DNA from: a virus
DNA: 64,000 nucleotides
Strand: one strand, 5' to 3'
Virus record (IMG/VR): IMGVR_UViG_3300005096_000071
Span: 1 to 64,000 of that record
Positions within the stretch are counted from its first letter, which is position 1. Each line of letters begins with the position of its first letter. Shown one piece after another: positions 1-64,000 of this stretch. The position numbers and the translations under genes are program-made. The notes below the pieces were generated by a model. The model had not been told where the DNA came from. It searched no databases and was given only the letters and a program-made list of their open reading frames with translations.

Positions 1-42
1 GAGGGCGACATTACTTGGGCGGCCTTCGGCCCGACAACGTGA
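1..42 (+). CDS. C-terminal end of an upstream gene (partial)
   Basis: The first 14 codons read EGDITWAAFGPTT and stop at TGA 40-42, 15 nt before the scaffold start. The frame has the GC-ending codon use of the neighbours. Upstream of a scaffold one expects a portal or protease gene, but nothing here identifies it. Confidence 0.35.
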   Translation, partial: EGDITWAAFGPTT

Positions 43-57
43 GCAAACGAGTAGAGC

Positions 58-909
<852 letters not shown>

Positions 910-999
910 ACTCCCGCAAGTCAATCAAAAAGAAACCGATGCTCGGCGGAGCCCGTCCTTTGACGACCAGCCCGCTCGCTAACCAATCAGGAGACAGAC

Positions 1000-2412
1000 A
1001 TGTCCACCCCGAGCATCGGCAGCTTCATTCCCAGCCTCGCGTTTCTAGACGCCCTCGTTCAGGACAGTACCCTGATGCGAGTGTTTCACGACGCCCTGTA
1101 CCCCAAGCTGCTCTACCGTATGGAAGCGTACGCCGAGCGATGGGACGCCGGTGTCGGCGATCGGAAGGTCTTCACACGCTCCAGCTTGCTCTCGGCAACC
1201 CCCGAGGCCTTGGAGCCCGATGCTGATCCGACTCCGGTCAACGAAGAGTACGAGCAGTGGCAGGTGCTTGCGCGCCAGCTCGCCAAGACGACCGACGTCA
1301 ATACGGCGGTCAGTCGCACCACGCTGGCGTCGCTGTTCCTGCGCAAGGCGAAGACCCTCGGGCTCAACGCGGGCCAGTCGCTCAACCGGCTGAGTCGCAA
1401 CCGGCTGTTTTGCGCGTACGTCGGCGGCCACACCGTCACGGACAACGCCGCGGCTCCCGGCACGAGCGTGATCGTTGCGTCGATCAACGGCTTCACCGAG
1501 GTCGTCGTGAATGGCCAGCTTTTGGGTGTGTCGACGGCGAACCCGTTGGCGATCACCGTTGGAGGCGACGCCGCCAGCGTCACGGCCGCGACCCCGTTGG
1601 ACGCCGCGGTGCCACTCGGACCCGGTACCCTGACGCTTGCGGCCGGTATCACCTTCGCGGCTGGCGAAACTGTGGTGGCGTCGACGGCCGCGACTGTCAT
1701 CCGCTCCGGCGGCGGGACATCGGTTGATGCCCTCGCGGCGACTGACATCCTCGCGCTTGCTGACGTTCGTCGAGCCGTCGCGATCCTGCGGGCCAACTCG
1801 GTACCGCCGCACCCCGACGGGTTCTTCCACGTCCACCTCGACCCCATCGCCGAGGATCAGTTGTTCTCGGACAACGAGGTCCAGCGTCTCAACGAGACGC
1901 GGTTCGACGGGGCGATGTACAAGGATGCCGCGGTCGGCAAGCTCATCCGGTCCATCTTCTACGGCAACGAGGAAAGCCCCGGGGCGATCAACGGCACGGC
2001 GTCCTCGAACGTCGGCGTCCTCGTCCAGTCGCGACCGACCAATGCCGCGTTGGCGTTCCTCGGTCCCGAGATCTGGGCCGAGGTGATCAACGACGTGGGC
2101 GTCCCAATCATTCGGACGATCGTCACCGGCGGCGGCGCGCTTTACGAGTGCTACGTGGACGAGTCGGAGTACATGACGGAGGCCGGCAATCAGGGCAAGA
2201 TCGGCGAGTTCGCCGTCATCAATGGCGGCATCCAAGTCTCGACCGAGCGGATCCGCTACATCATTCGCGCGCCGCAGGATCGGCTGCAGCAGCAGGTCTC
2301 GCAGACCTGGAGCTGGACGGGTGACTTCGGCGTACCAAGCGATCAGCTCGGAGGCCGCACCGGCGCCCGCTTCAAGCGCGCCGTGGTCATCGAGTCCGGG
2401 GTGAGCACCTAA
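1000..2412 (+). CDS. major capsid protein (HK97-fold type, by context)
   Basis: 470 aa, after the scaffold and behind a good Shine-Dalgarno (AGGAGA, 7 nt upstream). The N-terminal part (LARQLAKTTDVNTAVSRT, LRKAKTLGLNAGQ) and C-terminal part (DVGVPIIRTIVTGGG, YIIRAPQDRLQQQ) look like a capsid core. Residues about 155-245 are a beta-rich Val/Ala/Thr insertion (NGFTEVVVNGQLLGV, GPGTLTLAAGITF), resembling the surface insertion domain of larger phage capsids. The gene is followed by a strong GC hairpin. Function rests on position, size and a capsid-like alternation of domains; no catalytic motif is expected. Confidence 0.75.
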   Translation: MSTPSIGSFIPSLAFLDALVQDSTLMRVFHDALYPKLLYRMEAYAERWDAGVGDRKVFTRSSLLSATPEALEPDADPTPVNEEYEQWQVLARQLAKTTDVNTAVSRTTLASLFLRKAKTLGLNAGQSLNRLSRNRLFCAYVGGHTVTDNAAAPGTSVIVASINGFTEVVVNGQLLGVSTANPLAITVGGDAASVTAATPLDAAVPLGPGTLTLAAGITFAAGETVVASTAATVIRSGGGTSVDALAATDILALADVRRAVAILRANSVPPHPDGFFHVHLDPIAEDQLFSDNEVQRLNETRFDGAMYKDAAVGKLIRSIFYGNEESPGAINGTASSNVGVLVQSRPTNAALAFLGPEIWAEVINDVGVPIIRTIVTGGGALYECYVDESEYMTEAGNQGKIGEFAVINGGIQVSTERIRYIIRAPQDRLQQQVSQTWSWTGDFGVPSDQLGGRTGARFKRAVVIESGVST

Positions 2413-2428
2413 GCAACCTCGTGGAGCA

Positions 2429-2447
2429 GGGGGCCCGCTGGGCCCCC
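2429..2447 (+). terminator. GC hairpin after the capsid gene
   Basis: GGGGGCCC - GCT - GGGCCCCC, an 8-bp perfect stem 16 nt after the capsid stop. No T-run follows, so it may protect or partially terminate the mRNA rather than act as a strict intrinsic terminator. Confidence 0.5.
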
Positions 2448-2478
2448 GTAACCTCAATCATCACCCAGGACCAAGACC

Positions 2479-2868
2479 ATGAGCGACACGATCGAAACCA
2501 AGCTGGACAAGTGCAACCCCAATGATGTGCTCGCGTTCATGCGCAAGCTCAACGATCCCACCACGGGTGTGGGATTCGGCGGGATGCTGGCCGCGATGCG
2601 TCCACGCAACCGCACTCGCACCGTTGCATCGTCCACCACTCAGATCCACGACGTGGCCGCCGTGATCTACAGCGTGGAGTCCCCCGTGGGCACCCCGTTG
2701 GCGATCGTGTCCGGCGGCACCGCAGGGGCCGGCGAGTGCAGCGTGGACTACGACGCCGTGACGGGCGTCCCCACGCTGGAGTTCGCCGGCGCGGTGACAA
2801 CCTATACCGTGTCGAGCGGCGGACCTCTGCCGCAGACCCTTGCGGCCAATATGGCCGCCCTGGTCTAA
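2479..2868 (+). CDS. small structural protein next to the capsid (possible decoration protein)
   Basis: 129 aa behind an AGGA ribosome site. The first 50 residues look helical (DVLAFMRKLNDPTTGVGFG). The rest is Thr/Val/Gly-rich and probably beta (VASSTTQIHDVAAVIYSVES, TPLAIVSGGTAGAGE). Position after the capsid and beta-rich composition suggest a head decoration or stabilising protein; this is inference from context only. Confidence 0.5.
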   Translation: MSDTIETKLDKCNPNDVLAFMRKLNDPTTGVGFGGMLAAMRPRNRTRTVASSTTQIHDVAAVIYSVESPVGTPLAIVSGGTAGAGECSVDYDAVTGVPTLEFAGAVTTYTVSSGGPLPQTLAANMAALV

Positions 2869-2893
2869 GGGTAGCCCACACCTCGATCTGATG

Positions 2894-2929
2894 AAGCGGG
2901 CGCCCGTCCTCCGGGGCGGCCGCCCGCTT
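2894..2929 (+). terminator. stem-loop after the small head protein
   Basis: AAGCGGGCG (2894-2902) pairs with CGCCCGCTT (2921-2929), a 9-bp stem followed by TTCGT. It sits 25 nt after the stop at 2868. An intrinsic-terminator-like or processing hairpin with a short T-run. Confidence 0.45.
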
Positions 2930-2948
2930 TCGTAACAAGGACCCAACG

Positions 2949-3494
2949 ATGGCCAGCAAGAAGCCCAGTAAAGCAACGAAGCCCGCGGACAAGCCGGAAC
3001 CCTCGGGCGCGGACAAGCCAGGACCCTCGGCCGCCGAACTCACCGCGATGGCTGAGGACTCCGAGGAGTCGGCACGGGCTGACCGGGAGATGCGAGAGAA
3101 GGCAGACGCGGACGCCGCAGCGAAGGCTGACGCAGAGGCGAAGTCGGAGGCGGCAGCGAAAGTCGAGACGGCCCCAGTTCCACCTCCCGGCCACGACCCC
3201 GTCGCCGCGATCATGGCGGAGCTTCACAAGATCAAGGTCGATCTACAGCTAGCGAACGACAAGCTAGACGAGCTGATGTCGGCGCCACGATCCTCGGGCG
3301 GGTCGTCCGACGACTGCCTCGCAATGGACGAGGTCAAGGCGATCCTAAAACAGGATTCGACCACGTCGTTCCGTGTGATCGAAGACTTCAAGCACATGAG
3401 TACGCACTTCGGCAAAGGCCGAGTCGTGCAGGGACGACGCTACAAGCACTTCGTCGCGTTCGTTGGCTCCGGTCTGAAGGTGATCAAGGTCTGA
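2949..3494 (+). CDS. Lys/Ala-rich head or neck protein of unknown function
   Basis: 181 aa with an AAGGA ribosome site. Residues 1-85 are low-complexity Lys/Ala/Pro/Asp and Glu, probably disordered then coiled (MREKADADAAAKADAEAKSE). Residues 95-120 form a likely coiled coil (IMAELHKIKVDLQLANDKLDEL). The C-terminal 60 residues are more ordered (FRVIEDFKHMSTHFGKGRV). Lies in the head-to-neck part of the operon; no family recognised. Confidence 0.55.
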   Translation: MASKKPSKATKPADKPEPSGADKPGPSAAELTAMAEDSEESARADREMREKADADAAAKADAEAKSEAAAKVETAPVPPPGHDPVAAIMAELHKIKVDLQLANDKLDELMSAPRSSGGSSDDCLAMDEVKAILKQDSTTSFRVIEDFKHMSTHFGKGRVVQGRRYKHFVAFVGSGLKVIKV

Positions 3495-3501
3495 GGGTAG
3501 C

Positions 3502-3912
3502 GTGGCGCTGAACGACGCAGAGAAGGAGCGGGTTCGCTACCACATGGGGTACCTCAACGTCGGGGTACCTCGGACGATCTCGCTCGGCGTCCCCTCTGCG
3601 GGCCAGCCTCAGTTCATCCTCGAATCGGCGATGAACGACATACTCCCGGACGGGGAACCCGGGGTCCGTCGATGCATCCAAGAGCTGGACTGTATCGAGG
3701 ACCAGCTCAGCAAGTTCCGCAGCTCGCTCGAAGTCAAAAAGACCGGCGGCGGTGTGGAGCTTCGCGGACGCGAGGCCTTCGACATCCTCGGTGATCAGTA
3801 TGTCGATTGGGCCAGCCAGCTCGCCGACACCCTCGGCTCCCCTCTGAATCCGTTTGGCCAGCGGCTTGCTCGCTTTGGTGCTGGCCCAGGCACCGTGCTC
3901 GAACCTTGCTAG
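3502..3912 (+). CDS. probable head-completion / neck protein
   Basis: 136 aa, GTG start 7 nt after the previous stop. The N-terminus (RVRYHMGYLNVGVPRTISLG) followed by a helical segment with regularly spaced acidic and hydrophobic residues (RRCIQELDCIEDQLSKFRSSLEV) resembles small connector-type proteins encoded after capsids in many tailed phages. The resemblance is to the general pattern; the family is not certain. Confidence 0.45.
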   Translation: MALNDAEKERVRYHMGYLNVGVPRTISLGVPSAGQPQFILESAMNDILPDGEPGVRRCIQELDCIEDQLSKFRSSLEVKKTGGGVELRGREAFDILGDQYVDWASQLADTLGSPLNPFGQRLARFGAGPGTVLEPC

Positions 3913-3928
3913 GAAAGGACCCCAGACC

Positions 3929-4333
3929 ATGGCGATCAACACCATCCGGACCACTGTACGCAACTCGATGTGCGATGCGTTTGTCGACGACATCGACACC
4001 GGATCGACCGACACCGGCGGCGACCTCCAGATCCACACGGCGGCCTTTGCTGCCCTCCTGGCGGAGATGGAGTTCTCCGCCACAGCGTTCGGCGTGGCGG
4101 GTGCCTCCAACCCTGGCGAAGCAATTGCGGCGGCGGTGTCGGACGAGACCAGCGCGCCGGCGACTGGTACGGCGGCGGTTACCCGCATCCTCGGCCAGGA
4201 CAACGCGACACACTCGCAAGGTACAGCGGGCGGCACGGGCTCGGGTGAAGACGTGGAGATGAACACCACGAGCGTCACGACGGGCGACACCGTTTCGGTG
4301 ACCTCCGCCCTGATCACGATGCCCGCCGGTTAG
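3929..4333 (+). CDS. small beta-rich virion protein
   Basis: 134 aa with an AGGAAAGGA ribosome site. Starts MAINTIRTTVRNSMCDAFVDDIDTG; the pattern of an N-terminal 'VRNSMCDAFVD-D-G' helix followed by short beta segments and Thr/Gly/Ala-rich strands occurs in small phage structural proteins that follow capsid genes. No catalytic residues are evident. Ends 16 nt before the next start. Confidence 0.5.
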   Translation: MAINTIRTTVRNSMCDAFVDDIDTGSTDTGGDLQIHTAAFAALLAEMEFSATAFGVAGASNPGEAIAAAVSDETSAPATGTAAVTRILGQDNATHSQGTAGGTGSGEDVEMNTTSVTTGDTVSVTSALITMPAG

Positions 4334-4348
4334 TGGTACAACAGGGGC

Positions 4349-4732
4349 ATGATCGGCAAGCTCAGAATCCCGATGTGGATCCCGCTGAGTCAGGGGCTCT
4401 ACTTGCTCGGCCGGGACGCAAAGCAAAAGTGCCCGGGTGAGGTTGCCGATCACGTTGCCGACGAGTGCGCCAAAATGGCGGCGAAGTTCGGCGACACCAA
4501 GGTGTTGCTGATGATCCCCGCGGCCGACCTGTTCGCGTACGCGTGCGATGGGATGCGGGAGCGGGGAGACACAGACGCGGTCGAGGCCCTGGAGCAGCTG
4601 GTGAAGCTGGTCAAAGATGGCAAGAATCGGAAGGTGCTCGCTACGATGCAGTACGGGATCCGGTCCGAGAAAGAGCTAGACGAGACGCTGGCGAAGCTCC
4701 GCACCCAGGCCGTCATCATCGCGAACGAATGA
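4349..4732 (+). CDS. hypothetical alpha-helical protein in the head operon
   Basis: 127 aa, mostly helical (VADHVADECAKMAAKFGDTK, AVEALEQLVKLVKDGKNRK). A TACAAC box lies 6 nt before the ATG, as for several other late genes here, so it may be transcribed as a nearly leaderless message. Function unknown; position suggests a virion or assembly role. Confidence 0.5.
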   Translation: MIGKLRIPMWIPLSQGLYLLGRDAKQKCPGEVADHVADECAKMAAKFGDTKVLLMIPAADLFAYACDGMRERGDTDAVEALEQLVKLVKDGKNRKVLATMQYGIRSEKELDETLAKLRTQAVIIANE

Positions 4733-4743
4733 GAGCCTGAGCC

Positions 4744-7700
4744 GTGCCCGCGCTCGACATCATCACCGGCACATCGAACGGCGACTCCGACGGCAACGGC
4801 ACGGACGCCAACTCGTTTACGACCGAGTGCGAGACCGCCAGCGCATTGTTGGACGGCATCTCGTATCTCGTGTTGTACGACGGCGGTGCCAACATGGACG
4901 GCACGCCCAGTGACGGGGCCGAGTGCCAGCTTGAGTTCGACGGAGTCGAGCATGGGTTCTCCGCGACGAACGGGTTCGCGTTCAACCCACCCGACGGCGG
5001 GGTCGCCCGCCCGCTCTCTGGCGCCACCATAATCGAGGGGGACGGGTCCGAGACCGTCACGATCCAGTGCCGCCACACCGGCACCACGGGGGTCGAGTAC
5101 ATGTGGCAGGGCGGGTCGCTGATCTGCATCCCGCTCGATCAGCTCACTCGCAACCGCGACTATTGGTTCGGCGGCGGCGGGACGGTCGGCAACTCAAGCA
5201 CGCTCGGGGTCAACAGCACGACGGCCGTGCTCACGCCAGCGAGTTCGGCAGCGTGGGCGCAGATCGGAACAGCGGTACGCGTGACGGCGGTCGAGACGGG
5301 CCCGCACCTGATCGTCCTCACTGCAGAGGCGCAATACCAGAGCGACGCCAACGCCGACGAGATCAGACTCCGCCCTCGGCAGACCTCGGACGTTGGCGGG
5401 TCACCGACCACGGCGACGATGGGGGTAGGGTCGGGCGGCGGTACTCCAGAGATTCGGATCCAAGGGCGAGCCTCGGACGCCGAAACAGAGTCAAACTCGA
5501 ACCGATACTCGGAGACCGTTACCCTTACGGCGGGTGTTACGTACGACTTTTTCCTCGAAGCCGAGGGGGTCAACGGCGACGTTGAGTACCGACGCGCGCG
5601 CTACATCGTCGTCGACGGCTCAGCGTTCGGTGAAATGTCCACATTCGAGGACACCACCGGCGTGCAAGAAGCCGCGCCGACCACGACCGTCGTGGGGCCG
5701 CTGACGATCGCCGACCCTGGCACCGCGTACGACTACGTGGTGATCGCCTCGACCTCGTTTCAGAACAACGGCAGCTGGCATCAGATGCGGATCGACCTGG
5801 ACGGCACCGACAATGTCACGAACGGAGGCCGCGGATCGGCGGGGTCGAACAACGGCACCGCGACCACGGACGACTACCACTGGCTGTCCATGGCGTGGCC
5901 GGTGAACATCCCAGCGACCTCGACGCCCGACTACGAGATCAACCTAAGCGTGACGATAACGCTGGCCACCGACTGTCCGATCGGGTTCGAGCCAGGCGGC
6001 GAGGCGGCCGATTCGATCCGACAAACGATCACCGCGTGGCGCATGGAGGTGATCCGGCTGAACGCCGAGGTCGACGCGTCGTTGTTGCTGCCGACGATGG
6101 CCGCATCGGCGACCGTCACTGGTTCGGCGAACAACATCACGATGGACGCGGCGCTCCCCCTGCCGGTGATGGACACGGCCGCGGTTGCAGGGACGCAAGC
6201 AACGATCGACACGACGCTGCCGATCCCCACAGCGACGATCGACGCCCGGATCTTAGTTGAGGCGGCGATGGACGCCGATCTGCCGCTGCCGCTCTCCGCC
6301 ATCTTGGCAACGGTGGCGACCTCGGCGGCGATGGACGCCGATCTGCCGCTGCCGCTGATGGACGCCGCGGCGGTGACGTCGAGCGTACTCACGGCCGCGA
6401 TGGACGCGGACCTGCCCCTCCCCGTGATGGACGCGGCAGCAATCGACGCAACGGCGACGGCGATGGACGCGGCGCTTCCGATGCCGGTGATGGACGCGGT
6501 GACATCCCGGGGTCTCAGCGGGGCGATGGACGCGGATCTTCCGCTCCCTACGGCCGACATCGCGGCCGGGATCGTTGGCGAGGTCACGATGGACGCCGCG
6601 CTTCCCCTTCCCGTGATGGACGCCACAACGGTCCGGGCGTTATCCGGGGCGATGGACGCGGACCTCCTCGTCCCGGTGATGGCAGCAGGGGCGATCATCG
6701 TGGGGGCGCCGACCAATGCGGTCCTGGACGCGAACCTCCCGCTGCCCACGATGGACGCTGTGACGACGTCGGGCCTCGCGGCAGCGATGGACGCGGACCT
6801 CCCGATCCCGACCGCGATGATCGCGGCCACGGCGGCCCACCTCGCAGCGATGGACGCGGACCTCCTCGTTCCCACGATGGACACAGCCACAGTGGTCGCC
6901 ACGGCGGTAGCGATGGACGCGGACCTTCCGGTGCCAACGATGGCGGCGGCGACGGTCCGGGCTGCGTCTGGAGCCCTGGACGCTACCCTGCTGGTCCCCA
7001 CTATGGTGGCGGTCGCGAACGTCACGCTCCCCCCCGAGGCAGCGATGGACGCAGATCTTCCGATGCCGGTGATGGACGCGGTCGCCGCGGTGCTGATCGA
7101 TGCAGCGATGGACGCGGACCTCCCCCTACCCACGATGGACGCGATCGTTGCCGCGATGACCTCGGCGGCCCTGGATGCCTCCCTTCCGCTCCCGCTGGCG
7201 GCGATCGCCACGGCGGCCCTGCCCAACATCACGATGGACGCGGCGCTCCCCCTGCCGGTGATGGATGCCGTAGCGGATGCGCCACCCCTCCCCGGAGGAG
7301 GAGGCGTAGGCGGGTCGCTCGTGTGGACCCCCGAGCTGCGGGTCCCCGAGGCGGTGGTGTCCGAGGTCTGGGCCCCCGAGGTGTGGGCCACGCGGGCCGG
7401 AGGCGACATCCTGGCGGCCTTGGGTGACACGTTCGGGGGCGCAAGCCTGGATCCGTCCTGGACTGTCGAGGACATCAACGCGGCGCTTGACGGGGCCTCT
7501 GGCGTGTCTGGAGGGGAGTACAACCTCCGGATGTCAGCCGGTGGTGCGGCGGGCTCGTGGTGGTCTGACGACAACGCCGGGATCCTGATCTACAAGGAAA
7601 TCGTTGGCCCGTTCATGATGCGGTGCCGCGTGCGGGTTCGGAACGACGCCGACTCGGGCGCGCCACCCACCGGGGCGCTCGGGAAGTACTGCGGCCTCGC

Positions 7701-8166
7701 TGCGCACGACCCAGATCGCACAGCTCTGAACTACGTGCACCTTGTGGCCGGCTCCGACGTCGCGGCCTCTGTCGAGTGGCAGACGACCGACGCCATCGCG
7801 GGCGGATCGACTGACACGACGGCACGGGACCCACTCACGGCCCCACCGAACGGGACAGTGGAGATCGATCTCCAACTCGTGCGCCGCGCGAGCGACCAAC
7901 AGATCTTTGATCTGTCCTACCGGGATGCGACCGGCGGCCACACGCTCGCGAACGACGTGGTCCCTTTCACCGCACTGCAGACGATCGACCGGACCGACAA
8001 CACGACGCCAGGACGGGCAGCCAGCGGGGCAGCGGCCGACGTGGCCGTTTCGCTCCCGGCACGCCTCCGCGTCGGGATGGTAGGGTACTCAGTGCAAGCA
8101 GCGGACGACGTGCAAGGGTTTTTCGAGGAGATCATCGTCTCCCGCGATCACCCTTCGATCACCTAG
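4744..8166 (+). CDS. 1140-aa repeat-built fibre-like virion protein
   Basis: GTG start. Three regions are visible. Residues 1-440 are Ser/Thr/Gly/Asp-rich and beta-like, and include MGVGSGGGTPEIRIQGRAS. Residues about 443-845 consist of about 19 tandem units of roughly 21 residues, each starting like MDADLPLPVMDA followed by 8-10 Ala/Val/Thr/Ile residues. After a Gly/Pro linker, residues about 880-1140 look like a concanavalin/jelly-roll lectin domain (SWTVEDINAALDGASG, GPFMMRCRVRVRNDAD, LYARLRVG-type strands). The plan of repetitive shaft plus lectin-like tip suggests a fibre or receptor-binding appendage, here encoded beside head genes. Function inferred from architecture only. Confidence 0.65.
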   Translation: MPALDIITGTSNGDSDGNGTDANSFTTECETASALLDGISYLVLYDGGANMDGTPSDGAECQLEFDGVEHGFSATNGFAFNPPDGGVARPLSGATIIEGDGSETVTIQCRHTGTTGVEYMWQGGSLICIPLDQLTRNRDYWFGGGGTVGNSSTLGVNSTTAVLTPASSAAWAQIGTAVRVTAVETGPHLIVLTAEAQYQSDANADEIRLRPRQTSDVGGSPTTATMGVGSGGGTPEIRIQGRASDAETESNSNRYSETVTLTAGVTYDFFLEAEGVNGDVEYRRARYIVVDGSAFGEMSTFEDTTGVQEAAPTTTVVGPLTIADPGTAYDYVVIASTSFQNNGSWHQMRIDLDGTDNVTNGGRGSAGSNNGTATTDDYHWLSMAWPVNIPATSTPDYEINLSVTITLATDCPIGFEPGGEAADSIRQTITAWRMEVIRLNAEVDASLLLPTMAASATVTGSANNITMDAALPLPVMDTAAVAGTQATIDTTLPIPTATIDARILVEAAMDADLPLPLSAILATVATSAAMDADLPLPLMDAAAVTSSVLTAAMDADLPLPVMDAAAIDATATAMDAALPMPVMDAVTSRGLSGAMDADLPLPTADIAAGIVGEVTMDAALPLPVMDATTVRALSGAMDADLLVPVMAAGAIIVGAPTNAVLDANLPLPTMDAVTTSGLAAAMDADLPIPTAMIAATAAHLAAMDADLLVPTMDTATVVATAVAMDADLPVPTMAAATVRAASGALDATLLVPTMVAVANVTLPPEAAMDADLPMPVMDAVAAVLIDAAMDADLPLPTMDAIVAAMTSAALDASLPLPLAAIATAALPNITMDAALPLPVMDAVADAPPLPGGGGVGGSLVWTPELRVPEAVVSEVWAPEVWATRAGGDILAALGDTFGGASLDPSWTVEDINAALDGASGVSGGEYNLRMSAGGAAGSWWSDDNAGILIYKEIVGPFMMRCRVRVRNDADSGAPPTGALGKYCGLAAHDPDRTALNYVHLVAGSDVAASVEWQTTDAIAGGSTDTTARDPLTAPPNGTVEIDLQLVRRASDQQIFDLSYRDATGGHTLANDVVPFTALQTIDRTDNTTPGRAASGAAADVAVSLPARLRVGMVGYSVQAADDVQGFFEEIIVSRDHPSIT
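6073..7275 (+). repeat. about 19 tandem units of about 63 nt coding the MDADLPLP repeat
   Basis: Degenerate tandem repeat inside the fibre-like gene. Units are near 63 nt with a strongly conserved core (ATGGACGCGGACCT then CCGCTGCC-type codons) and variable Ala/Val/Thr tails. Units with LDANLPLP, LDATLLVP and MDTATVVA variants show divergence by point mutation. The opposite strand is also open for more than 500 codons, a by-product of the repeat. Confidence 0.9.
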
Positions 8167-8179
8167 GGATACCCAGCCA

Positions 8180-8659
8180 ATGCCATTCGAAACCGACAAC
8201 ATGCTCCACGACAAGCGGTGGCGACAACTCCGCGACAACGGTGGTGGCGGCGTGTCTGCCGACGCGGACTTCACCGATCCCGCCAACCTCGCTGCGTTCA
8301 TTGCCCTCGTGCCACAGAGCACGCCGAGCCGAACACCCGACGGCGACGAGGTCAAGCAGATCGTGTTCTACGTCGTCGGGTACAACGCGGCTGGGGCCGT
8401 CCTCGCGCGTGGGTCGGCGGCATTCGACCTCCTGGTGTACGAGTTCATCCGGACACACGACATAAGGGAGAATGACCTCGCTGGTGTCAGCATCCCGTCG
8501 GCGGTGATCGACTCGGCCCCGATCTCGACGAACGTCACGCTGTCCCGGAAGATCGCGATCAACGCCAAGGGGATCAACCGATTTCAGATCGGGATCCAGA
8601 ACCTCGCGAACATGCCGGCGACACTCGACCGGTTCCGGATCTTCTGGCGTCCCGAGTAA
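8180..8659 (+). CDS. virion-associated protein after the fibre gene
   Basis: 159 aa. Starts 13 nt after the fibre-like gene and ends (TAA 8657-8659) immediately at the tRNA on the other strand. Sequence alternates short strands (VKQIVFYVVGYNAAGAVLARG, SRKIAINAKGINRFQIGIQN), consistent with a beta-sandwich accessory or adaptor for the preceding fibre. No family recognised. Confidence 0.5.
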   Translation: MPFETDNMLHDKRWRQLRDNGGGGVSADADFTDPANLAAFIALVPQSTPSRTPDGDEVKQIVFYVVGYNAAGAVLARGSAAFDLLVYEFIRTHDIRENDLAGVSIPSAVIDSAPISTNVTLSRKIAINAKGINRFQIGIQNLANMPATLDRFRIFWRPE

Positions 8660-8731
8660 GATGGGAGAGGGACTCGAACCCTCGACCTACGGCTTAACAG
8701 GCCGCAGCTCTACCGACTGAGCTACCCCATC
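8660..8731 (-). tRNA. tRNA-Asn(GTT)
   Basis: Clean cloverleaf on the - strand. Acceptor GATGGGG pairs with TCCCATC (one G-U), D-stem GCTC/GAGC, anticodon stem GCGGC/GCCGT with loop CTGTTAA, T-arm GAGGG TTCGAGT CCCTC. No CCA is encoded, and the base after the acceptor is T. It begins exactly where the + strand gene stop ends. Confidence 0.9.
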
Positions 8732-8738
8732 AATAAGT

Positions 8739-8767
8739 TAGGCCGCGGGGGATCGAACCCCACGATG
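8739..8767 (-). other. 3' half of a tRNA (T-arm and acceptor strand only)
   Basis: Read on the - strand, TGGGG TTCGATC CCCCG followed by CGGCCTA looks like a T-arm plus 3' acceptor strand. No matching D-arm, anticodon arm or 5' acceptor strand (TAGGCCG) is seen upstream. Could be a tRNA remnant or a phage attachment core, since integrases often use tRNA 3' halves; no integrase is visible in this window. Confidence 0.4.
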
Positions 8768-8777
8768 GGCCCAGAGA

Positions 8778-9044
8778 TCAGCGCGAGCGCTTGGAGGCCG
8801 CTCGCATCGCGGGCGTTTTCTTCGCGCTCGTTCGTTTCTTTGCCGGCTTAGCTTTAGCCTTCGCGATCTTCGCGATCTTGGCGAGCGCCTCGGCCGCCTT
8901 CTTTGCCTCCGCGGCTTGACGGCCGGCCTCCAGCTGGGCGGCCTTCATCCGGGTAGGATCGTCCTTGATCTCCTCGCTGTTGGCGAGAGTTCGGGCGTCG
9001 TTCTCGGCCCGCCACTTTTTGTCTTGCGCGCTTAGTGTACTCAT
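8778..9044 (-). CDS. small Lys/Ala-rich basic protein
   Basis: 88 aa. N-terminus (MSTLSAQDKKWRAENDARTL) resembles short phage proteins with an 'RW-AE-DARTLA' start. The C-terminal half is a Lys/Ala/Arg tail (AKAKPAKKRTSAKK) like histone H1 tails, suggesting nucleic-acid binding. Overlaps the upstream gene start by 4 nt (ATGA), so the two are translationally coupled. Confidence 0.6.
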   Translation of the reverse strand: MSTLSAQDKKWRAENDARTLANSEEIKDDPTRMKAAQLEAGRQAAEAKKAAEALAKIAKIAKAKAKPAKKRTSAKKTPAMRAASKRSR

Positions 9045-9424
9045 TGCTCCGGTTCCTTCGCGTCGCCATCCTCGGCGGCGCTCTCGTCGTCATAGTTCTC
9101 CGCGACCCAGTCTTCAAGGATCTGCGACGCAACGGTGCGATGCGTGATCTTGCGTTTCGAGTCTTCCTGGCGGTCGGCGGCCTCGGCGATCAGCGACTCC
9201 TCGACGAATCCCGTCGTCCGAACGCTGATCACCTTCGACTTGACGAGCCTCGGATCTTTCCGCCGGCGTTCCTTCGAAGCCTGGGCGATGCCCAGCCGTC
9301 GGCGTTGCCGGCCGACCGTCCAATGGGAAACGGTGTGGCCTTTCTCGGCGAGCGACCGCTGGATCTCGGCGTCGGTCTCTTGGCCAAGAGGTAGTGATTC
9401 CCAGTCGATTTCATGTGCACGCAT
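9041..9424 (-). CDS. hypothetical protein, possible helix-turn-helix, acidic tail
   Basis: 127 aa starting MRAHEIDWESLPLGQETDAEI. The segment AEIQRSLAEKGHTVSHWTVGRQRRRLGI fits a helix-turn-helix: two short helices with a turn and a basic recognition end. The C-terminal 20 residues are acidic (ENYDDESAAEDGD). I prefer the ATG at 9424, which follows a promoter-like region, over a start 24 nt upstream. Possible transcriptional regulator; not assigned to a family. Confidence 0.55.
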   Translation of the reverse strand: MRAHEIDWESLPLGQETDAEIQRSLAEKGHTVSHWTVGRQRRRLGIAQASKERRRKDPRLVKSKVISVRTTGFVEESLIAEAADRQEDSKRKITHRTVASQILEDWVAENYDDESAAEDGDAKEPEQ

Positions 9425-9472
9425 AGTTCTTGCCCGGCAATGGTACACTGTACACCGGTCGCGTGCAACCTA
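9425..9472 (-). promoter_or_regulatory. divergent relative of the start cassette
   Basis: Read on the - strand: TTGCAC, then GTGTACAGTGTACC, then CAATG-like bases, ending 15 nt before ATG 9424. It has the TTGC and GTGTAC parts of the repeated cassette, with GTGTAC doubled (GTGTACAGTGTAC) and different spacing to the start. Confidence 0.4.
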
Positions 9473-9667
9473 GGTAATCCCGCGACGGAACGGGGCGATC
9501 GGTCGTAGCCGACACGGGCGCTGCCCGGGGTGGTCGCACTCGACCGACACGGGTTCGCCGACAGTCCCCGATCGGACGACCTTCGATTGCTTGCACCAAT
9601 ACAGCCCTGGGCTGGGATCGCGGCAGTGGGCCCGCACGCCTCGCGCCCCGATCGTGATCGTCGTCAT
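9470..9667 (-). CDS. small Cys/His-containing protein
   Basis: 65 aa, ATG 9667 overlapping the upstream gene end by 4 nt (ATGA). Contains HC...YWC...ECDHPGQRPCR, three Cys and two His spaced like a small metal-binding domain. No family recognised. Confidence 0.5.
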   Translation of the reverse strand: MTTITIGARGVRAHCRDPSPGLYWCKQSKVVRSGTVGEPVSVECDHPGQRPCRLRPIAPFRRGIT

Positions 9668-10230
9668 AACCGATCCCAGGCTTCGTCGAGCAAGTCGAGG
9701 AGCGTCCGGATATCGACGATCGAGATCGAGATGCCGGTGGCGAGCGACCGGCCCTGCCACGAGGATATCGCCACCTCTGGCCCAGTGTGATCGATGTGAC
9801 TCCGCGGCTTACCGTCCGAGCAGAACCCGAGGACCATCAGCCGCTCCACCTCCGCCATGGCCTCGGCTTCGCTCGCCGCGAACAGGTTCTGTCCGTTTGC
9901 GTAGTACTCGGCGTCCACGGCGATAGATGCCTCGGCGGTTTCGTACAGGACGATCTGTCCGAGCGACACCAATTTAGGAGACCACCGCGTGTTGCTGGGG
10001 TGCCAGTCATCCAGGACAGCGCAGATCACTTCAGTGTGCCGGGTGTGGGGGTTCGCCCTCATGGTGAACGACGAGCGGTGCGAGTGATGCCAGTGGCTGG
10101 TTTTGCACCACTGGTTTGCGGCATCCAGGACAAAAAGCGGCTTGATCTCTTGATCATACTTGCTCGGTTTCCGAGCGAAACGGGTGGCGGGGTCGGCAGC
10201 GATGAGCTTACGGATTTCGGCGATCTTCAT
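9664..10230 (-). CDS. hypothetical protein, His/Trp-rich middle
   Basis: 188 aa from ATG 10230 (MKIAEIRKLIAADP). The middle has NQWCKTSHWHHSHRSSFTMRANPHTRHTE, broken here as NQWCKTSHWHHSHR and TMRANPHTRHTE, possibly metal-binding. Then EASIAVDAEYYANGQNLFAASEAEAMAEVERLM. The frame stays open upstream into the 10231-10414 segment without a stop, so the start could be further upstream if that segment is intact. Function unknown. Confidence 0.55.
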   Translation of the reverse strand: MKIAEIRKLIAADPATRFARKPSKYDQEIKPLFVLDAANQWCKTSHWHHSHRSSFTMRANPHTRHTEVICAVLDDWHPSNTRWSPKLVSLGQIVLYETAEASIAVDAEYYANGQNLFAASEAEAMAEVERLMVLGFCSDGKPRSHIDHTGPEVAISSWQGRSLATGISISIVDIRTLLDLLDEAWDRL

Positions 10231-10414
10231 GGGTGTCCACTGCGATGAAGTAGTTTGCCCCGTGTCGGTCGTGGGCCAACCGGCGATCGCAAGGCCGTGG
10301 CCCTCCACGAGGATCTCGACGAACGCCCGCCGCCACGACTCGCCAAGCGACGACGAGGCATCGTTGCAGGAGTGGGCCAAGCTCATGCGCGACTCGGGTG
10401 TCACCGTTTGCCAT
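10231..10414 (-). pseudogene. small gene with an apparent frame break
   Basis: ATG 10414 gives MANGDTRVAHELGPLL, then coding character moves by +1 near 10367 to NDASSSLGESWRRAFVEILVEG and AIAGWPTTDTG. In that second frame there is no stop before the next gene at 10230, but a TGA overlaps that gene's ATG in the third frame. Looks like one small gene carrying indels, or residual base errors. Confidence 0.4.
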
Positions 10415-10465
10415 TGCACTGCGGCTAGCCCCGCCGCTCAGCGCTTTCGCGCCGCGGTCCGGGTC

Positions 10466-10481
10466 CACCCCTCGCGGGGTG
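10466..10481 (-). terminator. short hairpin after the 10483-10725 gene
   Basis: On the - strand CACCCC - GCGA - GGGGTG, a 6-bp stem with a GNRA tetraloop starting 1 nt after the stop. No T-run. Possible terminator or mRNA-stabilising hairpin. Confidence 0.35.
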
Positions 10482-10482
10482 C

Positions 10483-10725
10483 CTAAAACAGATCCGACCA
10501 TGCGGAGTAGCTCCCCTGCAGGCTCCGACGGACCCGCCAAGCCGAGCCGGGATCCTCCTTTGCGCACCGGTTAGCGCAAGCCTCGGCGTCGCTCAGGTGC
10601 GTAAACGAGTCCATGATGTCCCCCGGTCCCGTTTTGTCACCGTACGGCGCAGGGTTGGCGTGGACCGCCCCGACGGGGCTGGCGGAGTTCTCCGGATGGC
10701 GGATGGTGGCGTCGCTGTTGGTCAT
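10483..10725 (-). CDS. small cassette-driven protein
   Basis: 80 aa, starts MTNSDATIRHPENSASPVGA directly behind the cassette with the perfect palindrome. The middle (SFTHLSDAEACANRCAKEDPGSAWRV) reads like a small folded unit responding to a query-type DA-xCANR motif; no family recognised. MTN is the start shared by most cassette genes. Confidence 0.6.
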   Translation of the reverse strand: MTNSDATIRHPENSASPVGAVHANPAPYGDKTGPGDIMDSFTHLSDAEACANRCAKEDPGSAWRVRRSLQGSYSAWSDLF

Positions 10726-10780
10726 TGCTCAGTGAGCGTACACTAACCCGGGCGCATTGCAACCGGGTTAGTGTACAAAG
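10726..10780 (-). promoter_or_regulatory. start cassette 1, perfect 14-bp inverted repeat
   Basis: GTACACTAACCCGG (10738-10751), 11-nt spacer, CCGGGTTAGTGTAC (10763-10776): a perfect 14-bp dyad. On the - strand TTGCAA is 16 nt from TACGCT, which is 9 nt from ATG 10725. Best example of the operator symmetry. Confidence 0.85.
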
Positions 10781-11110
10781 TCAAAACGAGTCGAAAGCCC
10801 GAATGATCTCGTCTAGTTCGGACCGTTTTATGACGATCCCGCTGGCGACCGTCAGTCGGACGACCCGATCATCTCCCCGAGAAACATCCCACGAGATGTC
10901 GGCCAACTCGAACCGACCCGCGACGACGATCGGACGACCGCGATCCGCCAGGTTCACGCGTGGAGCTTCGCGTGTGGGATGGCTCGCGCGTTGAGCCTGG
11001 AGCTGTCGCCGAAGCCTGATCACCTCGGCCTCGGCCGTCATTGCAGCGGAGCGCGCCTCGGCTATCACGGTGCCACACTCGCGTAGCACCTCGGATAGCA
11101 ACACGCTCAT
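10781..11110 (-). CDS. coiled-coil plus small beta domain, unknown
   Basis: 109 aa, second gene of the operon from cassette 2; ATG overlaps the previous stop by 4 nt. Residues 1-45 are helical/coiled (AEARSAAMTAEAEVIRLRRQLQ). Residues 50-109 look like a small beta domain (VVAGRFELADISWDVSRGDD). The stop lies next to cassette 1. Unknown function. Confidence 0.6.
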   Translation of the reverse strand: MSVLLSEVLRECGTVIAEARSAAMTAEAEVIRLRRQLQAQRASHPTREAPRVNLADRGRPIVVAGRFELADISWDVSRGDDRVVRLTVASGIVIKRSELDEIIRAFDSF

Positions 11111-11295
11111 CGGGAGTAGCTCCCCTCGCTGCTGCCCTGCTTTGGGACATGGACCGTGAGGGTCCCACTGGATGATGCGCTCCGGACCCTCAAGCCATAC
11201 GACCGCAGAATGTCGTCCGAGTAGCCCGCGCTGGCGCGGTTGAAGTTCGCGGACGGGGCGGCGGTGAGGTCGACCGTTTCGGAGTAGTTCGTCAT
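11107..11295 (-). CDS. small cassette-driven protein
   Basis: 62 aa starting MTNYSETVDLTAAPSANFNR at the cassette ATG; an upstream in-frame ATG at 11328 lies inside the promoter and is less likely. Ser/Thr-rich, ends TLTVHVPKQGSSEGSYSR. Unknown function. Confidence 0.6.
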   Translation of the reverse strand: MTNYSETVDLTAAPSANFNRASAGYSDDILRSYGLRVRSASSSGTLTVHVPKQGSSEGSYSR

Positions 11296-11350
11296 TGCTC
11301 GATTAACGTACACGATCACGGGCGGCAAATCAACCCTTGTCGTGCACTTT
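11296..11350 (-). promoter_or_regulatory. start cassette 2
   Basis: AAAGTGCAC, TTGATT (-35-like), GTGTACGTT with -10-like TACGTT, then 9 nt to ATG 11295. The two arms share CACGA (GTGCACGA and the complement of TCGTGTAC). Overlaps the 3' end of the 11330-11656 gene, whose last codons it encodes. Confidence 0.75.
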
Positions 11351-11656
11351 CTTTGCGCGGCGTTTCTCTCGCTTGCGGGCGAGGTTGAGATCGTTCTGGC
11401 GCTTGTGCTCGCGAGCCTTCCGGATGTTCATCTCGCGCGCGGTCACCCGGATCTCCTCGCACGCGTCGGGATCGTCGAGGAGCGTGGCGAGTTGGGTCCA
11501 CTCGTCGTCGGGCGTCCCCTTGAGTGACATCAACCCCGATAGGATCCCAGCCTCCCCGGCCAGGGCGAGGAGCCGCAGACGGTAGGCGCCGATGTCAGCG
11601 CGGTGCTCTTCTTCCGCATCGAGGAGCGCCCGCCGTGCGAGTTCGTCGGGGTTCAC
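11330..11656 (-). CDS. helical protein with basic C-terminus
   Basis: 108 aa, GTG start (VNPDELARRALLDAEEEHRAD) overlapping the stop of the 24-aa ORF by 4 nt (GTGA). Helical throughout, ending in a Lys/Arg-rich tail (NLARKREKRRAKKVHDKG), so nucleic-acid binding is possible. Unknown family. Confidence 0.6.
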   Translation of the reverse strand: MNPDELARRALLDAEEEHRADIGAYRLRLLALAGEAGILSGLMSLKGTPDDEWTQLATLLDDPDACEEIRVTAREMNIRKAREHKRQNDLNLARKREKRRAKKVHDKG

Positions 11657-11727
11657 GCGTCCCGGCCCACCTGGTACAGATCGAAGAGAAGGTCCCTCGG
11701 GGGGAGGTGTTGGACGGTCCACAGCAT
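11653..11727 (-). CDS. 24-aa micro-ORF
   Basis: MLWTVQHLPPRDLLFDLYQVGRDA, ending in TGA that overlaps the GTG of the next gene. The exact GTGA overlap and GC-ending codons support translation. Too short to classify; could be a leader peptide or a truncated protein. Confidence 0.45.
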   Translation of the reverse strand: MLWTVQHLPPRDLLFDLYQVGRDA

Positions 11728-11736
11728 GGCGGCGCG

Positions 11737-12030
11737 CTATTCCGGGACGGGTTCGAAGTCGGCGTGGAGTGTGCCCAGATGCTGAATAAACGCACCCTGG
11801 CAACTCTCACAGAGAGACATTGATCCGATCCTACCGTCGGCCCCCGGCTTGCGCTCGGTTGCGATGACGGTCGGCGGCGCGGCGCAGCGGCGACGGTAGC
11901 CGTTGGCGGGGTCGCCCGGGATCCCGCCCATCTGGAACGGCCCCGCGGTCGGGATCTCGGCCTGGCACCGTTCCAGGTCGGGCGGGGTCAGGGGGACCGG
12001 TTCTGCTTTTCCGAGTAAGAGATCGCCCAT
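11737..12030 (-). CDS. small protein with a CxxC motif
   Basis: 97 aa from ATG 12030 (MGDLLLGKAEPVPLTPPDLE). Middle has GYRRRCAAPPTVIATER and near the end SLCESCQGAFIQHLG: three Cys and a His arranged like a small zinc-binding fold. Starts 2 nt after the preceding stop. Unknown function. Confidence 0.55.
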   Translation of the reverse strand: MGDLLLGKAEPVPLTPPDLERCQAEIPTAGPFQMGGIPGDPANGYRRRCAAPPTVIATERKPGADGRIGSMSLCESCQGAFIQHLGTLHADFEPVPE

Positions 12031-12032
12031 AG

Positions 12033-12167
12033 CTAGCTCGGGTGTGGGTACAAAGTGAACGACAGGCCGTCGAGGTCGACCCCGTGGCATTCGCAGCCAT
12101 CCAACGCGTCGCGGGCCTTTTGCTCGGCGGCCTCCTGGTCGACACCCGCAAGCGGTAAGTCTCCCAC
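12033..12167 (-). CDS. 44-aa acidic protein
   Basis: GTG 12167 with a strong ribosome site (GGAGG, 5 nt spacer). Sequence MGDLPLAGVDQEAAEQKARD then ALDGCECHGVDLDGLSFTLY ends at TAG 12033, 2 nt before the next ATG. Good codon use and tight packing support it. Unknown function. Confidence 0.6.
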   Translation of the reverse strand: MGDLPLAGVDQEAAEQKARDALDGCECHGVDLDGLSFTLYPHPS

Positions 12168-12194
12168 TATATCCTCCAGGTCGACCTCGATCGC

Positions 12195-12455
12195 TTAGGC
12201 GTGCTCGATACCCTCGACCGGGCCAGCCTTGGGCGACATCGAGCCGATCCCCTTCATGGCCCAGATGATGCCGTCGAACAGGGTCCAGACAGCGTTCGCG
12301 CTACCGCGCGGGCCGGTGATGTCGAGGCCGTCGGCGTCGATGTTGCTCACGGTCCCCTTGACGAACCCGACACCCTGGACGGAGATCTTCACTTTGTCGC
12401 CGACTTTGAGGTCGAGGAGCGTTTTGGCGGTGTCGGTGGCGGTTGCGTTGGTCAT
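12195..12455 (-). CDS. small beta-barrel-like protein
   Basis: 86 aa from the cassette ATG (MTNATATDTAKTLLDLKVGD). VGDKVKISVQGVGFVKGTVSNIDADGLDI has the alternation of an SH3/KOW-like small barrel ('VGDkVkv...GfvkGtV'), often a nucleic-acid or protein contact domain. Ends EGIEHA. Not assignable to a family. Confidence 0.6.
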   Translation of the reverse strand: MTNATATDTAKTLLDLKVGDKVKISVQGVGFVKGTVSNIDADGLDITGPRGSANAVWTLFDGIIWAMKGIGSMSPKAGPVEGIEHA

Positions 12456-12510
12456 TGCTCCGATAATGTACACTGCCCCGGGCGCACTGCAACCCCCGGG
12501 GTGCACTTTG
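12456..12510 (-). promoter_or_regulatory. start cassette 3
   Basis: AAAGTGCAC, TTGCAG, GTGTACATT (-10-like TACATT), 9 nt to ATG 12455, start context GGAGCAATGAC. Arms GTGCACCCCGGG and CCCGGGGCAGTGTAC are partly palindromic. Confidence 0.8.
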
Positions 12511-12516
12511 TTCGAA

Positions 12517-12732
12517 CTATTTCGCGGGCCCCTCGATCCGGATCTCTTTGTTGTAGTGAGCGTGGGCGGAGATGAGGCCGTGCTGCTGGAGTTCGGCGCA
12601 CACGCGGATGGTGGCTTTCGCGTTGCGGCTGAAGGTGAGATGCTTGCCAGCGGCGAAGTACGCGCCCCATCGCTTCATAAAGCGGGTGGCTTTGGGAGAT
12701 AGTTCGGCGGGGGTGGTGTCGGCGTTCGTCAT
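12517..12732 (-). CDS. small winged-helix-like protein
   Basis: 71 aa (MTNADTTPAELSPKATRFMK). LSPKATRFMKRWGAY...FSRNAKATIRVCAELQQHGLIS could be a small helical, wHTH-like unit; a similar 'SP-A---LK-LGL(I/V)S' pattern is seen in the 13717-13923 protein, so the two may be distant paralogues. Possible DNA-binding protein, low certainty. Confidence 0.55.
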   Translation of the reverse strand: MTNADTTPAELSPKATRFMKRWGAYFAAGKHLTFSRNAKATIRVCAELQQHGLISAHAHYNKEIRIEGPAK

Positions 12733-12786
12733 TGCCTGTACATAGTACACCATCACGCGGGCATTGCAACCGGGGTAGTGCACTTT
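12733..12786 (-). promoter_or_regulatory. start cassette 4
   Basis: AAAGTGCAC, TTGCAA, GTGTAC with -10-like TACTAT, then 9 nt (GTACAGGCA) to ATG 12732. Start context is GGCAATGAC, lacking the GAG of most copies. An extra GTAC lies between -10 and start. Confidence 0.75.
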
Positions 12787-12873
12787 ATCGTGCTCGCGAT
12801 CGAGACGATCGCTCGCTGGCCCGCCGGGCGTCCAGCAAGGGGACCCCCCCTCCCGCGTGGGGCGCGCCCGGCC

Positions 12874-13065
12874 CTAGCAGTGGGCGAGCCAGTTGGTAGC
12901 CTCGGCGGCGGTATCGAAGGTCTCGCGGTGAGAGTGGAGCCGGCCCGTCTCAAGGCTGGTCCAGTCGGTCACCACGTGCCAGACCTTTGCGGCCAGGCCT
13001 TGCTTGGCTACGATTCCGGTCTCGATGCGGCGGGTCTTGGCGGGGGTTGGCGTCGTGTCGGTCAT
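12874..13065 (-). CDS. 63-aa cassette-driven protein
   Basis: MTDTTPTPAKTRRIETGIVA start at the cassette. Ends with HRETFDTAAEATNWLAHC. The beta-turn-beta then helix pattern (VWHVVTDW ... HRETFDTAAEATNWL) resembles small one-domain phage proteins; function unknown. The 87 nt downstream to cassette 4 hold only GC-rich sequence. Confidence 0.6.
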   Translation of the reverse strand: MTDTTPTPAKTRRIETGIVAKQGLAAKVWHVVTDWTSLETGRLHSHRETFDTAAEATNWLAHC

Positions 13066-13134
13066 TGCTCAGCCATCGTACACTATCACGGGCGCATTAC
13101 AACCGTGGCGTGCACTTTGTTTGAAGAAAGATCA
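13066..13134 (-). promoter_or_regulatory. start cassette 5 with upstream TGATCTTTCTTC block
   Basis: AAAGTGCAC, TTGTAA, GTGTACGAT (TACGAT), 9 nt to ATG 13065 with context TGAGCAATGAC. Upstream block TGATCTTTCTTC begins with the stop codon of the next gene and recurs at cassettes 7 and 12, so the repeated unit is about 70 bp here. Confidence 0.8.
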
Positions 13135-13348
13135 GCCGACCCGCGGCAACCCCTGCCGGTAGGCGCTCGCGACCATCCGGCCCCATGGCGTGATCGACAC
13201 AAGCGGGGTCTCTTCGGGGCCGTCGGGCCACTCGATCGCGAGCACGTAGTCCACGATCAAGCCCGCGTCATAGAGCGCGTACCGTGTTCAACTCACGCGG
13301 GGCCGTCCCCTCGGGCCGAGCTGATAGGCGTATCAGCGCGGTGCACAT
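13132..13348 (-). pseudogene. small gene with a -1 frame break
   Basis: ATG 13348 reads MCTALIRLSARPEGTAPREL then NTVRAL and hits TGA (13268-13270). One base back, the frame continues ALYDAGLIVDYVLAIEW, then PDGPEETPLVSITPWGRM to TGA 13132, which clearly looks coding but has no start of its own at the right place. Joined, the product would be about 72 aa. The break lies near 13272 (GCGCTCTATGACG). Confidence 0.5.
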
Positions 13349-13380
13349 CGGGCGCGTGACGTCGTTCCGGTTCGCTGGCC

Positions 13381-13623
13381 TCACACCGGCGATGCCCCGC
13401 GCGGCGTACCGGGCGGGGCTGGGCGCTGGTGGCTCCGCACGTCCAGGTTGCTCTCGTGCTCGATACCCTCGACGGCAAACGAGGTGGCGAAGAAGTACAG
13501 GCGCGCGATCTTGTGGCCGTGGGTGTTGGTCTCGACTCGCCAACCGTCGATCGTGGTGTTGTTGAAGTCACCAACGAAGGTGCGGGCGGCGGCTCGGGTT
13601 CAGATGTCGTTGCGCGTTGTCAT
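13381..13623 (-). CDS. cassette-driven small gene interrupted by in-frame TGA
   Basis: Starts at the cassette ATG 13623 as MTTRNDI, then TGA at 13600-13602, then continues in the same frame for 72 codons (TRAAARTFVGDFNNTTIDGW, RVETNTHGHKIARLYFFATS) to a second TGA. The downstream part has strong coding bias, and no start codon precedes it. TGG to TGA mutation, sequence error or stop readthrough are all possible; Trp would fit the position. Function unknown. Confidence 0.55.
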
Positions 13624-13677
13624 TGCTCAATCAATGTACACTACTGGGAGCGGATCGCAAGTAGTGCGGTGCACTTT
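13624..13677 (-). promoter_or_regulatory. start cassette 6
   Basis: AAAGTGCAC, TTGCGA, GTGTACATT (TACATT), 9 nt to ATG 13623, context TGAGCAATGAC. Upstream CATCTTCCTTC matches the TGATCTTTCTTC block approximately. Intact although the gene it drives is interrupted. Confidence 0.8.
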
Positions 13678-13716
13678 ATCCGAAGGAAGATGAGGATTCC
13701 ACCGCCACACCGGGGC

Positions 13717-13923
13717 CTATGCCTCAAAGGAGGATGGGTCGGAGCAGTAGCCCTTGGCGCGGTGTGTGGCGACAAGTAACCCCGCGGTGTGCTCGGATAC
13801 CAAGCCGAGGACCTTGAGGTGCCTCACGGCGGCCGGCGAGAAGTCGCGAACACGACGAGAACCGGTGCGAAGTGAGGCAAGGGTTGCGCGGCAGGAGAGA
13901 GTAATGGCGGTCGGCGTCGGCAT
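13717..13923 (-). CDS. small helical protein, possible DNA-binding
   Basis: 68 aa, MPTPTAITLSCRATLASLRT at the cassette ATG. RDFSPAAVRHLKVLGLVSEHTAGL is helical and similar in pattern to a segment of the 12517-12732 protein. Ends RAKGYCSDPSSFEA. Function unknown. Confidence 0.55.
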   Translation of the reverse strand: MPTPTAITLSCRATLASLRTGSRRVRDFSPAAVRHLKVLGLVSEHTAGLLVATHRAKGYCSDPSSFEA

Positions 13924-13992
13924 TGCTCCACTGTTGTACACTATCCCGCGACGCATGCAAGCGCCGCGGTGCACTTTGTTTGAAGAAAGATC
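13924..13992 (-). promoter_or_regulatory. start cassette 7 with upstream TGATCTTTCTTC block
   Basis: AAAGTGCAC, TTGCAT, GTGTACAAC (TACAAC), 9 nt to ATG 13923, context GGAGCAATG. The upstream TGATCTTTCTTC again begins at the stop codon of the next gene (13991). Confidence 0.8.
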
Positions 13993-14239
13993 AGAAGTCG
14001 ATCGGCGGGGCCGGGAGCAGCGGCCCGGACTCCCGTTTGGTCCGGCCGATCATCTGCGGCCAGAGGATCGTGCGGTACAGGCCCGACATCGTGTCGTCCC
14101 GGATCGACGGCATCAGGCACTCCAGGAACCGCGACAACGTCCAGATCCACACGTGGTGCTGATACCCGCCACGGGCGGCGAGCTTGCGGGCCACACGTCG
14201 CGGCCGCTTGCGGCGCGGTGCCTTGGCTCGGAGCTTCAT
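13991..14239 (-). CDS. basic protein, paralogue of the 36644-36871 product
   Basis: 82 aa. The N-terminus has APRRKRPRRVARKLAARGG, nearly the same as APRRKRPRRIAKKLAQRLG in the 36644-36871 protein; the C-terminal halves differ. Basic helix likely binds nucleic acid. ATG overlaps the upstream stop by 4 nt (ATGA-type). Third gene from cassette 8. Confidence 0.6.
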   Translation of the reverse strand: MKLRAKAPRRKRPRRVARKLAARGGYQHHVWIWTLSRFLECLMPSIRDDTMSGLYRTILWPQMIGRTKRESGPLLPAPPIDF

Positions 14240-14433
14240 GTGCCAACCCCGGTCCTGCGGATGGTGAACTCGACGCGCTCACCAGAAGTCGTCACCGCCG
14301 GGATCGTCTCGCCGTCGATCAATTCTAGCAGGGAACGATCCCCCGCACTTGGCCGACGGAACGAACCGTGCACGAGCAACCCGAGCCCTGCTTGCCCGAA
14401 TGTCAGACCGACCTGAACCGTGATCCGTGGCAT
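14236..14433 (-). CDS. small beta-rich protein
   Basis: 65 aa from ATG 14433 (MPRITVQVGLTFGQAGLGLL). Its A is shared with the stop TGA of the 36-aa gene upstream (TGATG), so translation is coupled. Short strands (TIPAVTTSGERVEFTIRRT). Unknown. Confidence 0.6.
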   Translation of the reverse strand: MPRITVQVGLTFGQAGLGLLVHGSFRRPSAGDRSLLELIDGETIPAVTTSGERVEFTIRRTGVGT

Positions 14434-14543
14434 CAGCCAACCCCCACGAACGTGCACGAACCCCGGCGATCCGCATCGTCGGCCAGCCACGACTCGGCGG
14501 CGGGCGGAACAGAGCGACTCCAAACGATTTTTTCTGCGGCCAT
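14433..14543 (-). CDS. 36-aa cassette-driven protein
   Basis: MAAEKIVWSRSVPPAAESWL then ADDADRRGSCTFVGVG, stop TGA overlapping the next ATG by 1 nt. The cassette ATG, the coupling and codon use all support it. Too short to classify. Confidence 0.6.
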   Translation of the reverse strand: MAAEKIVWSRSVPPAAESWLADDADRRGSCTFVGVG

Positions 14544-14605
14544 TGCTCAGTTAATATACACGGCACACGGCACACGAGCACGGCGCAACCCGGTTCGTGC
14601 ACTTT
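14544..14605 (-). promoter_or_regulatory. start cassette 8, with a 7-bp duplication
   Basis: AAAGTGCAC, TTGCGC, then a tandem GTGCCGT GTGCCGT that lengthens the spacer by about 8 nt, then GTGTATATT (TATATT, the most consensus -10 of the set), 9 nt to ATG 14543. Spacing between -35 and -10 parts is therefore abnormal, which suggests the -10 and start geometry matter most. Confidence 0.7.
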
Positions 14606-14728
14606 ATTCGGTCTTTTCTCGGGGTCAACGCGCGCGCGCGATCTAGAGATCAAACGCCGATCCGGTCGGTCCCAAAACGCCGATCCGGGCTGGCTGACTC
14701 GTTTTGCGGGGCTCGAACGCCGGTCGCG
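14606..14728. repeat. intergenic segment with a 14-bp direct repeat
   Basis: AAACGCCGATCCGG occurs at 14652-14665 and 14675-14688. The rest includes a (CG)n stretch (14629-14640). No gene is supported in this 123-nt segment. Confidence 0.5.
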
Positions 14729-14760
14729 AAAAACCCCCGGGGCTCGGAGCCGCACGGGGG
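14729..14760 (-). terminator. intrinsic terminator after the tRNA
   Basis: On the - strand CCCCCG (from 14760), inner GGCT/AGCC pair, CGGGGG, then TTTTT. A classic rho-independent terminator 3 nt after the tRNA 3' end. Confidence 0.75.
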
Positions 14761-14762
14761 AA

Positions 14763-14834
14763 TGTTCACGGTAGGATTCGAACCTACAAAATCCCGGGCG
14801 AGAGCCCGGAGCTTTGCCGTTTGCTTACGTGAAC
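14763..14834 (-). tRNA. tRNA with a contracted anticodon loop (isotype uncertain)
   Basis: Acceptor GTTCACG/CGTGAAC is perfect, T-arm GTAGG TTCGAAT CCTAC is perfect, and the D-arm has AGC/GCT with GG in the loop. The anticodon arm is CCGGG - CTCTCG - CCCGG: only 6 loop bases (4 if the closing C-G pairs). If read with T33, the anticodon would be CTC (Glu). CCA is not encoded. Either decayed or functionally unusual. Confidence 0.6.
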
Positions 14835-14975
14835 GAAGATGAGACCGCGGCCCACTGCGCGCTCGTGCCCATAATCGGGCGCTCACCGTCTGCAATGACT
14901 CACAGGGGCCAGCGGTCTCATTGCCGATGCCCCGGCCGATTGCTCGGTCGGGGCTGGCTCGGACTCAGCAGCGGG
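14835..14975. other. 141-nt segment without a supported gene
   Basis: Between the tRNA 5' end and the stop of the 14976-15125 gene. Contains no cassette, no convincing frame and no strong hairpin; presumably the tRNA leader. Confidence 0.4.
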
Positions 14976-15125
14976 TTAGCTCGCGACCCACTCGCTGAAC
15001 GTTTTGGCACCCTGGACACCATGGCAGTCCAGGTAGATCTCGTATTCCCACTGGAGCCTTTGCGGCGCGTCGGATGCGGCGGAGAGTAGGGAGCGGTACT
15101 TGCGGGTGGCGGCTGCGTTGGTCAT
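14976..15125 (-). CDS. 49-aa cassette-driven protein
   Basis: MTNAAATRKYRSLLSAASDA then PQRLQWEYEIYLDCHGVQGA and KTFSEWVAS, stop TAA 14976. Begins exactly at the cassette ATG. Likely helical; no family recognised. Confidence 0.65.
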   Translation of the reverse strand: MTNAAATRKYRSLLSAASDAPQRLQWEYEIYLDCHGVQGAKTFSEWVAS

Positions 15126-15179
15126 TGCCTAGACACCGTACACCATCGGGCGAGCATTGCAACCCCGGTGGTGCACTTT
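15126..15179 (-). promoter_or_regulatory. start cassette 9
   Basis: AAAGTGCAC, TTGCAA, GTGTACGGT (TACGGT), 9 nt to ATG 15125, start context GGCAATGAC. Arms GTGCACCACCGGGG and GCCCGATGGTGTAC match at 12 of 14 dyad positions. Confidence 0.8.
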
Positions 15180-15190
15180 GTCCGATGTTC

Positions 15191-15493
15191 CTACAGGCGC
15201 CCGATGGACTGGACGATCTCCACGTTGCCGTTTCGGCGGCGGAGCGCCATATAGAGCGTTTTGGCGCGGGGGCTGTCGAGGACGACACCGAGATCTTCGG
15301 CCATGGATGGGGCCGCGCGGCGGGTGTTGGGTCCTGCGCAGGTGGCAACGTGCACGCGGTAGGTGCGCCCGTTTGTCGCGGTTACCAGGGAGCCAACGGC
15401 GGTCGGCGTGATGGCGGCTTGGCGGTAGGCCTCGGCGGCCACGAAAGCGGTGTGGGCGGTCAGGGCGGCGGCGGAGTCGGTTGCGTTCGTCAT
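15191..15493 (-). CDS. 100-aa cassette-driven protein
   Basis: MTNATDSAAALTAHTAFVAA at the cassette ATG. N-terminal 35 residues helical. Then VGSLVTATNGRTYRVHVATCAG, strands typical of a small barrel or roll, and a C-terminal helix (SPRAKTLYMALRRRNGNVEI). Function unknown. Confidence 0.65.
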   Translation of the reverse strand: MTNATDSAAALTAHTAFVAAEAYRQAAITPTAVGSLVTATNGRTYRVHVATCAGPNTRRAAPSMAEDLGVVLDSPRAKTLYMALRRRNGNVEIVQSIGRL

Positions 15494-15547
15494 TGCAAGG
15501 TCACTGTACACTATCGGGGAGCGGTTGCAAGGTCGGTGGTGCACTTT
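15494..15547 (-). promoter_or_regulatory. start cassette 10
   Basis: AAAGTGCAC, TTGCAA, GTGTACAGT (TACAGT), 9 nt to ATG 15493; the start context is CTTGCAATGAC rather than TGAGCAATGAC. Confidence 0.8.
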
Positions 15548-15561
15548 GTTCGAAGTGTGTT

Positions 15562-15972
15562 TCAGGCGGCGGCAGCTGCCAGGGACTGAACGGCGCACAC
15601 CGCTCTACTGGTGCGTCGGACAGTGGCCCGTGTCTCCTCGCCGTAGAGTTCCAACTCGTCGCCGAGGGCCAGCATCGCATCGGAAAGGGATGCGGCGGCG
15701 GCGGACGCACGGTCACAGCAAAACGGGACGCACTCGTGCCGTCGAACGACGTGGCCCCGTGGTGACTGCAGAGCGAGATCCGCTTGCGGGTGTTGACCCG
15801 CCCGACATGGACGACGCAGCCATGCTCGCGGCCAAGGTCGCACCACTCGGGCAGGCTCTGTAACTTCCAATCGGTAGACCCACCGATGAAGATCCCGACG
15901 CGCTCGCCGAGCAAAGGAGCGTACCGGATGTACCGGATGCGACCATGACGCGATCTCCGCGTCTTTCTCCAT
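15562..15972 (-). pseudogene. frame-broken remnant, possibly a tRNA-guanine transglycosylase-like protein
   Basis: One frame encodes GERVGIFIGGSTDWKLQSLP, EWCDLGREHGCVVHVGRVNT, RKRISLCSHHGATSFDGTSASRFAV. The motif order IGGS-WK ... HVGRVNT-RR ... SFDGTSASR is, from memory, that of phage queuine tRNA-ribosyltransferase-like (DpdA-related) C-terminal halves. Coding character then moves back one base (within 15690-15725) to AAASLSDAMLALGDELELYG to TGA 15562. No N-terminal half and no good start are seen. Looks like a truncated, frameshifted gene; the family call is tentative. Confidence 0.4.
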
Positions 15973-15988
15973 GGTCGACTGTGAGCCT

Positions 15989-16138
15989 ATGTGGGTCGTC
16001 ACCATCCGCGCGCTTGCTGGCCGATTCCGCGCACCGGTCGAGGTCGAGGACTCAGCCAGCGACCTGCAGAGCGCGGGGGAAGGGGCCCAACGCTCCTACC
16101 TACTGCGGCTCGGCCGTGGTGACATCCGCCACGCGTAA
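15989..16138 (+). CDS. 49-aa protein at the strand switch
   Basis: MWVVTIRALAGRFRAPVEVE then DSASDLQSAGEGAQRSYLLR and LGRGDIRHA, TAA 16136-16138, 1 nt before cassette 11. First + strand gene after the leftward block. No clear promoter or ribosome site, and its start lies 16 nt from the broken gene on the other strand, so confidence is moderate. Confidence 0.45.
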   Translation: MWVVTIRALAGRFRAPVEVEDSASDLQSAGEGAQRSYLLRLGRGDIRHA

Positions 16139-16139
16139 T

Positions 16140-16194
16140 AAAGTGCACATATTCACTTGCGCTCCACCCGGTAGTAGTGCACAGTAGTGGAGCA
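16140..16194 (+). promoter_or_regulatory. start cassette 11 (+)
   Basis: AAAGTGCAC, TTGCGC, then GTGCAC in place of GTGTAC, -10-like CACAGT, 9 nt to ATG 16195, context GGAGCAATGAC. First rightward copy; both half-sites are GTGCAC. Confidence 0.75.
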
Positions 16195-16551
16195 ATGACG
16201 ATGACAGCGCCAACCGCCGCCAATCCTGCCAAGCTCTCCGACGGATCGTGGGGCGCCCGCGTCAAGGGTGCCGTCTCCATCGGAGACGAGTTGCTCGTTA
16301 CCACCCGCGCGGGCAAGTCTTGGGCCGCGACCGTGGCGGACGTCGTGAGTGAGCGTGACGGAGTCTCGCTGGTCTCGACCGAAAGCCGCAAGGCTGCCCC
16401 GAGGCGCGGTAGTTCGAGGCGCAGCTCGGGGGGAATCTGTGATAACTGCGACGAGCCGCGGCGGAATCTCCAGTCGGCTGTCGACACCTCGGGCATCGGG
16501 GGACGGGTCTGCCCTAGATGCGTACGCGAGGGGGACCTCAGTTTCGCGTAA
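16195..16551 (+). CDS. small barrel plus zinc-ribbon protein
   Basis: 118 aa from the cassette ATG (MTMTAPTAANPAKLSDGSWG). Residues 15-65 resemble an SH3-like barrel (ARVKGAVSIGDELLVTTRAG). The C-terminal part has ICDNCDEPRR and VCPRCVREGD, two CxxC knuckles about 27 residues apart, a zinc ribbon. Probably contacts nucleic acid or protein. The barrel-plus-ribbon plan also occurs, without sequence identity, in the 47649-48152 protein. Confidence 0.6.
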   Translation: MTMTAPTAANPAKLSDGSWGARVKGAVSIGDELLVTTRAGKSWAATVADVVSERDGVSLVSTESRKAAPRRGSSRRSSGGICDNCDEPRRNLQSAVDTSGIGGRVCPRCVREGDLSFA

Positions 16552-16574
16552 AAAAGCGCACGGGGCCGGCTCCG

Positions 16575-16599
16575 CCGAGTTGCGTAGGTCGCAACTCGG
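16575..16599 (+). terminator. 10-bp hairpin after the zinc-ribbon gene
   Basis: CCGAGTTGCG - TAGGT - CGCAACTCGG, perfect 10-bp stem, 23 nt after the stop. No T-run. Nothing coding is supported between 16600 and 16771, except that the - strand can encode MVDQAAEDYAARERSRQ, possibly the tail of a lost gene. Confidence 0.5.
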
Positions 16600-16771
16600 G
16601 TCCATTCGTCCATTCGGCGCACCCCGAGTTCCTTACTGTCTCGATCGCTCACGAGCGGCGTAGTCCTCCGCTGCCTGATCGACCATTTCGCGCGTGACGA
16701 ACTCCTGTGCTGGACCCTACCAAATCGTGGAAAGGCGTCACCGACCCAGGCAGTCTACGGCAGCAAAACTG

Positions 16772-16797
16772 CAGGCCAGCCAGCTGGCTGGCCTGCG
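16772..16797. repeat. 26-bp perfect palindrome
   Basis: GCAGGCCAGCCAG followed directly by CTGGCTGGCCTGC, no spacer. Lies 19 nt upstream of the TGATCTTTCTTC block of cassette 12. Could be a dimeric protein site or a cruciform; not part of the usual cassette. Confidence 0.8.
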
Positions 16798-16815
16798 ACT
16801 CGGCCGGGCGACACC

Positions 16816-16885
16816 TGATCTTTCTTCGGAAAAAGTGCACAACCCCGCTTGCACCTCGACCACGATAGTGTACAGTGACTGAGCA
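16816..16885 (+). promoter_or_regulatory. start cassette 12 (+) with upstream block
   Basis: TGATCTTTCTTC, AAAGTGCAC, TTGCAC, GTGTACAGT (TACAGT), 9 nt to ATG 16886, context TGAGCAATGAC. Full-length copy in + orientation. Confidence 0.85.
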
Positions 16886-17068
16886 ATGACAAACGCAAAC
16901 AACACCGCCCTCATCGAGACCCTCACCACCGCAGACCAGGCTCGCGCCGACGCCATCACAGCCGCACGTCTTATGGACGACCCAGAGCCCTATGTCTCGA
17001 CCGAGGATCCAGTGAGACGCGGTTGGGGTTACGGCGAAGCGTGGCTCGCTGAAGAGAACCAAGGATGA
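16886..17068 (+). CDS. 60-aa cassette-driven protein
   Basis: MTNANNTALIETLTTADQAR and ending GYGEAWLAEENQG. Helical, acidic. First gene of a run of four (16886-18401) transcribed from cassette 12. Unknown function. Confidence 0.65.
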   Translation: MTNANNTALIETLTTADQARADAITAARLMDDPEPYVSTEDPVRRGWGYGEAWLAEENQG

Positions 17069-17072
17069 ATAG

Positions 17073-17549
17073 ATGCCTACACCTGAACCGAACATCACCT
17101 TAGAGACCCTCGGTGGTGACACCGAGGACGCGATCGCGGCGATCGGTCGCGCGTGCGAGTCCGCCGCGATCGCGTTCGAGTCCGAGATACAGCCACAGCG
17201 CAAGGGCGACGCCGAGGAACAGGAGCGAACCACACACGACATCGGGAACGCAGTGGAGGGTTTCCGCGCAGGGTTCGGAGCTGGCGCAGTGTCGGTGCTC
17301 GATGCTGTCCTGAACGCGTTCGGTGGCGAGCAGGCCGCCGAGATCGCGAAGCTCATTGGGGGCGACCACACCTTCGCAGCTCACCTCGACCTAGCCGCGA
17401 CGGGCCTCGCCAAGCCAACCCCTCCACCCCCGGACGTGTTCTTGCGCACCGCGGCAGATATTCTATGGGAGGTCAGCGACGAGCTAGGCATTGCGATGGT
17501 GGCCGACTACCTTTGCTCACTGGCGCACCTATCCAAAGGCAGCTCCTGA
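17073..17549 (+). CDS. acidic helical protein, unknown
   Basis: 158 aa starting 4 nt after the previous stop. Mostly helices (GNAVEGFRAGFGAGAVSVLD, EIAKLIGGDHTFAAHLDLAA) and a Pro-rich linker before the last 45 residues (ADILWEVSDELGIAMVADYL). No motif recognised. Confidence 0.6.
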   Translation: MPTPEPNITLETLGGDTEDAIAAIGRACESAAIAFESEIQPQRKGDAEEQERTTHDIGNAVEGFRAGFGAGAVSVLDAVLNAFGGEQAAEIAKLIGGDHTFAAHLDLAATGLAKPTPPPPDVFLRTAADILWEVSDELGIAMVADYLCSLAHLSKGSS

Positions 17550-17755
17550 TGTCGTGCGCACCCTACGGCCACAACCCCATCAGAAACACGGCAGACCTCC
17601 CCGCCGAGGTACGGATGGAATTGCTCGCCGCCGACGCTGGCGGGCGCCCGCTTCACGCGATCGCACAGGTCTGCCGCGAGTGCGGCGTGGTGTTCGTCGC
17701 CGCCGAGGCCCTCGCCCCTTTGACCGACCTCGTTAGGGCAAGTACCGGTGGGTAG
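17549..17755 (+). CDS. small protein with Cys pair
   Basis: 68 aa (MSCAPYGHNPIRNTADLPAE), ATG sharing its A with the previous TGA. AQVCRECGVVFVAAEAL holds a CxxC. Possibly half of a metal site together with C3. Unknown. Confidence 0.55.
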   Translation: MSCAPYGHNPIRNTADLPAEVRMELLAADAGGRPLHAIAQVCRECGVVFVAAEALAPLTDLVRASTGG

Positions 17756-18401
17756 GCCTAGGCCAGGGCGACCGGTGCTCCGGCACGCGGGTAGGGCGGC
17801 CGAAACGGAGGCCCGGATGATCGAGGCTACGCGGCTCGATCCCCCGACGCACTCGGGGCGCACGCTCGTGGCGCTCCACATCGGGACCCACGAAAGCGTG
17901 GTGGGTCTTATGGCCGCCACGCGCTCCGGCCTCAATGCGTTCCGGACCTCCGAGGGTGCCATGATAGGCCGCGCCGATCTCATCGCGGCCGCGGAGTACA
18001 TAGACGGGCTGGGGCCGAGCCTGACCCTGATCCAACGCCGAGCGCTCTGGGCTGGCGCTCGCGATGCTCGCACCCTGAAGACCGTTCGATCGTTGGAGGG
18101 CCGCGGGCTAGCTAAACACGACCCCGACGCCAACACGGTGGCTCTGACCGGGCTCGGCCAGTACGTCGCCGAGGCTGTCGCGTTCATCGGGAAAGCCCGC
18201 TGGCGGGCGCCGTGGTTCATGAGGCTGGCCGCCGAGGAGTGGCCCGAGGACGCCGAGGCCGTGACGACAGAGCCGCGCCCGATCGGGTTCGTCGGAGCAT
18301 CGAACCGGATGAGGGAGCGCCACCGCGGGATCGCGGCCGCACTCGATCGGCTACTGCCGGATCTCGAACGGTCTGAGCTGTTTCGCGACAGTGCACTTTA
18401 G
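17748..18401 (+). CDS. possible winged-helix protein
   Basis: 217 aa from GTG 17748, overlapping the previous gene by 8 nt; ATG 17818 is an alternative. The segment LTLIQRRALWAGARDARTLKTVRSLEGRGLAKHDPDANTVALTGLG (parts: TLKTVRSLEGRGLAKH, NTVALTGLGQYVAEA) has the helix - recognition helix - wing form of wHTH proteins. A candidate regulator. Its last codons lie inside cassette 13 (GTGCACTTTAG is SALstop). Confidence 0.5.
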   Translation: MGRPRPGRPVLRHAGRAAETEARMIEATRLDPPTHSGRTLVALHIGTHESVVGLMAATRSGLNAFRTSEGAMIGRADLIAAAEYIDGLGPSLTLIQRRALWAGARDARTLKTVRSLEGRGLAKHDPDANTVALTGLGQYVAEAVAFIGKARWRAPWFMRLAAEEWPEDAEAVTTEPRPIGFVGASNRMRERHRGIAAALDRLLPDLERSELFRDSAL

Positions 18402-18442
18402 AGGTTGCGGCCTCGCGCTGGGTCGTGTACGTTGGGGGAGCA
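18391..18442 (+). promoter_or_regulatory. start cassette 13 (+)
   Basis: GTGCAC (flanking TTT in reversed order), TTGCGG, GTGTACGTT (TACGTT), 9 nt to ATG 18443, context GGAGCAATGCC. Overlaps the end of the preceding gene. Confidence 0.75.
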
Positions 18443-18658
18443 ATGCCGAAGGCTACACGAACCCAGGTTCCTCGGAGCGGGGAGGAGCTGCGGATCAAGC
18501 CGCGCGAGACCGGGGAGTGCGAGGTGCACGACTGGCCATCCGAGGGGATGGGCCTGCGGCTAGTCCAGGCAATGCGGGACCGGCTCGCCAAGGGGATCAA
18601 CGCGTGTCGGCCCTGCCTCGATCGCGCGCTGGCCGACGCTAAGAAAGCCCGATCATGA
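18443..18658 (+). CDS. small protein, possible metal site
   Basis: 71 aa (MPKATRTQVPRSGEELRIKP). ECEVHDW...INACRPCLDRALADAKKARS carries Cys-x(n)-His and CxxC, consistent with a small zinc site. First of an overlapping series to 20836. Confidence 0.6.
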   Translation: MPKATRTQVPRSGEELRIKPRETGECEVHDWPSEGMGLRLVQAMRDRLAKGINACRPCLDRALADAKKARS

Positions 18659-19020
18659 GCATCACGATCCAGCCGACGCCGTCTGCCAAGCGGTACCGGG
18701 ACCCCGGGGCCCCCACATTGAACGTGGGGATCGGAAACCTCGCCCCGCTGTTCGCGGTGGTCGGGATCGACCCCGGGGAGTACCACGCCGGAGACATCCC
18801 GGCGTCCGACGTGTGGGCCGCCTACCTGCTCTGCAATGCCGCGATGGCGGCGACCCCCGAGGCCTTTCTGGCGAGGGCTCGCATGATGCGGGGGGTGGTG
18901 CACGTCGGCCGCTTCACGGTGAACGCGGCGACCGATGAGGCCGCACTCCTGCGGCTCCGCGGCTTGAGCGACGTCCTACACTGGGCCGCCGTCGACAAAC
19001 GGGGGATCTCGTGGGATTGA
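18655..19020 (+). CDS. hypothetical phage protein
   Basis: 121 aa, ATGA overlap with the previous gene. An N-terminal 'LNVGIGNLAPLFAVVGID' segment and a C-terminal 'AALLRLRGLSDVLHWAAVDKRGISW' follow a pattern common in small actinophage-type proteins of unknown role. No catalytic motif. Confidence 0.6.
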   Translation: MSITIQPTPSAKRYRDPGAPTLNVGIGNLAPLFAVVGIDPGEYHAGDIPASDVWAAYLLCNAAMAATPEAFLARARMMRGVVHVGRFTVNAATDEAALLRLRGLSDVLHWAAVDKRGISWD

Positions 19021-19022
19021 GG

Positions 19023-19529
19023 ATGCGGCCGCACAGCCTGTTCTGGGACGGCATCGGGTGGGCCGACGAGCGCTGCGGGTGCCGCTACCACCCAGACGAC
19101 GACAACGGCACCCACGGCGGTGCGCCCCACGTGCACCACTGCGCGGCGCATACTCCTGGCGTCCCCGCGGCGGTGGTCCGGCTCCGCGGCCGAATGGCGG
19201 CCTCCAAGTCGCTGTGGCGCCACCGTCGGAAGCTCCAGGGCAAGCGCCACCGGGAGCGGATGGACGTCCGCATGGCGTGGCTAAGGAGCGCCAAGGCGAA
19301 GCGGCACGAGTTATACGTGGCGCTGAAGCGGGCCGAGTCCGAGGCGCAGATGTACCGCGAGGCGCGGGACGTCGAGCGCGCAAAACTGGCCGAGATCGCG
19401 ACCGCAGTCTCCGACTCTATCCTCGCGGCGATCCGCAAGTTTCGCGCGATGAGTGACGAGGAGCGGTACGTGCTTGCGCAACTCGCCGAGCACCTTGAAA
19501 CGTTGATCGAAAACGACGCACTCGAATAG
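19023..19529 (+). CDS. Cys/His-rich N-terminus plus long coiled coil
   Basis: 168 aa from ATG 19023 (MRPHSLFWDGIGWADERCGC); GTG 19011 would add 4 residues. Residues 15-45 hold CGCRYHPDDDNG and HVHHCAAHTPG, a likely metal site. Residues 60-140 are basic then coiled (ALKRAESEAQMYREARDVER). Unknown function. Confidence 0.6.
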   Translation: MRPHSLFWDGIGWADERCGCRYHPDDDNGTHGGAPHVHHCAAHTPGVPAAVVRLRGRMAASKSLWRHRRKLQGKRHRERMDVRMAWLRSAKAKRHELYVALKRAESEAQMYREARDVERAKLAEIATAVSDSILAAIRKFRAMSDEERYVLAQLAEHLETLIENDALE

Positions 19530-19593
19530 ACCACCGCGCCCGCCGTCGCCCCGTCCTTCGCCTGCAGTGGGTGAGCGGCGGGGCATCGTGGGT

Positions 19594-19869
19594 ATGAGCC
19601 AGAAGATCATCGGCGACGCGTGGGAGTCGTATCAGGACGAACTGCTACAGAACGCGGGCACGATTCAACGCGTCGAAACCCGCAAGGCGTTCTACGCTGG
19701 CGCCATCGCTTGCCATGCCGGTGTGCTCGGCAAAATAAGCGACGACGTCGAACCGACCGCCGAGGATGTCGATGTGATCAAGGGGCTGGTCGCCGAGTTC
19801 GCCGAGTTCGCCGAGTTCGCGGCAGAGATGAAAGCGCTCGCCGAGCAAGTCAACGAAACGGCAAACTGA
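19594..19869 (+). CDS. small phage protein with ETR-AFYAGA motif
   Basis: 91 aa from ATG 19594. GDAWESYQDELLQNAGTIQRVETRKAFYAGA (parts WESYQDELL, ETRKAFYAGA) is a pattern seen in many small phage proteins of unknown function. A tandem EFAEFAEFAAE comes from three GAGTTCGCC repeats at about 19795-19821. The 64 nt before the ATG are non-coding. Confidence 0.6.
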   Translation: MSQKIIGDAWESYQDELLQNAGTIQRVETRKAFYAGAIACHAGVLGKISDDVEPTAEDVDVIKGLVAEFAEFAEFAAEMKALAEQVNETAN

Positions 19870-20594
19870 TGTCAAAGACCATCGTCCAAACGAAACAGGG
19901 CCCGCTGGAGGTCATTCGTCGGATCAACGCGGCCGGACTTGTGACCGGCCGCGCCGTCGGACAGACCTTCAAGGCTGCCACGTGGGAGGAGGTCGAGACC
20001 TCGATCAAAGCCGCTTTTGCGAAGCCGCTCGAAATGACGGCGTACAAGGTGGTGAACGCAAGCGGGTTGCTCGACTACGACGACGTGCTCAGCGTCGAGG
20101 ATGCGAAGGTCTCGAACTACTTCGAAGGCCGCGGGCGGATAGTCGAGCGCCGCGGGTGGGGTGGGCGCTGGCACGATGACAAAACGGTCGCCGATGCTTT
20201 GAACCTCCACGACGACCGGGCCACGGTCGCATTCGAGACGACCGACGTTCGCGCCGCGACTCTCGAAGCGTGGAGAGTCGAGATCGAGGCGCACCACAGG
20301 ACGCTCCACGCCGCATTCCGCTGCCCCGATGAAGTTGTGATCGGGTTGCTCGATGCGGGCCGACCGTTGGCCGACTTGCTTGAAATCGGCGACGACTTAC
20401 TACGCAAAGAGGAGGCCGCCAAAGAGGCCGAACGCGCAGCGCGGATGGTATCTTACGGCGAGGATTGTACTGCGTGTGGGGCTCGCGGCCTGGACGGCGA
20501 CATGGCCGGCTGTGACGAGTGCGGGGCGGACGGGTGCCTGGCATGCATCAAAGACGACATCTGCGGGGACTGTCGCGCCCAGGGGGCCAAGTGA
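19869..20594 (+). CDS. zinc-ribbon C-terminal protein
   Basis: 241 aa, ATG sharing A with the previous TGA. Residues 1-190 contain no recognised domain. The last 50 residues contain CTACGARG, CDECGADGCLAC and CGDCRAQ, eight Cys in pairs, a double zinc ribbon or RING-like fold. Likely a nucleic-acid or protein-interaction module. Confidence 0.6.
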   Translation: MSKTIVQTKQGPLEVIRRINAAGLVTGRAVGQTFKAATWEEVETSIKAAFAKPLEMTAYKVVNASGLLDYDDVLSVEDAKVSNYFEGRGRIVERRGWGGRWHDDKTVADALNLHDDRATVAFETTDVRAATLEAWRVEIEAHHRTLHAAFRCPDEVVIGLLDAGRPLADLLEIGDDLLRKEEAAKEAERAARMVSYGEDCTACGARGLDGDMAGCDECGADGCLACIKDDICGDCRAQGAK

Positions 20595-20836
20595 AGCTCG
20601 CCCGTTGTGCCTGCGGCCGTCCTCAGCCATCGAAGATTACGATCGAGGGCATCGGCGGCGGCGAGGTCTCGGCGTACTACGACCCGGAGGCTGGGTCCTG
20701 GTATTACAAGACCCACACCGGGTCAGGAGGTGCAATCAGGACCGCCGCCGAGGTGATGTATTGGGCCGGCTACTGGGACGGGCGCCGCGCGCAGTCGTCC
20801 GATGTCGCCGCGGTGCTTAGCCCCGAGCGACCCTAG
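20591..20836 (+). CDS. 81-aa hypothetical protein
   Basis: GTG 20591 overlapping the previous stop (GTGA). MKLARCACGRPQPSKITIEG then VSAYYDPEAGSWYYKTHTGS; two Cys at the N-terminus and a beta-rich core. Ends against the convergent 593-aa gene with a 4-nt overlap. Confidence 0.6.
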   Translation: MKLARCACGRPQPSKITIEGIGGGEVSAYYDPEAGSWYYKTHTGSGGAIRTAAEVMYWAGYWDGRRAQSSDVAAVLSPERP

Positions 20837-22614
20837 GCGGCCGCCGCGAACGCGAACGTCTCTCGGACTGCCCGCCATGCCATCAGCGGCGAGTTGCTCA
20901 GCTCGTCGTCGGTGTTACCTGCGCCGCCGGTGTTGTCGACCTCGAACTCCTCGGGCCACGCCGCGTCGGGGTCGCGGTTCGGCATGGTACTGCCCACCGA
21001 GCCGCGCGTCCGGTATTCGGTCGCCGCTCCAGCCGTCGACCCCAACCCGCCGCCGCCCGCTGGGGTGAAGTCGTCCCACGTCCCGCGCTCGTCGACCCAT
21101 TTGTCGGTGTGGCCATTCTCGCCCGCGCCCTGCCCGTTCTCCGCAAAGAAGATCGCAGTCAATGTCACGATCGCGCCGCCACCGATGAGGCCGAAGTTTA
21201 CGCCGAACGAGATCACGGCGTTGGCCCCGAGTGCTTCCGTCCCGATCTCGACGGGCGTCCCAAGCGTCATCGTGTTGTAGGCGTTTGCGGTAGTGAGGCC
21301 GAACGCACCGGTGTCCGCGATCAACGTCGGCGCCGTGGTGGATGGTGCGTCAAGTGTCGTCCACTGGTACCAACTTGTCCCGATATCCTCGTTTACCCCG
21401 AGCGCCCCGATGGCAAACCGGACCTGCGTCACCCGGGTATCGGTCCACTGCGGGGCGCCTCGGCGGAAGTGCAGACCCTCCTGGTCAATGATGCCCGGCC
21501 CGGCCGAGCCCTGGGTTCCGTGTGCCGGGTCGGTGTTTTGGTCACCGATCCACGTGTCGATGTTTCCGTTCGGGTACGCGCCGCCAGCATCTTCAAGCTC
21601 GAAGATGATCCCCGCGGGGGTGACCGATGAGAGCAGAGCCGACACGGTCGGCGTGTACGCTGACCCAAACGAGGTGGCGGGGTTCGAGATTGAGTCGTCG
21701 ACCACCAGCCGCTCGGCCGTGTCGAAGTTTCCGACAGCCACGGGGGCGTCGGCAAAGTTGCGGAATCCGACGTCGCCGGTGCTGCTCCGCCACATCACCC
21801 ACAACTCGTCGGTGGATCCGATCGCGAGCGGCTCCGGAAAGACGATAATCGATCGGTCGCCCTCGACGGCCGGAGCGGCCACGAGGAACTCGCCGAGGAT
21901 CTCGATTTCGCCAGGGTTGGCCGAGTAGGCTGGCCCTCGTCCGAGTGCCAGTAACGGCTCGAAGTCGTCGGCACCATTCGGGCGGCCTTGGATGTCCAGG
22001 CCGAGCGCTCGGCCTGTCCTGGACAGCGTTGCGCCTGGCGATTCCAGGTGCTGCATCAGCGTCCCGCCGGCCGGCGTGTACCGCAGGTTCTGCGCGGTGG
22101 CGCCGAGGAAATCACGCTGAAAGCCCCACATCCCGCGCAGTGCGGTGTCCGGTGTCATGACGCCACCGGTGAGTCGGTTCACGCCCGGCCAGTCCACGGC
22201 CGACCCGTTGACGGTGTTCGCGACCCCGAACGTGTCGAGGGCGCCGGCGACCTGGCCGGCGATGTATGCCGCCGAGCGAGCCACTCCGCCCAGGTCGATC
22301 TCAGCGTATCGCCCAGCGGGCACGTTCTGGACATCTGTCACCCAGTTGCGGGGGTCCGCGCCCGATCCGTTGTGCCGGATCGAGATCACGTAGCGCAGGC
22401 CGTCCGTGGTCCACGAAAGCCACGAGCGGGACATCTGCCCACCCACGAGCGCCCGCCGCAGGTGGAGGATGTCGACCGGGTAGAGATCCGACGCGACCGC
22501 GACAAACCGCGAGATCGGGTCTCCCACCTGTTCGCGGTTCGGGTTCGTCGTCCCGCTCCAGGGGTCGCCGCCCCACGTCCCTCCGATCGATGCCCCTACC
22601 ACCTCGGGGAGCAT
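20833..22614 (-). CDS. 593-aa virion-like beta protein
   Basis: From ATG 22614 (MLPEVVGASIGGTWGGDPWS). Gly/Thr/Asn-rich, no signal peptide or membrane segment, long strings of short strands (GTPVEIGTEALGANAVISFG). N-terminal about 140 residues include SRSWLSWTTDGLRYVISIRH. Composition is that of tail-fibre or capsid-decoration proteins, yet it sits alone on the - strand among accessory genes. No family recognised. Divergent from cassette 14, with 43 nt between the two starts. Confidence 0.5.
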   Translation of the reverse strand: MLPEVVGASIGGTWGGDPWSGTTNPNREQVGDPISRFVAVASDLYPVDILHLRRALVGGQMSRSWLSWTTDGLRYVISIRHNGSGADPRNWVTDVQNVPAGRYAEIDLGGVARSAAYIAGQVAGALDTFGVANTVNGSAVDWPGVNRLTGGVMTPDTALRGMWGFQRDFLGATAQNLRYTPAGGTLMQHLESPGATLSRTGRALGLDIQGRPNGADDFEPLLALGRGPAYSANPGEIEILGEFLVAAPAVEGDRSIIVFPEPLAIGSTDELWVMWRSSTGDVGFRNFADAPVAVGNFDTAERLVVDDSISNPATSFGSAYTPTVSALLSSVTPAGIIFELEDAGGAYPNGNIDTWIGDQNTDPAHGTQGSAGPGIIDQEGLHFRRGAPQWTDTRVTQVRFAIGALGVNEDIGTSWYQWTTLDAPSTTAPTLIADTGAFGLTTANAYNTMTLGTPVEIGTEALGANAVISFGVNFGLIGGGAIVTLTAIFFAENGQGAGENGHTDKWVDERGTWDDFTPAGGGGLGSTAGAATEYRTRGSVGSTMPNRDPDAAWPEEFEVDNTGGAGNTDDELSNSPLMAWRAVRETFAFAAAA

Positions 22615-22657
22615 ACCGCTGGACAATGCCCATGGTGTCGTGTACATTGGCTGGGCA
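22615..22657 (+). promoter_or_regulatory. start cassette 14 (+), half version
   Basis: TGGACA, 17 nt, TACATT (in GTGTACATT), 9 nt to ATG 22658, context GGGCAATGAC. The outer GTGCAC half-site is missing, and the -35 is closer to the bacterial consensus, so this copy may be constitutive. The region is shared with the divergent 593-aa gene. Confidence 0.65.
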
Positions 22658-23524
22658 ATGACGCAACACAACGAAGCAGAGCGGATCGGGGTTGGCCGGA
22701 CAGACTACGCGGAGCGCCGCGAGGCCCGGGTGGACCGGCTCGAAGCGGCGGCAGCCACGGCCCAGACCAAGAGCAACGCGGCGCACGCGGGGGTCAAGGC
22801 GATCACGGACCACATCCCGATGGGACAGCCGATTTTGGTAGGGCACCACAGCGAAAAACGCGCGCGACGCGACCAGGACCGGATCCAAAACGGGACGCGC
22901 CGAGCCTTCGCGGCTGACGATGCCGAGCGGCTCCGATGCCGAGCGCGGTCCGCTGAGCGGAACACGGCGATCTCATCCGACGACTGCAGAGTTCGACGGT
23001 TGGCGCTTTCGCGTCCCGGACGCCGAGGGGAAACGACGAATGGATCTGTGCTCGGACTGCTTAGAAAAACGCGCGGGGGGAGAGTAGGTGGATCCGGCCG
23101 AGATCGCGCGGTTCATCGCCGAACAGCACACGCCCTGGCGGTACGTGCTGCACAAGCGATACACGGCGGACGGGATCGCGGGGTTGCTACAGCTCTTGGC
23201 GGAGACGCAAGACGAGCTAGAGAACGCCAAGAACACGCTGTCGCTGGCCACCGGAGGGTGCCTATGACGCGCAAGGGCCACAACCCCTACGGGCTCGTCA
23301 ACGACTGGCGGGGGCGTTGCTGGGGTGAAGGGTTCGCCGCCCGCGAGGCGTTGCGGGACCCCATGACGCAGCGGCAGCAGCGGGAGGGTTGCGTGGGGTC
23401 GGGTGACGTCGAGATCGCGACGGAGGTCTGGGTCACGATCTGGGACGAAAGCGGATCCAGCACGACGATCCCGCACCACACCCGCCGCGTGCCGCAGTGC
23501 TCGGCCGACGAGGTGGTCCCGTGA
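22658..23524 (+). CDS. DUF3560-domain ORF with unresolved 3' end
   Basis: From the cassette ATG (MTQHNEAERIGVGRTDYAER). Residues 20-75 match the DUF3560 pattern: basic coiled region, then IPMGQPILVGHHSEKRARRD, and SAERNTAISSDD. After about residue 108 the frame stops looking like protein although it stays open to 23524, reading through three better-looking small ORFs. Either a deletion fused genes out of frame, or the assembly has indels; normal DUF3560 proteins would end or continue differently here. Role of DUF3560 is unknown. Confidence 0.5.
   Translation: MTQHNEAERIGVGRTDYAERREARVDRLEAAAATAQTKSNAAHAGVKAITDHIPMGQPILVGHHSEKRARRDQDRIQNGTRRAFAADDAERLRCRARSAERNTAISSDDCRVRRLALSRPGRRGETTNGSVLGLLRKTRGGRVGGSGRDRAVHRRTAHALAVRAAQAIHGGRDRGVATALGGDARRARERQEHAVAGHRRVPMTRKGHNPYGLVNDWRGRCWGEGFAAREALRDPMTQRQQREGCVGSGDVEIATEVWVTIWDESGSSTTIPHHTRRVPQCSADEVVP
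22920..23087 (+). CDS. 55-aa ORF in another frame, Cys pair
   Basis: From ATG 22920 the frame gives TTAEFDGWRFRVPDAEGKRR then MDLCSDCLEKRAGGE to TAG 23085. The last 35 residues look coding (CxxC); the first 20 overlap the DUF3560 frame and do not. Likely the 3' part of a gene whose 5' part was lost or frameshifted. Confidence 0.4.
   Translation: MPSGSDAERGPLSGTRRSHPTTAEFDGWRFRVPDAEGKRRMDLCSDCLEKRAGGE
23088..23267 (+). CDS. 59-aa helical protein
   Basis: GTG immediately after the previous stop. MDPAEIARFIAEQHTPWRYV and then a long helix (GIAGLLQLLAETQDELENAK). Stop overlaps the next ATG by 4 nt (ATGA), supporting this frame over the DUF3560 extension. Confidence 0.55.
   Translation: MDPAEIARFIAEQHTPWRYVLHKRYTADGIAGLLQLLAETQDELENAKNTLSLATGGCL
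23264..23524 (+). CDS. 86-aa hypothetical protein
   Basis: ATG 23264 (MTRKGHNPYGLVNDWRGRCW). Same frame as the DUF3560 ORF but independently coding by codon use. Strand-rich end (EIATEVWVTIWDESGSSTTI). Overlaps next start by 4 nt (GTGA). Unknown. Confidence 0.5.
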   Translation: MTRKGHNPYGLVNDWRGRCWGEGFAAREALRDPMTQRQQREGCVGSGDVEIATEVWVTIWDESGSSTTIPHHTRRVPQCSADEVVP

Positions 23525-23850
23525 TCGCCTACGACCCGTCAGCTGAGGCGGCCCGTATGGTCGCCATCGGTAACCCGGTCCGAACTGACGGCCCGGGTGG
23601 GCGAGTCCGCCGCGATCGCTGCCAGCACTGCGATCGCACAACAGGCCCCCGCGGCGACGATCCCTGCATCGAAAACCTCCCTGGCGGCATCATGAACGCG
23701 TGTTGCGGCCACGGCCATCCGGAGGTGGCGTACATCCAACACTCACCAGAACGTTTAGTCCGCGGTGCCGACGCACTCGCGACCATGAGGGCGCTTCGGC
23801 CCAGGGCGGGGCGCTCACACTGGACAGCTCCACCGGAGGTCGCGCCGTGA
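23521..23850 (+). CDS. small protein with Cys/His clusters
   Basis: 109 aa, GTG start (MIAYDPSAEAARMVAIGNPV). Contains CQHCDRTTG, PCIENL and NACCGHGHPE: likely zinc-binding. Starts nearly the same way as the next protein (VIAYDP versus VIACDPFDP), suggesting a small local duplication of the start region. Unknown function. Confidence 0.55.
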   Translation: MIAYDPSAEAARMVAIGNPVRTDGPGGRVRRDRCQHCDRTTGPRGDDPCIENLPGGIMNACCGHGHPEVAYIQHSPERLVRGADALATMRALRPRAGRSHWTAPPEVAP

Positions 23851-24227
23851 TCGCCTGCGACCCGTTCGACCCTGGAGAGTTCGGACCGTGTCCGGTGTGT
23901 GGCGGCGGGCTGTCCGAAAACTGCTCGGTGCAGTGCCCCGCCCACTCGATCTCGCGGAGGCACCAGGCCATCACGTGCACGGCCTACCGCTCAGGGAAAC
24001 GTGAGCCAATGAAGCTCCCGCCGAACCCGGTTTCAATCGACCCGGATCCCACCCCGCCGGGGCCAAGGCGCCGCACGCCATCCGAGATCGCAGAGGACCT
24101 CGAAATGTGGGCCGACTGCGTGGAGTGCACCGACAAGGATCTGGCCCTGGAGGCCGCGACCCGCCTACGCGAGCACGAGACCGCCGCGCTCAGTCTCGCG
24201 GTTGCACTCGCGAAAGGTGCACGATAA
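23847..24227 (+). CDS. Cys-rich N-terminus plus helical C-terminus
   Basis: 126 aa, GTG start. FGPCPVCGGGLSENCSVQCPAH is a zinc-ribbon-like block. From M57 (MKLPPNPVSIDPDPTPPGPR) the protein is Pro-rich then helical (CTDKDLALEAATRLREHETA); it might be a second gene fused by a lost stop. The last codons overlap cassette 15. Confidence 0.5.
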   Translation: MIACDPFDPGEFGPCPVCGGGLSENCSVQCPAHSISRRHQAITCTAYRSGKREPMKLPPNPVSIDPDPTPPGPRRRTPSEIAEDLEMWADCVECTDKDLALEAATRLREHETAALSLAVALAKGAR

Positions 24228-24269
24228 AGCTTGCGCCGCACTCCGTGGGCGTGTACGACGAGCGTAGCA
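24213..24269 (+). promoter_or_regulatory. start cassette 15 (+)
   Basis: AAAGGTGCAC, TTGCGC, GTGTACGAC (TACGAC), 10 nt to ATG 24270, context GTAGCAATGACC. Drives the ATPase gene. Confidence 0.75.
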
Positions 24270-25532
24270 ATGACCAAAATAATCGAACTACAGGCCTGTA
24301 ACTTCAAGCGGCTAAAGGCCGTGCACATTCGCCCTGATGGCCACACGGTGGTGCTCGGCGGCGGGAATGCGGAGGGGAAGACGTCTGTGTTGGACGCGAT
24401 CCAAGCTGCATTGGGTGGGGGCCGAGCTGCACCAGTGGAGCCGATTCGCCGCGGATGCTCGCGCGCCGAGGTTAGGCTGGAGTTAGACGAGTTGATCGTC
24501 ACGCGCTCGTTCTCGGGCGCGGGCTCCAAGATTGAGGTCCGGAGCAAGGAGTTTGGTAAGCTAAAATCGCCCCAAGCTGTTCTGGACAAACTGACGGACT
24601 CGCTGTCATTCGACCCACTGGCGTTCAGCCGCATGAAACCGGCCGACCAGGCGGAGACGCTTCGCGAGTTGGTGGGCCTGGACACCGGAGGGGTGGATGG
24701 AGAGATCCTCCAGCTCACAGAGGAGCGCAAGACGGCGAACCGCGAGGTAAAGCGTCTACAGGGCGTCGCTGATAGCTGCACCTTTCACAGAGAGGCGCCC
24801 GAACTAATAGTGTTGGTGGGGGACCTCGCCAACGACCTGGAGAGAGCATCAGCGCACAACGCCGAGCGGGATGGTCTGCTGAAGTCCGCGCACGCCAGTG
24901 ATCTGAAGCGGGAGCGGCGAGAGCAGAAGATACAGGATCTTGAGGCAATGCTCGCGGAGTACCGCCAGGAGATCGAGGACCTACGAGGGGCGGCTGAGAA
25001 GTGGCGCGGCGAGGCCCACGAGGTGGATGTGAAGGACACGGACGCGATCCGTACCGACCTCAACGAGGCGGAAGCGATCAACGAAAAGGTGCGAGACAAC
25101 ATCGCCTACCGAAACGCCCAACTGGAGCTGCACGCGGCGAAGGAGGCCGCGGGCAGCTTGGACAAGTCGCTGGACGGCGCGCGTTCCCGACGCCGCGAAC
25201 TGATCGAGGCGGTCACGTTCCCGATCGAGGGACTCGCTGTTTCGGACGCCGGAGTGACGTTTCGAGGGTTCGCGTTCGACCAGGCGTCCGGTGCGGAGCA
25301 GTTGAAGGTATCGGCGGCGATCGGGATCGCGATGAACCCGGATCTACGAGTACTGCTGATCCGAGACGGGTCACTGCTGGACAACGAGTCACTGCAAGCC
25401 CTGGGGGTGTTAGCGGAGGACGCCGACGCGCAACTGTGGATCGAGCGGGTCGGCGACGGCGACGAGGTCTCGGTCGTGATCGAGGACGGCGAGGTGGCCG
25501 AGCATAGGCCGTCGACAATAAGTACACAATAA
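24270..25532 (+). CDS. RecF/SMC-like ATPase
   Basis: 420 aa from the cassette ATG (MTKIIELQACNFKRLKAVHI). N-terminal beta strands then Walker A GGGNAEGKTS (about 33-42), the RecF/SbcC/Rad50-type P-loop. Residues about 165-300 are coiled coil (DLKRERREQKIQDLEAMLAE). The C-terminal head has SGAEQLKVSAAIGIAMNPDL, ABC signature-like, and DLRVLLIRDGSLLD, Walker B-like with D in place of the usual second acidic residue. Short coiled coil compared with Rad50. Likely acts in DNA recombination or repair; no nuclease partner is visible beside it. Confidence 0.75.
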   Translation: MTKIIELQACNFKRLKAVHIRPDGHTVVLGGGNAEGKTSVLDAIQAALGGGRAAPVEPIRRGCSRAEVRLELDELIVTRSFSGAGSKIEVRSKEFGKLKSPQAVLDKLTDSLSFDPLAFSRMKPADQAETLRELVGLDTGGVDGEILQLTEERKTANREVKRLQGVADSCTFHREAPELIVLVGDLANDLERASAHNAERDGLLKSAHASDLKRERREQKIQDLEAMLAEYRQEIEDLRGAAEKWRGEAHEVDVKDTDAIRTDLNEAEAINEKVRDNIAYRNAQLELHAAKEAAGSLDKSLDGARSRRRELIEAVTFPIEGLAVSDAGVTFRGFAFDQASGAEQLKVSAAIGIAMNPDLRVLLIRDGSLLDNESLQALGVLAEDADAQLWIERVGDGDEVSVVIEDGEVAEHRPSTISTQ

Positions 25533-25573
25533 GACTTGCGGAGCATTACTCGGCGGTGTACATAGTAAGGGCA
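25522..25573 (+). promoter_or_regulatory. start cassette 16 (+)
   Basis: GTACAC outer half-site, TTGCGG, GTGTACATA (TACATA), 9 nt to ATG 25574, context GGGCAATGGC. The outer half-site overlaps the stop region of the ATPase gene. Confidence 0.7.
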
Positions 25574-25801
25574 ATGGCGAAGAGAAAGAAGACACGGCGG
25601 TCGATCAGCGTGAAGGGCGCTACCTACCGCATGTTCAAGGTCCTGGCGGAGCGCCGGGGCCTCCCGGTCTCGGCGCTCACTGAGCAAGTGATGCTCCGCG
25701 AGCTTGACGGGACGGGGATCGTTGATCCAGGAGCGGCGCCGGTCGCACCGGCAACCTCAACCGAGCCCGAGGCGATTCCCTCGGCGCACTTCACGTTCTG
25801 A
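25574..25801 (+). CDS. possible ribbon-helix-helix protein
   Basis: 75 aa (MAKRKKTRRSISVKGATYRM). RSISVKGATYRMFKVLAERRGLPVSALTEQVM (parts SISVKGATYRMF, GLPVSALTEQVM) follows the strand - helix - helix plan of Arc/MetJ-type DNA-binding proteins with a basic N-terminus and a disordered Pro/Ala tail. A candidate binder of the cassette operator, on size and fold alone. Confidence 0.55.
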   Translation: MAKRKKTRRSISVKGATYRMFKVLAERRGLPVSALTEQVMLRELDGTGIVDPGAAPVAPATSTEPEAIPSAHFTF

Positions 25802-26247
25802 TGGCCGTCCCAAAAAAATCGTACTCCTTCCCCGTAGGTGACTGGGAACCGGTGCGCGACGGCGAGGCTTATTGCTCGCGAGCGTGCGGTGCGAGCTGCA
25901 CCCGCGAGGCCTACGCGGCCGCTCATGAGGCAGCCGACAGACTCGCGGCGCGCCTGTACAGCGGTGTGGGTTCGCCCTGGACCACGCGAGTCTGGGAGAA
26001 CCTCGGGTGGCACTGGGAGGTCCGGTCGGATTGTGGGCACTGGTCGGTATCTCCTGCTCGTCTTTTTGGTGACACCGACGGGTACACCGCCATGCTCGGC
26101 TTGGCGGACGAATGCCATGGAGGCCGGTGGTACGCGAACGCCGACACACCCGAGAAAGCGATCGAGGAGACGCGAAAAACGGCGTTGGCTGAGATCCGCG
26201 ACCTCGCGAGCTGGCTCGGGATGAAGCTCAAAAAGGCGAAGTCGTGA
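25801..26247 (+). CDS. hypothetical protein
   Basis: 148 aa, ATG shares A with the previous TGA. CSRACGASCTREAY (three Cys), then WTTRVWENLGWHWEVRSDCG and a C-terminal helix EKAIEETRKTALAEIRDLAS with a lysine end. The WEN-GWHW-V block reads like a small alpha/beta domain of unknown role. Confidence 0.6.
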   Translation: MAVPKKSYSFPVGDWEPVRDGEAYCSRACGASCTREAYAAAHEAADRLAARLYSGVGSPWTTRVWENLGWHWEVRSDCGHWSVSPARLFGDTDGYTAMLGLADECHGGRWYANADTPEKAIEETRKTALAEIRDLASWLGMKLKKAKS

Positions 26248-26534
26248 ACGGTCCCAGCATCGTCATACGAGCGGAGATCCGCCGCACTTCGGACGGTGAA
26301 GTGCGGACATACGATGAGAATTACACCGTAGACGATCCCATCGATTGCGCGGTGTACCAGTGGACCCTCGGGAACTACGGGTGCGACTGCAATCGTCGGT
26401 TGTTTTGGATGCGCGCCGATGGCCAGGAAGTGTTCGCGTGTGAACCCGATGCGCCACCTTGTACGACAGGTCTCTATGTGGTGCGCCTGCTGGTCGGAGA
26501 CAGGGTGCTGCTTGATGAGTGGGTCGAGTCATGA
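26244..26534 (+). CDS. 96-aa hypothetical protein
   Basis: GTG start overlapping previous stop by 4 nt. IVIRAEIRRTSDGEVRTYDE...YGCDCNRRLFWMRADGQEVFACE: beta-rich with CxC and two more Cys. Similar small proteins are common in phage accessory regions. Unknown function. Confidence 0.6.
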   Translation: MNGPSIVIRAEIRRTSDGEVRTYDENYTVDDPIDCAVYQWTLGNYGCDCNRRLFWMRADGQEVFACEPDAPPCTTGLYVVRLLVGDRVLLDEWVES

Positions 26535-26770
26535 GCGGGTGGGACTTACTCATCGCGTTCGGGTACGTGCACGCGACCGCGGCCATTATTGTGCTGTTGG
26601 TGATCGTTCCGTTACTGTGGGTAAAAGACAAGCGTGGGGGGGAACCAGACCAGGAGAGCGACGACGCATTCGGTACGGCCTCGCTTGAGGAGCGGCGGAA
26701 GATGATAGCTGGGGAGTACCCTTGGGCATCCATGTCCAAATCGGTTTACACCAATAAAGACACCGAGTGA
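26531..26770 (+). CDS. single-pass membrane protein
   Basis: 79 aa from ATG 26531. Residues 5-34 (LLIAFGYVHATAAIIVLLVI) form one membrane segment followed by VKDKR, so the acidic C-terminal 45 residues are probably cytoplasmic. ATGA overlaps on both sides. Unknown role. Confidence 0.6.
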   Translation: MSGWDLLIAFGYVHATAAIIVLLVIVPLLWVKDKRGGEPDQESDDAFGTASLEERRKMIAGEYPWASMSKSVYTNKDTE

Positions 26771-27258
26771 TGACGAAGCAAGATTTCACAATGGACCACT
26801 CCGGCAACATCGAGGGCGGCAGCCGTGCTTTCGCCATCGGCGAGGAGTTCGATGCGTTCGGCGAAACATGGGAAGTAGTCAGCGAGGTCGAAGTCCGTCG
26901 AGTGGCCCGAGTCAACGCCCTGACACTCGGCGATCTGTTCCTCGACGCGATGGAGGGCTCGGAGTTTGAAGCCGCGATCAGTGTGATCGAGGGAGGCGCC
27001 GGCGCCTCGGGGACAATAATCGCCTTCACGGAGGTGGTAACGGAGCTGTTCCGGGCACGAGAGAAACACGCCGATATGCCGACCCCGCACCACGGGATCG
27101 CCGTGCTCACCGAGGAACGCGACGAGCTGTGGGACGAGATCAAAAAGAAGGACGCCGACCGCGATCCGGAGGCAATGCGAACCGAGGCTACGCAGATCGC
27201 CGCGATGGCGATCCGTTTCAAGCGGGATATCTGCGATGGTGGGAAGCACGACCGATGA
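26770..27258 (+). CDS. MazG-like nucleotide pyrophosphohydrolase-type protein
   Basis: 162 aa. The C-terminal 60 residues (PHHGIAVLTEERDELWDEIK, EAMRTEATQIAAMAIRFKRD) match the MazG-like phage pattern: E-E--ELW-E helix and a second helix with E---QIAAMA. The acidic EERDELWDE positions would bind metal. The N-terminal 95 residues are unassigned (GEEFDAFGETWEVVSEVEVR). Could hydrolyse nucleotides or (p)ppGpp-type alarmones; untested. Confidence 0.6.
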   Translation: MTKQDFTMDHSGNIEGGSRAFAIGEEFDAFGETWEVVSEVEVRRVARVNALTLGDLFLDAMEGSEFEAAISVIEGGAGASGTIIAFTEVVTELFRAREKHADMPTPHHGIAVLTEERDELWDEIKKKDADRDPEAMRTEATQIAAMAIRFKRDICDGGKHDR

Positions 27259-27620
27259 GACGCTTAGCCCTACACATCGCGGTTCGCATCGCCGCAGTTG
27301 CGATCGCGGCATGGTCGAGCGGTTGTGTTGGCGTCGTCGACGATGCCTTCACCGATGCCGCGACCCTCATCGAGTCGGAGGAGGAGGCCAACCCGTGCGG
27401 CCCCGTCCTGGACTGCATGATGGGAGCGTGCACGTACCAGCACCACGCCTCCGGGTCTCGGGCCCAGGGATACGTTGCCGGATGCGTCGAGGCCTGCATG
27501 GGAGTGCTCGAAGTCGCAGAGGAGGACCGGTGGGTGCGCGGAGCCGCGGGCCGAGCCTTCGCATCGTGTGAGACCGACGCCGACGACTGTGGCGATCTTG
27601 TTTTGGAGTGTGTGGAATGA
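27255..27620 (+). CDS. Cys-rich putative lipoprotein
   Basis: 121 aa. N-terminus MRRLALHIAVRIAAVAIAAW then SSGC fits a lipoprotein signal with Cys about residue 24. The mature part has about 10 Cys in pairs (CGPVLDCMMGACTYQ, GYVAGCVEACMG, SCETDADDCGDLVLEC), expected to form disulphides outside the cytoplasm. Fits a surface or envelope protein such as an exclusion factor, or a host-derived lipoprotein. Function unknown. Confidence 0.6.
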   Translation: MRRLALHIAVRIAAVAIAAWSSGCVGVVDDAFTDAATLIESEEEANPCGPVLDCMMGACTYQHHASGSRAQGYVAGCVEACMGVLEVAEEDRWVRGAAGRAFASCETDADDCGDLVLECVE

Positions 27621-28174
27621 CTGACCGAATCGAATGGACAAAACGGGAGCGGGCGCACGGCGATCCGCATTGGGTTGCGAGTTTTGGGCCGTATGCGCTC
27701 ACTGTCACCGTTGGGTGCCCTTGGATCTGGACGTGGGAGATCGACCATCCCGATCACGGCGAGGAGGCGCGATCCGACGACGATTGGGACTACCAGGAGG
27801 TCGCGAAAGCGCAGCAACGTTGCGAGCTGATGGCGCGGGCGCTGCTCATCGGAGCGGACACCGACATCGGCGCGGCGGTGCCCGACGACTTCGGCGCGTC
27901 GCTCCAACTCTCACTGCTTCGCGGCGGGGTCGAGAACACGCGGGCCTCGATGGCCCTCGGCGGCAAGGCGCTCCGCGCTGCTAGCGATGGCGACACCGAG
28001 AAGGCGCTCCACCACGACGTGCTGGCGGGCCCCGGGCCTGGCCGCACCTCCCCCAGCCGCCGGACCTCGACACGGCGACGTGGCGCGCGCTGTGCCGCTA
28101 CTTGGCGAGCGGGGTCCACGGCCGAACGCCTGATCCGGCCCACTTGCGGGCAGAGCAGAAACGCAAGCTGGTGA
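27617..28174 (+). CDS. hypothetical protein, possible -1 frameshift near its end
   Basis: 185 aa (MTDRIEWTKRERAHGDPHWV). Coding-like to about LHHDVLAGP (residue 138), then the frame becomes Arg/Ser-rich and unconvincing. A heptamer G GGC CCC at 28027-28033 is in the right phase for a -1 slip, which would continue as PHLPQPPDLDTATWRALCRY to 28440. The upstream part is alpha/beta with ASLQLSLLRGGVENTRASMA. Unknown function. Confidence 0.5.
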   Translation: MTDRIEWTKRERAHGDPHWVASFGPYALTVTVGCPWIWTWEIDHPDHGEEARSDDDWDYQEVAKAQQRCELMARALLIGADTDIGAAVPDDFGASLQLSLLRGGVENTRASMALGGKALRAASDGDTEKALHHDVLAGPGPGRTSPSRRTSTRRRGARCAATWRAGSTAERLIRPTCGQSRNASW

Positions 28175-28242
28175 GCGCTGGCTACATCAACAACGACGGC
28201 GCACTGACCGACAAGTGCATCGAGGCCCATGAGAAGGCCCCA

Positions 28243-28440
28243 ATGAAGGAGTACACCGTGGTGGCGTCGTGCACGATTAGCCTGCATACGACCGTGAAGG
28301 CCAAGACCGAAGCGGAGGCGATAGAGATCGCGAACTGCCGCGACATCGGGGCGATCTTCGATCAGACCGATGCCGCCGAGGAGTGGGCAACATCAGGCGA
28401 GATCGACGGGACCCCTTTCGAGGTGTCGGTGGAAAAGTGA
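28243..28440 (+). CDS. 65-aa protein (MKEYTVVASC)
   Basis: ATG 28243 with AGAAGG 7 nt upstream. MKEYTVVASCTISLHTTVKA is a start seen in small phage proteins ('ytV-a---i-v--tVea-seeEA-eiA'). In the same frame, coding-looking sequence extends upstream to about 28040 without a start, so this may be the end of a longer frameshift product. Confidence 0.55.
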   Translation: MKEYTVVASCTISLHTTVKAKTEAEAIEIANCRDIGAIFDQTDAAEEWATSGEIDGTPFEVSVEK

Positions 28441-28987
28441 AACGGACGCCGCACATCATCCCCGATCGCCTATGGGTCCGCGAGTCGTTCCGGTTCCCTG
28501 CTGCCCAGGACGAGGTCTCACCGGCAGTCGTCGGAACTAGAAGCGTAAACGCGGGATATAACGAGCCGTGGTGTCCGACTGAATACGCCGATGGGTGCAC
28601 CAGGAACGACAACAGCGTTGGCCCGTTTGGTCGCAAGCGATCCGCGATGCACATGCCACGGTGGGCGAGCCGCATCGTCTTGGAGATCACCAATGGGACC
28701 GTTCACGACTTCGCCTTTTTGAGCTGCTCCGGGCGGAGCGCCTATGGTCCATCACAGAGGCCGAGGCGGAAGCTGAGGGCGTCGGCCAGCTTGAGCTAAT
28801 AGGACCGTCGCAACGGCTACCTCGTGACGACCAGGGACGAACGCAGGGTACCCACCCCTTCACGATCTCGTTCGCGTCCCGGTGGGACACCACCAACGCC
28901 TCGCGCGGCTTCCCGTGGGTGGACAACCCTTGGGTGTGGGTCGTCGGGTTTCGCAGGACACAAGCACATGACTCAGAATCCATTTGA
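28437..28987 (+). pseudogene. ASCH-like protein gene broken at a T5 run
   Basis: GTG 28437. First frame: PHIIPDRLWVRESFRFPAAQ, then HMPRWASRIVLEITNGTVHD; it then degenerates to a stop at 28799. One base back from the TTTTT at 28716-28720, the frame gives RLWSITEAEAEAEGVGQLEL, then TQGTHPFTISFASRWDTTNA and NPWVWVVGFRRT to TGA 28987. Together they match a known phage ASCH-type layout: RLWVRE, MPRWASRI-LE-T, I-EA-A-AEG, NPWVWV--F. Either a 1-nt deletion or a sequence error. Confidence 0.6.
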
Positions 28988-29234
28988 AACGTTTATCGAG
29001 GCGTCGACCTACAACGGCGTAACCGAGAGGGATGCCCAAACTGTACGGGACTGGGCCCTTGCAGTCGTGAACACGGCTGTAAGCAAGGATGAGGACACCG
29101 CCGACCAGGCCGCCACTAGGGCGATGATCAGCTTATTCCTGGCAGCTATCGCCCACGCTGCCCCGCAGGCTAACCACTCGAACATCGCACTAGGGCGCCG
29201 CCTCCGGGAAGCGCTTGGAGAACCGAAACCGTGA
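28968..29234 (+). CDS. 88-aa helical protein
   Basis: ATG 28968 (MTQNPFETFIEASTYNGVTE), overlapping the ASCH-like gene by 20 nt. All-helical (VRDWALAVVNTAVSKDEDTA). Unknown. Confidence 0.55.
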   Translation: MTQNPFETFIEASTYNGVTERDAQTVRDWALAVVNTAVSKDEDTADQAATRAMISLFLAAIAHAAPQANHSNIALGRRLREALGEPKP

Positions 29235-29710
29235 AGCAGTACGAGATCATCAATCCATCCAATCCGTGCACCATCGAAGCGAACGACGACATCGTCGCAG
29301 GGGTCGCTATGATGGCGGTTGGATCCGGCCAACTCGGCCTTGCCGATGAGGCGGGCAATTGCATAATCCCGCTGCTTATGTTCGGCGGTTTCATCCGCTG
29401 GCTCGTCGACGTCGGGATCGCGAAGCCGGAGCACGACGAGGCGGAGGCCGGCGCCGCCCTCAAGGCCTACGTGCTGGACCACAAGCTGGCGATCGCCGAC
29501 GTCCTCGACACGTGCATGTACGGATCGTTCGCGGACCGCAAGGCCTACAACCGCGGCCTGGATATGATCCTCGGCACGGTCGCGAAAACGAAGTGGCGCG
29601 ACGACTGGGCCACCGATCGCCGGTCGTCGGTCAATGACATCTGTGCGGCGTGCTGGGCCACCGCCAAGACGCTACGCGAGGGGATGAGCGACGATGCCGT
29701 CCCGAACTAG
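29231..29710 (+). CDS. hypothetical protein
   Basis: 159 aa, GTG with 4-nt overlap. MKQYEIINPSNPCTIEANDD start; EANDDIVAGVAMMAVGSGQLGLADE and a helical second half (YNRGLDMILGTVAKTKWRDD). Similar proteins start with 'kqYeiiNPSdpyt' in phage accessory regions; role unknown. Confidence 0.6.
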   Translation: MKQYEIINPSNPCTIEANDDIVAGVAMMAVGSGQLGLADEAGNCIIPLLMFGGFIRWLVDVGIAKPEHDEAEAGAALKAYVLDHKLAIADVLDTCMYGSFADRKAYNRGLDMILGTVAKTKWRDDWATDRRSSVNDICAACWATAKTLREGMSDDAVPN

Positions 29711-29738
29711 CGGGCAGTAGTGGGGGCTCGCGCTTCGG

Positions 29739-29918
29739 ATGTTCGCCCACTCGATCATGCGGATGACGGACCTCGGTCGTTACGATCACGACCGCTGCGG
29801 GGTCGATCGAGTCATTCCACTCTCCGACCTGGAGTGCAACGACGGCCATCTCTTGGAGATGACGATCGAACAGGTCGTCGACAGGCAACGCCGGCAGCTG
29901 GAGGAGGCTGGGATATGA
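29739..29918 (+). CDS. 59-aa hypothetical protein
   Basis: ATG 29739 (MFAHSIMRMTDLGRYDHDRC) to TGA 29918, overlapping the next start (ATGA). GVDRVIPLSDLECNDGHLLE then a charged helix. Good codon use. Confidence 0.55.
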   Translation: MFAHSIMRMTDLGRYDHDRCGVDRVIPLSDLECNDGHLLEMTIEQVVDRQRRQLEEAGI

Positions 29919-30142
29919 TCCCCACGATGGGCAACCCGATCCGGCTCAAGCTCGGTGGCGATCGCGGCCCCGTGTTTCATTTCGCCGACGGATCTGCGGC
30001 CACAGGTCCCCGAGTCTACTACTCGGGGTGCCGTCTGAAGTCGATCGGGTTCGACACCTCGGGGGACGACGGTTGCGAGGCGGCGGTCTGGGCGGGTGCA
30101 ACGATCGGGCTCATCGTCCGCTCGGAGATCGCCAGTGCCTGA
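29915..30142 (+). CDS. 75-aa hypothetical protein
   Basis: ATG 29915 (MIPTMGNPIRLKLGGDRGPV). Beta-rich with a Gly-rich end (EAAVWAGATIGLIVRSEIAS). A TATGAT box lies 7 nt before an internal ATG (29927), a possible alternative leaderless start. Confidence 0.55.
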   Translation: MIPTMGNPIRLKLGGDRGPVFHFADGSAATGPRVYYSGCRLKSIGFDTSGDDGCEAAVWAGATIGLIVRSEIASA

Positions 30143-30284
30143 GGTTCGACAGCCGCCGCGGTTGTCGAACCTCGACGCTATCGCGGGGGCCGGCCGTGGG
30201 TTCCTCGCGATGGGATGCGCGGCGGCGATCCTGCTCACGCTCGGCGCGTGCTACCTCGTGGCAAAGGGCGACCACGATGGGTGA
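30135..30284 (+). CDS. small membrane protein
   Basis: 49 aa, GTG 30135 overlapping the previous gene by 8 nt. Residues 22-42 (GFLAMGCAAAILLTLGACYL) form a membrane span. Its first codons contain a perfect hairpin (30141-30173). Unknown role. Confidence 0.5.
   Translation: MPEVRQPPRLSNLDAIAGAGRGFLAMGCAAAILLTLGACYLVAKGDHDG
30141..30173 (+). promoter_or_regulatory. 11-bp perfect inverted repeat at a gene start
   Basis: GAGGTTCGACA - 11 nt - TGTCGAACCTC. It spans the stop region of the 29915-30142 gene and codons 3-13 of the membrane protein. Could terminate, occlude initiation, or be a protein site. Confidence 0.55.
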
Positions 30285-30326
30285 CGTGATCGACGGCAAC
30301 ATAAACTGGGAGCTGCGTAAGGGATC

Positions 30327-31286
30327 TCAACGCGGTGGCGCCAGACCGACATCGTCGCCGAGGGCCCTGCCGATCCGGACCAAGACCCGGCCGTCGCCAT
30401 TGTTGATCGTCATCGTTCTCCCGACTTTGGACTTCACCGAAACCTCGCTCGATGTGGTGGCGCCCTCGGTCGAGGTGGCGATCGCGACCATCTGATCCTC
30501 GGCGTTGTCCCAGCAGCACCGCAGGTTCACGCCCTCGCCGAGCCGCTCCTGAGCCACCTCTGAAAGCTCGTCGCACCACCCCGGCATACTCGGGCGGGCG
30601 ACCACCTCCCACGCCATGCCGGCGTAGCCTCGCACCTCGACCACGTCGCCGATGCTGAGTTGTTTGTGGTCGCCGACCGGCTCGTCGCCGAGTCGCGACA
30701 CAAGGAACGGCCGCATCATGCCCTTGAAGGGGCCGTCGAGCGCCAGCATCGTCCTGGTCTCGAAGCGCCGATCGCAGTCGTTCCCGATCCCCGTCATCGC
30801 CCACCGCGACGTCAAGCCCGCGAATTGCATCGCGGTGACGTCGCCCGGCTGCATGTTCCCGAGGAGTCGATCGGATAGGTAGGTGATCTCGACCTTTGCG
30901 ATCGCCATAATCGCCCCGTCCCCCGCGGCCTCGGATGCCAGTTTGAGTGCGTCCAGATCGTGGTCCGACAGCGCGGATCTTGCTGTGACGCTGAGTCCTT
31001 TGACCGCCCGGACCAGTGCCTCCTCCGTTTTCTCCGAAGCCGCCGCGGCTGCCAACCTGTCGCGCTCGCGCATCGAAACGGTGCGCGGGTAGGCGATCTC
31101 GAACGTCGCCCCATGGGGGAGAGACTCAGGCGTCCGGTACACACCGATCCCCCCGAGGCGGACAAAACGATCGCCGGTGAGGATCACCCACAGGTCCGGG
31201 TCCAGCGTCGAATCGTTGTGCGCTACCAGGACAATGTCGCCGGGGTGGAGGTCGCGCGCGGTTACTCTGGTGTTTTCATTGCTCAC
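30327..31286 (-). CDS. hypothetical protein, 319 aa
   Basis: GTG 31286 (MSNENTRVTARDLHPGDIVL); the ATG of the GAGCAATG context is out of frame here, so GTG 7 nt earlier is used. ARDLHPGDIVLVAH suggests a small barrel. Residues about 75-125 are helical (RERDRLAAAAASEKTEEALV). The C-terminal part has a GDVVEVRGYAGMAWEVVARP barrel and NLRCCWDN. Reads like two regulator-of-expression-type barrels around a helical core; family unknown. Confidence 0.55.
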   Translation of the reverse strand: MSNENTRVTARDLHPGDIVLVAHNDSTLDPDLWVILTGDRFVRLGGIGVYRTPESLPHGATFEIAYPRTVSMRERDRLAAAAASEKTEEALVRAVKGLSVTARSALSDHDLDALKLASEAAGDGAIMAIAKVEITYLSDRLLGNMQPGDVTAMQFAGLTSRWAMTGIGNDCDRRFETRTMLALDGPFKGMMRPFLVSRLGDEPVGDHKQLSIGDVVEVRGYAGMAWEVVARPSMPGWCDELSEVAQERLGEGVNLRCCWDNAEDQMVAIATSTEGATTSSEVSVKSKVGRTMTINNGDGRVLVRIGRALGDDVGLAPPR

Positions 31287-31325
31287 ACGCCGAGGGTACA
31301 CCATATGCGGGCGATCCACGAGGTG
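31287..31325 (-). promoter_or_regulatory. degenerate start-cassette relative
   Basis: On the - strand GGTGTACCCT, then GTGAGCAATG. -10-like TACCCT is 6 nt from GTG 31286 and 13 nt from the out-of-frame ATG. No TTGC at the usual place. Either decayed or adapted to the GTG start. Confidence 0.45.
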
Positions 31326-31338
31326 GTAAGGTGGCCGT

Positions 31339-32025
31339 GTGCCGACTCTCGACCCCAGCCGCTACGGTGGCCCCGTCCGTGCCCCGCGCGACTGCGCGTG
31401 TCCTGACCCCGCCACCCCGGGGACGTCGCCGAACATGCTCCCCGTCTCCGACCCGTGCGCCGAGGGGGAGGGGAACGTCCCTGTGGTCGACACTACCTAC
31501 CAGTGCAGCGTGATGGTGGGGCTCCAGCCAACTCTCGACCGCGCCCGCCGGGTTGTGCACGAGATCGGCATGAGGCCCTACCGGGTCTTCATCGTGTGGC
31601 AGGAGCGCAACCAGAACCGCGATCTTGTGGAGGTGGCTCGAAAAGAGCTGATGCCGGTGCGGGTCGACGGCCTCGACGGGGTCGATCTCTCGCTGGGCGC
31701 CGCGGGCCTCCAGGCCGAGGGCGCGATCACCCTCCGGGAGGTGAGCCCGGCTCAGACATCCGAGGACGAGCTGCGCGGCTACCTGAACGGCGTAGAGTGG
31801 GCGGCGCAGACCAGCAATCGCGAGTACTTCTACGAGGTACAGGCGGCGGCCAGGTGCGTCGGGGAGTCGCCACGCGTCCGGCGTTTCATCCTTGCGAGTG
31901 AGCCGTTCCTGAAGGGCGGTGCCGGAGAGTTTCGCGTCCGGCTCGTCGACCAGGAGATCGCGCGTCGCGACGGACAGGATCGGACCGTGGTCGCTGAGAC
32001 CGGCGGCCCTCGCCTGGTGACGTAG
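31339..32025 (+). CDS. hypothetical protein, 228 aa
   Basis: GTG 31339 preceded by TAAGGT 6 nt upstream, the leaderless-type layout. N-terminal 55 residues Pro/Cys-rich (CACPDPATPG). Then RRVVHEIGMRPYRVFIVWQE and REYFYEVQAAARCVGESPRV. Isolated + gene between two - genes. It could be a small virion or adaptor protein; no family recognised. Confidence 0.5.
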   Translation: MPTLDPSRYGGPVRAPRDCACPDPATPGTSPNMLPVSDPCAEGEGNVPVVDTTYQCSVMVGLQPTLDRARRVVHEIGMRPYRVFIVWQERNQNRDLVEVARKELMPVRVDGLDGVDLSLGAAGLQAEGAITLREVSPAQTSEDELRGYLNGVEWAAQTSNREYFYEVQAAARCVGESPRVRRFILASEPFLKGGAGEFRVRLVDQEIARRDGQDRTVVAETGGPRLVT

Positions 32026-32026
32026 G

Positions 32027-32230
32027 TCAGACCCTCGGGGGCCACTCCCATCGGCCATTGCTGTCGCCTTGTATCGAGACGACGCTGTCGATTCGAATCG
32101 ACTCACCGTCCTGCGGAAAGATCTGCAGCTTCAGGCAGCTGTCGGAGTGGACCTTGACCACTATCGCTGCGTGTGGCCCGTCTCCCTCGGAGCCGTAGTA
32201 GTGAACGATTCGACCGATCGATGGCTTCAT
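32027..32230 (-). CDS. conserved small phage protein (IGRIVHYY type)
   Basis: 67 aa from ATG 32230. KPSIGRIVHYYGSEGDGPHAAIVVKV...FPQDGESIRI...WEWPPRV follows the pattern of a widespread small phage protein with an N-terminal 'GRiVhYy' and C-terminal 'W-WPPR'. Likely a small beta barrel. Function unknown. Confidence 0.65.
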   Translation of the reverse strand: MKPSIGRIVHYYGSEGDGPHAAIVVKVHSDSCLKLQIFPQDGESIRIDSVVSIQGDSNGRWEWPPRV

Positions 32231-32252
32231 GTGCTGGTGGTACCATGACGGA

Positions 32253-32756
32253 ATGACGATCGGCACCGAGTACGAGATCAACACGCGGACGGCGATCTTC
32301 CGATCAACGTTCGAGTCCGGCACGATCGCCGAACACACCTACGACGGCTCGGTGTTGACGATCTCCGCATTTGGAGGATCGGAGTTCGGCGAGTTTCCGA
32401 TCGAGGACCTCGTTGCGGTGAACCGGAAGTACCGAGCCTGGCAGCGGCTTGTCCGCGAGAAGCTCACGCCGACCATCGAGCCGCGGCCGCTCTATGACGC
32501 GAACTGGAGCAGTGCCCGCGACCGCATCCGCCACTCGTTCGAGACGCACGGGATGCAGCTGTCTAAACTCGACTGGCGCCGAGGCCGAGGGATCCGGATC
32601 GAGGAGCGCCCGCTGGTCGCTGTGACCTGGGCGGTCGGCGAGTGCTGGACCGCAGCGCTCGCGCGGTTCTTCAACACGGCGGCCCTCGCCTGCACCGACG
32701 GCGGTGCAGGCATCGACGAGGTTGTGGTCGAAGACGTGGCCGACCTCGTGCTATAG
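32253..32756 (+). CDS. hypothetical protein, 167 aa
   Basis: ATG 32253 with TACCAT 6 nt upstream, so likely leaderless. N-terminal half beta-rich (TEYEINTRTAIFRSTFESGT), second half helical (SSARDRIRHSFETHGMQLSK) with HFETHGMQ. Divergent from the 32027-32230 gene, 22 nt between starts. Unknown. Confidence 0.55.
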   Translation: MTIGTEYEINTRTAIFRSTFESGTIAEHTYDGSVLTISAFGGSEFGEFPIEDLVAVNRKYRAWQRLVREKLTPTIEPRPLYDANWSSARDRIRHSFETHGMQLSKLDWRRGRGIRIEERPLVAVTWAVGECWTAALARFFNTAALACTDGGAGIDEVVVEDVADLVL

Positions 32757-32775
32757 GCGACGCGGAGTAGAGCTT

Positions 32776-33183
32776 TTACCAGCGGGCGGCCGCTAAGCGC
32801 TGCTCCAGCTTGCGCCCGTCGAGCGTCGGTCGGACATCCGCGGGCTCCTCGGCCTCGATCGAGAGCTTCCGCTGAAAGTGCCGGGCCGTGAACTCGGCAC
32901 TTTCAGCGTTGAACATGAGACGGTCGAGGCGGGTCCACGGTTTCCGCTCACTCCGATTGGTCCGGACCATCTCGCGGTTGTAGTCCCGTATTTTCTCGGG
33001 GACGCTGGTGACGTGGAGCCGGCCGTTCATCCACGCGCGGAGCGTGTAGAGCGTGGTCATGTAGGGCTTGTAAGTGGCAGGGGAGGGTCTCATGGGCTCC
33101 CAGAGCCCCAGGCTTTGCGCGGCCTCGCTGCGGTGGATCTCGGTTTTCAGGGCGATGATGTCGACGTTTCGGTACCAGGACAT
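32776..33183 (-). CDS. hypothetical basic protein, 135 aa
   Basis: MSWYRNVDIIALKTEIHRSE; Arg/Trp-rich, helical C-terminus (SAEFTARHFQRKLSIEAEEP). Start overlaps the end of the PTH2-like ORF by 37 nt. Unknown function. Confidence 0.55.
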   Translation of the reverse strand: MSWYRNVDIIALKTEIHRSEAAQSLGLWEPMRPSPATYKPYMTTLYTLRAWMNGRLHVTSVPEKIRDYNREMVRTNRSERKPWTRLDRLMFNAESAEFTARHFQRKLSIEAEEPADVRPTLDGRKLEQRLAAARW

Positions 33184-33491
33184 GTTCTCTCGCTAAGCAA
33201 CGGGAGCCCCGCGAGGGCCTCCCGTATCTTTGGGTGTTGGATGCGGCGAAACGGGACCACCCCGAACGCCATCAGGGATCCGCGCCACGGCGGATCGGGT
33301 TCTTCGATCGGTACGACCGACGCGCCCGCCGCTGAGGCCAGCGACGCGACGCGATCCAGCTCGCGCTCGTCGGCTGCAGCGAGCACGACGACGCACGTGT
33401 CGGCGCCGTGGTGCTCTCCGGTGCGGGCGGCCGCGTGTGCCAGCTGGGCCGCGAGTACGCCCAGGGGGACGTCTGTGCGGACTACGAGGTA
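33147..33491 (-). CDS. PTH2-like (peptidyl-tRNA hydrolase II) ORF without a start codon
   Basis: YLVVRTDVPLGVLAAQLAHA then ADTCVVVLAAADERELDRVA and GASVVPIEEPD match the PTH2 fold: strand with 'YLVVR-D-p-G--aaQ--HA', then 'vvl-v--e-eL'. About 95 recognisable residues of the usual 115-120. The first coding residue lies directly after the encoded CCA of the tRNA, and no ATG, GTG or TTG is in frame before it. A non-standard start after tRNA 3' processing, or a lost start, are possible. PTH2 recycles peptidyl-tRNA, which fits its place behind tRNAs. Confidence 0.6.
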   Translation of the reverse strand, partial: YLVVRTDVPLGVLAAQLAHAAARTGEHHGADTCVVVLAAADERELDRVASLASAAGASVVPIEEPDPPWRGSLMAFGVVPFRRIQHPKIREALAGLPLLSERTCPGTETSTSSP

Positions 33492-33492
33492 A

Positions 33493-33575
33493 TGGTGGAG
33501 AGAGCAGGATTCGAACCTGCGACCAACAGCAGCACCCGAGGGCCCGCCTTGCTCTGACCGCTGAGCTATCTCTCC
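33493..33575 (-). tRNA. tRNA with an enlarged anticodon loop (isotype uncertain)
   Basis: Acceptor GGAGAGA/TCTCTCC, discriminator A, CCA encoded; D-stem GCTC/GAGC; T-arm GCAGG TTCGAAT CCTGC. Between D- and T-arms are 29 nt instead of about 23. The best stem is GGCGG/CTGCT (two G-U), leaving an 11-nt loop GCCCTCGGGTG. Acceptor and T-arm resemble tRNA-Ser, but there is no proper long variable arm. The anticodon cannot be fixed by eye. Confidence 0.6.
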
Positions 33576-33652
33576 GGGGGGCCGGACAGGACTCGAACCT
33601 GCGACACTCGGGGTGCTTAGCCCCGCCGCTCTGCCAACTGAGCTACCGGCCC
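33576..33652 (-). tRNA. tRNA, anticodon AAG by geometry (isotype uncertain)
   Basis: Acceptor GGGCCGG/CCGGCCC, D-stem GCTC/GAGC, anticodon stem CGGGG/CCCCG with loop CTAAGCA, T-arm GCAGG TTCGAGT CCTGT. AAG would be Leu, but the variable loop is short (class I) and C37 is unusual. The 3' end abuts the next tRNA with no spacer, so both come from one transcript. Confidence 0.7.
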
Positions 33653-33805
33653 GTGAACGCACGAAACCCGACGGCCGGGTCTCGTTTTCGGTCTCCCCGT
33701 GGGGCTGACTGTCAAGCGCGCATGCCACAAGGTTGATCATCGTCGAGGGTCTCGTCAAGGGGGGTATTGCAAAAGACACTCCGCCCGTCGCCGATCCTGA
33801 CACCA

Positions 33806-34552
33806 TCACTCCCTTTTCTTGCACGCCGCGATAAAGGCCGCCGCGATAAAGGCCGCCGCGATAAAGGCCGCGGCGATGCCGGCCGGGTCCGACGGGTGAG
33901 CCCTGATCGGTATCGAGCTGGTGGTCGTGGTGTTGGCCACAACGGCGTCCTTTCGTTCGACGAAATCCGACCGCAGATCCTTGGCGCAGATCCACACCAT
34001 TGCGGTGTTGCAGAGTGAGGCGAGATCGTTGTCGTCCCCAGGAATCCAGCACCACGCGGTGTCGGTACCGTCGGCGACACCGATGCAACTCCGGAGCGAT
34101 GCGACAATGTCGCGCTGTTCCAGTTCCTGGTGGACTGCCTGCCGGCGCTCGGCCTCGACGAGTACGAGCTGAGCCTCCAGATCGTCGACGCGCTTACGGA
34201 GCATCCTCGCGTTTAGGGCGAGCGAGCGAACCGCATCCCGCTCTGCCGAAGGGCGCGGGCTCCCGTGGGCCATCGCCTTGTGAGCGAGTAGCCCCAACTC
34301 GAAGCTATCGGCAGCGTCTAGCGACTGGATCGTGACATTGACCGCGCCAGGGGATGGAGATGAAAGGTCGGGGCGGATCATAATCTGCGACCCGCACGCC
34401 TGGCACGTCACGCGGGTAGGCATCACGACAACCTCGACCGCGGGCACACCCTTGCTCGGCTGGGGACCGTCGTGTAGGCGCATTCCGTCGCGCCACGCCC
34501 CTGTCTCAGCCTCGGTCGTTCCTCCGCAAGCGCAGTAGACGCTGCCGAACAT
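33806..34552 (-). CDS. zinc-ribbon, coiled-coil and Ala/Phe/Ile-repeat tail protein
   Basis: 248 aa from ATG 34552. N-terminal VYCACGGTT and VTCQACGSQI form a two-knuckle zinc ribbon. Residues about 120-165 are coiled coil (RKRVDDLEAQLVLVEAERRQ). After a disordered Thr/Ser stretch, the C-terminus is GIAAAFIAAAFIAAAFIAAC followed by KKRE, a hydrophobic segment made by a 15-bp repeat. This resembles a tail anchor: membrane segment with positive end. Unknown function. Confidence 0.55.
   Translation of the reverse strand: MFGSVYCACGGTTEAETGAWRDGMRLHDGPQPSKGVPAVEVVVMPTRVTCQACGSQIMIRPDLSSPSPGAVNVTIQSLDAADSFELGLLAHKAMAHGSPRPSAERDAVRSLALNARMLRKRVDDLEAQLVLVEAERRQAVHQELEQRDIVASLRSCIGVADGTDTAWCWIPGDDNDLASLCNTAMVWICAKDLRSDFVERKDAVVANTTTTSSIPIRAHPSDPAGIAAAFIAAAFIAAAFIAACKKRE
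33830..33874 (-). repeat. three copies of a 15-bp tandem repeat
   Basis: GATAAAGGCCGCCGC three times (the third with two changes) at 33830, 33845, 33860. On the - strand it encodes AAFIA repeated, giving the hydrophobic tail. A length-variable unit of 5 residues. Confidence 0.85.
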
Positions 34553-34554
34553 CG

Positions 34555-35706
34555 CTATTGACCCCAGTCCGCGTAAGGCCCGCCCACCGTGTGACAGTAG
34601 TGATCGAGCATCCACCCCCACGGCCCCGGAGTATTTGGGAGATCGGGTCCAATGATGGCCGGATTCGTATCCCATGGGTGCCCGGCAGTGTTGGCAAGGC
34701 GGAGGAACTCCGCCCCCTCGTTTGCCATCGCGTCGGTGTGGGTGTCGCCCGGGTTGAACGGTGGGACCGTGCGCCCTTCCCCGAAGTCGCAAAGGAACGC
34801 GAAGTTGCCAGCGGCGACCATGTCGATCGCTAGATTTGTGCTTGGGAGCAGAAAGTCATAGCAGGTGCTCGTTCCGGGGCCGCAGTACTGGTCGGGCTCT
34901 CCGCCGTGTAGCACAATTGCGGCAACCGTTCCAAGCGGCACCATGGGATCGCCGAATGCGATCCCTCCAGACCATATCGCCGCACCCGCAAGATCGTCGC
35001 GCTCGGTCATCAGGTAGCTCGACATGATAGCGCCAGCTGACGCGCCACCAGTCGTGATCCGAGTCGGGTCGTATTGCCCCGACATACACGAGAGGACCGC
35101 ATCCATCAAAAGAAAATCGTCGGGTCGGTCGGTCTGTTCCACTGGGTTGTCGTGGTCCCCGGTGATCCACCAAGGGAACGGGTTGAGGGCGAACCCCTCT
35201 TCGGCCGAGAGTGATGGATCACGACCTCCAACGGCTTCGGGGTCGGCTTCGGGAATCACAAAGATCCCACCCTCTGCTGCAACCATCGATCGTGTCGCGG
35301 CAGCGGACCCCCAAGGAAGCACGAGCGCAACCGTTCCATTCGTGCCGTACCAGTGGAACGAAATCGGGCCGCCGACGCCGCTGATCTCGATAAACGCATC
35401 GCGGCAGGGAAGTCCGTCGCCGCAAAAAGTGTTCATGCCGTCGACGATCGACGCGGGGCAGTCGAACGCAAGGTCGTCACCTCCGGAGCTAGAACCTCCT
35501 TCGAGATCAAGCGGTGTCCCAGATCCGGTCGAGGGACCGCCCATAGTGTCGGAGCCCGTTGCCGGGTCCTCACAGAGACACACGCAACCCGGAGGGCAGA
35601 TGTCATCGACGCGAAAGGTAGCGTCCTCGACGCGGGCGGACACGTCGATGCAAGCGGTGGGAAGGAGGCCAAAGGCGGCCATGATAATGGACTGTGCGCT
35701 GTTCAT
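34555..35706 (-). CDS. esterase/depolymerase-like lipoprotein of myxobacterial type
   Basis: 383 aa. N-terminus MNSAQSIIMAAFGLLPTAC has a lipobox (LPTAC, Cys 19). Then CPPGCVCLCEDPATG and a linker rich in Ser/Gly/Thr/Asp (GSGTPLDLEGGSSSGGDD). The domain from about 85 on is alpha/beta-hydrolase-like: GPISFHWYGTNGTVALVLPW strands, nucleophile elbow GGASAGA (Ser about 235), ...GDHDNPVEQTDRPDDFLLMD before it, LHGGEPDQYCGP (Asp) and a late DHYCHTVGGPY (His). This matches polyhydroxybutyrate-depolymerase/feruloyl-esterase-type secreted proteins. The linker style is typical of Nannocystis-group myxobacterial lipoproteins. Probably host-derived; may act on the host surface or exopolymer. Confidence 0.65.
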   Translation of the reverse strand: MNSAQSIIMAAFGLLPTACIDVSARVEDATFRVDDICPPGCVCLCEDPATGSDTMGGPSTGSGTPLDLEGGSSSGGDDLAFDCPASIVDGMNTFCGDGLPCRDAFIEISGVGGPISFHWYGTNGTVALVLPWGSAAATRSMVAAEGGIFVIPEADPEAVGGRDPSLSAEEGFALNPFPWWITGDHDNPVEQTDRPDDFLLMDAVLSCMSGQYDPTRITTGGASAGAIMSSYLMTERDDLAGAAIWSGGIAFGDPMVPLGTVAAIVLHGGEPDQYCGPGTSTCYDFLLPSTNLAIDMVAAGNFAFLCDFGEGRTVPPFNPGDTHTDAMANEGAEFLRLANTAGHPWDTNPAIIGPDLPNTPGPWGWMLDHYCHTVGGPYADWGQ

Positions 35707-35774
35707 TTCGCCTTAGTTGGTATCAGATTTAGCGTCGTGGCAGCAAGACGCCGTTCGAGCCTGCGCCTCGTCTG

Positions 35775-36080
35775 TCACTGCCATTCTGTCCCGTCCCAGT
35801 ACTTGCCGTAGCTCCACCGGAGCGATTCCCCCATGTCCCAGACCTCGACCCCCCCGTAGTTATCGATCCCGGTGTTCGGGAAGTACCCGAACTCGAACAG
35901 GGCCTCCCGGAGCGCCTCGCACCACTCCTCGGGGTGGTGGTGCTGGCCGACCCGCACCTTAGCCGCGACCTCGTGGCCGTGCCAAAGGAAGGGGACGTGG
36001 AGCAGCACGTAGGGAACGCCCTGCCGCGTACAGTGCGACGTTGTTACCGGCCCGTCGGGGCGTTCGAGTTCGGTCGTCAC
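35775..36080 (-). CDS. hypothetical protein, 101 aa
   Basis: GTG 36080 overlapping the previous stop by 4 nt (GTGA); a longer start at 36155 would overlap the previous gene by 79 nt. VPYVLLHVPFLWHGHEVAAK and GYFPNTGIDNYGGVEVWDMG...WDGTEWQ: aromatic, His-rich, beta-like. Unknown. Confidence 0.55.
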   Translation of the reverse strand: MTTELERPDGPVTTSHCTRQGVPYVLLHVPFLWHGHEVAAKVRVGQHHHPEEWCEALREALFEFGYFPNTGIDNYGGVEVWDMGESLRWSYGKYWDGTEWQ

Positions 36081-36244
36081 AGGAACCTCTGTCGGGTTGG
36101 CGTCTCTGCAATGAAGTCGCGCCCCGCGAGCCAACGCTTTCGCATCCGCTCGCATTGCACCGTGGCTTGCCGCCGCAGCATATCCGACCGTTCGAGCTTG
36201 CGGCGGAGTTCATCGATCACCGCTTGCTGCTGATCGATTGTCAT
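36077..36244 (-). CDS. 55-aa coiled-coil protein
   Basis: MTIDQQQAVIDELRRKLERS then DMLRRQATVQCERMRKRWLA. One basic coiled coil. Overlaps the ASCH gene end and the next start by 4 nt each, so it is part of a tightly coupled operon. Confidence 0.6.
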   Translation of the reverse strand: MTIDQQQAVIDELRRKLERSDMLRRQATVQCERMRKRWLAGRDFIAETPTRQRFL

Positions 36245-36642
36245 TGCGCAGTGCTCGGGATGAGGGCGAGGACGACATCGGGGACGGTCCACACGCCCTG
36301 CCGTCCCTTGCAGGGAACCGGCTCGATCCTCCGTGGGGCGCGGAAGATCCACCGCCACGACTCCGGATCTGAAAAGGGGCAGATCGTGGTGAGCTTGCAC
36401 CGCGGCCCGATCGCCGCATCGAGGATCGCAGTCCCGACGATCACCCCGCGTGGCCTCATGTAGGGCCAGGGCTCATCGTCCGGGGCGGTGAGCCCTGGAG
36501 GTGTCCACCGGGTGAGGCCGGCATGGATCGCGACCCGCTGGCCGACGAGCCCAGCGTGGGGCCGCCAACTTCGGTTCTCGCAGATCTTGCGGCCCACGAT
36601 GATGAGATCCGCGAACGGTTGCCAGATTGTGATAGCTCTCAC
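36241..36642 (-). CDS. ASCH-domain protein
   Basis: 133 aa. MRAITIWQPFADLIIVGRKICENRSWRPHAGLVGQRVAIHAG (parts AITIWQPFADLIIVGRKICE and VGQRVAIHAGL) is the ASCH signature: 'iWQPwA-lI--G-K--E-R-w', then 'G--iaIHA'. The end (WRWIFRAPRRIEPVPCKGRQ) completes the barrel. ASCH domains bind RNA or modified nucleobases. Full length for the family. Confidence 0.75.
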   Translation of the reverse strand: MRAITIWQPFADLIIVGRKICENRSWRPHAGLVGQRVAIHAGLTRWTPPGLTAPDDEPWPYMRPRGVIVGTAILDAAIGPRCKLTTICPFSDPESWRWIFRAPRRIEPVPCKGRQGVWTVPDVVLALIPSTAQ

Positions 36643-36643
36643 G

Positions 36644-36871
36644 TTAGGTTCCTCTGGCTCGTTTCTCGACGGCCCGGTTCAGCGACTCACCCATCGCGGT
36701 GCCTAGGTGGTGGGTCCAGGCGAGGAACCGCGCCATGCTGGGGCCACGCGAGGCGTAGCGCCTGAATCCAAGCCGCTGCGCGAGTTTCTTCGCGATCCTT
36801 CGCGGCCGTTTCCTTCGTGGAGCCAGAGGGTCGCGGCTCCGCCTGTGTGCTCCAAACCGTCGTTTGGTCAC
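36644..36871 (-). CDS. basic protein, paralogue of the 13991-14239 product
   Basis: 75 aa. Shares APRRKRPRRIAKKLAQRLG with the 13991-14239 protein; the rest (PSMARFLAWTHHLGTAMGES) is divergent. Probably nucleic-acid binding. Start overlaps the previous gene's stop by 4 nt. Confidence 0.6.
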   Translation of the reverse strand: MTKRRFGAHRRSRDPLAPRRKRPRRIAKKLAQRLGFRRYASRGPSMARFLAWTHHLGTAMGESLNRAVEKRARGT

Positions 36872-37200
36872 AGCTGGACCATCCCCAGCGCGAGCCCGCG
36901 AGCGAGGAGCGCCGCCGAGACCCGATCTTGCTCGTGGTCGACAAAGTAGGGCTTCCCGGTGGCCTTGCGCAGTGTGGCGCGCTGCTTAGCGAACAGCCGA
37001 TCGAGCCTGGCGATAGCCCCCGCGTCCTTCGACGCGGCGTGCTGGCGCCGGTAGGGACACGGCAACCGCGAGATCGTGAGCCCATGCCGCGCTACGGTCG
37101 CGCGGGTCGGCTTCAGGTTGTGGAAGCCCACGCCGGAGATCTCCTCTGGGAGTGCGGGGTTGAGGGTCCGCCCGTGGGCGGTGCGCCTGACCGCGTTCAT
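36868..37200 (-). CDS. hypothetical basic protein, 110 aa
   Basis: MNAVRRTAHGRTLNPALPEE; Arg-rich first half, C-terminal AIARLDRLFAKQRATLRKATGKPYFVDHE. Coupled on both sides by 4-nt overlaps. Unknown. Confidence 0.55.
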   Translation of the reverse strand: MNAVRRTAHGRTLNPALPEEISGVGFHNLKPTRATVARHGLTISRLPCPYRRQHAASKDAGAIARLDRLFAKQRATLRKATGKPYFVDHEQDRVSAALLARGLALGMVQL

Positions 37201-37460
37201 CGGTCTCGCCCCGTCTGACCGCCGACCCCGAAGCCGTTGGGGTTGTCGTCACCGGTGGGCGGTGTGGTGCGTAGCCAGACGACGATCTGGCTACCGCCGG
37301 CGTCGAGGAACCCGCGGTGGGGCTTTGCGTCGCTGGGGACGCCGTCGGGGCGGGGGGATCCCCACTCCTGGGCAACATCCCACTCTTGGATGTCGTGGAG
37401 CGGCCGCCCGGTGAAAACACAGCGGCCGGCGTTGGGGAGGGTGCGGGTTGGCGTCGTCAT
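37197..37460 (-). CDS. 87-aa cassette-driven protein
   Basis: Starts at the cassette ATG (MTTPTRTLPNAGRCVFTGRP). CVFTGRPLHDIQEWDVAQEW and beta-rich RGFLDAGGSQIVVWLRTTPP. First gene of the leftward operon 37460-35775. Unknown. Confidence 0.6.
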   Translation of the reverse strand: MTTPTRTLPNAGRCVFTGRPLHDIQEWDVAQEWGSPRPDGVPSDAKPHRGFLDAGGSQIVVWLRTTPPTGDDNPNGFGVGGQTGRDR

Positions 37461-37512
37461 TGCCCGAGCAACGTACACGCCGCGGGTGACCCGTGCAACC
37501 TGAAAAGTGCAC
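37461..37512 (-). promoter_or_regulatory. start cassette 17
   Basis: GTGCAC (flanking T-run reversed), TTGCAC, GTGTACGTT (TACGTT), 9 nt to ATG 37460, context GGGCAATGAC. Sits between this operon and the divergent tail module, 36 nt from the next + strand start. Confidence 0.75.
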
Positions 37513-37548
37513 GATGCCACAGTGCGCGTTCTGCGGTAGCCTGGGCTC

Positions 37549-38187
37549 ATGGCGACCCTTGTCCTGCGCGGCCCGCACGAACTGCAGGGCGCGATCATGG
37601 CGCTGGAGCGCGAGGCTACCAAGGCGGTGGAGCGATCCCTGGTGCGGGCGGGCCAGTATGGCCGGACCGTCATGCAGGCGCTCACGAAGCGCCAGGACGC
37701 GCGTGGCTCCGGGGCCTACGGAGCCAGCTTCATCACCGAAAGGATCAAGGGCGGCGCGATGATCACGAACACGGCGCGGCACTCGCTGTTCGTCGAACGG
37801 GGCCGGCGTCCGGGTCGGGCCCCTCCGCTCGATCCGATCATCGAGTGGGTGAAGGCCAAAGGGTTCGCAAAGACGGCGCTAAAGAAAGCCCGCCAGCGTC
37901 GGCGCGCGGCCTCGGGCAAGTCCAGGGTCCGGCGAAAGCCAGGCCCGAAAAAGATGAAGGGCCGGATCAAGGGCGCCCGGATCCCGCGGAAGCCGTCCGC
38001 CGCTACGGCCCGGTACCTCCGGCTGTTCAGCCATCAGATCGCGCGGCGGGTCCAGCGGAAGATCGCGAAGCGCGGCACGAAACCCCACTGGATCTTCAAG
38101 CGCTCGCTGCCGAAGATCGCGAAGAAAGCCAAGCAGCTGAGCAAGCAGGAACTGCGCAAGGTGTTCAGGTCCCCGCCGAGGAAGTAG
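37549..38187 (+). CDS. HK97 gp10-like / neck protein
   Basis: 212 aa. VERSLVRAGQYGRTVMQALT, then HSLFVERGRRPGRAPPLDPI and IEWVKAKGF is the pattern of HK97 gp10-type head-tail joining proteins ('vE-GT-----P-PFl-pa'). The long Lys/Arg-rich region (residues 100-165) is unusual for the family. TAGCCT lies 6 nt before the ATG, so possibly leaderless. First gene of the tail module. Confidence 0.65.
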   Translation: MATLVLRGPHELQGAIMALEREATKAVERSLVRAGQYGRTVMQALTKRQDARGSGAYGASFITERIKGGAMITNTARHSLFVERGRRPGRAPPLDPIIEWVKAKGFAKTALKKARQRRRAASGKSRVRRKPGPKKMKGRIKGARIPRKPSAATARYLRLFSHQIARRVQRKIAKRGTKPHWIFKRSLPKIAKKAKQLSKQELRKVFRSPPRK

Positions 38188-38197
38188 GATTACCGCG

Positions 38198-39049
38198 ATG
38201 GCTGAGGGCTCGACATTCATCCGCCGCCCGCGTGTCGCTGTGGATGGCGCAATTGAGGAGCCCGGCCGGTTCGCTCGCGATGGCGTCCTGCGGGTCGGGC
38301 CCGCTGGCGACACGGCGATCGTGGCCCAGCGCGACGGGACAGAGAAACTTGTCCCGAACCCGCAGGACCAAACGCAATTCGCCGCGGGGCTCACACCGGT
38401 CCAGCAAGACCGCACCCTTGACTCGTCGAGCGCGATGCAGATCGGTCTGTACTCGATGCTTCGCAACATGCGTGCGTGGCGCATTGGACTCGACGATCTC
38501 ATGAGGGAGGGCGACCTTCAGGCGTCGTCCTTCGAGTTGGCCCGCGTGTTCTTCGACTGGCCGCGTCAGGAAGATGCGATCGACCCGATGCCGTCGGCCA
38601 CCATCACCCTCCCAGAGGAGGAGGTGTACGGCCACCAGGGCATCGGCGGAGGCGTCATCCTGGAGGAGACCGCCGACCAGTGGGGGCCAGGCACGATCCT
38701 AAAAAAGACAGCGCACGCGACCACCACACTCAACCTGGTGATCTGGAGCGCCCACAAAGAGGAGCGCCGCGGGTTGAAGAAAGCACTACAGCGCGTGTTC
38801 CTGACCGAGCCGCACGAGGAGATGAGCGGCCGGCGTGTCGTCGTCCCGCAGTACTTTGACCGAGTCGCGCGGTTCGAGTTGCTTGGCATCCGCTACGATG
38901 ATGGCCAAGAAAGTGCACAATCAAACGAGTGGATCCTGGTAGCTCGGTTCGCCGCCGACATCGACGTGGTCGACCTCGTGACGCGGCCGCCGTACATGCA
39001 GCAGCCGGCGATTGCGGTCACTGCAACCTCCGCCCCCGACGACTGCTGA
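38198..39049 (+). CDS. tail terminator / completion protein (by position)
   Basis: 283 aa between the gp10-like gene and the sheath. TAGGAT lies 7 nt before the ATG. YSMLRNMRAWRIGLDDLMRE and ARVFFDWPRQEDAIDPMPSA, then GVILEETADQWGPGTILKKT and a strand-rich end. Position and size fit a contractile-tail terminator or connector; the sequence itself is not diagnostic. Confidence 0.55.
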   Translation: MAEGSTFIRRPRVAVDGAIEEPGRFARDGVLRVGPAGDTAIVAQRDGTEKLVPNPQDQTQFAAGLTPVQQDRTLDSSSAMQIGLYSMLRNMRAWRIGLDDLMREGDLQASSFELARVFFDWPRQEDAIDPMPSATITLPEEEVYGHQGIGGGVILEETADQWGPGTILKKTAHATTTLNLVIWSAHKEERRGLKKALQRVFLTEPHEEMSGRRVVVPQYFDRVARFELLGIRYDDGQESAQSNEWILVARFAADIDVVDLVTRPPYMQQPAIAVTATSAPDDC

Positions 39050-39118
39050 CGCGTTCGTCCGAGGTGGTGTTATGCTCAGCGCACCACATCCACTGCACCC
39101 ACTGCAGGAGAGACGAGC

Positions 39119-41653
39119 ATGGCGGGCTTCAAGCGAGTATTTCGAACCTTCCCCGGCTTCGATGTTCTGACGAACATCGAGTCCGTCAACATCATCGACA
39201 TCACGCCACCCGGCCGGATCGTCGGCACCGGCACCGGCACCGTGCTGCTTGTCGCCGAGTTCGAGCGCGGAGGATTCACTCCGCGCGAGGTCTTTGGCCC
39301 GACGGACCTGCAGACCAACTACGGGTCTCTGGGGCACGCGACGGTCACGAGCCAGTATGACGGCGCGGTAGCTCGTCGCTCGGGTGGTGATGAGGTGTGG
39401 AACGGTAACGGCTTCATCTGGCTGAGAAACAAGCGCTTCAGTCGGCTGGTGATCCAGCGCGTCGACAACTCCGGGGGCTCGGTCGCGTTCTCGCGGCTTG
39501 CTTGCCTCACCAGTGACGCAGTCGCACCGATCACGGGCGTGGTCACGGGTGACACTATCGAGTTCACCCGCAACGGCTCAGTGGCCGTCACCGCCACTCT
39601 CGTCGGGAACCCTGGCGTGATTGCTGGCACCGGCGGCACCTTTCCGACGCTGTTCACCGGTGGTGAAACGCTGGAGCTTCGCGTCGACGCGGACTCCACT
39701 CGGGTGATCGTCTTCACCGCGGCCGATCAAACCCGCGACAACGTCCGGGACCGGATCAACGCAACGCTGGCCCAGACCGTCGGAGTCGCCAACGCGACCG
39801 AAATCGATTTCCAGTCAGTCATCGGCGGGACCGATGGCCGCATTGAGATCGTGGGCGGCACCGGCGTGGCGACGATCGGCCATGTGGCCACCGCCGTTGC
39901 TCAGGTCTCGACCGGAACGGTCACCGCGAACGCCACGGGCGGTCCCTTCACAGTCCGCGTCAACCGGTTCACCGCTGGCGTTTCGACTGACTACGATCGC
40001 TCGTACACCGCCGGCGGTGGCGACACCACCACACAGGTGCGGGACGGTCTCCTCGCCGCGTACACGGCCGACCCGATCCCGGGGATCACGGTCACCGCTG
40101 GAGCTGGTGCCACGCTGGTATACACCGCGGCGATCAATATCCTGTTCACTCCAACGGTCACGGCTGAACCGAACGTCGGCGAGTTGACTTTCGCGGCTAC
40201 GACCACCGGCGTGGTCACAGTCGACGAGGGCGACGGCAACGTCCCGAACGTGGCCGAGATCGAGATCTCCGACGCGGTCTCGCTCCTCGACGCGCTCGCT
40301 GGCATCACCGCCGACGTCGACAACGACGGCAACATGCGGGCGTGTAACTCGGGCACCCCGGCCACCGGCACCCTGCAGGGCACTGGCGGCACCGCACTAA
40401 CGGCGTTCGGGTTCGACCTCACCACGCTGGCCGACGCGGCCGACGCGGCCGACGTCACCATCCTCGCCGGCACGCGGGTCCAGGACTCCAGCGCGACCGG
40501 GACCATATGGGTCACCATCGAGGACATCGAGACCGGCACCGCGGGGGGTTCATGGTCGGCACGTGTCCGGCCGTGGGCCGACACCGACACCGCGCTGGCA
40601 ACGTCGATCGGCAACGCGACGATCGTCCTCGACACGCTCCCCGATGGGTTCAGTGTGACGAACGCAGCGGCGATCACTCGGCTCACGCAGTCGCAGATCG
40701 AGGGCCGCTACCGCACAGCCCTGGAGTCCACACTCGACCAATCGAGCGATGCGTTCCAGGCCAACATGGTGTGCTCCGCTCGGTCGTCCGAGTCGCTCAT
40801 GCGCTACGTTCGCCAGAACGCGCTCGACGCAACCCGGCAGGGCATGTTCGCCCGCAAGGCTGTGATTCGTCCGCCCCTCGGGACCTCGCGGACTGACCTC
40901 CGCGCGTCGACCGGTGTCGGCGTAGCGAACACGACGATCGGTCGCGACGAGCGCGTCCTGTACTGCGGGATCGGATTCACGACTCAGATCCCGGAGATCC
41001 AGGAGGTCGGCACCAACGGCGGAATCGGGTTCACCTCCGACGGGATCATCGAGGTCGGCAGCGATGGGTTCTATGCCTCCGTTCGCTCGATCCTCAACCC
41101 CGAGGAGAACGCGGGCCAGCGGCTGACCGACACCAACGTGGAGGGGATCAACGTACTCACCCTGGAGGACGCGTACAACACCGCGGAGGGCGGTGTTGCG
41201 CTCACAGAGGACGACTACATCTCGTTCAAGGCGAACGGGATCATCGCGGCACGGTTCGACCGGCAGAGCGGCGCGATCTTTCAGTCCGACGTGACCAGCG
41301 TCGATCCATTGGTGGAGAGCGTGAAGGCCGACGGCAACCGCCGGTTCTTCGCTGACTTCATCATCGACACCCTCGGTGAGACGGGGCTGAAGTACGTCAA
41401 AAAGCTCCAGACCCCCAACCGTCGCCGGGCGATGCTCAGCGAACTGAGCGGGTTCCTGCGGCTGCTCAAGTCGGAGAATCAACCCGAGACTTCGCGCTTG
41501 CTCGCATACAGCATCCGCGACGACACGACCCGAGAACAGCGCGAGATCGGGATCATGGTCGTTGTCGTGCGGGTGAAGATGCACCCCGATATCAAGGCGC
41601 TCGTTTACCGGGTCGAGGTCGGTACTACCGTCCAGATCGAAGAGGCGGCCTAA
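39119..41653 (+). CDS. tail sheath protein
   Basis: 844 aa with a strong ribosome site (GGAGAG). The C-terminal 300 residues carry the sheath core: ARSSESLMRYVRQNALDATR, LTEDDYISFKANGIIAARFD, then RFFADFIIDTLGETGLKYVK and REIGIMVVVVRVKMHPDIKA. The N-terminal 50 residues (FKRVFRTFPGFDVLTNIESV) lead into a long Thr/Val/Ala-rich insertion (residues about 150-480), a surface domain that makes this larger than T4 gp18 (about 660 aa). Polymerises round the tail tube and contracts. Followed by the tube gene. Confidence 0.9.
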   Translation: MAGFKRVFRTFPGFDVLTNIESVNIIDITPPGRIVGTGTGTVLLVAEFERGGFTPREVFGPTDLQTNYGSLGHATVTSQYDGAVARRSGGDEVWNGNGFIWLRNKRFSRLVIQRVDNSGGSVAFSRLACLTSDAVAPITGVVTGDTIEFTRNGSVAVTATLVGNPGVIAGTGGTFPTLFTGGETLELRVDADSTRVIVFTAADQTRDNVRDRINATLAQTVGVANATEIDFQSVIGGTDGRIEIVGGTGVATIGHVATAVAQVSTGTVTANATGGPFTVRVNRFTAGVSTDYDRSYTAGGGDTTTQVRDGLLAAYTADPIPGITVTAGAGATLVYTAAINILFTPTVTAEPNVGELTFAATTTGVVTVDEGDGNVPNVAEIEISDAVSLLDALAGITADVDNDGNMRACNSGTPATGTLQGTGGTALTAFGFDLTTLADAADAADVTILAGTRVQDSSATGTIWVTIEDIETGTAGGSWSARVRPWADTDTALATSIGNATIVLDTLPDGFSVTNAAAITRLTQSQIEGRYRTALESTLDQSSDAFQANMVCSARSSESLMRYVRQNALDATRQGMFARKAVIRPPLGTSRTDLRASTGVGVANTTIGRDERVLYCGIGFTTQIPEIQEVGTNGGIGFTSDGIIEVGSDGFYASVRSILNPEENAGQRLTDTNVEGINVLTLEDAYNTAEGGVALTEDDYISFKANGIIAARFDRQSGAIFQSDVTSVDPLVESVKADGNRRFFADFIIDTLGETGLKYVKKLQTPNRRRAMLSELSGFLRLLKSENQPETSRLLAYSIRDDTTREQREIGIMVVVVRVKMHPDIKALVYRVEVGTTVQIEEAA

Positions 41654-41679
41654 TCAGCCTGAAGTAGGAGGACCAACCG

Positions 41680-42114
41680 ATGCCCGAACAAAGAGTAAAA
41701 GGCCAGGAGACGATCCTGACCATCATCAAAGACGGCGAACTGCAAGCTCGGATCGACAGCATCTCCGACACGGAAACGACCTTCATGTTGGAGAGCCTGG
41801 AGGAGGACTACCTGGGGGAAACCGCCTCCCGGTACGACTCGATCTTCAAGGGCATGCGGATCCGGATCTCCGGCCACATGACGAACAAGCAGGTGATCGA
41901 CTTCGCCGACACGGTGGTCGCTCGCGCGCAGCGTCGCGCCGGCGGTGCCAACCGGATCGACATGGCGACGACGTTCATCTTTCCAGGTGGCGACCTCATC
42001 ACCGTCAACCTCCCGGATCTGCATTTCGCCGAGGTCCCGCTAAACACGGGCTCGCGATCCGACTACGTCCAGTTCACGCTCGAAGGCATGACCTCCGAGT
42101 ACGAGCTGCTCTAA
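41680..42114 (+). CDS. tail tube protein
   Basis: 144 aa with AGGAGG ribosome site. GQETILTIIKDGELQARIDS...FKGMRIRISGHMTNKQVIDF...ADTVVARAQRRAGGA, ending VQFTLEGMTSEYELL. Size and position directly after the sheath fit gp19-type tube proteins. Forms the hexameric inner tube. Confidence 0.85.
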   Translation: MPEQRVKGQETILTIIKDGELQARIDSISDTETTFMLESLEEDYLGETASRYDSIFKGMRIRISGHMTNKQVIDFADTVVARAQRRAGGANRIDMATTFIFPGGDLITVNLPDLHFAEVPLNTGSRSDYVQFTLEGMTSEYELL

Positions 42115-42458
42115 GTCTCCCCCTCCTCCTTCAAGTCGTCGTTGCTCACGAAGCCGCTCGCATCATCCGGTGCGAGCGGCTTCTTTCCGTCGAGCGCTTC
42201 GCACAAGGTAGCGAGCGGCACGAGTATCGCGCTCTGCCTGACCCATCGGTGGGCGACGCGGCGCCACTTCGTTATCCACACACGCTCGGGCCCCCACTCC
42301 TCCCGGAAGGGCTTGCGGTCCTGGACCCCGATCGCGAGTGAGCACCACCCGCCGCTGTGGCTAAGGACGTGTCGCCACAGTTCGCGCCGCCGCACAACCC
42401 CGTCGCCCTCGACCGTTCCGACGATGTCGTCGATCGTGTCGGCCTCGCCATATTTCAC
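42111..42458 (-). CDS. hypothetical protein, 115 aa
   Basis: GTG 42458 (MKYGEADTIDDIVGTVEGDG), GTGA overlap with the DUF1643 stop. WRHVLSHSGGWCSLAIGVQD...WGPERVWITKWRRVAHRWVR; Trp/Arg-rich. Last gene of the leftward block, overlapping the tube stop by 4 nt. Unknown. Confidence 0.55.
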   Translation of the reverse strand: MKYGEADTIDDIVGTVEGDGVVRRRELWRHVLSHSGGWCSLAIGVQDRKPFREEWGPERVWITKWRRVAHRWVRQSAILVPLATLCEALDGKKPLAPDDASGFVSNDDLKEEGET

Positions 42459-42955
42459 GTCGGAGCCACCCACGGGGACGGCTCCAGCGTTTTCCGCAGA
42501 TAGAGCGGGTGCCAGGGCTGGCCGGCTTGCGTCGTTTTGAGGCACATCAGAGGCACGCCAATAAGGAGCCCCACCACCTCGCTGACCCGCTCCGGCCTCG
42601 CGTTCCCGCCCCACCCCAGCATGACGAGCTGGGCGCTCCTGGTTGCCACGATGATGTGCTCGTCGTTCTCCGGGCCCACTGGGTCATCGACCTGCCACAA
42701 CCCCTTCGGGTCGGTAGAGCGGAGCGCGTAGAGGTTGACGATCTCCATCGAGTCGTAGCCCCACGCTCGCGAGTACCCGGCGCACCGCCGGAGCGTGGGA
42801 TCCAGGACATTCTCGTCGGCCGTGCTCGGGTTCAGCATCAGCCACACGACCCGCCCGCGCCCGCCGTGCCCCCACTCCCTCCAGAGCCGGTACCGGTAGA
42901 CACGAGACAAGCTGAAGATCGCCCCCTGGTCGGGCCAGATTGACGCCTGGGTCAT
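42455..42955 (-). CDS. DUF1643 family protein
   Basis: 166 aa. RYRLWREWGHGGRGRVVWLM then LNPSTADENVLDPTLRRCAG and GYDSMEIVNLYALRSTDPKG is the DUF1643 signature ('RY-L-R-W------ViMlNPS-Ad---DpT-r-c---a---Gyg---v-NLfa-r-tdP--L'). Full length. Function not known; frequent in phages and plasmids. Overlaps thyA by 1 nt. Confidence 0.85.
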   Translation of the reverse strand: MTQASIWPDQGAIFSLSRVYRYRLWREWGHGGRGRVVWLMLNPSTADENVLDPTLRRCAGYSRAWGYDSMEIVNLYALRSTDPKGLWQVDDPVGPENDEHIIVATRSAQLVMLGWGGNARPERVSEVVGLLIGVPLMCLKTTQAGQPWHPLYLRKTLEPSPWVAPT

Positions 42956-43803
42956 TACGAGATCGGTGCTTCAATGAAGGGGTGGTGGCTGTACCCTTCC
43001 AGCGCGAAGTGCTTGGGCTCGAACAGTTCGAACAGGTGATCCTCCGTCGGGCACAGCTTCTCCGTGTCAACGAAGGCCGTCCGGTCGAGGGCCGCCGTCG
43101 GCATCGGCCGGGTGTCCCGGAGTAGCTGGGTCCGCGCCTGATCGACGTGATTTTTGTACAGGTGCGCGCTGCCGAAGTTCATCACCAGCCGCCCGGGTTC
43201 GAGCCCGACCACGGCCGCGATGATGTGGGTGAGAGCCGCGTACATCACGATATTGAACGGGACTCCGAGGAACCAGTCCGCGGACCGCTGGACCATCATC
43301 GTGTTGAGCCGCCCCCGTTGCACGTTGAATTGGTAGTACAGGTGGCACGGCGGTAGCTGCATGGCATGGATCTCCCCGGCGTTCCACGCCGACACGATGA
43401 TCCGCCGGCTGTCCGGATTGGTCCGTAGCATGTGGACCGCATTGACCAGCTGGTCAACCGTCGCCGGCCATCCACCCTCACCGGCCGCACGCCACGCTCG
43501 CCATTGCGCGCCGTAGATGGGGCCCAGTTCGCCGTCCTTCGCCCACTTGTCCCAGTACTTCACGCCCAACCCGTGGAGACTGGCGGTGTCGGTGAACCCG
43601 TACATCATCCACGCCAGTTCTGCGATCGCCTTGGGCCACCTAACCTCCTTGGTCGTCAGGGCCGGGAACCCGTCGGCGAGGTCGCACGAGAGTTGCGGCC
43701 CCCAGACTTCAATCGTCCCCGTTCCGGTTCTGTCGTTTTGCTCGACCCCTTCGTCGAGGATTCGGGACATCACCTCCAGGTACTGCTCCTCCATCGTTGC
43801 CAT
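42955..43803 (-). CDS. thyA: thymidylate synthase
   Basis: 282 aa; converts dUMP to dTMP with methylene-tetrahydrofolate. Visible landmarks: RTGTGT (dUMP phosphate loop), FPALTTKE, AWMMYGFTD, then catalytic Cys in LPPCHLYYQFNV, QRSADWFLGVPFNI and the late YSHHPFIEAPIS end. Length is normal for ThyA (264 in E. coli). Start at 43803 or 9 nt in (MEEQYLEV). Its 5' end overlaps the preceding gene by 95 nt. Boosts thymidine supply for phage replication. Confidence 0.97.
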   Translation of the reverse strand: MATMEEQYLEVMSRILDEGVEQNDRTGTGTIEVWGPQLSCDLADGFPALTTKEVRWPKAIAELAWMMYGFTDTASLHGLGVKYWDKWAKDGELGPIYGAQWRAWRAAGEGGWPATVDQLVNAVHMLRTNPDSRRIIVSAWNAGEIHAMQLPPCHLYYQFNVQRGRLNTMMVQRSADWFLGVPFNIVMYAALTHIIAAVVGLEPGRLVMNFGSAHLYKNHVDQARTQLLRDTRPMPTAALDRTAFVDTEKLCPTEDHLFELFEPKHFALEGYSHHPFIEAPIS

Positions 43804-44101
43804 CGTCTGCGCTCACTCCTGCCGGCTCTGCCGGCGGCTGGGGTTTAGGCGGTGTCAACTCGGCTTTGGGCGCGGGCTCCACCGGGGGCGCCTCTGCGGT
43901 AGGGGACGCGGTGGCCCACCCGAGAGACGCAACTGTGCCGGGAGAGCACCCAGCGGCACGGAGCGCCAACGACATCGCTTGGCGTCCCTGTCGGGACACG
44001 GCGCGCGGGTGGACGCAGTAAGTCTCGCCGGCCTCGACCGCCGCAGTCACGGCGGCCGCTTGCTCTTTGGTGGCCGGGAGAGTGATCGGAATGTGCTTCA
44101 T
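43709..44101 (-). CDS. helical protein with Pro-rich tail
   Basis: 130 aa from ATG 44101 (MKHIPITLPATKEQAAAVTA). Residues 1-60 helical with a small HTH-like look (GRQAMSLALRAAGCSPGTVA), then Pro/Ala/Glu/Lys-rich and a basic end. Overlaps thyA by 95 nt, so its C-terminus or the thyA start may be mis-set. Unknown. Confidence 0.5.
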   Translation of the reverse strand: MKHIPITLPATKEQAAAVTAAVEAGETYCVHPRAVSRQGRQAMSLALRAAGCSPGTVASLGWATASPTAEAPPVEPAPKAELTPPKPQPPAEPAGVSADDGNDGGAVPGGDVPNPRRRGRAKRQNRNGDD

Positions 44102-44322
44102 GCGGCCAAGGGTACTACGCGGAACGACACGGTCGCCCGCAGGTAGCCGCGTGTCGCGGCAAAGTTCCGCCGCACCTCGGACTCCGTCGCCCACCCGCGG
44201 AAGGCTGAGCCGCGTGCGATGTTCTTCCCGTTCGGCGCGACGAGCCTCCATTGCCAGCGGCCGCTCCGCATCTGGTAGTAGACGACGGTGGCCCGCGTGG
44301 GCTTGGCCCGCCTGCGGCTCAT
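44098..44322 (-). CDS. DUF1508-like (YegP-type) small protein
   Basis: 74 aa. VVYYQMRSGRWQWRLVAPNG then KNIARGSAFRGWATESEVRR follows DUF1508: 'F-iy-s--g-wrWrl-a-NG--ia-s--gy-sk--a---i'. Small beta-alpha domain of unknown function. Coupled to its neighbours by 4-nt overlaps. Confidence 0.7.
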   Translation of the reverse strand: MSRRRAKPTRATVVYYQMRSGRWQWRLVAPNGKNIARGSAFRGWATESEVRRNFAATRGYLRATVSFRVVPLAA

Positions 44323-44588
44323 CCCCGCCCCGTCTCTTTCGAGTCCTCTACCCCCGGGAGGTCTTCCTGGCCGTACCGCTCGGCCATGAGTCCGATCAAC
44401 TCCGACTCTGCGCGGAGCAAGATCCGGGTAACCGCGCGGTCGTTGGCCTTCATCGCTTTGTTTCGCGAGCGGCGGCAGCTGTTGATCGCGGTGTCGATGG
44501 GATCGACACCCTCGTCCTCGCCCTCGTCCTCGTCGGACGCGGCGGGTGTGGTGACGGGGGCGGCGTTGGTCTCGGGTGTCTGGCTCAT
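44319..44588 (-). CDS. 89-aa protein, acidic N-terminus
   Basis: From ATG 44588 (MSQTPETNAAPVTTPAASDE). Asp/Glu-rich residues 18-30, then a helical Arg-rich core (DTAINSCRRSRNKAMKANDR). Unknown function. Confidence 0.55.
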   Translation of the reverse strand: MSQTPETNAAPVTTPAASDEDEGEDEGVDPIDTAINSCRRSRNKAMKANDRAVTRILLRAESELIGLMAERYGQEDLPGVEDSKETGRG

Positions 44589-45184
44589 AGGGTCGTCTCC
44601 TGTTCGATGCAATTTGGTTTGGCGCTGAGGATGCGGCCGAGGTGGCCGCTCTCGGTGACGCGGAAGCGGATCCGGGTCCGCGGTCCGTTCCATCCCAGGA
44701 GGATGACGGAGATCCGCTTGCTCGGATCGCCGCGGGGGCGCCAGAAAGACACGGCGACGGGGGTTACCACAATGGGCTCCACGTCCGCGACCGGTACAGG
44801 CGCAAGCTTCCGCCGTGGCCCGATCGGGGGGATCGCCCGGCGCTTACCCTTGCGTCGTCCGTTGCCGCGGTACCGCATCATCCCGCCATCCTTCAGGTGG
44901 ACAGTCACCAGGGCTTTGCGGCCGTGCACCGCTACGTGGTCGCGCAGCTTGATCACCGCGTTGGCGTCCATCACCACGCGGCGCATCTCGACCTTACCGC
45001 GGCAGCGGACCGTTATGGTCGCGATGTCGTCCGGGTGGACGTCGTCCTGCCCCGCTCGGTCGTCCTCGGAAAAGTACCGCGTTTCGCGCCGAGGCTGCGC
45101 TCGGCCTCGCCAGACCGGTCCGGTGGACTGTGGGCGTCCGGGTTCCCTTATGAGCTTCCCGTCCGTCGGATTGAGGTATTGCAT
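44585..45184 (-). CDS. hypothetical basic protein, 199 aa
   Basis: MQYLNPTDGKLIREPGRPQS; beta-rich with TITVRCRGKVEMRRVVMDAN and KALVTVHLKDGGMMRYRGNG, ending in a second beta unit (SKRISVILLGWNGPRTRIRF). Strongly basic, so nucleic-acid contact is plausible. Unknown family. Confidence 0.55.
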   Translation of the reverse strand: MQYLNPTDGKLIREPGRPQSTGPVWRGRAQPRRETRYFSEDDRAGQDDVHPDDIATITVRCRGKVEMRRVVMDANAVIKLRDHVAVHGRKALVTVHLKDGGMMRYRGNGRRKGKRRAIPPIGPRRKLAPVPVADVEPIVVTPVAVSFWRPRGDPSKRISVILLGWNGPRTRIRFRVTESGHLGRILSAKPNCIEQETTL

Positions 45185-45225
45185 CGGATTGTGAATCTAT
45201 ACGGTCACGGCTAAGTCCGCAACGG

Positions 45226-45882
45226 TCAGGGTGCATTTTCACCTGGATCCCAGGCGGATGAAAAGTCACGATCGGCGAATAACTCCGCCAAACCCGTGAT
45301 CTGTTTCAGACGTAGAACCTCGTCGCTACACATCCCCAGCTCTTCCTGTATTTTCTTGTCGCGCCAGCCAGCCTTGTACAACATCCGCACGACCTCGGAC
45401 ATCGCATCGACGCGGTGCTCCCCACGCGCCCGATTGTGCTCGACAGTCGCCGCGATTCTCGACCCGTCATCAGTCCTACTCGCGCGGATCTGGGTCACTG
45501 GTAAACGACCATGCACGCTTTCGCTGACCTCCTTGATCTCCTTTCCCACACGGCTGCGATGGAACCCATCCACCACCACCACCACGCCATCGTCCACCTC
45601 GTGCGCGACGATCGGCATCGTGTACCCATTTGCCACGACGGAATGAGCGAGCAATTTCATTTCTGGCGGAGCCACAGTATTCGGGTTGTAGTCGTTGCCA
45701 CGCACGTCGTCAGCTCGGACCCACTGGACGAGGTCAACAGGGTGCTCCCGCAGAGGTGAAATCTCGTGGATGTGCAGCCTCGCAGTATTGATTGCATCGA
45801 TCCTGTCGTCGAGATCTGAGATCTCGCCGAGGGCTGTCGCAAGTTCACGAGCTAACTCGTCCGCCTTTTTTACAGTCCCCAT
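45226..45882 (-). CDS. ParB-like nuclease-domain protein (IbrB-like)
   Basis: 218 aa. Core: VQWVRADDVRGNDYNPNTVA, PEMKLLAHSVVANGYTMPIV and VVVVDGFHRSRVGKEIKEVS, the ParB/Srx motif set with 'G-HR'; then TVEHNRARGEHRVDAMSEVV (typical 'E-N--Rg-H' of ParB-like modules) and a helix-turn-helix (DKKIQEELGMCSDEVLRLKQ). Overlaps the IbrA-like gene by 13 nt. In enterobacterial prophages IbrB is paired with IbrA. GC is lower than in the surrounding phage genes. Confidence 0.75.
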   Translation of the reverse strand: MGTVKKADELARELATALGEISDLDDRIDAINTARLHIHEISPLREHPVDLVQWVRADDVRGNDYNPNTVAPPEMKLLAHSVVANGYTMPIVAHEVDDGVVVVVDGFHRSRVGKEIKEVSESVHGRLPVTQIRASRTDDGSRIAATVEHNRARGEHRVDAMSEVVRMLYKAGWRDKKIQEELGMCSDEVLRLKQITGLAELFADRDFSSAWDPGENAP

Positions 45883-47105
45883 TTCGCTCGTCTCTTTCTC
45901 ATGATCTTCCTGTAACGCTGGTAAGCGCCATCCTTATTTGACTGCTGTGAGAACGACAGCCTCCGACACATCCTGTCGTTCAGGAGGATCTTCTTGGCGA
46001 CGCGTCGCCAAGACGGGGCTTTACGCTGCGCTTCGAGCTTCGGGTCGGCCTCGTCGACCATCTCCACTCCTTTGCCTCGCCAGTGCGCTATGAATACTGC
46101 GATCTTATCAGAGTAATGGTCTCTCTCCTCCTCAGGGAGGGTCTCAAGGAGGAACGAAACGTAACTCTCCCACGTTGGGTGGGAGTCTGGAAGTGTGACC
46201 TTCCCGTTCCCGAGGATATTTCCTCGTTTGCCAGCATAGAGAGCACCGTAATTTGCCCCCGCGACCCTCGCTAGTACACGGTGCCACGTATTTGGCTCTA
46301 CTACGTGCCACATACGTAGCCCCCTCCGCTGGTCGTCGCCGTATGGCTGACAAATACGCTGCTGATGGATCGGCAGCCCGGCGCGGTGCATTGAGTCATA
46401 TAAGGTGTTGTGCGGCAACCCTGTCTTGCCGTGAAAAGTCCAAATGTCCTCAGTCTTCCAATCGTAGATTGGGTAACAGTTGACCAGTCCTTCTCCCTTC
46501 CATGTGGTCCAGTGCAGACCCTCGACTCGACTCTTTCGGATTTTCGCTATAGTGCGCCATCGGTTCAGCGACTCGTCGGTCCTTATCCCCACGAGACAGG
46601 CACATGGCTCGCCTCCAGAATACCACTTTCCAAACTCAGGGACAAAGTCCTCGAATTCCATTGCACATTTTCGATCACCGTCAGTCCATGGTGGACGGTA
46701 GAAAGGGTACACATCGGGGTCCGTGACGGCGAAGTCAGGGGGAGTCCTGACCCATGATTCGGTCATCGTTGGATCCCACGATGTCCAGTATGGTTGGACA
46801 ACAGAGACAGCGTTCCGTAGGTGGATCGGGAGAGCAACCCAGTGTGGATCGATACAGTCTGCGTAGGACGCGAACATCTCTTTGATGTAGTCTATCGTGC
46901 ATTCGAACTGGGCCTCAAGATCAACGTACAAGACGCCGATACGCCTGCCGCGCCGGCGTGCTTCGGCGCATGCTAAGTGCATCATGACCCCAGAGTCCTT
47001 GCCGGAGGGTCCAGACAAGTACACTCGTCGGAAGGAATCGAAAACCCACGAGATACGTTCCTTCGCAGCGTCGAGTACGTTTTTGTCGAGCCGTATCTTA
47101 TCCAT
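45870..47105 (-). CDS. PAPS-reductase-like protein (IbrA-like, DUF3440-type tail)
   Basis: 411 aa from ATG 47105. YLSGPSGKDSGVMMHLACAE is the PP-loop (SGxxDS-type, here SGPSGKDS) of PAPS reductase / DndC / ATP pyrophosphatases. Next RIGVLYVDLEAQFECTIDYI, then CLVGIRTDESLNRWRTIAKI and NCYPIYDWKTEDIWTFHGKT, all IbrA-type blocks. The C-terminal third (PTWESYVSFLLETLPEEERD ... WRRVAKKILLNDRMCRRLSF) fits DUF3440. Whether it activates sulphate, modifies nucleic acid or regulates genes is unknown. Start overlaps the 47098-47643 gene by 8 nt. Confidence 0.8.
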   Translation of the reverse strand: MDKIRLDKNVLDAAKERISWVFDSFRRVYLSGPSGKDSGVMMHLACAEARRRGRRIGVLYVDLEAQFECTIDYIKEMFASYADCIDPHWVALPIHLRNAVSVVQPYWTSWDPTMTESWVRTPPDFAVTDPDVYPFYRPPWTDGDRKCAMEFEDFVPEFGKWYSGGEPCACLVGIRTDESLNRWRTIAKIRKSRVEGLHWTTWKGEGLVNCYPIYDWKTEDIWTFHGKTGLPHNTLYDSMHRAGLPIHQQRICQPYGDDQRRGLRMWHVVEPNTWHRVLARVAGANYGALYAGKRGNILGNGKVTLPDSHPTWESYVSFLLETLPEEERDHYSDKIAVFIAHWRGKGVEMVDEADPKLEAQRKAPSWRRVAKKILLNDRMCRRLSFSQQSNKDGAYQRYRKIMRKRRAKWGL

Positions 47106-47643
47106 GGATCCTATCGATCTGTGCCCCACGCACAACCACCATTCGCTCCGAGGATCCTTCGTAGACTCGGTATCTGTGACCGTCCCGTAAACGATAGATC
47201 CTAACTCCATCATCGAGCACGAAGCCGTTGCGCTGGGCTGCAGAAACGTCTCGAACCCATGGGCGATCAAGGACGTTCTCAACGACCTTTAGCACTGCCG
47301 CATCGCCACCTCCATCCGCGACTCTGAGCGCCTGGAGTGGCTCGACGCTAGTGCTTTTGCCGTTTTCAAACCGGGCAAACTGTCGCTGGTGTGGGCCGCT
47401 TCGTATCTCGTACAAAACATTCTCTCGCAATAGCCATGTTGCGACAACTCCATACAGGTTCCCGCTCCATGCGGAGTGAGCGTTGCTCCAGTCGTTCATT
47501 GGAGTGATGAACGACCTGGAAAGCCCCCACTTGGGGTGAATGCCATCGATTGTCGCAACCCATGGTTTGATGGGACTTCCTCCTTTATAGTGGGCAGGCA
47601 CTTCGATCCTCAAGATCGAGAAAGGGTGTTTCTTCATAACCAT
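47098..47643 (-). CDS. third protein of the IbrAB-like operon, unknown
   Basis: 181 aa (MVMKKHPFSILRIEVPAHYK); ATG 47637 is an alternative. KPWVATIDGIHPKWGLSRSF then AWSGNLYGVVATWLLRENVL and a C-terminal strand-rich YRLRDGHRYRVYEGSSERMV. AT-richer codons than its phage neighbours, like ibrA/ibrB, suggesting joint transfer. No family recognised. Confidence 0.55.
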   Translation of the reverse strand: MVMKKHPFSILRIEVPAHYKGGSPIKPWVATIDGIHPKWGLSRSFITPMNDWSNAHSAWSGNLYGVVATWLLRENVLYEIRSGPHQRQFARFENGKSTSVEPLQALRVADGGGDAAVLKVVENVLDRPWVRDVSAAQRNGFVLDDGVRIYRLRDGHRYRVYEGSSERMVVVRGAQIDRIHG

Positions 47644-47648
47644 CCCGG

Positions 47649-48152
47649 TTAGCAGTCGAACTCGTCGAACGCACATGCTCCGCAGTACCCCTCCATCGCT
47701 ACGTGGTGGGGTGCGTCGACGAGCGCGCCTCGGCACTCCTTACACCTGGTCTGCGGGCGACCGGCCCGTGGTGACCGTTTGCGTTGCACGACGCGACAGA
47801 GAAAACCGGTCCCACTCTCCACGACAGACTCCACCGTTTCTGTTTTCGTAGAGCCAGATGCCTTCATAACCTCCAACTTGCTCCCTGCCGCGGGCCGGTC
47901 CCCGTAGACCATCACCGCCCACGAGCCGTCCTCCGTTTTCGTGTAGGAGGCACCAGCAATGGCGCGTCCGGTGAATGAGCCGGCAAGCGATGCCTTGCCA
48001 GTCCACCACGCGCTTTCGTTGGGATCCCAACGAAAGCCGGCGGATCGAAGGTCGTGTCGCATCGGGTATGTGTTACCGCGCACATAATGTCGTCGTCCCT
48101 TCTTCTCGATGCTAAGCGAATCTGCGGGGCGGGTTGCGTTGGCGTCGGTCAT
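47649..48152 (-). CDS. DUF5710-like plus zinc-ribbon protein
   Basis: 167 aa, cassette ATG 48152 (MTDANATRPADSLSIEKKGR). RHYVRGNTYPMRHDLRSAGFRWDPNESAWW (parts HYVRGNTYPMRHDL, GFRWDPNESAWW) resembles the 'y-vRGnTYpvk--lk--G-rWd---k-W' small domain. Middle GSKLEVMKASGSTKTETVES may be a barrel. The C-terminus has RCKECRGALV and GYCGACAFDE zinc knuckles. First gene of the operon leading into the IbrAB-like genes. Confidence 0.6.
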   Translation of the reverse strand: MTDANATRPADSLSIEKKGRRHYVRGNTYPMRHDLRSAGFRWDPNESAWWTGKASLAGSFTGRAIAGASYTKTEDGSWAVMVYGDRPAAGSKLEVMKASGSTKTETVESVVESGTGFLCRVVQRKRSPRAGRPQTRCKECRGALVDAPHHVAMEGYCGACAFDEFDC

Positions 48153-48207
48153 TGCTCAGATGTTGTACACGACCGATGGGCGCGGCGCAAGCTAAATCGT
48201 GCACTTT
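48153..48207 (-). promoter_or_regulatory. start cassette 18, controls the IbrAB-like operon
   Basis: AAAGTGCAC, TTGCGC, GTGTACAAC (TACAAC), 9 nt to ATG 48152, context TGAGCAATGAC. Overlaps the stop of the nucleotidase gene by 2 nt. Places the imported operon under the phage cassette. Confidence 0.8.
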
Positions 48208-48778
48208 ACCATCTGGGTCGCTTCGCGATTTGGTCAAGCTCGCACGTGATGGCCGTCAGCTTGGCGTGCGTGCTTGTGATCGCGTGTCGGCGGTTCCAAG
48301 GGTTCGGCCACGTGACGGCGTGGCCCTCGCGAGCCGTGAAGGCGTCCACGTTTTTGTCGTGGTCATCGATCAGGACGATTCCCGGTCGCGCCACGGCGAT
48401 CTTGGAGTGCCCGATCAGGAACGTCCCGGGGCCAAAGTGCCGCATCAAAAAGTTCGTCTTTCCGTGTGCGCTCTCACCGGCCCCCGTTTTCGGCGGGGGT
48501 GCGGTGAGCCAGAACGTCGGGGCCAAGCGTGAACAGGCACCCCACAGTTGGAGCGCCCCCTCCAACAGTGGAAGCTCCTCCCACCATGCGGGTCCGATCG
48601 CTTTGATCTTCGCCCAGACCGCGCGCTCGTTTAGCTTGAGCACCTCGAAGGCGTCGTACGTGCCTCGTGGCCACTGCTCCAGCACCTCGGCGTGGTCGAG
48701 CTTCATCAGCCGGCAGAGCCCCGCCAGCCAGTCGGCCGCCAGCCCGTCAACATCGAGATAGATTGCGTCGATCGCCAT
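48206..48778 (-). CDS. HAD-family 5'(3')-deoxyribonucleotidase-like protein
   Basis: 190 aa. AIYLDVDGLAADWLAGL has the DxDG HAD nucleophile motif, residues 9-11. A Ser/Thr motif near LAPTFWLTAPPP and a late GIVLIDDHDKNVDAF (acidic metal-binding DD--kN) complete the HAD set, like phage 5'(3')-deoxyribonucleotidases. Likely dephosphorylates dNMPs. TAACAT is 7 nt before the ATG, so possibly leaderless. Confidence 0.75.
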   Translation of the reverse strand: MAIDAIYLDVDGLAADWLAGLCRLMKLDHAEVLEQWPRGTYDAFEVLKLNERAVWAKIKAIGPAWWEELPLLEGALQLWGACSRLAPTFWLTAPPPKTGAGESAHGKTNFLMRHFGPGTFLIGHSKIAVARPGIVLIDDHDKNVDAFTAREGHAVTWPNPWNRRHAITSTHAKLTAITCELDQIAKRPRW

Positions 48779-48788
48779 GCCCGGGATG

Positions 48789-49007
48789 TTACCCCACAGC
48801 CGCGAGGCGGCAGGGTGGGGCCTTGACGACCCAGGCGCCGTTGACCACGACGGCGACCGCCTCGACGCCGAGGGCCCGCGCCTCGACTGCGATCAGTTGC
48901 GCCGCCTCGGGACCGTCACAGACGGACCACGCTGGATCACCACTGAACGCGGTATTAGCCACGTCTGCAGCCGCAGTTGCAATCGTTTTTTGGTTTTGGC
49001 GGTCCAT
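48789..49007 (-). CDS. 72-aa hypothetical protein
   Basis: From M at 49007 (MDRQNQKTIATAAADVANTA). EAAQLIAVEARALGVEAVAVVVNGAWVVK, a helix then two strands. Divergent from the tail chaperone gene. Unknown. Confidence 0.5.
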   Translation of the reverse strand: MDRQNQKTIATAAADVANTAFSGDPAWSVCDGPEAAQLIAVEARALGVEAVAVVVNGAWVVKAPPCRLAAVG

Positions 49008-49125
49008 CTCGATCACCACTTGCCCGGGAATGTAGCCGGCCCCGGTAAAGGTGGCAACCTATTGGGTGCATGTTTTTACGCTATTCGCGCTTGTCCGCCG
49101 GGATGCCGCGTGAGATACCAAGGGC

Positions 49126-49635
49126 ATGAGCGACACACCCGAGAAAATCGTACGCGCGCCGCGTCCCGGCTCAGAGGGGTTCGGCGATCTACCACCAGCG
49201 GCGGCGCCAGCTGCCGCCCTTCCGTCCGGCATGATCTCCCCGGCCTCGTTCGAGAAAGAGCAACAGGCCCAACGGTTCGCGATCCCTATGAAGGACAAGT
49301 TCGGACTCGTGGTCGATCCGACATGGGGTGAGCGGTCGGATGGTGACCTCGTTTTCTATATGGTTGCGTTGACACCGGAACGCGAGGAAAAAGCGGCAGC
49401 GTCCGCTGGCATGGGCCAGAACTTCCAAGCTGTTTTTGCCGAAATGGTGACGTTGTCGGTCGCAATGATCGGGGAAGTGAAGACCCGCGGGCGCCGCGAC
49501 TACATCACTGACTGGCTAAAGCAGCTCGGGCCACGAGGACGCAAGTACGTCGACGCGGCCTATAACCGGATGTCGTCGGTCGCTGAGGCCGACCTGAACA
49601 CGTTTCTCGACGGGGGAGCGCCCGTCACGATCTAA
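49126..49635 (+). CDS. tail assembly chaperone, short product
   Basis: 169 aa, directly upstream of the tape measure region. N-terminal 40 residues Pro/Ala-rich. Core MKDKFGLVVDPTWGERSDGD then LVFYMVALTPEREEKAAASA and RRDYITDWLKQLGPRGRKYV, helical, in the place of lambda G / Mu-type tail chaperones. Ends ..TFLDGGAPVTI at TAA 49633. Confidence 0.7.
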   Translation: MSDTPEKIVRAPRPGSEGFGDLPPAAAPAAALPSGMISPASFEKEQQAQRFAIPMKDKFGLVVDPTWGERSDGDLVFYMVALTPEREEKAAASAGMGQNFQAVFAEMVTLSVAMIGEVKTRGRRDYITDWLKQLGPRGRKYVDAAYNRMSSVAEADLNTFLDGGAPVTI

Positions 49636-49918
49636 CTCGGTCGAGGAGCGGAAGCGGAAGGAAGCGGAGCAACTCGCGCTAACCAGCCCGACCCGTGCCC
49701 TGAACTACGGCTGGGCGTTGTGGTGGGGGATGCGTCGGGTCGACTGGTACGAGCACTGGAATCAGGTCGACACCGCGTGTGTCTACATCGCCAAGTACGG
49801 CGGCGGCGCCGTGTCGATGTACGACGAACCGATCAGCCGCTGGCCGATCACTCGCATTGCTCGGGTCGCTCGCAAGATCTCGGACATGATGGACCGAGAG
49901 CACAAGGCAGCCAAGTGA
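49596..49918 (+). CDS. frameshift extension of the tail chaperone (GT-like)
   Basis: The +1 (equal to -2) frame is open from 49596 to TGA 49916 and is clearly coding: SVEERKRKEAEQLALTSPTR, ALNYGWALWWGMRRVDWYEH, ITRIARVARKISDMMDREHK. It has no good start codon of its own before 49718. The two frames overlap over 49596-49632, with a G5A run at 49612-49617 (codons GGG GGA) as the likely slip site. Fits the G-GT frameshift arrangement; most phages use -1, Mu is known for -2. Confidence 0.65.
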
Positions 49919-49932
49919 TGTAGGATCGGCCC

Positions 49933-52155
49933 GTGGCGGATCGCATCGAGTACGACGTCGTCGCGTGGCTCCGCATGCGCGGCGACTTCGCGCGGCAGAT
50001 GGCCCGTCAAGCGAAGGCCGCGGGCCGGTTTGGGGACAAGCTCTCCCGGATCGGCCAAAAGATGCAGTCTATGGGGTCGGCCTGGACCCGCTCCGTGATG
50101 ACCCAGGTCGCGGCTTGGGGTCGACTCGCCGCCGCTATCGGCGGGGTCATGGCGGTCGCCACCGGGGCGGCTGTGCTCTCCAACGGACTGAAATTCAACA
50201 AGACGATGGAGGACGCGCGCATGCAGGTCGCGGCCATGTACCAGATGTTCGATTTCATGGGCGACTCAACCGCGGTGCAAAGCGGAGAGATTAGTCAGTG
50301 GCAAGCGAACATCCAACTAGCCGAGCACGCGATGAAATCGCTGTACGGCATCGCGAAGAAAAGCCCCGCGACATTCAAAGAGGTAGCGAGCATTTACCAA
50401 AACGCGGCCGCCGGACTCGCAACGCAGACGGAGGACGTGGTCCGCCACCTTGAGTTCATGAAGCGGGCGAGCTTGCTCGGAGGACTGACAGGCGGTGACT
50501 ACGAGGTCCTTGGCGCGCAGGTCGGCCGCATCGTCGCTGGTAGTGCCGGCGCCGAGATGAACATTTGGAAGACGCTGCAGAAGCCGATCTCTGAGGCAGG
50601 CAAGCGCCTCGGCGTATTTAAGTCGTCAATGGGCGCCGTCGGCGACGAGGTGACGAGCGCGTTCAACAAACTGGGCGGAGACAAGCGCCTCGTCGTCATG
50701 ATGGAGGCGATGAAAAAGATAGGCCCCGACGTGGCCGCGACGTTCGCGAAGTCTATGGCCGGCATCAGTTCGACCGCGAAATCCGCGCTCGAATCAATGA
50801 CCGGTCGGCTCACAAAGCCGCTCTATGAGACGTGGAAAAACGCACTTGCTGGAGCGGTAGGCGACGGAGGGATCCTTGGCGACGACTCGATATCCAAGTT
50901 CGAAAAAGCGGCCGACTACTTCGGCAACGCGCTCGCAGGCGCCGCTACCCACCTGATCTTCAGGATCACGACTGTTCTCCAACTCATCAGGGATAACTGG
51001 CAGACCATCGCCGACACCACCTACAAAGCTTTCCAGATTGGGTCTGGGATGATCAAGGGTGCATTTGCGTACGGACTTACCAAAATGATGGCTGGTTCTG
51101 CTTTGGTCGCCGCGGGCGGTGCTCTGCGGGCCGCGGGCGGCGCCCAGAAGTATGGAGGGAAGCTTGTAGGGTTCATGGGGCGGCAGCGCCAGAAGGCCCA
51201 TCGAGGCATCGTGCGGGGCGCTCACGGCCAGGGCCGTGGACCGCTTGGGATGATGGGGAAAATGCTCGGGTCAAAGTCAGGCGGTATGGGGGATGTGTTC
51301 CGGAACATCTCGGTGATGCTGGCCAGCTTCGGATCGCTCGCTGCCGTGATGCTCGGTGTACTCCCCATTCTCTTGATGGTTGGTGTGGCTTTCGGGGCAA
51401 TCGGCGTGGCCTTCGCTGGCGTAGCCGCGTGGGTGGTGTCCAACTGGAGGGCAATCCAGAAATCAATGGTCCAGGCACTAACAGGCGGAGGGAACGTGCT
51501 CCGTCCGCTAGTTGGGGCGGCGTATGTGCTGTGGGCCCGCCTGAAGATGGTAGGGGAAGCGATGATCGGTGGGTCATCAGGCGCCGAGGTTCTCGGTGGG
51601 ATGATCTCGGTACTTTCCAGGGTGGTCATGATGGCCGCCGATACCATCTCGTTTTTCATGCGAGTGATCGCCATCTTCATCGGCACATTCGGCATCCTGA
51701 AGATGGCGTTTCAGGGAGTGATGAGGGCCGTGCTTGGGATCATAGAGGTGGCAAGTTACCTGCCTGGCGGCCCGTCGGATGACTACGTTGAGAATGCGCG
51801 TCGTAACTACAACGAGTACAAGAACGGTGTCCAAGACACGTTCACGACAGTTGACCAGTTGCTCACGAAGGCGGACGCGCTCGAACGGATCAACCTGGAC
51901 TCGCTTGACTCCGATGCGGTGGACAAGACTGCCGCCGAGCTAGAGCAGGACGTCGCGGGGTTCCTGAAGAAAATCGGATCGAAGGACAGTCCGACTGGTG
52001 GCAAGCAGCCCACCGTGAAGATCGACAAGATCGAGATGAACTGGGACCTCCGCGGCGAGGACCCTGACCGACTGATGACCGCGTTTATCGAGCCACTCGA
52101 ACGCTTGGCCGACAATCGCGTCCAGGCCTTCGACACGATCGACGGGGGTAGCTGA
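49933..52155 (+). CDS. tape measure protein
   Basis: 740 aa, GTG start with TAGGAT 6 nt upstream. N-terminal TP901-type region: basic helices (FARQMARQAKAAGRFGDKLS), a membrane-like segment (AAAIGGVMAVATGAAVLSNG), FNKTMEDARMQVAAMYQMFD. The middle has more hydrophobic spans (MLGVLPILLMVGVAFGAIGV). The C-terminal 100 residues are charged, ending DRLMTAFIEPLERLADNRVQ. Sets tail length and is ejected with DNA. Position after the chaperone pair is diagnostic. Confidence 0.88.
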   Translation: MADRIEYDVVAWLRMRGDFARQMARQAKAAGRFGDKLSRIGQKMQSMGSAWTRSVMTQVAAWGRLAAAIGGVMAVATGAAVLSNGLKFNKTMEDARMQVAAMYQMFDFMGDSTAVQSGEISQWQANIQLAEHAMKSLYGIAKKSPATFKEVASIYQNAAAGLATQTEDVVRHLEFMKRASLLGGLTGGDYEVLGAQVGRIVAGSAGAEMNIWKTLQKPISEAGKRLGVFKSSMGAVGDEVTSAFNKLGGDKRLVVMMEAMKKIGPDVAATFAKSMAGISSTAKSALESMTGRLTKPLYETWKNALAGAVGDGGILGDDSISKFEKAADYFGNALAGAATHLIFRITTVLQLIRDNWQTIADTTYKAFQIGSGMIKGAFAYGLTKMMAGSALVAAGGALRAAGGAQKYGGKLVGFMGRQRQKAHRGIVRGAHGQGRGPLGMMGKMLGSKSGGMGDVFRNISVMLASFGSLAAVMLGVLPILLMVGVAFGAIGVAFAGVAAWVVSNWRAIQKSMVQALTGGGNVLRPLVGAAYVLWARLKMVGEAMIGGSSGAEVLGGMISVLSRVVMMAADTISFFMRVIAIFIGTFGILKMAFQGVMRAVLGIIEVASYLPGGPSDDYVENARRNYNEYKNGVQDTFTTVDQLLTKADALERINLDSLDSDAVDKTAAELEQDVAGFLKKIGSKDSPTGGKQPTVKIDKIEMNWDLRGEDPDRLMTAFIEPLERLADNRVQAFDTIDGGS

Positions 52156-53285
52156 TGTCGTTTCCGTTCATTATAAGGCAGGTCAACCTCCCCGCGCGTG
52201 TCGTAATCCTGAAGGGGCGGAGCTTGCCCTACCAGACGGTCGACTGGGGGGGGGAGATGAAGCTCGACCCCAACTGGTTCCCGGGTAACCCGGTGGCCTC
52301 GACCCAGGTGCTGGGTCCGACCTTCACGCCCACCACAATCAATGGCGAGTGGAAAGACATTTTTCTGTTCGATGAGGCGAACGCGGCAGTCCTATTCAAC
52401 TTCCCCGCCCTCTCGGGCCCAGCGAAGCCAGGGGCGACCGAGCGAGGCGGCGAGACCTTCAAGTCGGGCACGTCGCTCCCCTCGCAGTTCGGCAAGCGCG
52501 CCCGGACGCTGCGGGACGCATTCACGCTGATGCGCCGCGAGGGCGGCCTGCTTCGTGTCGAGTGGGGATCGATCGTCCGGTATGGATTCATCAAACGCGA
52601 CAACTTCCCGCATAAGCGCGAGGAGGACATCATGTTCGAGATCGAGTTCGCGTGGATCGGGGACACTGCGGCCCAACCCAGGCGGTTGCTGCCGAAGCTC
52701 GATCTGCTGAGCCTGCTTAAGGCGTTGCTCGCTGTGCTCGATGAGGTTCTGAACGCGCTCCTCGGCGTCATCCTGAAGGCTTTCCTCTTCATCACGAGGA
52801 TCCAGCAGTTCATCACGGCGCTGGGGTCGTTCGTGCGGGCGCTCATCGAGGCGCTGAAGCGGCTCACGTCATTCGTGTTTGCCCCCGCGGACATCCTCAA
52901 CAACATCCGCGCAAACCTCCGATCGATCATCCTGGAGGCCCGCGACCTGTTCGATGTACTCCAGAACGATCCATCCGCCGCGTACCAGGCCGCTCTCTCG
53001 GGGTCGGTCAAAGATGTGGTCGAGGCGAACCTGTTCCTCTCGACGTTCCGCGACCAGGTCCGCCGCCTCGCTTCCGACGCTGCAGAGAAGCAGCGCCAGA
53101 TCGAGGAGTTCAACGGCCCCGAGTTGATCGGGTTCTATACCGCGACCGGTGGCGAGTCGCTCCGCGACGTGGCGCGACAGTTCTACGACAACCCTGGCAA
53201 CTGGCGGCTACTCGCCGACTTCAACGGGATCGATCGATCGCTGCTTGTCCGCGGCACGGTCATCCGGATCCCGAGGCTCCAGTAA
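52155..53285 (+). CDS. baseplate/tail protein with C-terminal LysM-like domain
   Basis: 376 aa, ATG overlaps the tape measure stop by 1 nt. N-terminal 190 residues beta-rich (LDPNWFPGNPVASTQVLGPT). A hydrophobic helical stretch (LLSLLKALLAVLDEVLNALL) and coiled region follow. The last 45 residues, GESLRDVARQFYDNPGNWRLLADFNGI (parts GESLRDVARQFY, NWRLLADFNGI) and GTVIRIPRL, are a LysM-like unit as in P2 gpX / T4 gp53-type proteins. Probably links tube, hub and tape measure end. Confidence 0.75.
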   Translation: MSFPFIIRQVNLPARVVILKGRSLPYQTVDWGGEMKLDPNWFPGNPVASTQVLGPTFTPTTINGEWKDIFLFDEANAAVLFNFPALSGPAKPGATERGGETFKSGTSLPSQFGKRARTLRDAFTLMRREGGLLRVEWGSIVRYGFIKRDNFPHKREEDIMFEIEFAWIGDTAAQPRRLLPKLDLLSLLKALLAVLDEVLNALLGVILKAFLFITRIQQFITALGSFVRALIEALKRLTSFVFAPADILNNIRANLRSIILEARDLFDVLQNDPSAAYQAALSGSVKDVVEANLFLSTFRDQVRRLASDAAEKQRQIEEFNGPELIGFYTATGGESLRDVARQFYDNPGNWRLLADFNGIDRSLLVRGTVIRIPRLQ

Positions 53286-55022
53286 ATGCCGGCCGTCTGG
53301 TATCCCGGCTGCAAGGTTCGGCTTCAGGTTCGGTTCGAGGACTACTTGGATCTGCCGCCGATCGCTTTGCCTCCGTTGCTCCCTGGACCCGAAGCGTTCG
53401 GCCTCGGGGCTGAGCACCCGTTCGGCACCGGCGCGTTTCTATCTTCTGGTTTTGACCTCGTGCCGCTCAAGTGCACCGTCGAACGCAACAGCTACCGTAA
53501 GGCGGACACGTGTCGGATTGAGATCCCTTTCGCTCGCCTCCCGTTCGACCCAAAGATCGTCCGCTCACTGACGGTCCAGGTATTCGGCGGCGTCTTTGAT
53601 TCGGCCGAGTACGCCGACGCCGTCGGCCCTACCGACTCGACCGGCCTGCTCCTGACAGACTCGATTCCGATCGGCCGTCCCCTCGCCGGCATGTCGCAGG
53701 AGTTATTCCGCGGTTTCGCTGACGACGTGAAGCTGGTCGCCAACAAGACCGGCGCGCGCGTGTCGATCCAGGCCCGTGACCTAACCTCGTTCCTCATCGA
53801 CAACGAGGTCCCACCGAACGCGGTGCGCGACATCCCGGGAGATGTGCCGTTGGACCTTTTAATCCAACAGATTCTGTTTGGCGACGGCATACCTAACAGC
53901 CCGCGGCGACTCGGACTTCCCGGCGTGCGCGGGCTCGTAGTGGTCAACGAAGCAACCGACCCGCTGTCGTTCGATCCCGTCACGGGTGAGGTGTTCCTAC
54001 GCCAGCCGCTCCCACCGGTGACCGACTTCAAAGGCCCGCAATGGCTCGACTCGAAGCGCTCGACAAAGAAGGGGCGCAAGATGTCGGCCGGCTCATCGCA
54101 CAAAGTAACCTACTGGGATCTGATCACGGACATCTGCGTGTCCGCGGCATTCATCTGTTACATCCGGACGCCGAAGAATCCGATCGCCCTCCCGGGCGGC
54201 GGCACCATCCTTCCGTCGGCCGAGTTGGTCATCTCCCGGCCTCGTACCTACTACGCCGGCCGAGGGCAGGTCGTCCCGAGCACGGGTAACCCGGTTCCGC
54301 AGGTCCGCAAGTACATCTACGGGGTCAACGCCAACGAGGTCTCGACGACCAAGAAGTTCGCCGGTGTGAAGACCCCGACGATCGAGGTCCGGAGTTACGA
54401 CATTGTGACGGGCAAGCAACTAATCGGCCGCTTCCCTCTAATCAAGAAAAAGAACAACCGGCCGAGCGTAACGGGCACTGCCGACCACGAGGACATCAAG
54501 GTGTTCGTCCACGACGAGTTGAACTTTGGACAGGGAACGACGACCATCATCGCTCAGAAGTTTCTGGAGGAGGCCGCGCAATCGATCTATGAGCAACTCG
54601 GTCGAGGCGAGCAAACGATCAGCGTGAAGACCGTTCACATGAGCGGAATCGCTGCGAACCTCGACGATGGCAGCGTCGCGGATAACTTTCTCCTCGAAGC
54701 GGGCGACCCCATCGAGATCGGTTTCGCCGTAGCGGAGCCCGAGGAGGGCCAGGTAAACGTGCTGACCCTGTTCGAGGGTCAGGCCATCGACGGCCGAACG
54801 CAGGCGTACATCCTGGCAGGCGTCCCGCCCGCGGCGGCAGCACTCGCCGCTGCCGCCTCGCTGTCGCCGAAAGCACAGAAGCAGTACCGGACGCAACGCG
54901 TTGTGTTCGACTGGGACAACAACACCGGGTGGAGCTTTGACATCGAGGCGATCAACTACCTCGACGTGCGCGACGCGGCGGACGACGCGGCCCTCGGGGC
55001 AGACGGGATCGAGATCGTATGA
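53286..55022 (+). CDS. baseplate hub protein (gp27 / late-control D-like)
   Basis: 578 aa, starts at the base after the previous stop. Residues 1-120 carry VRLQVRFEDYLDLPPIALPP and KCTVERNSYRKADTCRIEIP; 150-180 ELFRGFADDVKLVANKTGAR, typical of hub proteins ('f-G-v--v--------v-i-grD'). SIQARDLTSFLIDNEVPP follows. The region 260-330 and 375-460 have more beta domains. Forms the trimeric hub carrying the spike. Confidence 0.78.
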   Translation: MPAVWYPGCKVRLQVRFEDYLDLPPIALPPLLPGPEAFGLGAEHPFGTGAFLSSGFDLVPLKCTVERNSYRKADTCRIEIPFARLPFDPKIVRSLTVQVFGGVFDSAEYADAVGPTDSTGLLLTDSIPIGRPLAGMSQELFRGFADDVKLVANKTGARVSIQARDLTSFLIDNEVPPNAVRDIPGDVPLDLLIQQILFGDGIPNSPRRLGLPGVRGLVVVNEATDPLSFDPVTGEVFLRQPLPPVTDFKGPQWLDSKRSTKKGRKMSAGSSHKVTYWDLITDICVSAAFICYIRTPKNPIALPGGGTILPSAELVISRPRTYYAGRGQVVPSTGNPVPQVRKYIYGVNANEVSTTKKFAGVKTPTIEVRSYDIVTGKQLIGRFPLIKKKNNRPSVTGTADHEDIKVFVHDELNFGQGTTTIIAQKFLEEAAQSIYEQLGRGEQTISVKTVHMSGIAANLDDGSVADNFLLEAGDPIEIGFAVAEPEEGQVNVLTLFEGQAIDGRTQAYILAGVPPAAAALAAAASLSPKAQKQYRTQRVVFDWDNNTGWSFDIEAINYLDVRDAADDAALGADGIEIV

Positions 55023-55969
55023 GGCCGAAGCTGATAACCGACGGCCGGCGCATTATGTCGCCAGACCCAAACAAGATGCGCTCCGCCCTGAGCGCGCCGC
55101 CGAAGATGTCGTCATCGTTCGCGACGGTGGGGCATGTGGCCGACGAGCTGATCGGGTTGCCTGAGCCGACACCGTCGTTCGCTCGACTTGAGCAAGGCCA
55201 AGTGTTCGTCGAGGTCACGATCCAGCCGGAGGGGGATCAGGTCATCGCGCGGCTCGGCATGCCCGCGGCTGGCGTGGGCGCGGGGTGGTACATGAACCTG
55301 TCGTTCGGGTGCCGCGTGCTCCTCGAATATCCGAGAGACAACCCGACGAACGCCACGATCGTCGCGCGACTCCACGACCAGGAATGCTCATTTCCGACCG
55401 ACGTCGCCGGAGTGCAGACGGGCGCCGCCGTCGCCGTCGCCCCAAAGGTTGGCGTCCCGGCTCCGATGTGGCAGTTCATGAAGACCGCGGCGGGCGAGTT
55501 GCTCGCGATCGAGACCGGGCCGCTCGGCGACATCCTGATCCACAGCGGAGGGAGCGTCGAGATAAAGGCGGCCCCGGCCATCGGAGCGATCCATCTCAAC
55601 GGCCGCGTCGCCATGGGAGAGGGTACCTTGACCCCTCCAGTTGGCGCGACGGTCGGCCCTGCGGGCGTCACCATCCCGGGGATCCCTGCGGTGCCGTCTA
55701 TCCCGATCCCCGCCGTCCCGAACATCCCAGCGCCGCCTAAGACGATCGTCCCCTACATCGGACTGCGCGACGGCGTGGTGCGATCGAAGGATCGAATGCA
55801 GAGCCACGCGGCCGTCGATCCGGACTTCTGGCTTTGGGTCACAGCGGTGCATGCCCACCCGGTGATCCTTGCACTGCTGAGTGCGGCAGGCATCACGCCA
55901 CCGCTCGCGGTACACTCCGAGCATAGCGGGCTCGGGGGACCGGGCTCGCAGCACACCGCGAGCGACTGA
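55019..55969 (+). CDS. baseplate spike protein (gp5/gpV-like OB-fold)
   Basis: 316 aa. Residues 70-125 (GDQVIARLGMPAAGVGAGWY, NLSFGCRVLLEYPRDNPTNA) fit the OB-fold of spike proteins. PLGDILIHSGGSVEIKAAPA is an apex-type strand repeat. Then a Pro/Ile repeat (GIPAVPSIPIPAVPNIPAPP) and a C-terminal segment with LHVAAHSEHSG-like AHAHPVI and VHSEHS, His-rich, perhaps metal binding at the tip. Overlaps the hub by 4 nt. Confidence 0.75.
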   Translation: MRPKLITDGRRIMSPDPNKMRSALSAPPKMSSSFATVGHVADELIGLPEPTPSFARLEQGQVFVEVTIQPEGDQVIARLGMPAAGVGAGWYMNLSFGCRVLLEYPRDNPTNATIVARLHDQECSFPTDVAGVQTGAAVAVAPKVGVPAPMWQFMKTAAGELLAIETGPLGDILIHSGGSVEIKAAPAIGAIHLNGRVAMGEGTLTPPVGATVGPAGVTIPGIPAVPSIPIPAVPNIPAPPKTIVPYIGLRDGVVRSKDRMQSHAAVDPDFWLWVTAVHAHPVILALLSAAGITPPLAVHSEHSGLGGPGSQHTASD

Positions 55970-56406
55970 TGCCCACCAACACCGCGATCCTCGACGCAGG
56001 TACCCCCGCCCTCGGCAACCCTCCGGACCCGGCGGACCAGGACGCGCTTCAATACGGGAACGCCCTCGCCGGCGTGTGGGGCAGCGAAGCCACCCCCTCT
56101 GGCTACGGCAGCTACCTACGGGGCAGGATCCCCACGCTGTTCGGATCCCTCAACATCACGGGCAACTCGATCGAGTTGGCCCAGCCCGGTGCGGTTATCG
56201 CGGTCGTCGTCACTACGGGGGGAGACCCGGGGGCGAAGATACTCCGGCCGTTCGGCACCCCCACGACCTCCGAGGTGCTCGTGGAGTACAACAACGACGG
56301 CACCCCGACGCTAACGTTCACGGCCGCGACCCGGTGTTACGTGCACCAGATGCTGATCCCCGCCGAGTTCGTTGCCCATTTGGACGCTGAGGCGTCGCCC
56401 CCGTGA
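55969..56406 (+). CDS. baseplate-region protein, 145 aa
   Basis: ATG shares A with the previous TGA. LRGRIPTLFGSLNITGNSIE and GAVIAVVVTTGGDPGAKILR; beta-rich. Between spike and gp25-like genes in many myoviruses lie small baseplate proteins. Unknown family. Confidence 0.55.
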   Translation: MPTNTAILDAGTPALGNPPDPADQDALQYGNALAGVWGSEATPSGYGSYLRGRIPTLFGSLNITGNSIELAQPGAVIAVVVTTGGDPGAKILRPFGTPTTSEVLVEYNNDGTPTLTFTAATRCYVHQMLIPAEFVAHLDAEASPP

Positions 56407-56663
56407 GCTACCGGCCGTCCCATCGCGTCTCAAAGAGGATCAGCGCGGTGCTGCTCCGGGCGATGGAGCGCGGCGTCCTCCCCGGGGCCGGCTACCTGGA
56501 GCGGTCGGCATGCGTCGAGGTCCTCACGAGCCGGGGGCTAGCCCCCGGGCAACGTGTTGTGATGGGGCGCCTATGGTGCCGATTCGGCGCGGACGTCCCT
56601 GTCGCCTTGCTCACGCCGGGCCGCACCGAGGACGACGATATGGTCCAAGCGCTCGCCGGGTAG
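56403..56663 (+). CDS. 86-aa protein
   Basis: GTG overlap of 4 nt. MSYRPSHRVSKRISAVLLRA; basic helix then QRVVMGRLWCRFGADVPVAL. Unknown. Ends 13 nt before the next start. Confidence 0.55.
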   Translation: MSYRPSHRVSKRISAVLLRAMERGVLPGAGYLERSACVEVLTSRGLAPGQRVVMGRLWCRFGADVPVALLTPGRTEDDDMVQALAG

Positions 56664-56676
56664 TACTATGGCTGGC

Positions 56677-57834
56677 ATGGCCGCGGCTCTGATCAGGATC
56701 GACCAAGCTGCGCACCCCACTGTCCCGGTAGGTACGGCGGGCCGGGCGCGCGACGACATCTTGGTGAGCCAGACGGTGACGCTGGTCAACAACAACAACA
56801 CCGGCGTACGGAGCTGGCGGTGGGAGATCGTCGATCAGCCAGACATCGCCGCCCCGGTGGCGCTGAGCAACCCGACGGCAGCGAGCCCGACGTTTGTCCC
56901 ATCCGCAACCCCGGGGACCTACCTGATCCAGTTGACGGTGAACGAGGGCCGCACCGGAGAGAAGATCCGGACTGTCGCGGCGATCCGGGACTCGAACGGC
57001 CTACGGATCCCGGCGGCCGGAGAACAGAGTGAGGCCAACTGGGACGACGCTAGCGGGAGTCCAAACCCGCGAGGGTGGCAGCCCGAGATGCGCCTGACGC
57101 TGGAGGCCGCCTCTGCTTCCGGTCCCGCCGCTGAGTACGTGCTTGACTTCTCTACTCTCGCGAGCGAGACGTTGGCGGACGCGCAGGTGACGGCACAGAA
57201 CGGCCTGGCCTGGACGGTGCAACTGGCCGCCGCGGACGATCTTTCGTTCGTCAGCGGCATTGGGTTACGGGCGCAGATCACCGACACGAACACAACGTAC
57301 GACGGCAACAGCGCGACCTGCTCGTATCTACAGGCTTCCTTTGCGGACATCTATGCGAGGCTCTCTGCGATCGCTGGAAGCGTGATCGACGTCCGCAACC
57401 GGATCGAAATCTATCTACAGTACGCAAGTCCGCCCACAGACGACAACAACCAGATCGTCGGCATCGGAGCGCGCGGGATTAGCGGCACCCCAGCGTCATC
57501 GAGCGGGCGACTGCGTGGCTCAGGTTTCGAGCACGACGGGACCCGTCAAAACGTCGTGACATTCTCCGACACACTACGCGATCTCATGCGCACCTACGAC
57601 ACGCACGACACCGCAGGGCTTATCCTTGGGCCCGGCGTCGCGCAAAGTGTCTGGGGCATATGGGCAGGGACGCTTGACGGGACCAATTTTGATGTTGAGA
57701 TGGCGCACGCCCCCCCCCAGACGACCGAGCCGATCAAGATTCCGGACAACCTTCTGGGCATCTTTTTTCGCGGCACGGCGTCGTCGTCGTACGTATCTGA
57801 CGTCGAGAGCGTGACGATTAGGGCCTACCTATGA
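56677..57834 (+). CDS. Ig/PKD-like tail protein
   Basis: 385 aa from ATG 56677, with TACTAT 7 nt upstream; ATG 56668 overlaps that box. Residues 25-95 resemble a PKD/Ig domain (VRSWRWEIVDQPDIAAPVAL, ASPTFVPSATPGTYLIQLTV). The rest is beta-rich (IRNRIEIYLQYASPP-type strands) and could be carbohydrate-binding. Likely tail or baseplate surface protein. Confidence 0.55.
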   Translation: MAAALIRIDQAAHPTVPVGTAGRARDDILVSQTVTLVNNNNTGVRSWRWEIVDQPDIAAPVALSNPTAASPTFVPSATPGTYLIQLTVNEGRTGEKIRTVAAIRDSNGLRIPAAGEQSEANWDDASGSPNPRGWQPEMRLTLEAASASGPAAEYVLDFSTLASETLADAQVTAQNGLAWTVQLAAADDLSFVSGIGLRAQITDTNTTYDGNSATCSYLQASFADIYARLSAIAGSVIDVRNRIEIYLQYASPPTDDNNQIVGIGARGISGTPASSSGRLRGSGFEHDGTRQNVVTFSDTLRDLMRTYDTHDTAGLILGPGVAQSVWGIWAGTLDGTNFDVEMAHAPPQTTEPIKIPDNLLGIFFRGTASSSYVSDVESVTIRAYL

Positions 57835-58217
57835 ACTGCGGAGCAAGCGAGATCAATGGGCCTGGCTCTGGCTCATCGGCCGACCCGTACATCGTGTGGG
57901 TCGGCCGAAACTGGGGGATCCGCGCTCGCCTTCGCGACCGCCGGACGGGCAACAGCGAAAACCTCACCGGCTACACGGGAACGGCGACGTTGCGGCGCTC
58001 CTCGGCCGACGAGGGCGTCCCCCCTGCGACCGCGACCGTCACAGTCATCACCGCCGCCTCTGGACGCTATGAGGTCACTCTAGCCGCTGACGACCTCGTG
58101 GGCATCGCCCCAGGTCGCTATGTTATGGACGCCGTGTTCGAGAACGACGTCGATGACACCGATCGGCATTTCGCCGGGTTCTTTCACCTCCTGCTCATCC
58201 GGAGCGTGACCACATGA
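57831..58217 (+). CDS. BppU-like N-terminal-type tail protein
   Basis: 128 aa. YIVWVGRNWGIRARLRDRRTGNSENLTGYTGTATLRRS... GIAPGRYVMDAVFENDVDDT resembles the N-terminal domain of baseplate upper proteins ('g-d-tI-v-l-d--G-pvdLtG-t--a-lR'). Overlaps previous gene by 4 nt. Confidence 0.55.
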   Translation: MNCGASEINGPGSGSSADPYIVWVGRNWGIRARLRDRRTGNSENLTGYTGTATLRRSSADEGVPPATATVTVITAASGRYEVTLAADDLVGIAPGRYVMDAVFENDVDDTDRHFAGFFHLLLIRSVTT

Positions 58218-58309
58218 ACGCCGAGGTGGAAGTGGAGGCCGTCCTCGGGACTTACGTCGAGGTGGAGGCCGTGTTGGGCACCGAGGTGGAGGTGGAGGCG
58301 GTTCTGTGA
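58214..58309 (+). CDS. 31-aa protein made of three EVEVEAVLGT repeats
   Basis: MNAEVEVEAVLGTYVEVEAV then LGTEVEVEAVL. The repeat unit is (E)VEVEAVLGT; nt repeat GTGGAGGCCGT. Exact 4-nt overlaps with both neighbours support translation. Short strand-forming repeat proteins of this kind occur among phage tail genes; function unknown. Confidence 0.6.
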   Translation: MNAEVEVEAVLGTYVEVEAVLGTEVEVEAVL

Positions 58310-59190
58310 GCGTGTTCGGAGCCACGCCGTTCGGCCCAACCCCGGGCCCATTTGGAGGCCCAGGCACCATCACGCTGATTGGGATCCTCCCCGCGGGGAT
58401 CAATGAGGTGATCGCGGTGTTTGACGTCGCCCCGTTGGCTGATGATCCGGAGGGGTTCGATAGCGCGACCAATCCGAAAAACTGGACCATGGGAGCGGTG
58501 GACCCGTCGATCGTGAGCACGGCGGATCCGAGCGTGCTCTACATCCCGACCTCGGAGATCGTCCCGACCTACACACCGGACGTCGGCGAGGCGGTCCAGG
58601 ACGACGAGACCCCAGAACAGATCCATCTGTACATGGAGGGCCCCATGGAGGCGCTCGTCCGCTACCTCGTGACAGCGGAGCCGGCTCTATCGGGCGCGTC
58701 GTGCGAGACGCTTGTGGGTACAACAACCCGTGGATTCCGCGCGCCAGACCGTGGCCCCCGCCGGCGCTCGCGGCTCGTCCAGGAGGACCGGTATCGCGAT
58801 TGGGCTTTCGAGTTCTTCCCGAAGGACCCGAAGCAACCCGAGGCAACGTGGCGCCATGAAGCAAGTGGGGACATCGCGCTACACGACGGCGATGCCTCGC
58901 TAAAGAAGCGCATTCTACGCCGCATGATGACGGACCGCGGCGCGTTCTCGCATATGCCGGACTATGGGCTCCAGGTCCACATCAAACGGCTAGCCCGCAA
59001 CGGCAACATGCAGGCGATGGTCAACGACATCTCTGAGCAGGTCCGGCAGGAGCCTGACGTCCAGATGGTAGGCGTCACCGCAACCATTCAGAATGTCCCC
59101 GGCCGCCACTCCGCCGAGGTCCAGATCTTCATCCGGCGGCGGGAACGATTTGACTCTCGGTTCACGTTTGAGGTTCCGCTGGGGCCCTAG
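58306..59190 (+). CDS. gp25/W-like baseplate wedge protein
   Basis: 294 aa, GTG start. Residues 1-140 are a Pro/Gly-rich adaptor (GPTPGPFGGPGTITLIGILP). Residues 190-290 (LHDGDASLKKRILRRMMTDR, SHMPDYGLQVHIKRLARNGN, EQVRQEPDVQMVGVTATIQN, EVQIFIRRRERFDSRFTFEV) match the gp25/gpW fold: 'ik-ri---l-T-kGe---p-fG', then an amphipathic helix and strands. Longer than T4 gp25 (132 aa) because of the adaptor. Confidence 0.75.
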   Translation: MSVFGATPFGPTPGPFGGPGTITLIGILPAGINEVIAVFDVAPLADDPEGFDSATNPKNWTMGAVDPSIVSTADPSVLYIPTSEIVPTYTPDVGEAVQDDETPEQIHLYMEGPMEALVRYLVTAEPALSGASCETLVGTTTRGFRAPDRGPRRRSRLVQEDRYRDWAFEFFPKDPKQPEATWRHEASGDIALHDGDASLKKRILRRMMTDRGAFSHMPDYGLQVHIKRLARNGNMQAMVNDISEQVRQEPDVQMVGVTATIQNVPGRHSAEVQIFIRRRERFDSRFTFEVPLGP

Positions 59191-59205
59191 TGGTACACTG
59201 CGGCC

Positions 59206-60321
59206 GTGCCGGCACCCACGTACGAGGATCTGTTCGAGACCGGCGTGCGCGAGTTGTTGATCGCGCCGACCCGGTACAACCCTTTGATCGCACGCGACGA
59301 GGGTAGCGACGTCAACGTCGCACTCGCGTGGGCAGCGGCGATGGCGGATGAGTGCAGCCGGTTCCTCCAGACTGCCTTCGCTGAGACGCACCTGGGGACC
59401 GCTGCGGCGGTCTCGACGGAGTCGCTGCAGCGGTGGGCCTACGATCGTTACCGGCTCACGAAGCGGGACGAGCAGGCCGCTGTGGTGACGCTACGGCTGC
59501 AGCGCACCGACACGTCCTTCGGCTTCACGGTCGGCACCGATTCGCAATTCTCAACCCCCGCCGGGATCACGTTCCGGACGGTCAACGACGTGGTGTTCCC
59601 TGACGGGCAGGTCGGCCCGTTCGACGTGGTGGCGGTCGCGGAATCGACTGGCACCATCGGGCGCGTCGCAGCCGCCGGGATCACCGTCGTGGTGAGCCAG
59701 CTCGAAGACGCGACCCTCTCGGTCACGAACCCCGAGCCCTCGGCCGGTGGCACCGATGAGGAGACCGACGCCGAGTTCGAGAGTCGCGTCCGTGACTTTT
59801 TCCTGACCGGCCGACGCGGCACGATCACGGCCATCCGCGAAGGCGCCCGCGATACCCCCGGGGTGACGCAGGTCCAGGTCCAGGAGTTCCTCGATCCCGA
59901 GGGGGACCCGGCCTACCGCGGACAGGTGATCATCTCGGACGACTCCGGCCAGGCAAACTCAGCCCTAGCCGATCGCGTCGTCCTCAACCTCGCCGAGTTC
60001 CGCGGTATGGGGGTGCCGGCTATCGTCATCGCAGGCACCCCGCTGTTCGTCGAGGTCGTCGTGGTCGGTGTGCAGTTCGTCGCTGAGTCCAACACGACCA
60101 CGGTGATCCAGGAGGCGCGCAACGCCATCTTCGCGGCGATCAACGCGCTGGCGCCATCGCAGACGCTGGAGTCGGCGCTGATCATCGCGGCGCTCAAGTC
60201 GGTTTCGAACCTGATCGTCCCTCTTGGATCTGTCACGGCACCGGCCGGCGACCTCGTGCCCGATATTGGCCGAGTCATCCGGACCACCCTTGATCGCATC
60301 TCGATCAACGGGGTTACATGA
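59206..60321 (+). CDS. baseplate J-like protein (gp47/Mu gp47-type)
   Basis: 371 aa, GTG with TACACT 6 nt upstream. LQRWAYDRYRLTKRDEQAAV, then SFGFTVGTDSQFSTPAGITF (core 'ip-Gt-f-t--G--F-t'), ETDAEFESRVRDFFLTGRRG and TITAIREGARDTPGVTQVQV is the baseplate J signature. Second half gives the typical VVGVQFVAESNTTTVIQEAR. Forms wedge with gp25-like and the next J-like protein. Confidence 0.88.
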   Translation: MPAPTYEDLFETGVRELLIAPTRYNPLIARDEGSDVNVALAWAAAMADECSRFLQTAFAETHLGTAAAVSTESLQRWAYDRYRLTKRDEQAAVVTLRLQRTDTSFGFTVGTDSQFSTPAGITFRTVNDVVFPDGQVGPFDVVAVAESTGTIGRVAAAGITVVVSQLEDATLSVTNPEPSAGGTDEETDAEFESRVRDFFLTGRRGTITAIREGARDTPGVTQVQVQEFLDPEGDPAYRGQVIISDDSGQANSALADRVVLNLAEFRGMGVPAIVIAGTPLFVEVVVVGVQFVAESNTTTVIQEARNAIFAAINALAPSQTLESALIIAALKSVSNLIVPLGSVTAPAGDLVPDIGRVIRTTLDRISINGVT

Positions 60322-60632
60322 GCGGCGGGTACACCAGTTTCGGGCGATACTTTTGCCCGCGGTGTGTGTGTCGTCGCGAGTTCATCAGCGACGATCCGCA
60401 GCAAGCAGACGCCAACCTCGGTGAGTGCGTCGAGTGCGGCTACCAGCACGGGTACGTGTCGGATGAGATCACCGGGGAGCGCCGGCCTCGCCTCACCCCG
60501 GAGATGGTCGCAAAGGCTCGCGCCAGGTTCACCGAGGAGTGGCGGGCCACGATGGTCTCGTCCGGCGTCCGCTTGGAGGCGTTCACAGGTCAAGCGATGC
60601 CGCACCGACTACACGAGGGAGGGGAGCACTAG
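60318..60632 (+). CDS. zinc-finger-like protein inside the baseplate operon
   Basis: 104 aa. YFCPRCVCRREFISDDP and GECVECGYQHGYVSDEI: two CxxC plus His, a zinc ribbon. Then a helical C-terminus (MVAKARARFTEEWRATMVSS). Overlaps J by 4 nt and ends at the base before the next start. Uncommon in baseplate operons. Confidence 0.6.
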   Translation: MSGGYTSFGRYFCPRCVCRREFISDDPQQADANLGECVECGYQHGYVSDEITGERRPRLTPEMVAKARARFTEEWRATMVSSGVRLEAFTGQAMPHRLHEGGEH

Positions 60633-62519
60633 ATGCCGCAAGTACGCAGCGCGTTGTCGGTCGAGGACTTCATGGAGGTGTTCCGCAAGGTCACCCCGAT
60701 CGAGTACTCGCAAGCGATCGAGACTGATCCCGCCGGCTCGGTCGCCCTCATCCGTTCGATCGCCAAGATCTTCGCCGAGGTTGCGAACCGCGGGCTCTCA
60801 TCGGCCCAGAGTTGTTTCTTCATCCCCTACCAGACGCAAGCGGGCGAGCCGGCATCCTCGGCCACGTTCGCGGAGTTCACCGCTGTGGTGCAGAGGACCG
60901 AGGACAGGTTCCGTCATTTGGTAATGATCCCGGGCGCCCTGACCCTGGAGGGCTCGCAGCGCAGGATCTACCGCAACGTAGAGCTGATCGAGTGGGAGCC
61001 GTTCGACACGACCGAGCGCACCATCACGTTCCGGTGCGAGGCGATCGGCGAGGTCGGGAACCTCGACCATATCGCCGATCCAAACGGGCGGATCACGAAG
61101 CAGGACGAGACGACACCCGACACCGACGCAGTGTTCATCGCTAATCAGTCGTACGACCGCACGAGTATCAACGCGAGTATCGAGCCGGGGACCGCCGCTA
61201 TACCCCGCACCCGGCTCGTCGATTCGGGCCTGCCGGATCAGTTCGTCGCCACCGACGTTGGGCTCTACGTCCGTCTGCCGGTGGCGAACGCGAACAACAT
61301 CGGGCGAGTGATGCGGATCATCGGATACGCAGAGGCTTCGGCCCCCGAGGCTGACGGGAGGCTGCGCCGCTCGGTCGAGGTCGACGACGGCCCCCAACGC
61401 TTCCGCCTGATGTCGGCAGTCCTGGAGGACAACAGCGCGGTGTTTTTTTCGGGCCAAACCGCGGTCGCGAACGGCGACGTCGTGGGGACCGTCCAGCTAC
61501 TCCCCGACCCTTTGGGGACCGACGACGCTTTCTACGTCGGCGGTGTGTCTGGGGACGGCCCACCATCATCGGTGGTGTTCAACATCTCGGTGGCCGGCGT
61601 CGGCTCGTGGGCGCTTGCCTGGGAATACTGGGACGGAGCCGCCTGGCAGCCGCTCCCCGACCTCAACGATCGGACCGCGGCCTTCACCCTGCCGGGCGAG
61701 GCTGAGGTCTCGTGGACCGTCCCAGTGGGCTGGGCGACCAACACGATCGACGGGGTCACCGCGTACCATGCCCGGGCTCGGGTCACGAGCGTGGCGCCGA
61801 CGCTGACGACGCAGCCGCGCGCCTCATCCGGTGGGGTCTACCTACTCCACCCTGACCCGTTGACGGCTGAGGTCGGCGTGGTGACGTGGCAGGTCCTCGA
61901 CTGGCGAGACCTCGGCCTATCCCTGACCTCGATCAATGCGGCGACCGGCGGCAAGGACAACGTCCTGGGGCTCGTCGGGGAGGAGCGCGGGATGCACCAA
62001 CAGACAGACGAGACAGACGACACGTTCCGTGCGCGCATCTCGAAGCTGCCGGACACCATAAGCCCGAACGCGATCGCCCGGGCGGTCAACCGGATCCTCC
62101 AGCCGTTCGGGTTCAGGGGGCGTTCCATCGACCTCGCGGCAAACGGAGCCGGCGACCTATTCGAGGGGTTCTACTGCGACATCGACGCGTGCGACTACTA
62201 CGAGCCCGGCGACGCCTTCCCACTCAACACCACCAAGCTGATGCTTTCGCGCGGCGAGTCGAAGGGTTGGTTCTTCGTTTACGTACCATACCTTGGGTTC
62301 GGAGACTTTGGGATCGGCGTCGACGAGGGGCCGGTCTTACAACTCGACTCTGGCGAGTTCATCGGAAGTGCGGCAGACTCGGGATTCCTCGACGGCTATC
62401 CGGTTGATGGCAACGCGGCCTACCGGGCAATCCACGAGGTCCTCACGAAGATCAAGCTGTGGCGGGTGGGGTTCACCATCATCCGGGATCCAACATTGAA
62501 CGCCGCGCCATGCCCATAG
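60633..62519 (+). CDS. second baseplate wedge protein (J/gp6-like)
   Basis: 628 aa, starts on the base after the previous stop. VEDFMEVFRKVTPIEYSQAI...SAQSCFFIPYQTQAGEPASS and LVMIPGALTLEGSQRRIYRN, then TITFRCEAIGEVGNLDHIAD. The middle has a Trp-rich beta domain (SWALAWEYWDGAAWQPLPDL), often seen as a carbohydrate/baseplate insertion. C-terminal TDETDDTFRARISKLPDTIS is the J-type 'EtdeafRaRi'. Likely a peripheral wedge or fibre connector. Confidence 0.7.
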   Translation: MPQVRSALSVEDFMEVFRKVTPIEYSQAIETDPAGSVALIRSIAKIFAEVANRGLSSAQSCFFIPYQTQAGEPASSATFAEFTAVVQRTEDRFRHLVMIPGALTLEGSQRRIYRNVELIEWEPFDTTERTITFRCEAIGEVGNLDHIADPNGRITKQDETTPDTDAVFIANQSYDRTSINASIEPGTAAIPRTRLVDSGLPDQFVATDVGLYVRLPVANANNIGRVMRIIGYAEASAPEADGRLRRSVEVDDGPQRFRLMSAVLEDNSAVFFSGQTAVANGDVVGTVQLLPDPLGTDDAFYVGGVSGDGPPSSVVFNISVAGVGSWALAWEYWDGAAWQPLPDLNDRTAAFTLPGEAEVSWTVPVGWATNTIDGVTAYHARARVTSVAPTLTTQPRASSGGVYLLHPDPLTAEVGVVTWQVLDWRDLGLSLTSINAATGGKDNVLGLVGEERGMHQQTDETDDTFRARISKLPDTISPNAIARAVNRILQPFGFRGRSIDLAANGAGDLFEGFYCDIDACDYYEPGDAFPLNTTKLMLSRGESKGWFFVYVPYLGFGDFGIGVDEGPVLQLDSGEFIGSAADSGFLDGYPVDGNAAYRAIHEVLTKIKLWRVGFTIIRDPTLNAAPCP

Positions 62520-62528
62520 GAGCACACC

Positions 62529-64000
62529 ATGTCGTCCCAAGTCCGTAGACTCATCGAGAATACCCGCGAGCGCCTCATTTCCTCGGATATCAACGATATC
62601 CAGGCGCTCGCGCACCGTGCCATGATCGAGATGGGGGCCGCGCTGCTGATCGGCGATCTGTTCGGTGCGGCGACGCCGGCGAGCGGCGTGCTCGGCGGTT
62701 TCTTGGTCGACACCAACAACCCCGTCTCGATGCTCCTCTCGGTAAGTCCCGGGATCGCGCTGCTCTACCAGTCGCCAACCCCGTCGACGCTCGACAGCGA
62801 GTTTGTGTGGCTGGAGATGATCGCGGCGGCATCGCTGGACCTGACGGCCGACGTGCCAGGCGGTGCCGGAGAGACGGCGTGGATCGTCGTCGAGGTCGCC
62901 CCCGCCGACGTCCTCGAACTGTCGGACCTGCGCGACATCTGGAACCCAGCGCTCAGCACGTTCTCGCCGGTCAATGTATCGAAGCTACGAGGCAGCGCTC
63001 CGTTACTCCGGACACGTTCTGGGACAGCGACGACGGGCACGGCACTTCTGCCCGCTGGCGTGACGGGGTACATACCTCTCGCGTACGTCCTCCTCGCATT
63101 CGGAGACACGACGATCGTCGACGCTGCCGTGGTTCGCTGCCGTCCCCTTCTAGACGCCCAAAAACACGCCACGCAACAGACTGTGATCGAGGCTGGGCAA
63201 TCTAGCTTCGTGACGGGTGGTGGACTATCAACATCCGACCCGTTCGCCACCGGCAATGCGGTTGAGATCCACGACTGCCGCGCGATCCTAAACGGGATCC
63301 CCGCGCGATGCAGCGGCGGACTCAATCTAGACTCCAGGACCTATGAGACCGGTCAGACCTTTGGGGCCGACGTCGATAGCGTCTCAACGCCGGTCTACGT
63401 CTATATGATCGCGCCACCATTCCCTACGGGTTACGACCCGCTGGCGCCGCGTGAGCTGGCGTTTTTGCTGTGGGAGAAAAACATCCTGAGCACGGGCGGC
63501 GGCGGCGGCAATGCGATGTCCGCCCTCGGGGTCGAGGACGGTTATGCGCGCAACTGCCTCACAATGATCTCGACGACGGGACCGGAGGGTATTGTCGGCG
63601 ACCACAGGAACACGCGCGGGCCTCACCCTGACACCGACACCGGGTTAGTGATCGCGACGGGAACCCCATGGGGAGCAGCAGCGACGACGGTCGACAGCGT
63701 CTATGTGGGTGCATGCTCTCACTCAACCGCGAGCCCGAACGCGTCGCTTGGCCAGGAGTACCTCGGCGCTGGTATCTGCAAGTGGGCGTCACAGACTCAG
63801 GCCGAGCGCCCACTTGTCGACTACACCGCGAACCAGGGCGCCAGTGATCACGCCCCGTTTGAGTACCCCGATCCGTCTGCCGGGACCGACCCGGACATCG
63901 CCCCCTCGACTGCCGACATGGCGTGGATGCAGCTCGGGAGCACTGACGGGGCTTCAGCGGTTGCAGGTGTAGAAGTCGCCGAACAGTCTGCAACTGGTAC
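62529..64000 (+). CDS. tail fibre or baseplate-attached protein (incomplete)
   Basis: Starts ATG 62529 with AGGAG 4-8 nt upstream and is open to the window end (490 codons). MSSQVRRLIENTRERLISSD, helical start; then beta-rich (TAWIVVEVAPADVLELSDLR, SGLNLDSRTYETGQTFGADV). RFDSR-like fibre composition increases towards the end. Position after wedge proteins suggests a proximal tail fibre or short-fibre protein. Its C-terminus is beyond the window. Confidence 0.6.
   Translation, partial: MSSQVRRLIENTRERLISSDINDIQALAHRAMIEMGAALLIGDLFGAATPASGVLGGFLVDTNNPVSMLLSVSPGIALLYQSPTPSTLDSEFVWLEMIAAASLDLTADVPGGAGETAWIVVEVAPADVLELSDLRDIWNPALSTFSPVNVSKLRGSAPLLRTRSGTATTGTALLPAGVTGYIPLAYVLLAFGDTTIVDAAVVRCRPLLDAQKHATQQTVIEAGQSSFVTGGGLSTSDPFATGNAVEIHDCRAILNGIPARCSGGLNLDSRTYETGQTFGADVDSVSTPVYVYMIAPPFPTGYDPLAPRELAFLLWEKNILSTGGGGGNAMSALGVEDGYARNCLTMISTTGPEGIVGDHRNTRGPHPDTDTGLVIATGTPWGAAATTVDSVYVGACSHSTASPNASLGQEYLGAGICKWASQTQAERPLVDYTANQGASDHAPFEYPDPSAGTDPDIAPSTADMAWMQLGSTDGASAVAGVEVAEQSATG

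Follow-up and report, generated by a model that had tools for sequence, protein, structure and literature searches.

The perfect inverted repeat at positions 10738-10776 is one outlying copy of a start-associated cassette and not its archetype. We read this cassette as a near-leaderless sigma-70-type phage promoter enclosed by two inverted half-sites that a common DNA-binding regulator would recognize, with a probability of about 0.7. The window that we analyzed comprises the first 64 kb (64,000 nucleotides) of a 91,158-bp IMG/VR virus record. In gene sense, the cassette is arranged as TTCGRAY-AAAGTGCAC-N8-TTGC-N15/16-GTGTAC-RWT-N6-GCA-ATG, in which ATG serves the following gene as start codon. 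A tolerant scan of the record yielded a total of 19 full copies, 17 in the window and 2 at ~88.5 and 90.9 kb, and a weight-matrix scan retrieved an extra half copy at 22640 with GTGTACATTGGCTGGGCAATG and without the upstream half-site, so that the "18 copies" counted in an earlier note on this DNA are matched by 17 full copies and one half copy in the window. First-order Markov controls gave almost no sequence scoring like the cassette copies, and the exact motif had 8 matches in the record against 0 for a reversed control pattern. The copies in the window are as follows:

10723-10776, minus strand: dyad copy, with arms at 10738-10751 and 10763-10776, -35 TTGCAA and -10 TACGCT
10483-10725, minus strand: 80-aa gene behind the dyad copy, without Pfam match
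11293-11350, minus strand: cassette copy, AAAGTGCAC ... GTGTAC ... GCAATG
12453-12509, minus strand: cassette copy
12730-12786, minus strand: cassette copy
13063-13118, minus strand: cassette copy with an upstream arm one base shorter
13621-13677, minus strand: cassette copy opening a frame of just 7 aa (13600-13623)
13921-13977, minus strand: cassette copy
14541-14605, minus strand: cassette copy whose -35/-10 spacer holds a short tandem insertion, with -10 TATATT
15123-15179, minus strand: cassette copy ("cassette 9") with inner arms paired at 6/8
15491-15547, minus strand: cassette copy with which the leftward cluster begins
16140-16197, plus strand: cassette copy heading the rightward cluster and divergent from that at 15547
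16832-16888, plus strand: cassette copy
18388-18445, plus strand: cassette copy
22620-22660, plus strand: half copy with GTGTACATTGGCTGGGCAATG and a -35-like TGGACA 17 bp before TACATT, upstream half-site absent
24214-24272, plus strand: cassette copy preceding an SMC-like ATPase gene (AAA_23)
25519-25576, plus strand: cassette copy
37458-37515, minus strand: cassette copy
48150-48207, minus strand: cassette copy

Copies run leftward at 10.7-15.5 kb, rightward at 16.1-25.6 kb and are scattered beyond, and the record scan found them confined to non-structural regions, with 0 copies in the capsid and tail gene regions. The 7-codon frame behind the copy at 13677 looks like a degenerate or broken gene or an assembly error. 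The first codons of otherwise unrelated motif genes are alike (ATG AC- AAC GC-, or MTNA..., with the wobble position of codon 2 free; e.g. at 12455, 15125, 15493 and 16886), which may reflect start-codon context or common N-termini.

The earlier note had overlooked both the putative promoter inside the element and the fixed distance to the start codon. Among the 19 full copies, which may share recent ancestry and some of whose columns served to find them, the upstream hexamer has TTG in 19/19 and TTGC in 17/19, and the downstream hexamer has TA in 18-19/19, C in 18/19, a purine in 18/19, A or T in 14/19 and a final T in 14/19 (against a 17% background). We read these conserved TTGC and TACRWT columns as a -35/-10 pair with TANNNT, the spacer between TTGCnn and TACRWT being 16-17 bp; the cassette has the -10 TANNNT and -35 TTGnnn, 16-18 bp apart, of a sigma-70 promoter. 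From TTGC to GTGTAC the distance differs among copies by one base, with a larger difference at 14605. The GTG that invariably precedes the -10 differs from the usual TGn extension, and any role for it would be putative. The half copy has no upstream box and retains the -10 and TGGACA, which would be expected of a promoter separable from its operator.

The start codon stands at a fixed place relative to these elements. GCAATG follows the downstream box by 9 bp in all 19 copies on both strands (10 bp in one), and the end of the -10 lies 9 nt from the ATG in all copies but one. Since the usual 6-nt discriminator after the -10 would put the start at the G of GCAATG, transcription is predicted to begin ~3 nt before the ATG, leaving a leader of ~3 nt. 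A Shine-Dalgarno core usefully spaced from the start codon was found in 0 of the 18 genes with the motif and in 43 of the other 116 (P = 0.0007), a contrast that is somewhat inflated because the gene caller gave such sequences a small bonus. Two of the start codons are supported by protein domains, at 24270 because the AAA_23 domain begins at residue 7 and at 22658, where the half copy opens a DUF3560 gene, because the DUF3560 match begins at residue 17.

Flanking the promoter, in inverted orientation, is a common half-site YAAnGTRCACnAY. Read in one direction, the consensus is YAAAGTGCACnAY for the upstream half-site and YAAnGTACACnAY for the downstream one, and the resemblance of their flanks beyond the GTRCAC core is significant (P = 0.0005, column shuffling of flanks). 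Their centres are 33-34 bp apart, or about three helical turns, in agreement with the spacing of the outer boxes that the earlier note had given, and one half-site lies at about -45 while the other overlies the -10. A common inverted half-site at a fixed helical spacing is what a dimeric operator should have, and the pair looks like two putative sites for one dimeric regulator. The half-site over the -10 suggests repression, with activation possible. Under this reading, RNA polymerase would use TTGCnn and TACRWT, and transcription from ~3 nt before the ATG would allow translation without a Shine-Dalgarno sequence; a dimer (or two dimers) on both half-sites would occupy one face of the DNA and block the polymerase, and loss or change of the regulator would switch ~20 non-structural genes together. 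Two helix-turn-helix proteins of the record (record positions 69719-70492 and 72806-73135, the latter Cro/C1-type) are no more than candidates for this regulator. A 1.4-kb stretch without called gene lies just before the Cro/C1-type gene (record 71348-72806; 7348-8806 of locus L011).

The perfect copy is itself as the earlier note had described it. Window positions 10738-10776 read GTACACTAACCCGG-GCGCATTGCAA-CCGGGTTAGTGTAC, that is, perfect 14-bp arms around an 11-nt core, which is GCGCATTGCAA on the plus strand, with TTGCAA at its right edge, and TTGCAATGCGC on the minus strand, on which the gene lies. The ATG at 10725 opens the 80-aa gene, and 4 nt separate the upstream arm from the TGA stop codon (10781-10783) that ends the upstream gene. 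The dyad is among the strongest short inverted repeats in the 64-kb window, where it is not unique, other perfect short-loop inverted repeats of at least 14 bp being present too. With independent arms and family column frequencies, the expected number of copies with an 8/8 inner match is ~0.004 among the 19, and ~0.0003 for a match at all 14 dyad positions; chance is a poor explanation for so unusual a copy, given the expectation of 0.004.

The earlier note had taken this copy to define the operator, and its symmetry to be under selection. What the family conserves is a half-site, to which the dyad copy is an outlier. We examined covariation between copies within one genome. Had symmetry been selected, the two arms of a copy should be a closer match to each other than to arms from other copies, and this is not so: the copies hold 51 in-register inner pairs against 51.1 with arms re-dealt between copies (43 against 46.9 without the perfect copy), and in the 15 alignable copies 70.0% of cells are paired against 69.9% in shuffles, 268 of 500 shuffles being as high. 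A dyad-symmetric operator, whose full 14-bp arms would be read by a symmetric dimer and would change together under selection, is therefore highly improbable. It draws on the perfect copy and on the two other copies whose inner arms pair at 5/8 and 6/8, but 13 of the 17 copies have at most 3/8 inner pairs; controls with the arms slid do show fewer pairs than the true register, an effect of the near-invariant outer six pairs. Particular likenesses between arms that the earlier note had listed are present in part: CACGA is common to both arms at cassette 2, and the 12 of 14 pairs given for cassette 9 (15138-15176) hold when G.U wobble is counted, strict Watson-Crick pairing giving 11. The arms thus vary independently across the copies of this one genome, the outcome that the earlier note had itself named, for relatives, as speaking against its reading, and of its operator what stands is that the cassettes lie directly before genes and that inverted half-sites fit a dimer.

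Pairing could instead matter in RNA: a hairpin in the leader or in a read-through transcript could attenuate or terminate transcription, or block translation. The fold of the perfect copy is very stable (-27 kcal/mol, z = -6.7), several copies at 10.7-15.5 kb give folds better than those of their own shuffled sequences, and in this cluster, with bulges allowed, own arms fold slightly better than re-dealt arms (P = 0.006; without the perfect copy P = 0.047, or ~0.05-0.10 depending on strand and energy model). This excess is absent from copies outside the cluster (P = 0.84), however, and neither a T run after the arm, nor in-register covariation, nor an Rfam match at the site was found; under the promoter reading the dyad would also lie upstream of the transcript start, although a start further upstream is conceivable. 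We consider such a hairpin very unlikely. Several of the cluster folds are shifted by 1-5 bases relative to the boxes, and since the excess is often out of register in this way it is not explained by a protein reading a fixed register either, which counts further against the symmetric operator. Activator-dependent promoters are a less remote alternative, if still an unlikely one: here AAAGTGCAC at about -45 would recruit the polymerase through an activator, GTGTAC would be part of an unusual -10, and there would be no repressor. The upstream box does lie beside the -35, where polymerase-contacting activators bind, the -35 is imperfect (TTGC against TTGACA), and the half copy that lacks the box has a differing -35 (TGGACA). 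Yet one box covers the -10, and because the boxes share an inverted consensus of 12-13 bp, one protein probably binds both. That the cassette carries no regulatory meaning, promoter and first codons having been copied along with gained small genes so that the likeness only reflects recent copying, would fit the shared first codons and the clustering of the copies, but is hardly credible when spacer positions have diverged freely around unchanging boxes, -35, -10 and GCAATG, and when copies lie on both strands up to 80 kb apart.

The promoter within two inverted half-sites therefore remains our preferred reading, and the perfect arm calls for an origin of its own. In the dyad copy, the downstream arm is ordinary for the family, and the upstream arm departs from the consensus: GTGCAC has become GTACAC, the first inner base has become T and, just outside the dyad, AAA has become TTT, so that GTACAC after TTT replaces the AAAGTGCAC of the family. 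This upstream arm is the complement of the copy's own downstream arm across 14 bp. An arm that is off consensus and matches its own partner suggests copying by template switching, a process known to increase the likeness of imperfect inverted-repeat arms (PMC7202029, PMC8604942, PMC8794818). Judging from this one copy, the upstream arm was most likely rewritten from the downstream arm by a replication template switch. A broader scenario, which we offer tentatively and rate as possible rather than probable, is that operator, promoter and near-leaderless start with its favoured first codons would move as a unit, enrolling new small genes in one regulon, while arms would drift to local perfection by template switching; the palindrome would then look selected and be mutational. 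The copies also carry a caution: one perfect palindrome need not be an operator, the family showing a consensus half-site and not symmetric co-change.

The virus is a phage that probably infects an actinobacterium, judging from the relatives of its capsid protein. Streptomyces phage Kromp has a capsid protein similar to it (35%), and an actinobacterial host fits because the best named capsid relatives are in Streptomyces and Streptosporangiaceae (35-38%); acetic acid bacteria also carry weaker ones (29-30%). Two IMG/VR contigs (L035 and L036) have a closer capsid, ~60% identical, and do not contain the motif, being contigs of at most 31 kb that may omit the corresponding genes. Motif scans of viral and genome contigs found no relative with the cassette, only isolated chance-like matches (one sequence shared by L001 and L002, and one match each in L013 and the 19 loci L016-L034), with no second good copy in any scanned locus, and when 50,697 phage records were searched by blastn with one cassette, none contained similar DNA. 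L118 encodes a protein 43% identical to the SMC-like one, and the start of its gene has a Shine-Dalgarno-like GAGGAGG and no cassette. No phage sigma factor, RNA polymerase or integrase was found among 25 of 28 Pfam families in 121 proteins.

Several other features of the window were recorded. The capsid gene (1000-2412) and a tape-measure-like gene (49933-52155) are ~48 kb apart with non-structural genes between them, either an unusual order for a tailed phage or the sign of a permuted record. A long run of GAC codons (Asp-rich) occupies 94-276 in the gene preceding the capsid gene, and in a large gene of 1140 codons at 4744-8166, whose protein had no family match, a 63-bp repeat around GCGATGGACGCGGACCT (Ala-Met-Asp-Ala-Asp-Leu) occurs about a dozen times. 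tRNA genes lie at 8659-8731, 14763-14834 and 33496-33652, called as Asn, as one with a two-base anticodon call, and as an adjacent pair of Leu and one found by Rfam only. A PAPS-reductase-like protein with DUF3440, matching phage "auxiliary metabolic" families, is encoded at 45870-47282.

Arrays of ESAS promoters in mycobacteriophages have reportedly been known since 2011. In cluster K mycobacteriophages (TM4, Anaya, Adephagia), ESAS are imperfect inverted repeats at the start codons of non-structural genes, whose arms give no support for RNA pairing according to Pope et al. (PMC3203893), and in Adephagia they hold SigA-like hexamers 17-18 bp apart, for which repressor binding was proposed, the protein not being identified (PMC11373665). 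We read six ESAS elements of Adephagia directly and compared them with the cassette copies by eye. Both are repeated just before start codons of non-structural genes, both form an imperfect inverted repeat around a SigA-like -35/-10 pair, and in both the arms lack covariation of the RNA-hairpin type. The sequences differ, with TTGACATGCATACAG...CTGTATGCATACCAAC in ESAS against AAAGTGCAC...GTGTAC in the cassette, and in this comparison no cassette copy matched the ESAS consensus (TTGACATGCATAC...). The left arm of ESAS contains the -35, whereas that of the cassette lies upstream of it, and cassette copies run in both directions, unlike ESAS. A separate 13-bp SAS with AGGAG (GGGATAGGAGCCC, present at most ESAS but not all) precedes the ATG in the mycobacteriophages; it is absent here, where N6-GCA precedes the ATG in 18 genes and the ATG is ~3 nt from the predicted start. 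With the architecture shared, the sequence different and the SAS missing, we therefore describe an ESAS-like array and not an ESAS member by sequence.

Other start-associated inverted repeats are the 18-bp repeats of Microbacterium cluster EG phages and the 17-bp repeats of cluster O mycobacteriophages, the latter described as organized like the former (PMC7302621). In cluster EG the repeat forms a compact palindrome, GATCAACCnnGGTTGATC, while the cassette has half-sites 33 bp apart around a promoter. As in the leaderless genes of high-GC bacteria, which are marked by TANNNT near the start codon (PMC3160421, PMC3898074), including actinobacterial leaderless promoters, the cassette has TANNNT close before the ATG and no Shine-Dalgarno sequence, but it keeps a conserved -35 and flanking boxes, unlike those promoters. 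Counted from its first T, the -10 precedes the ATG by 15 nt in the cassette, against ~12 in actinobacterial leaderless genes, which again predicts a leader of ~3 nt. The half copy, which separates promoter from operator, and the predicted near-leaderless starts make this array a cleaner system to test. The role and regulator of ESAS being unsettled, a second array with the same architecture and an unrelated sequence in a distant phage suggests a regulatory design that may be convergent or shared.
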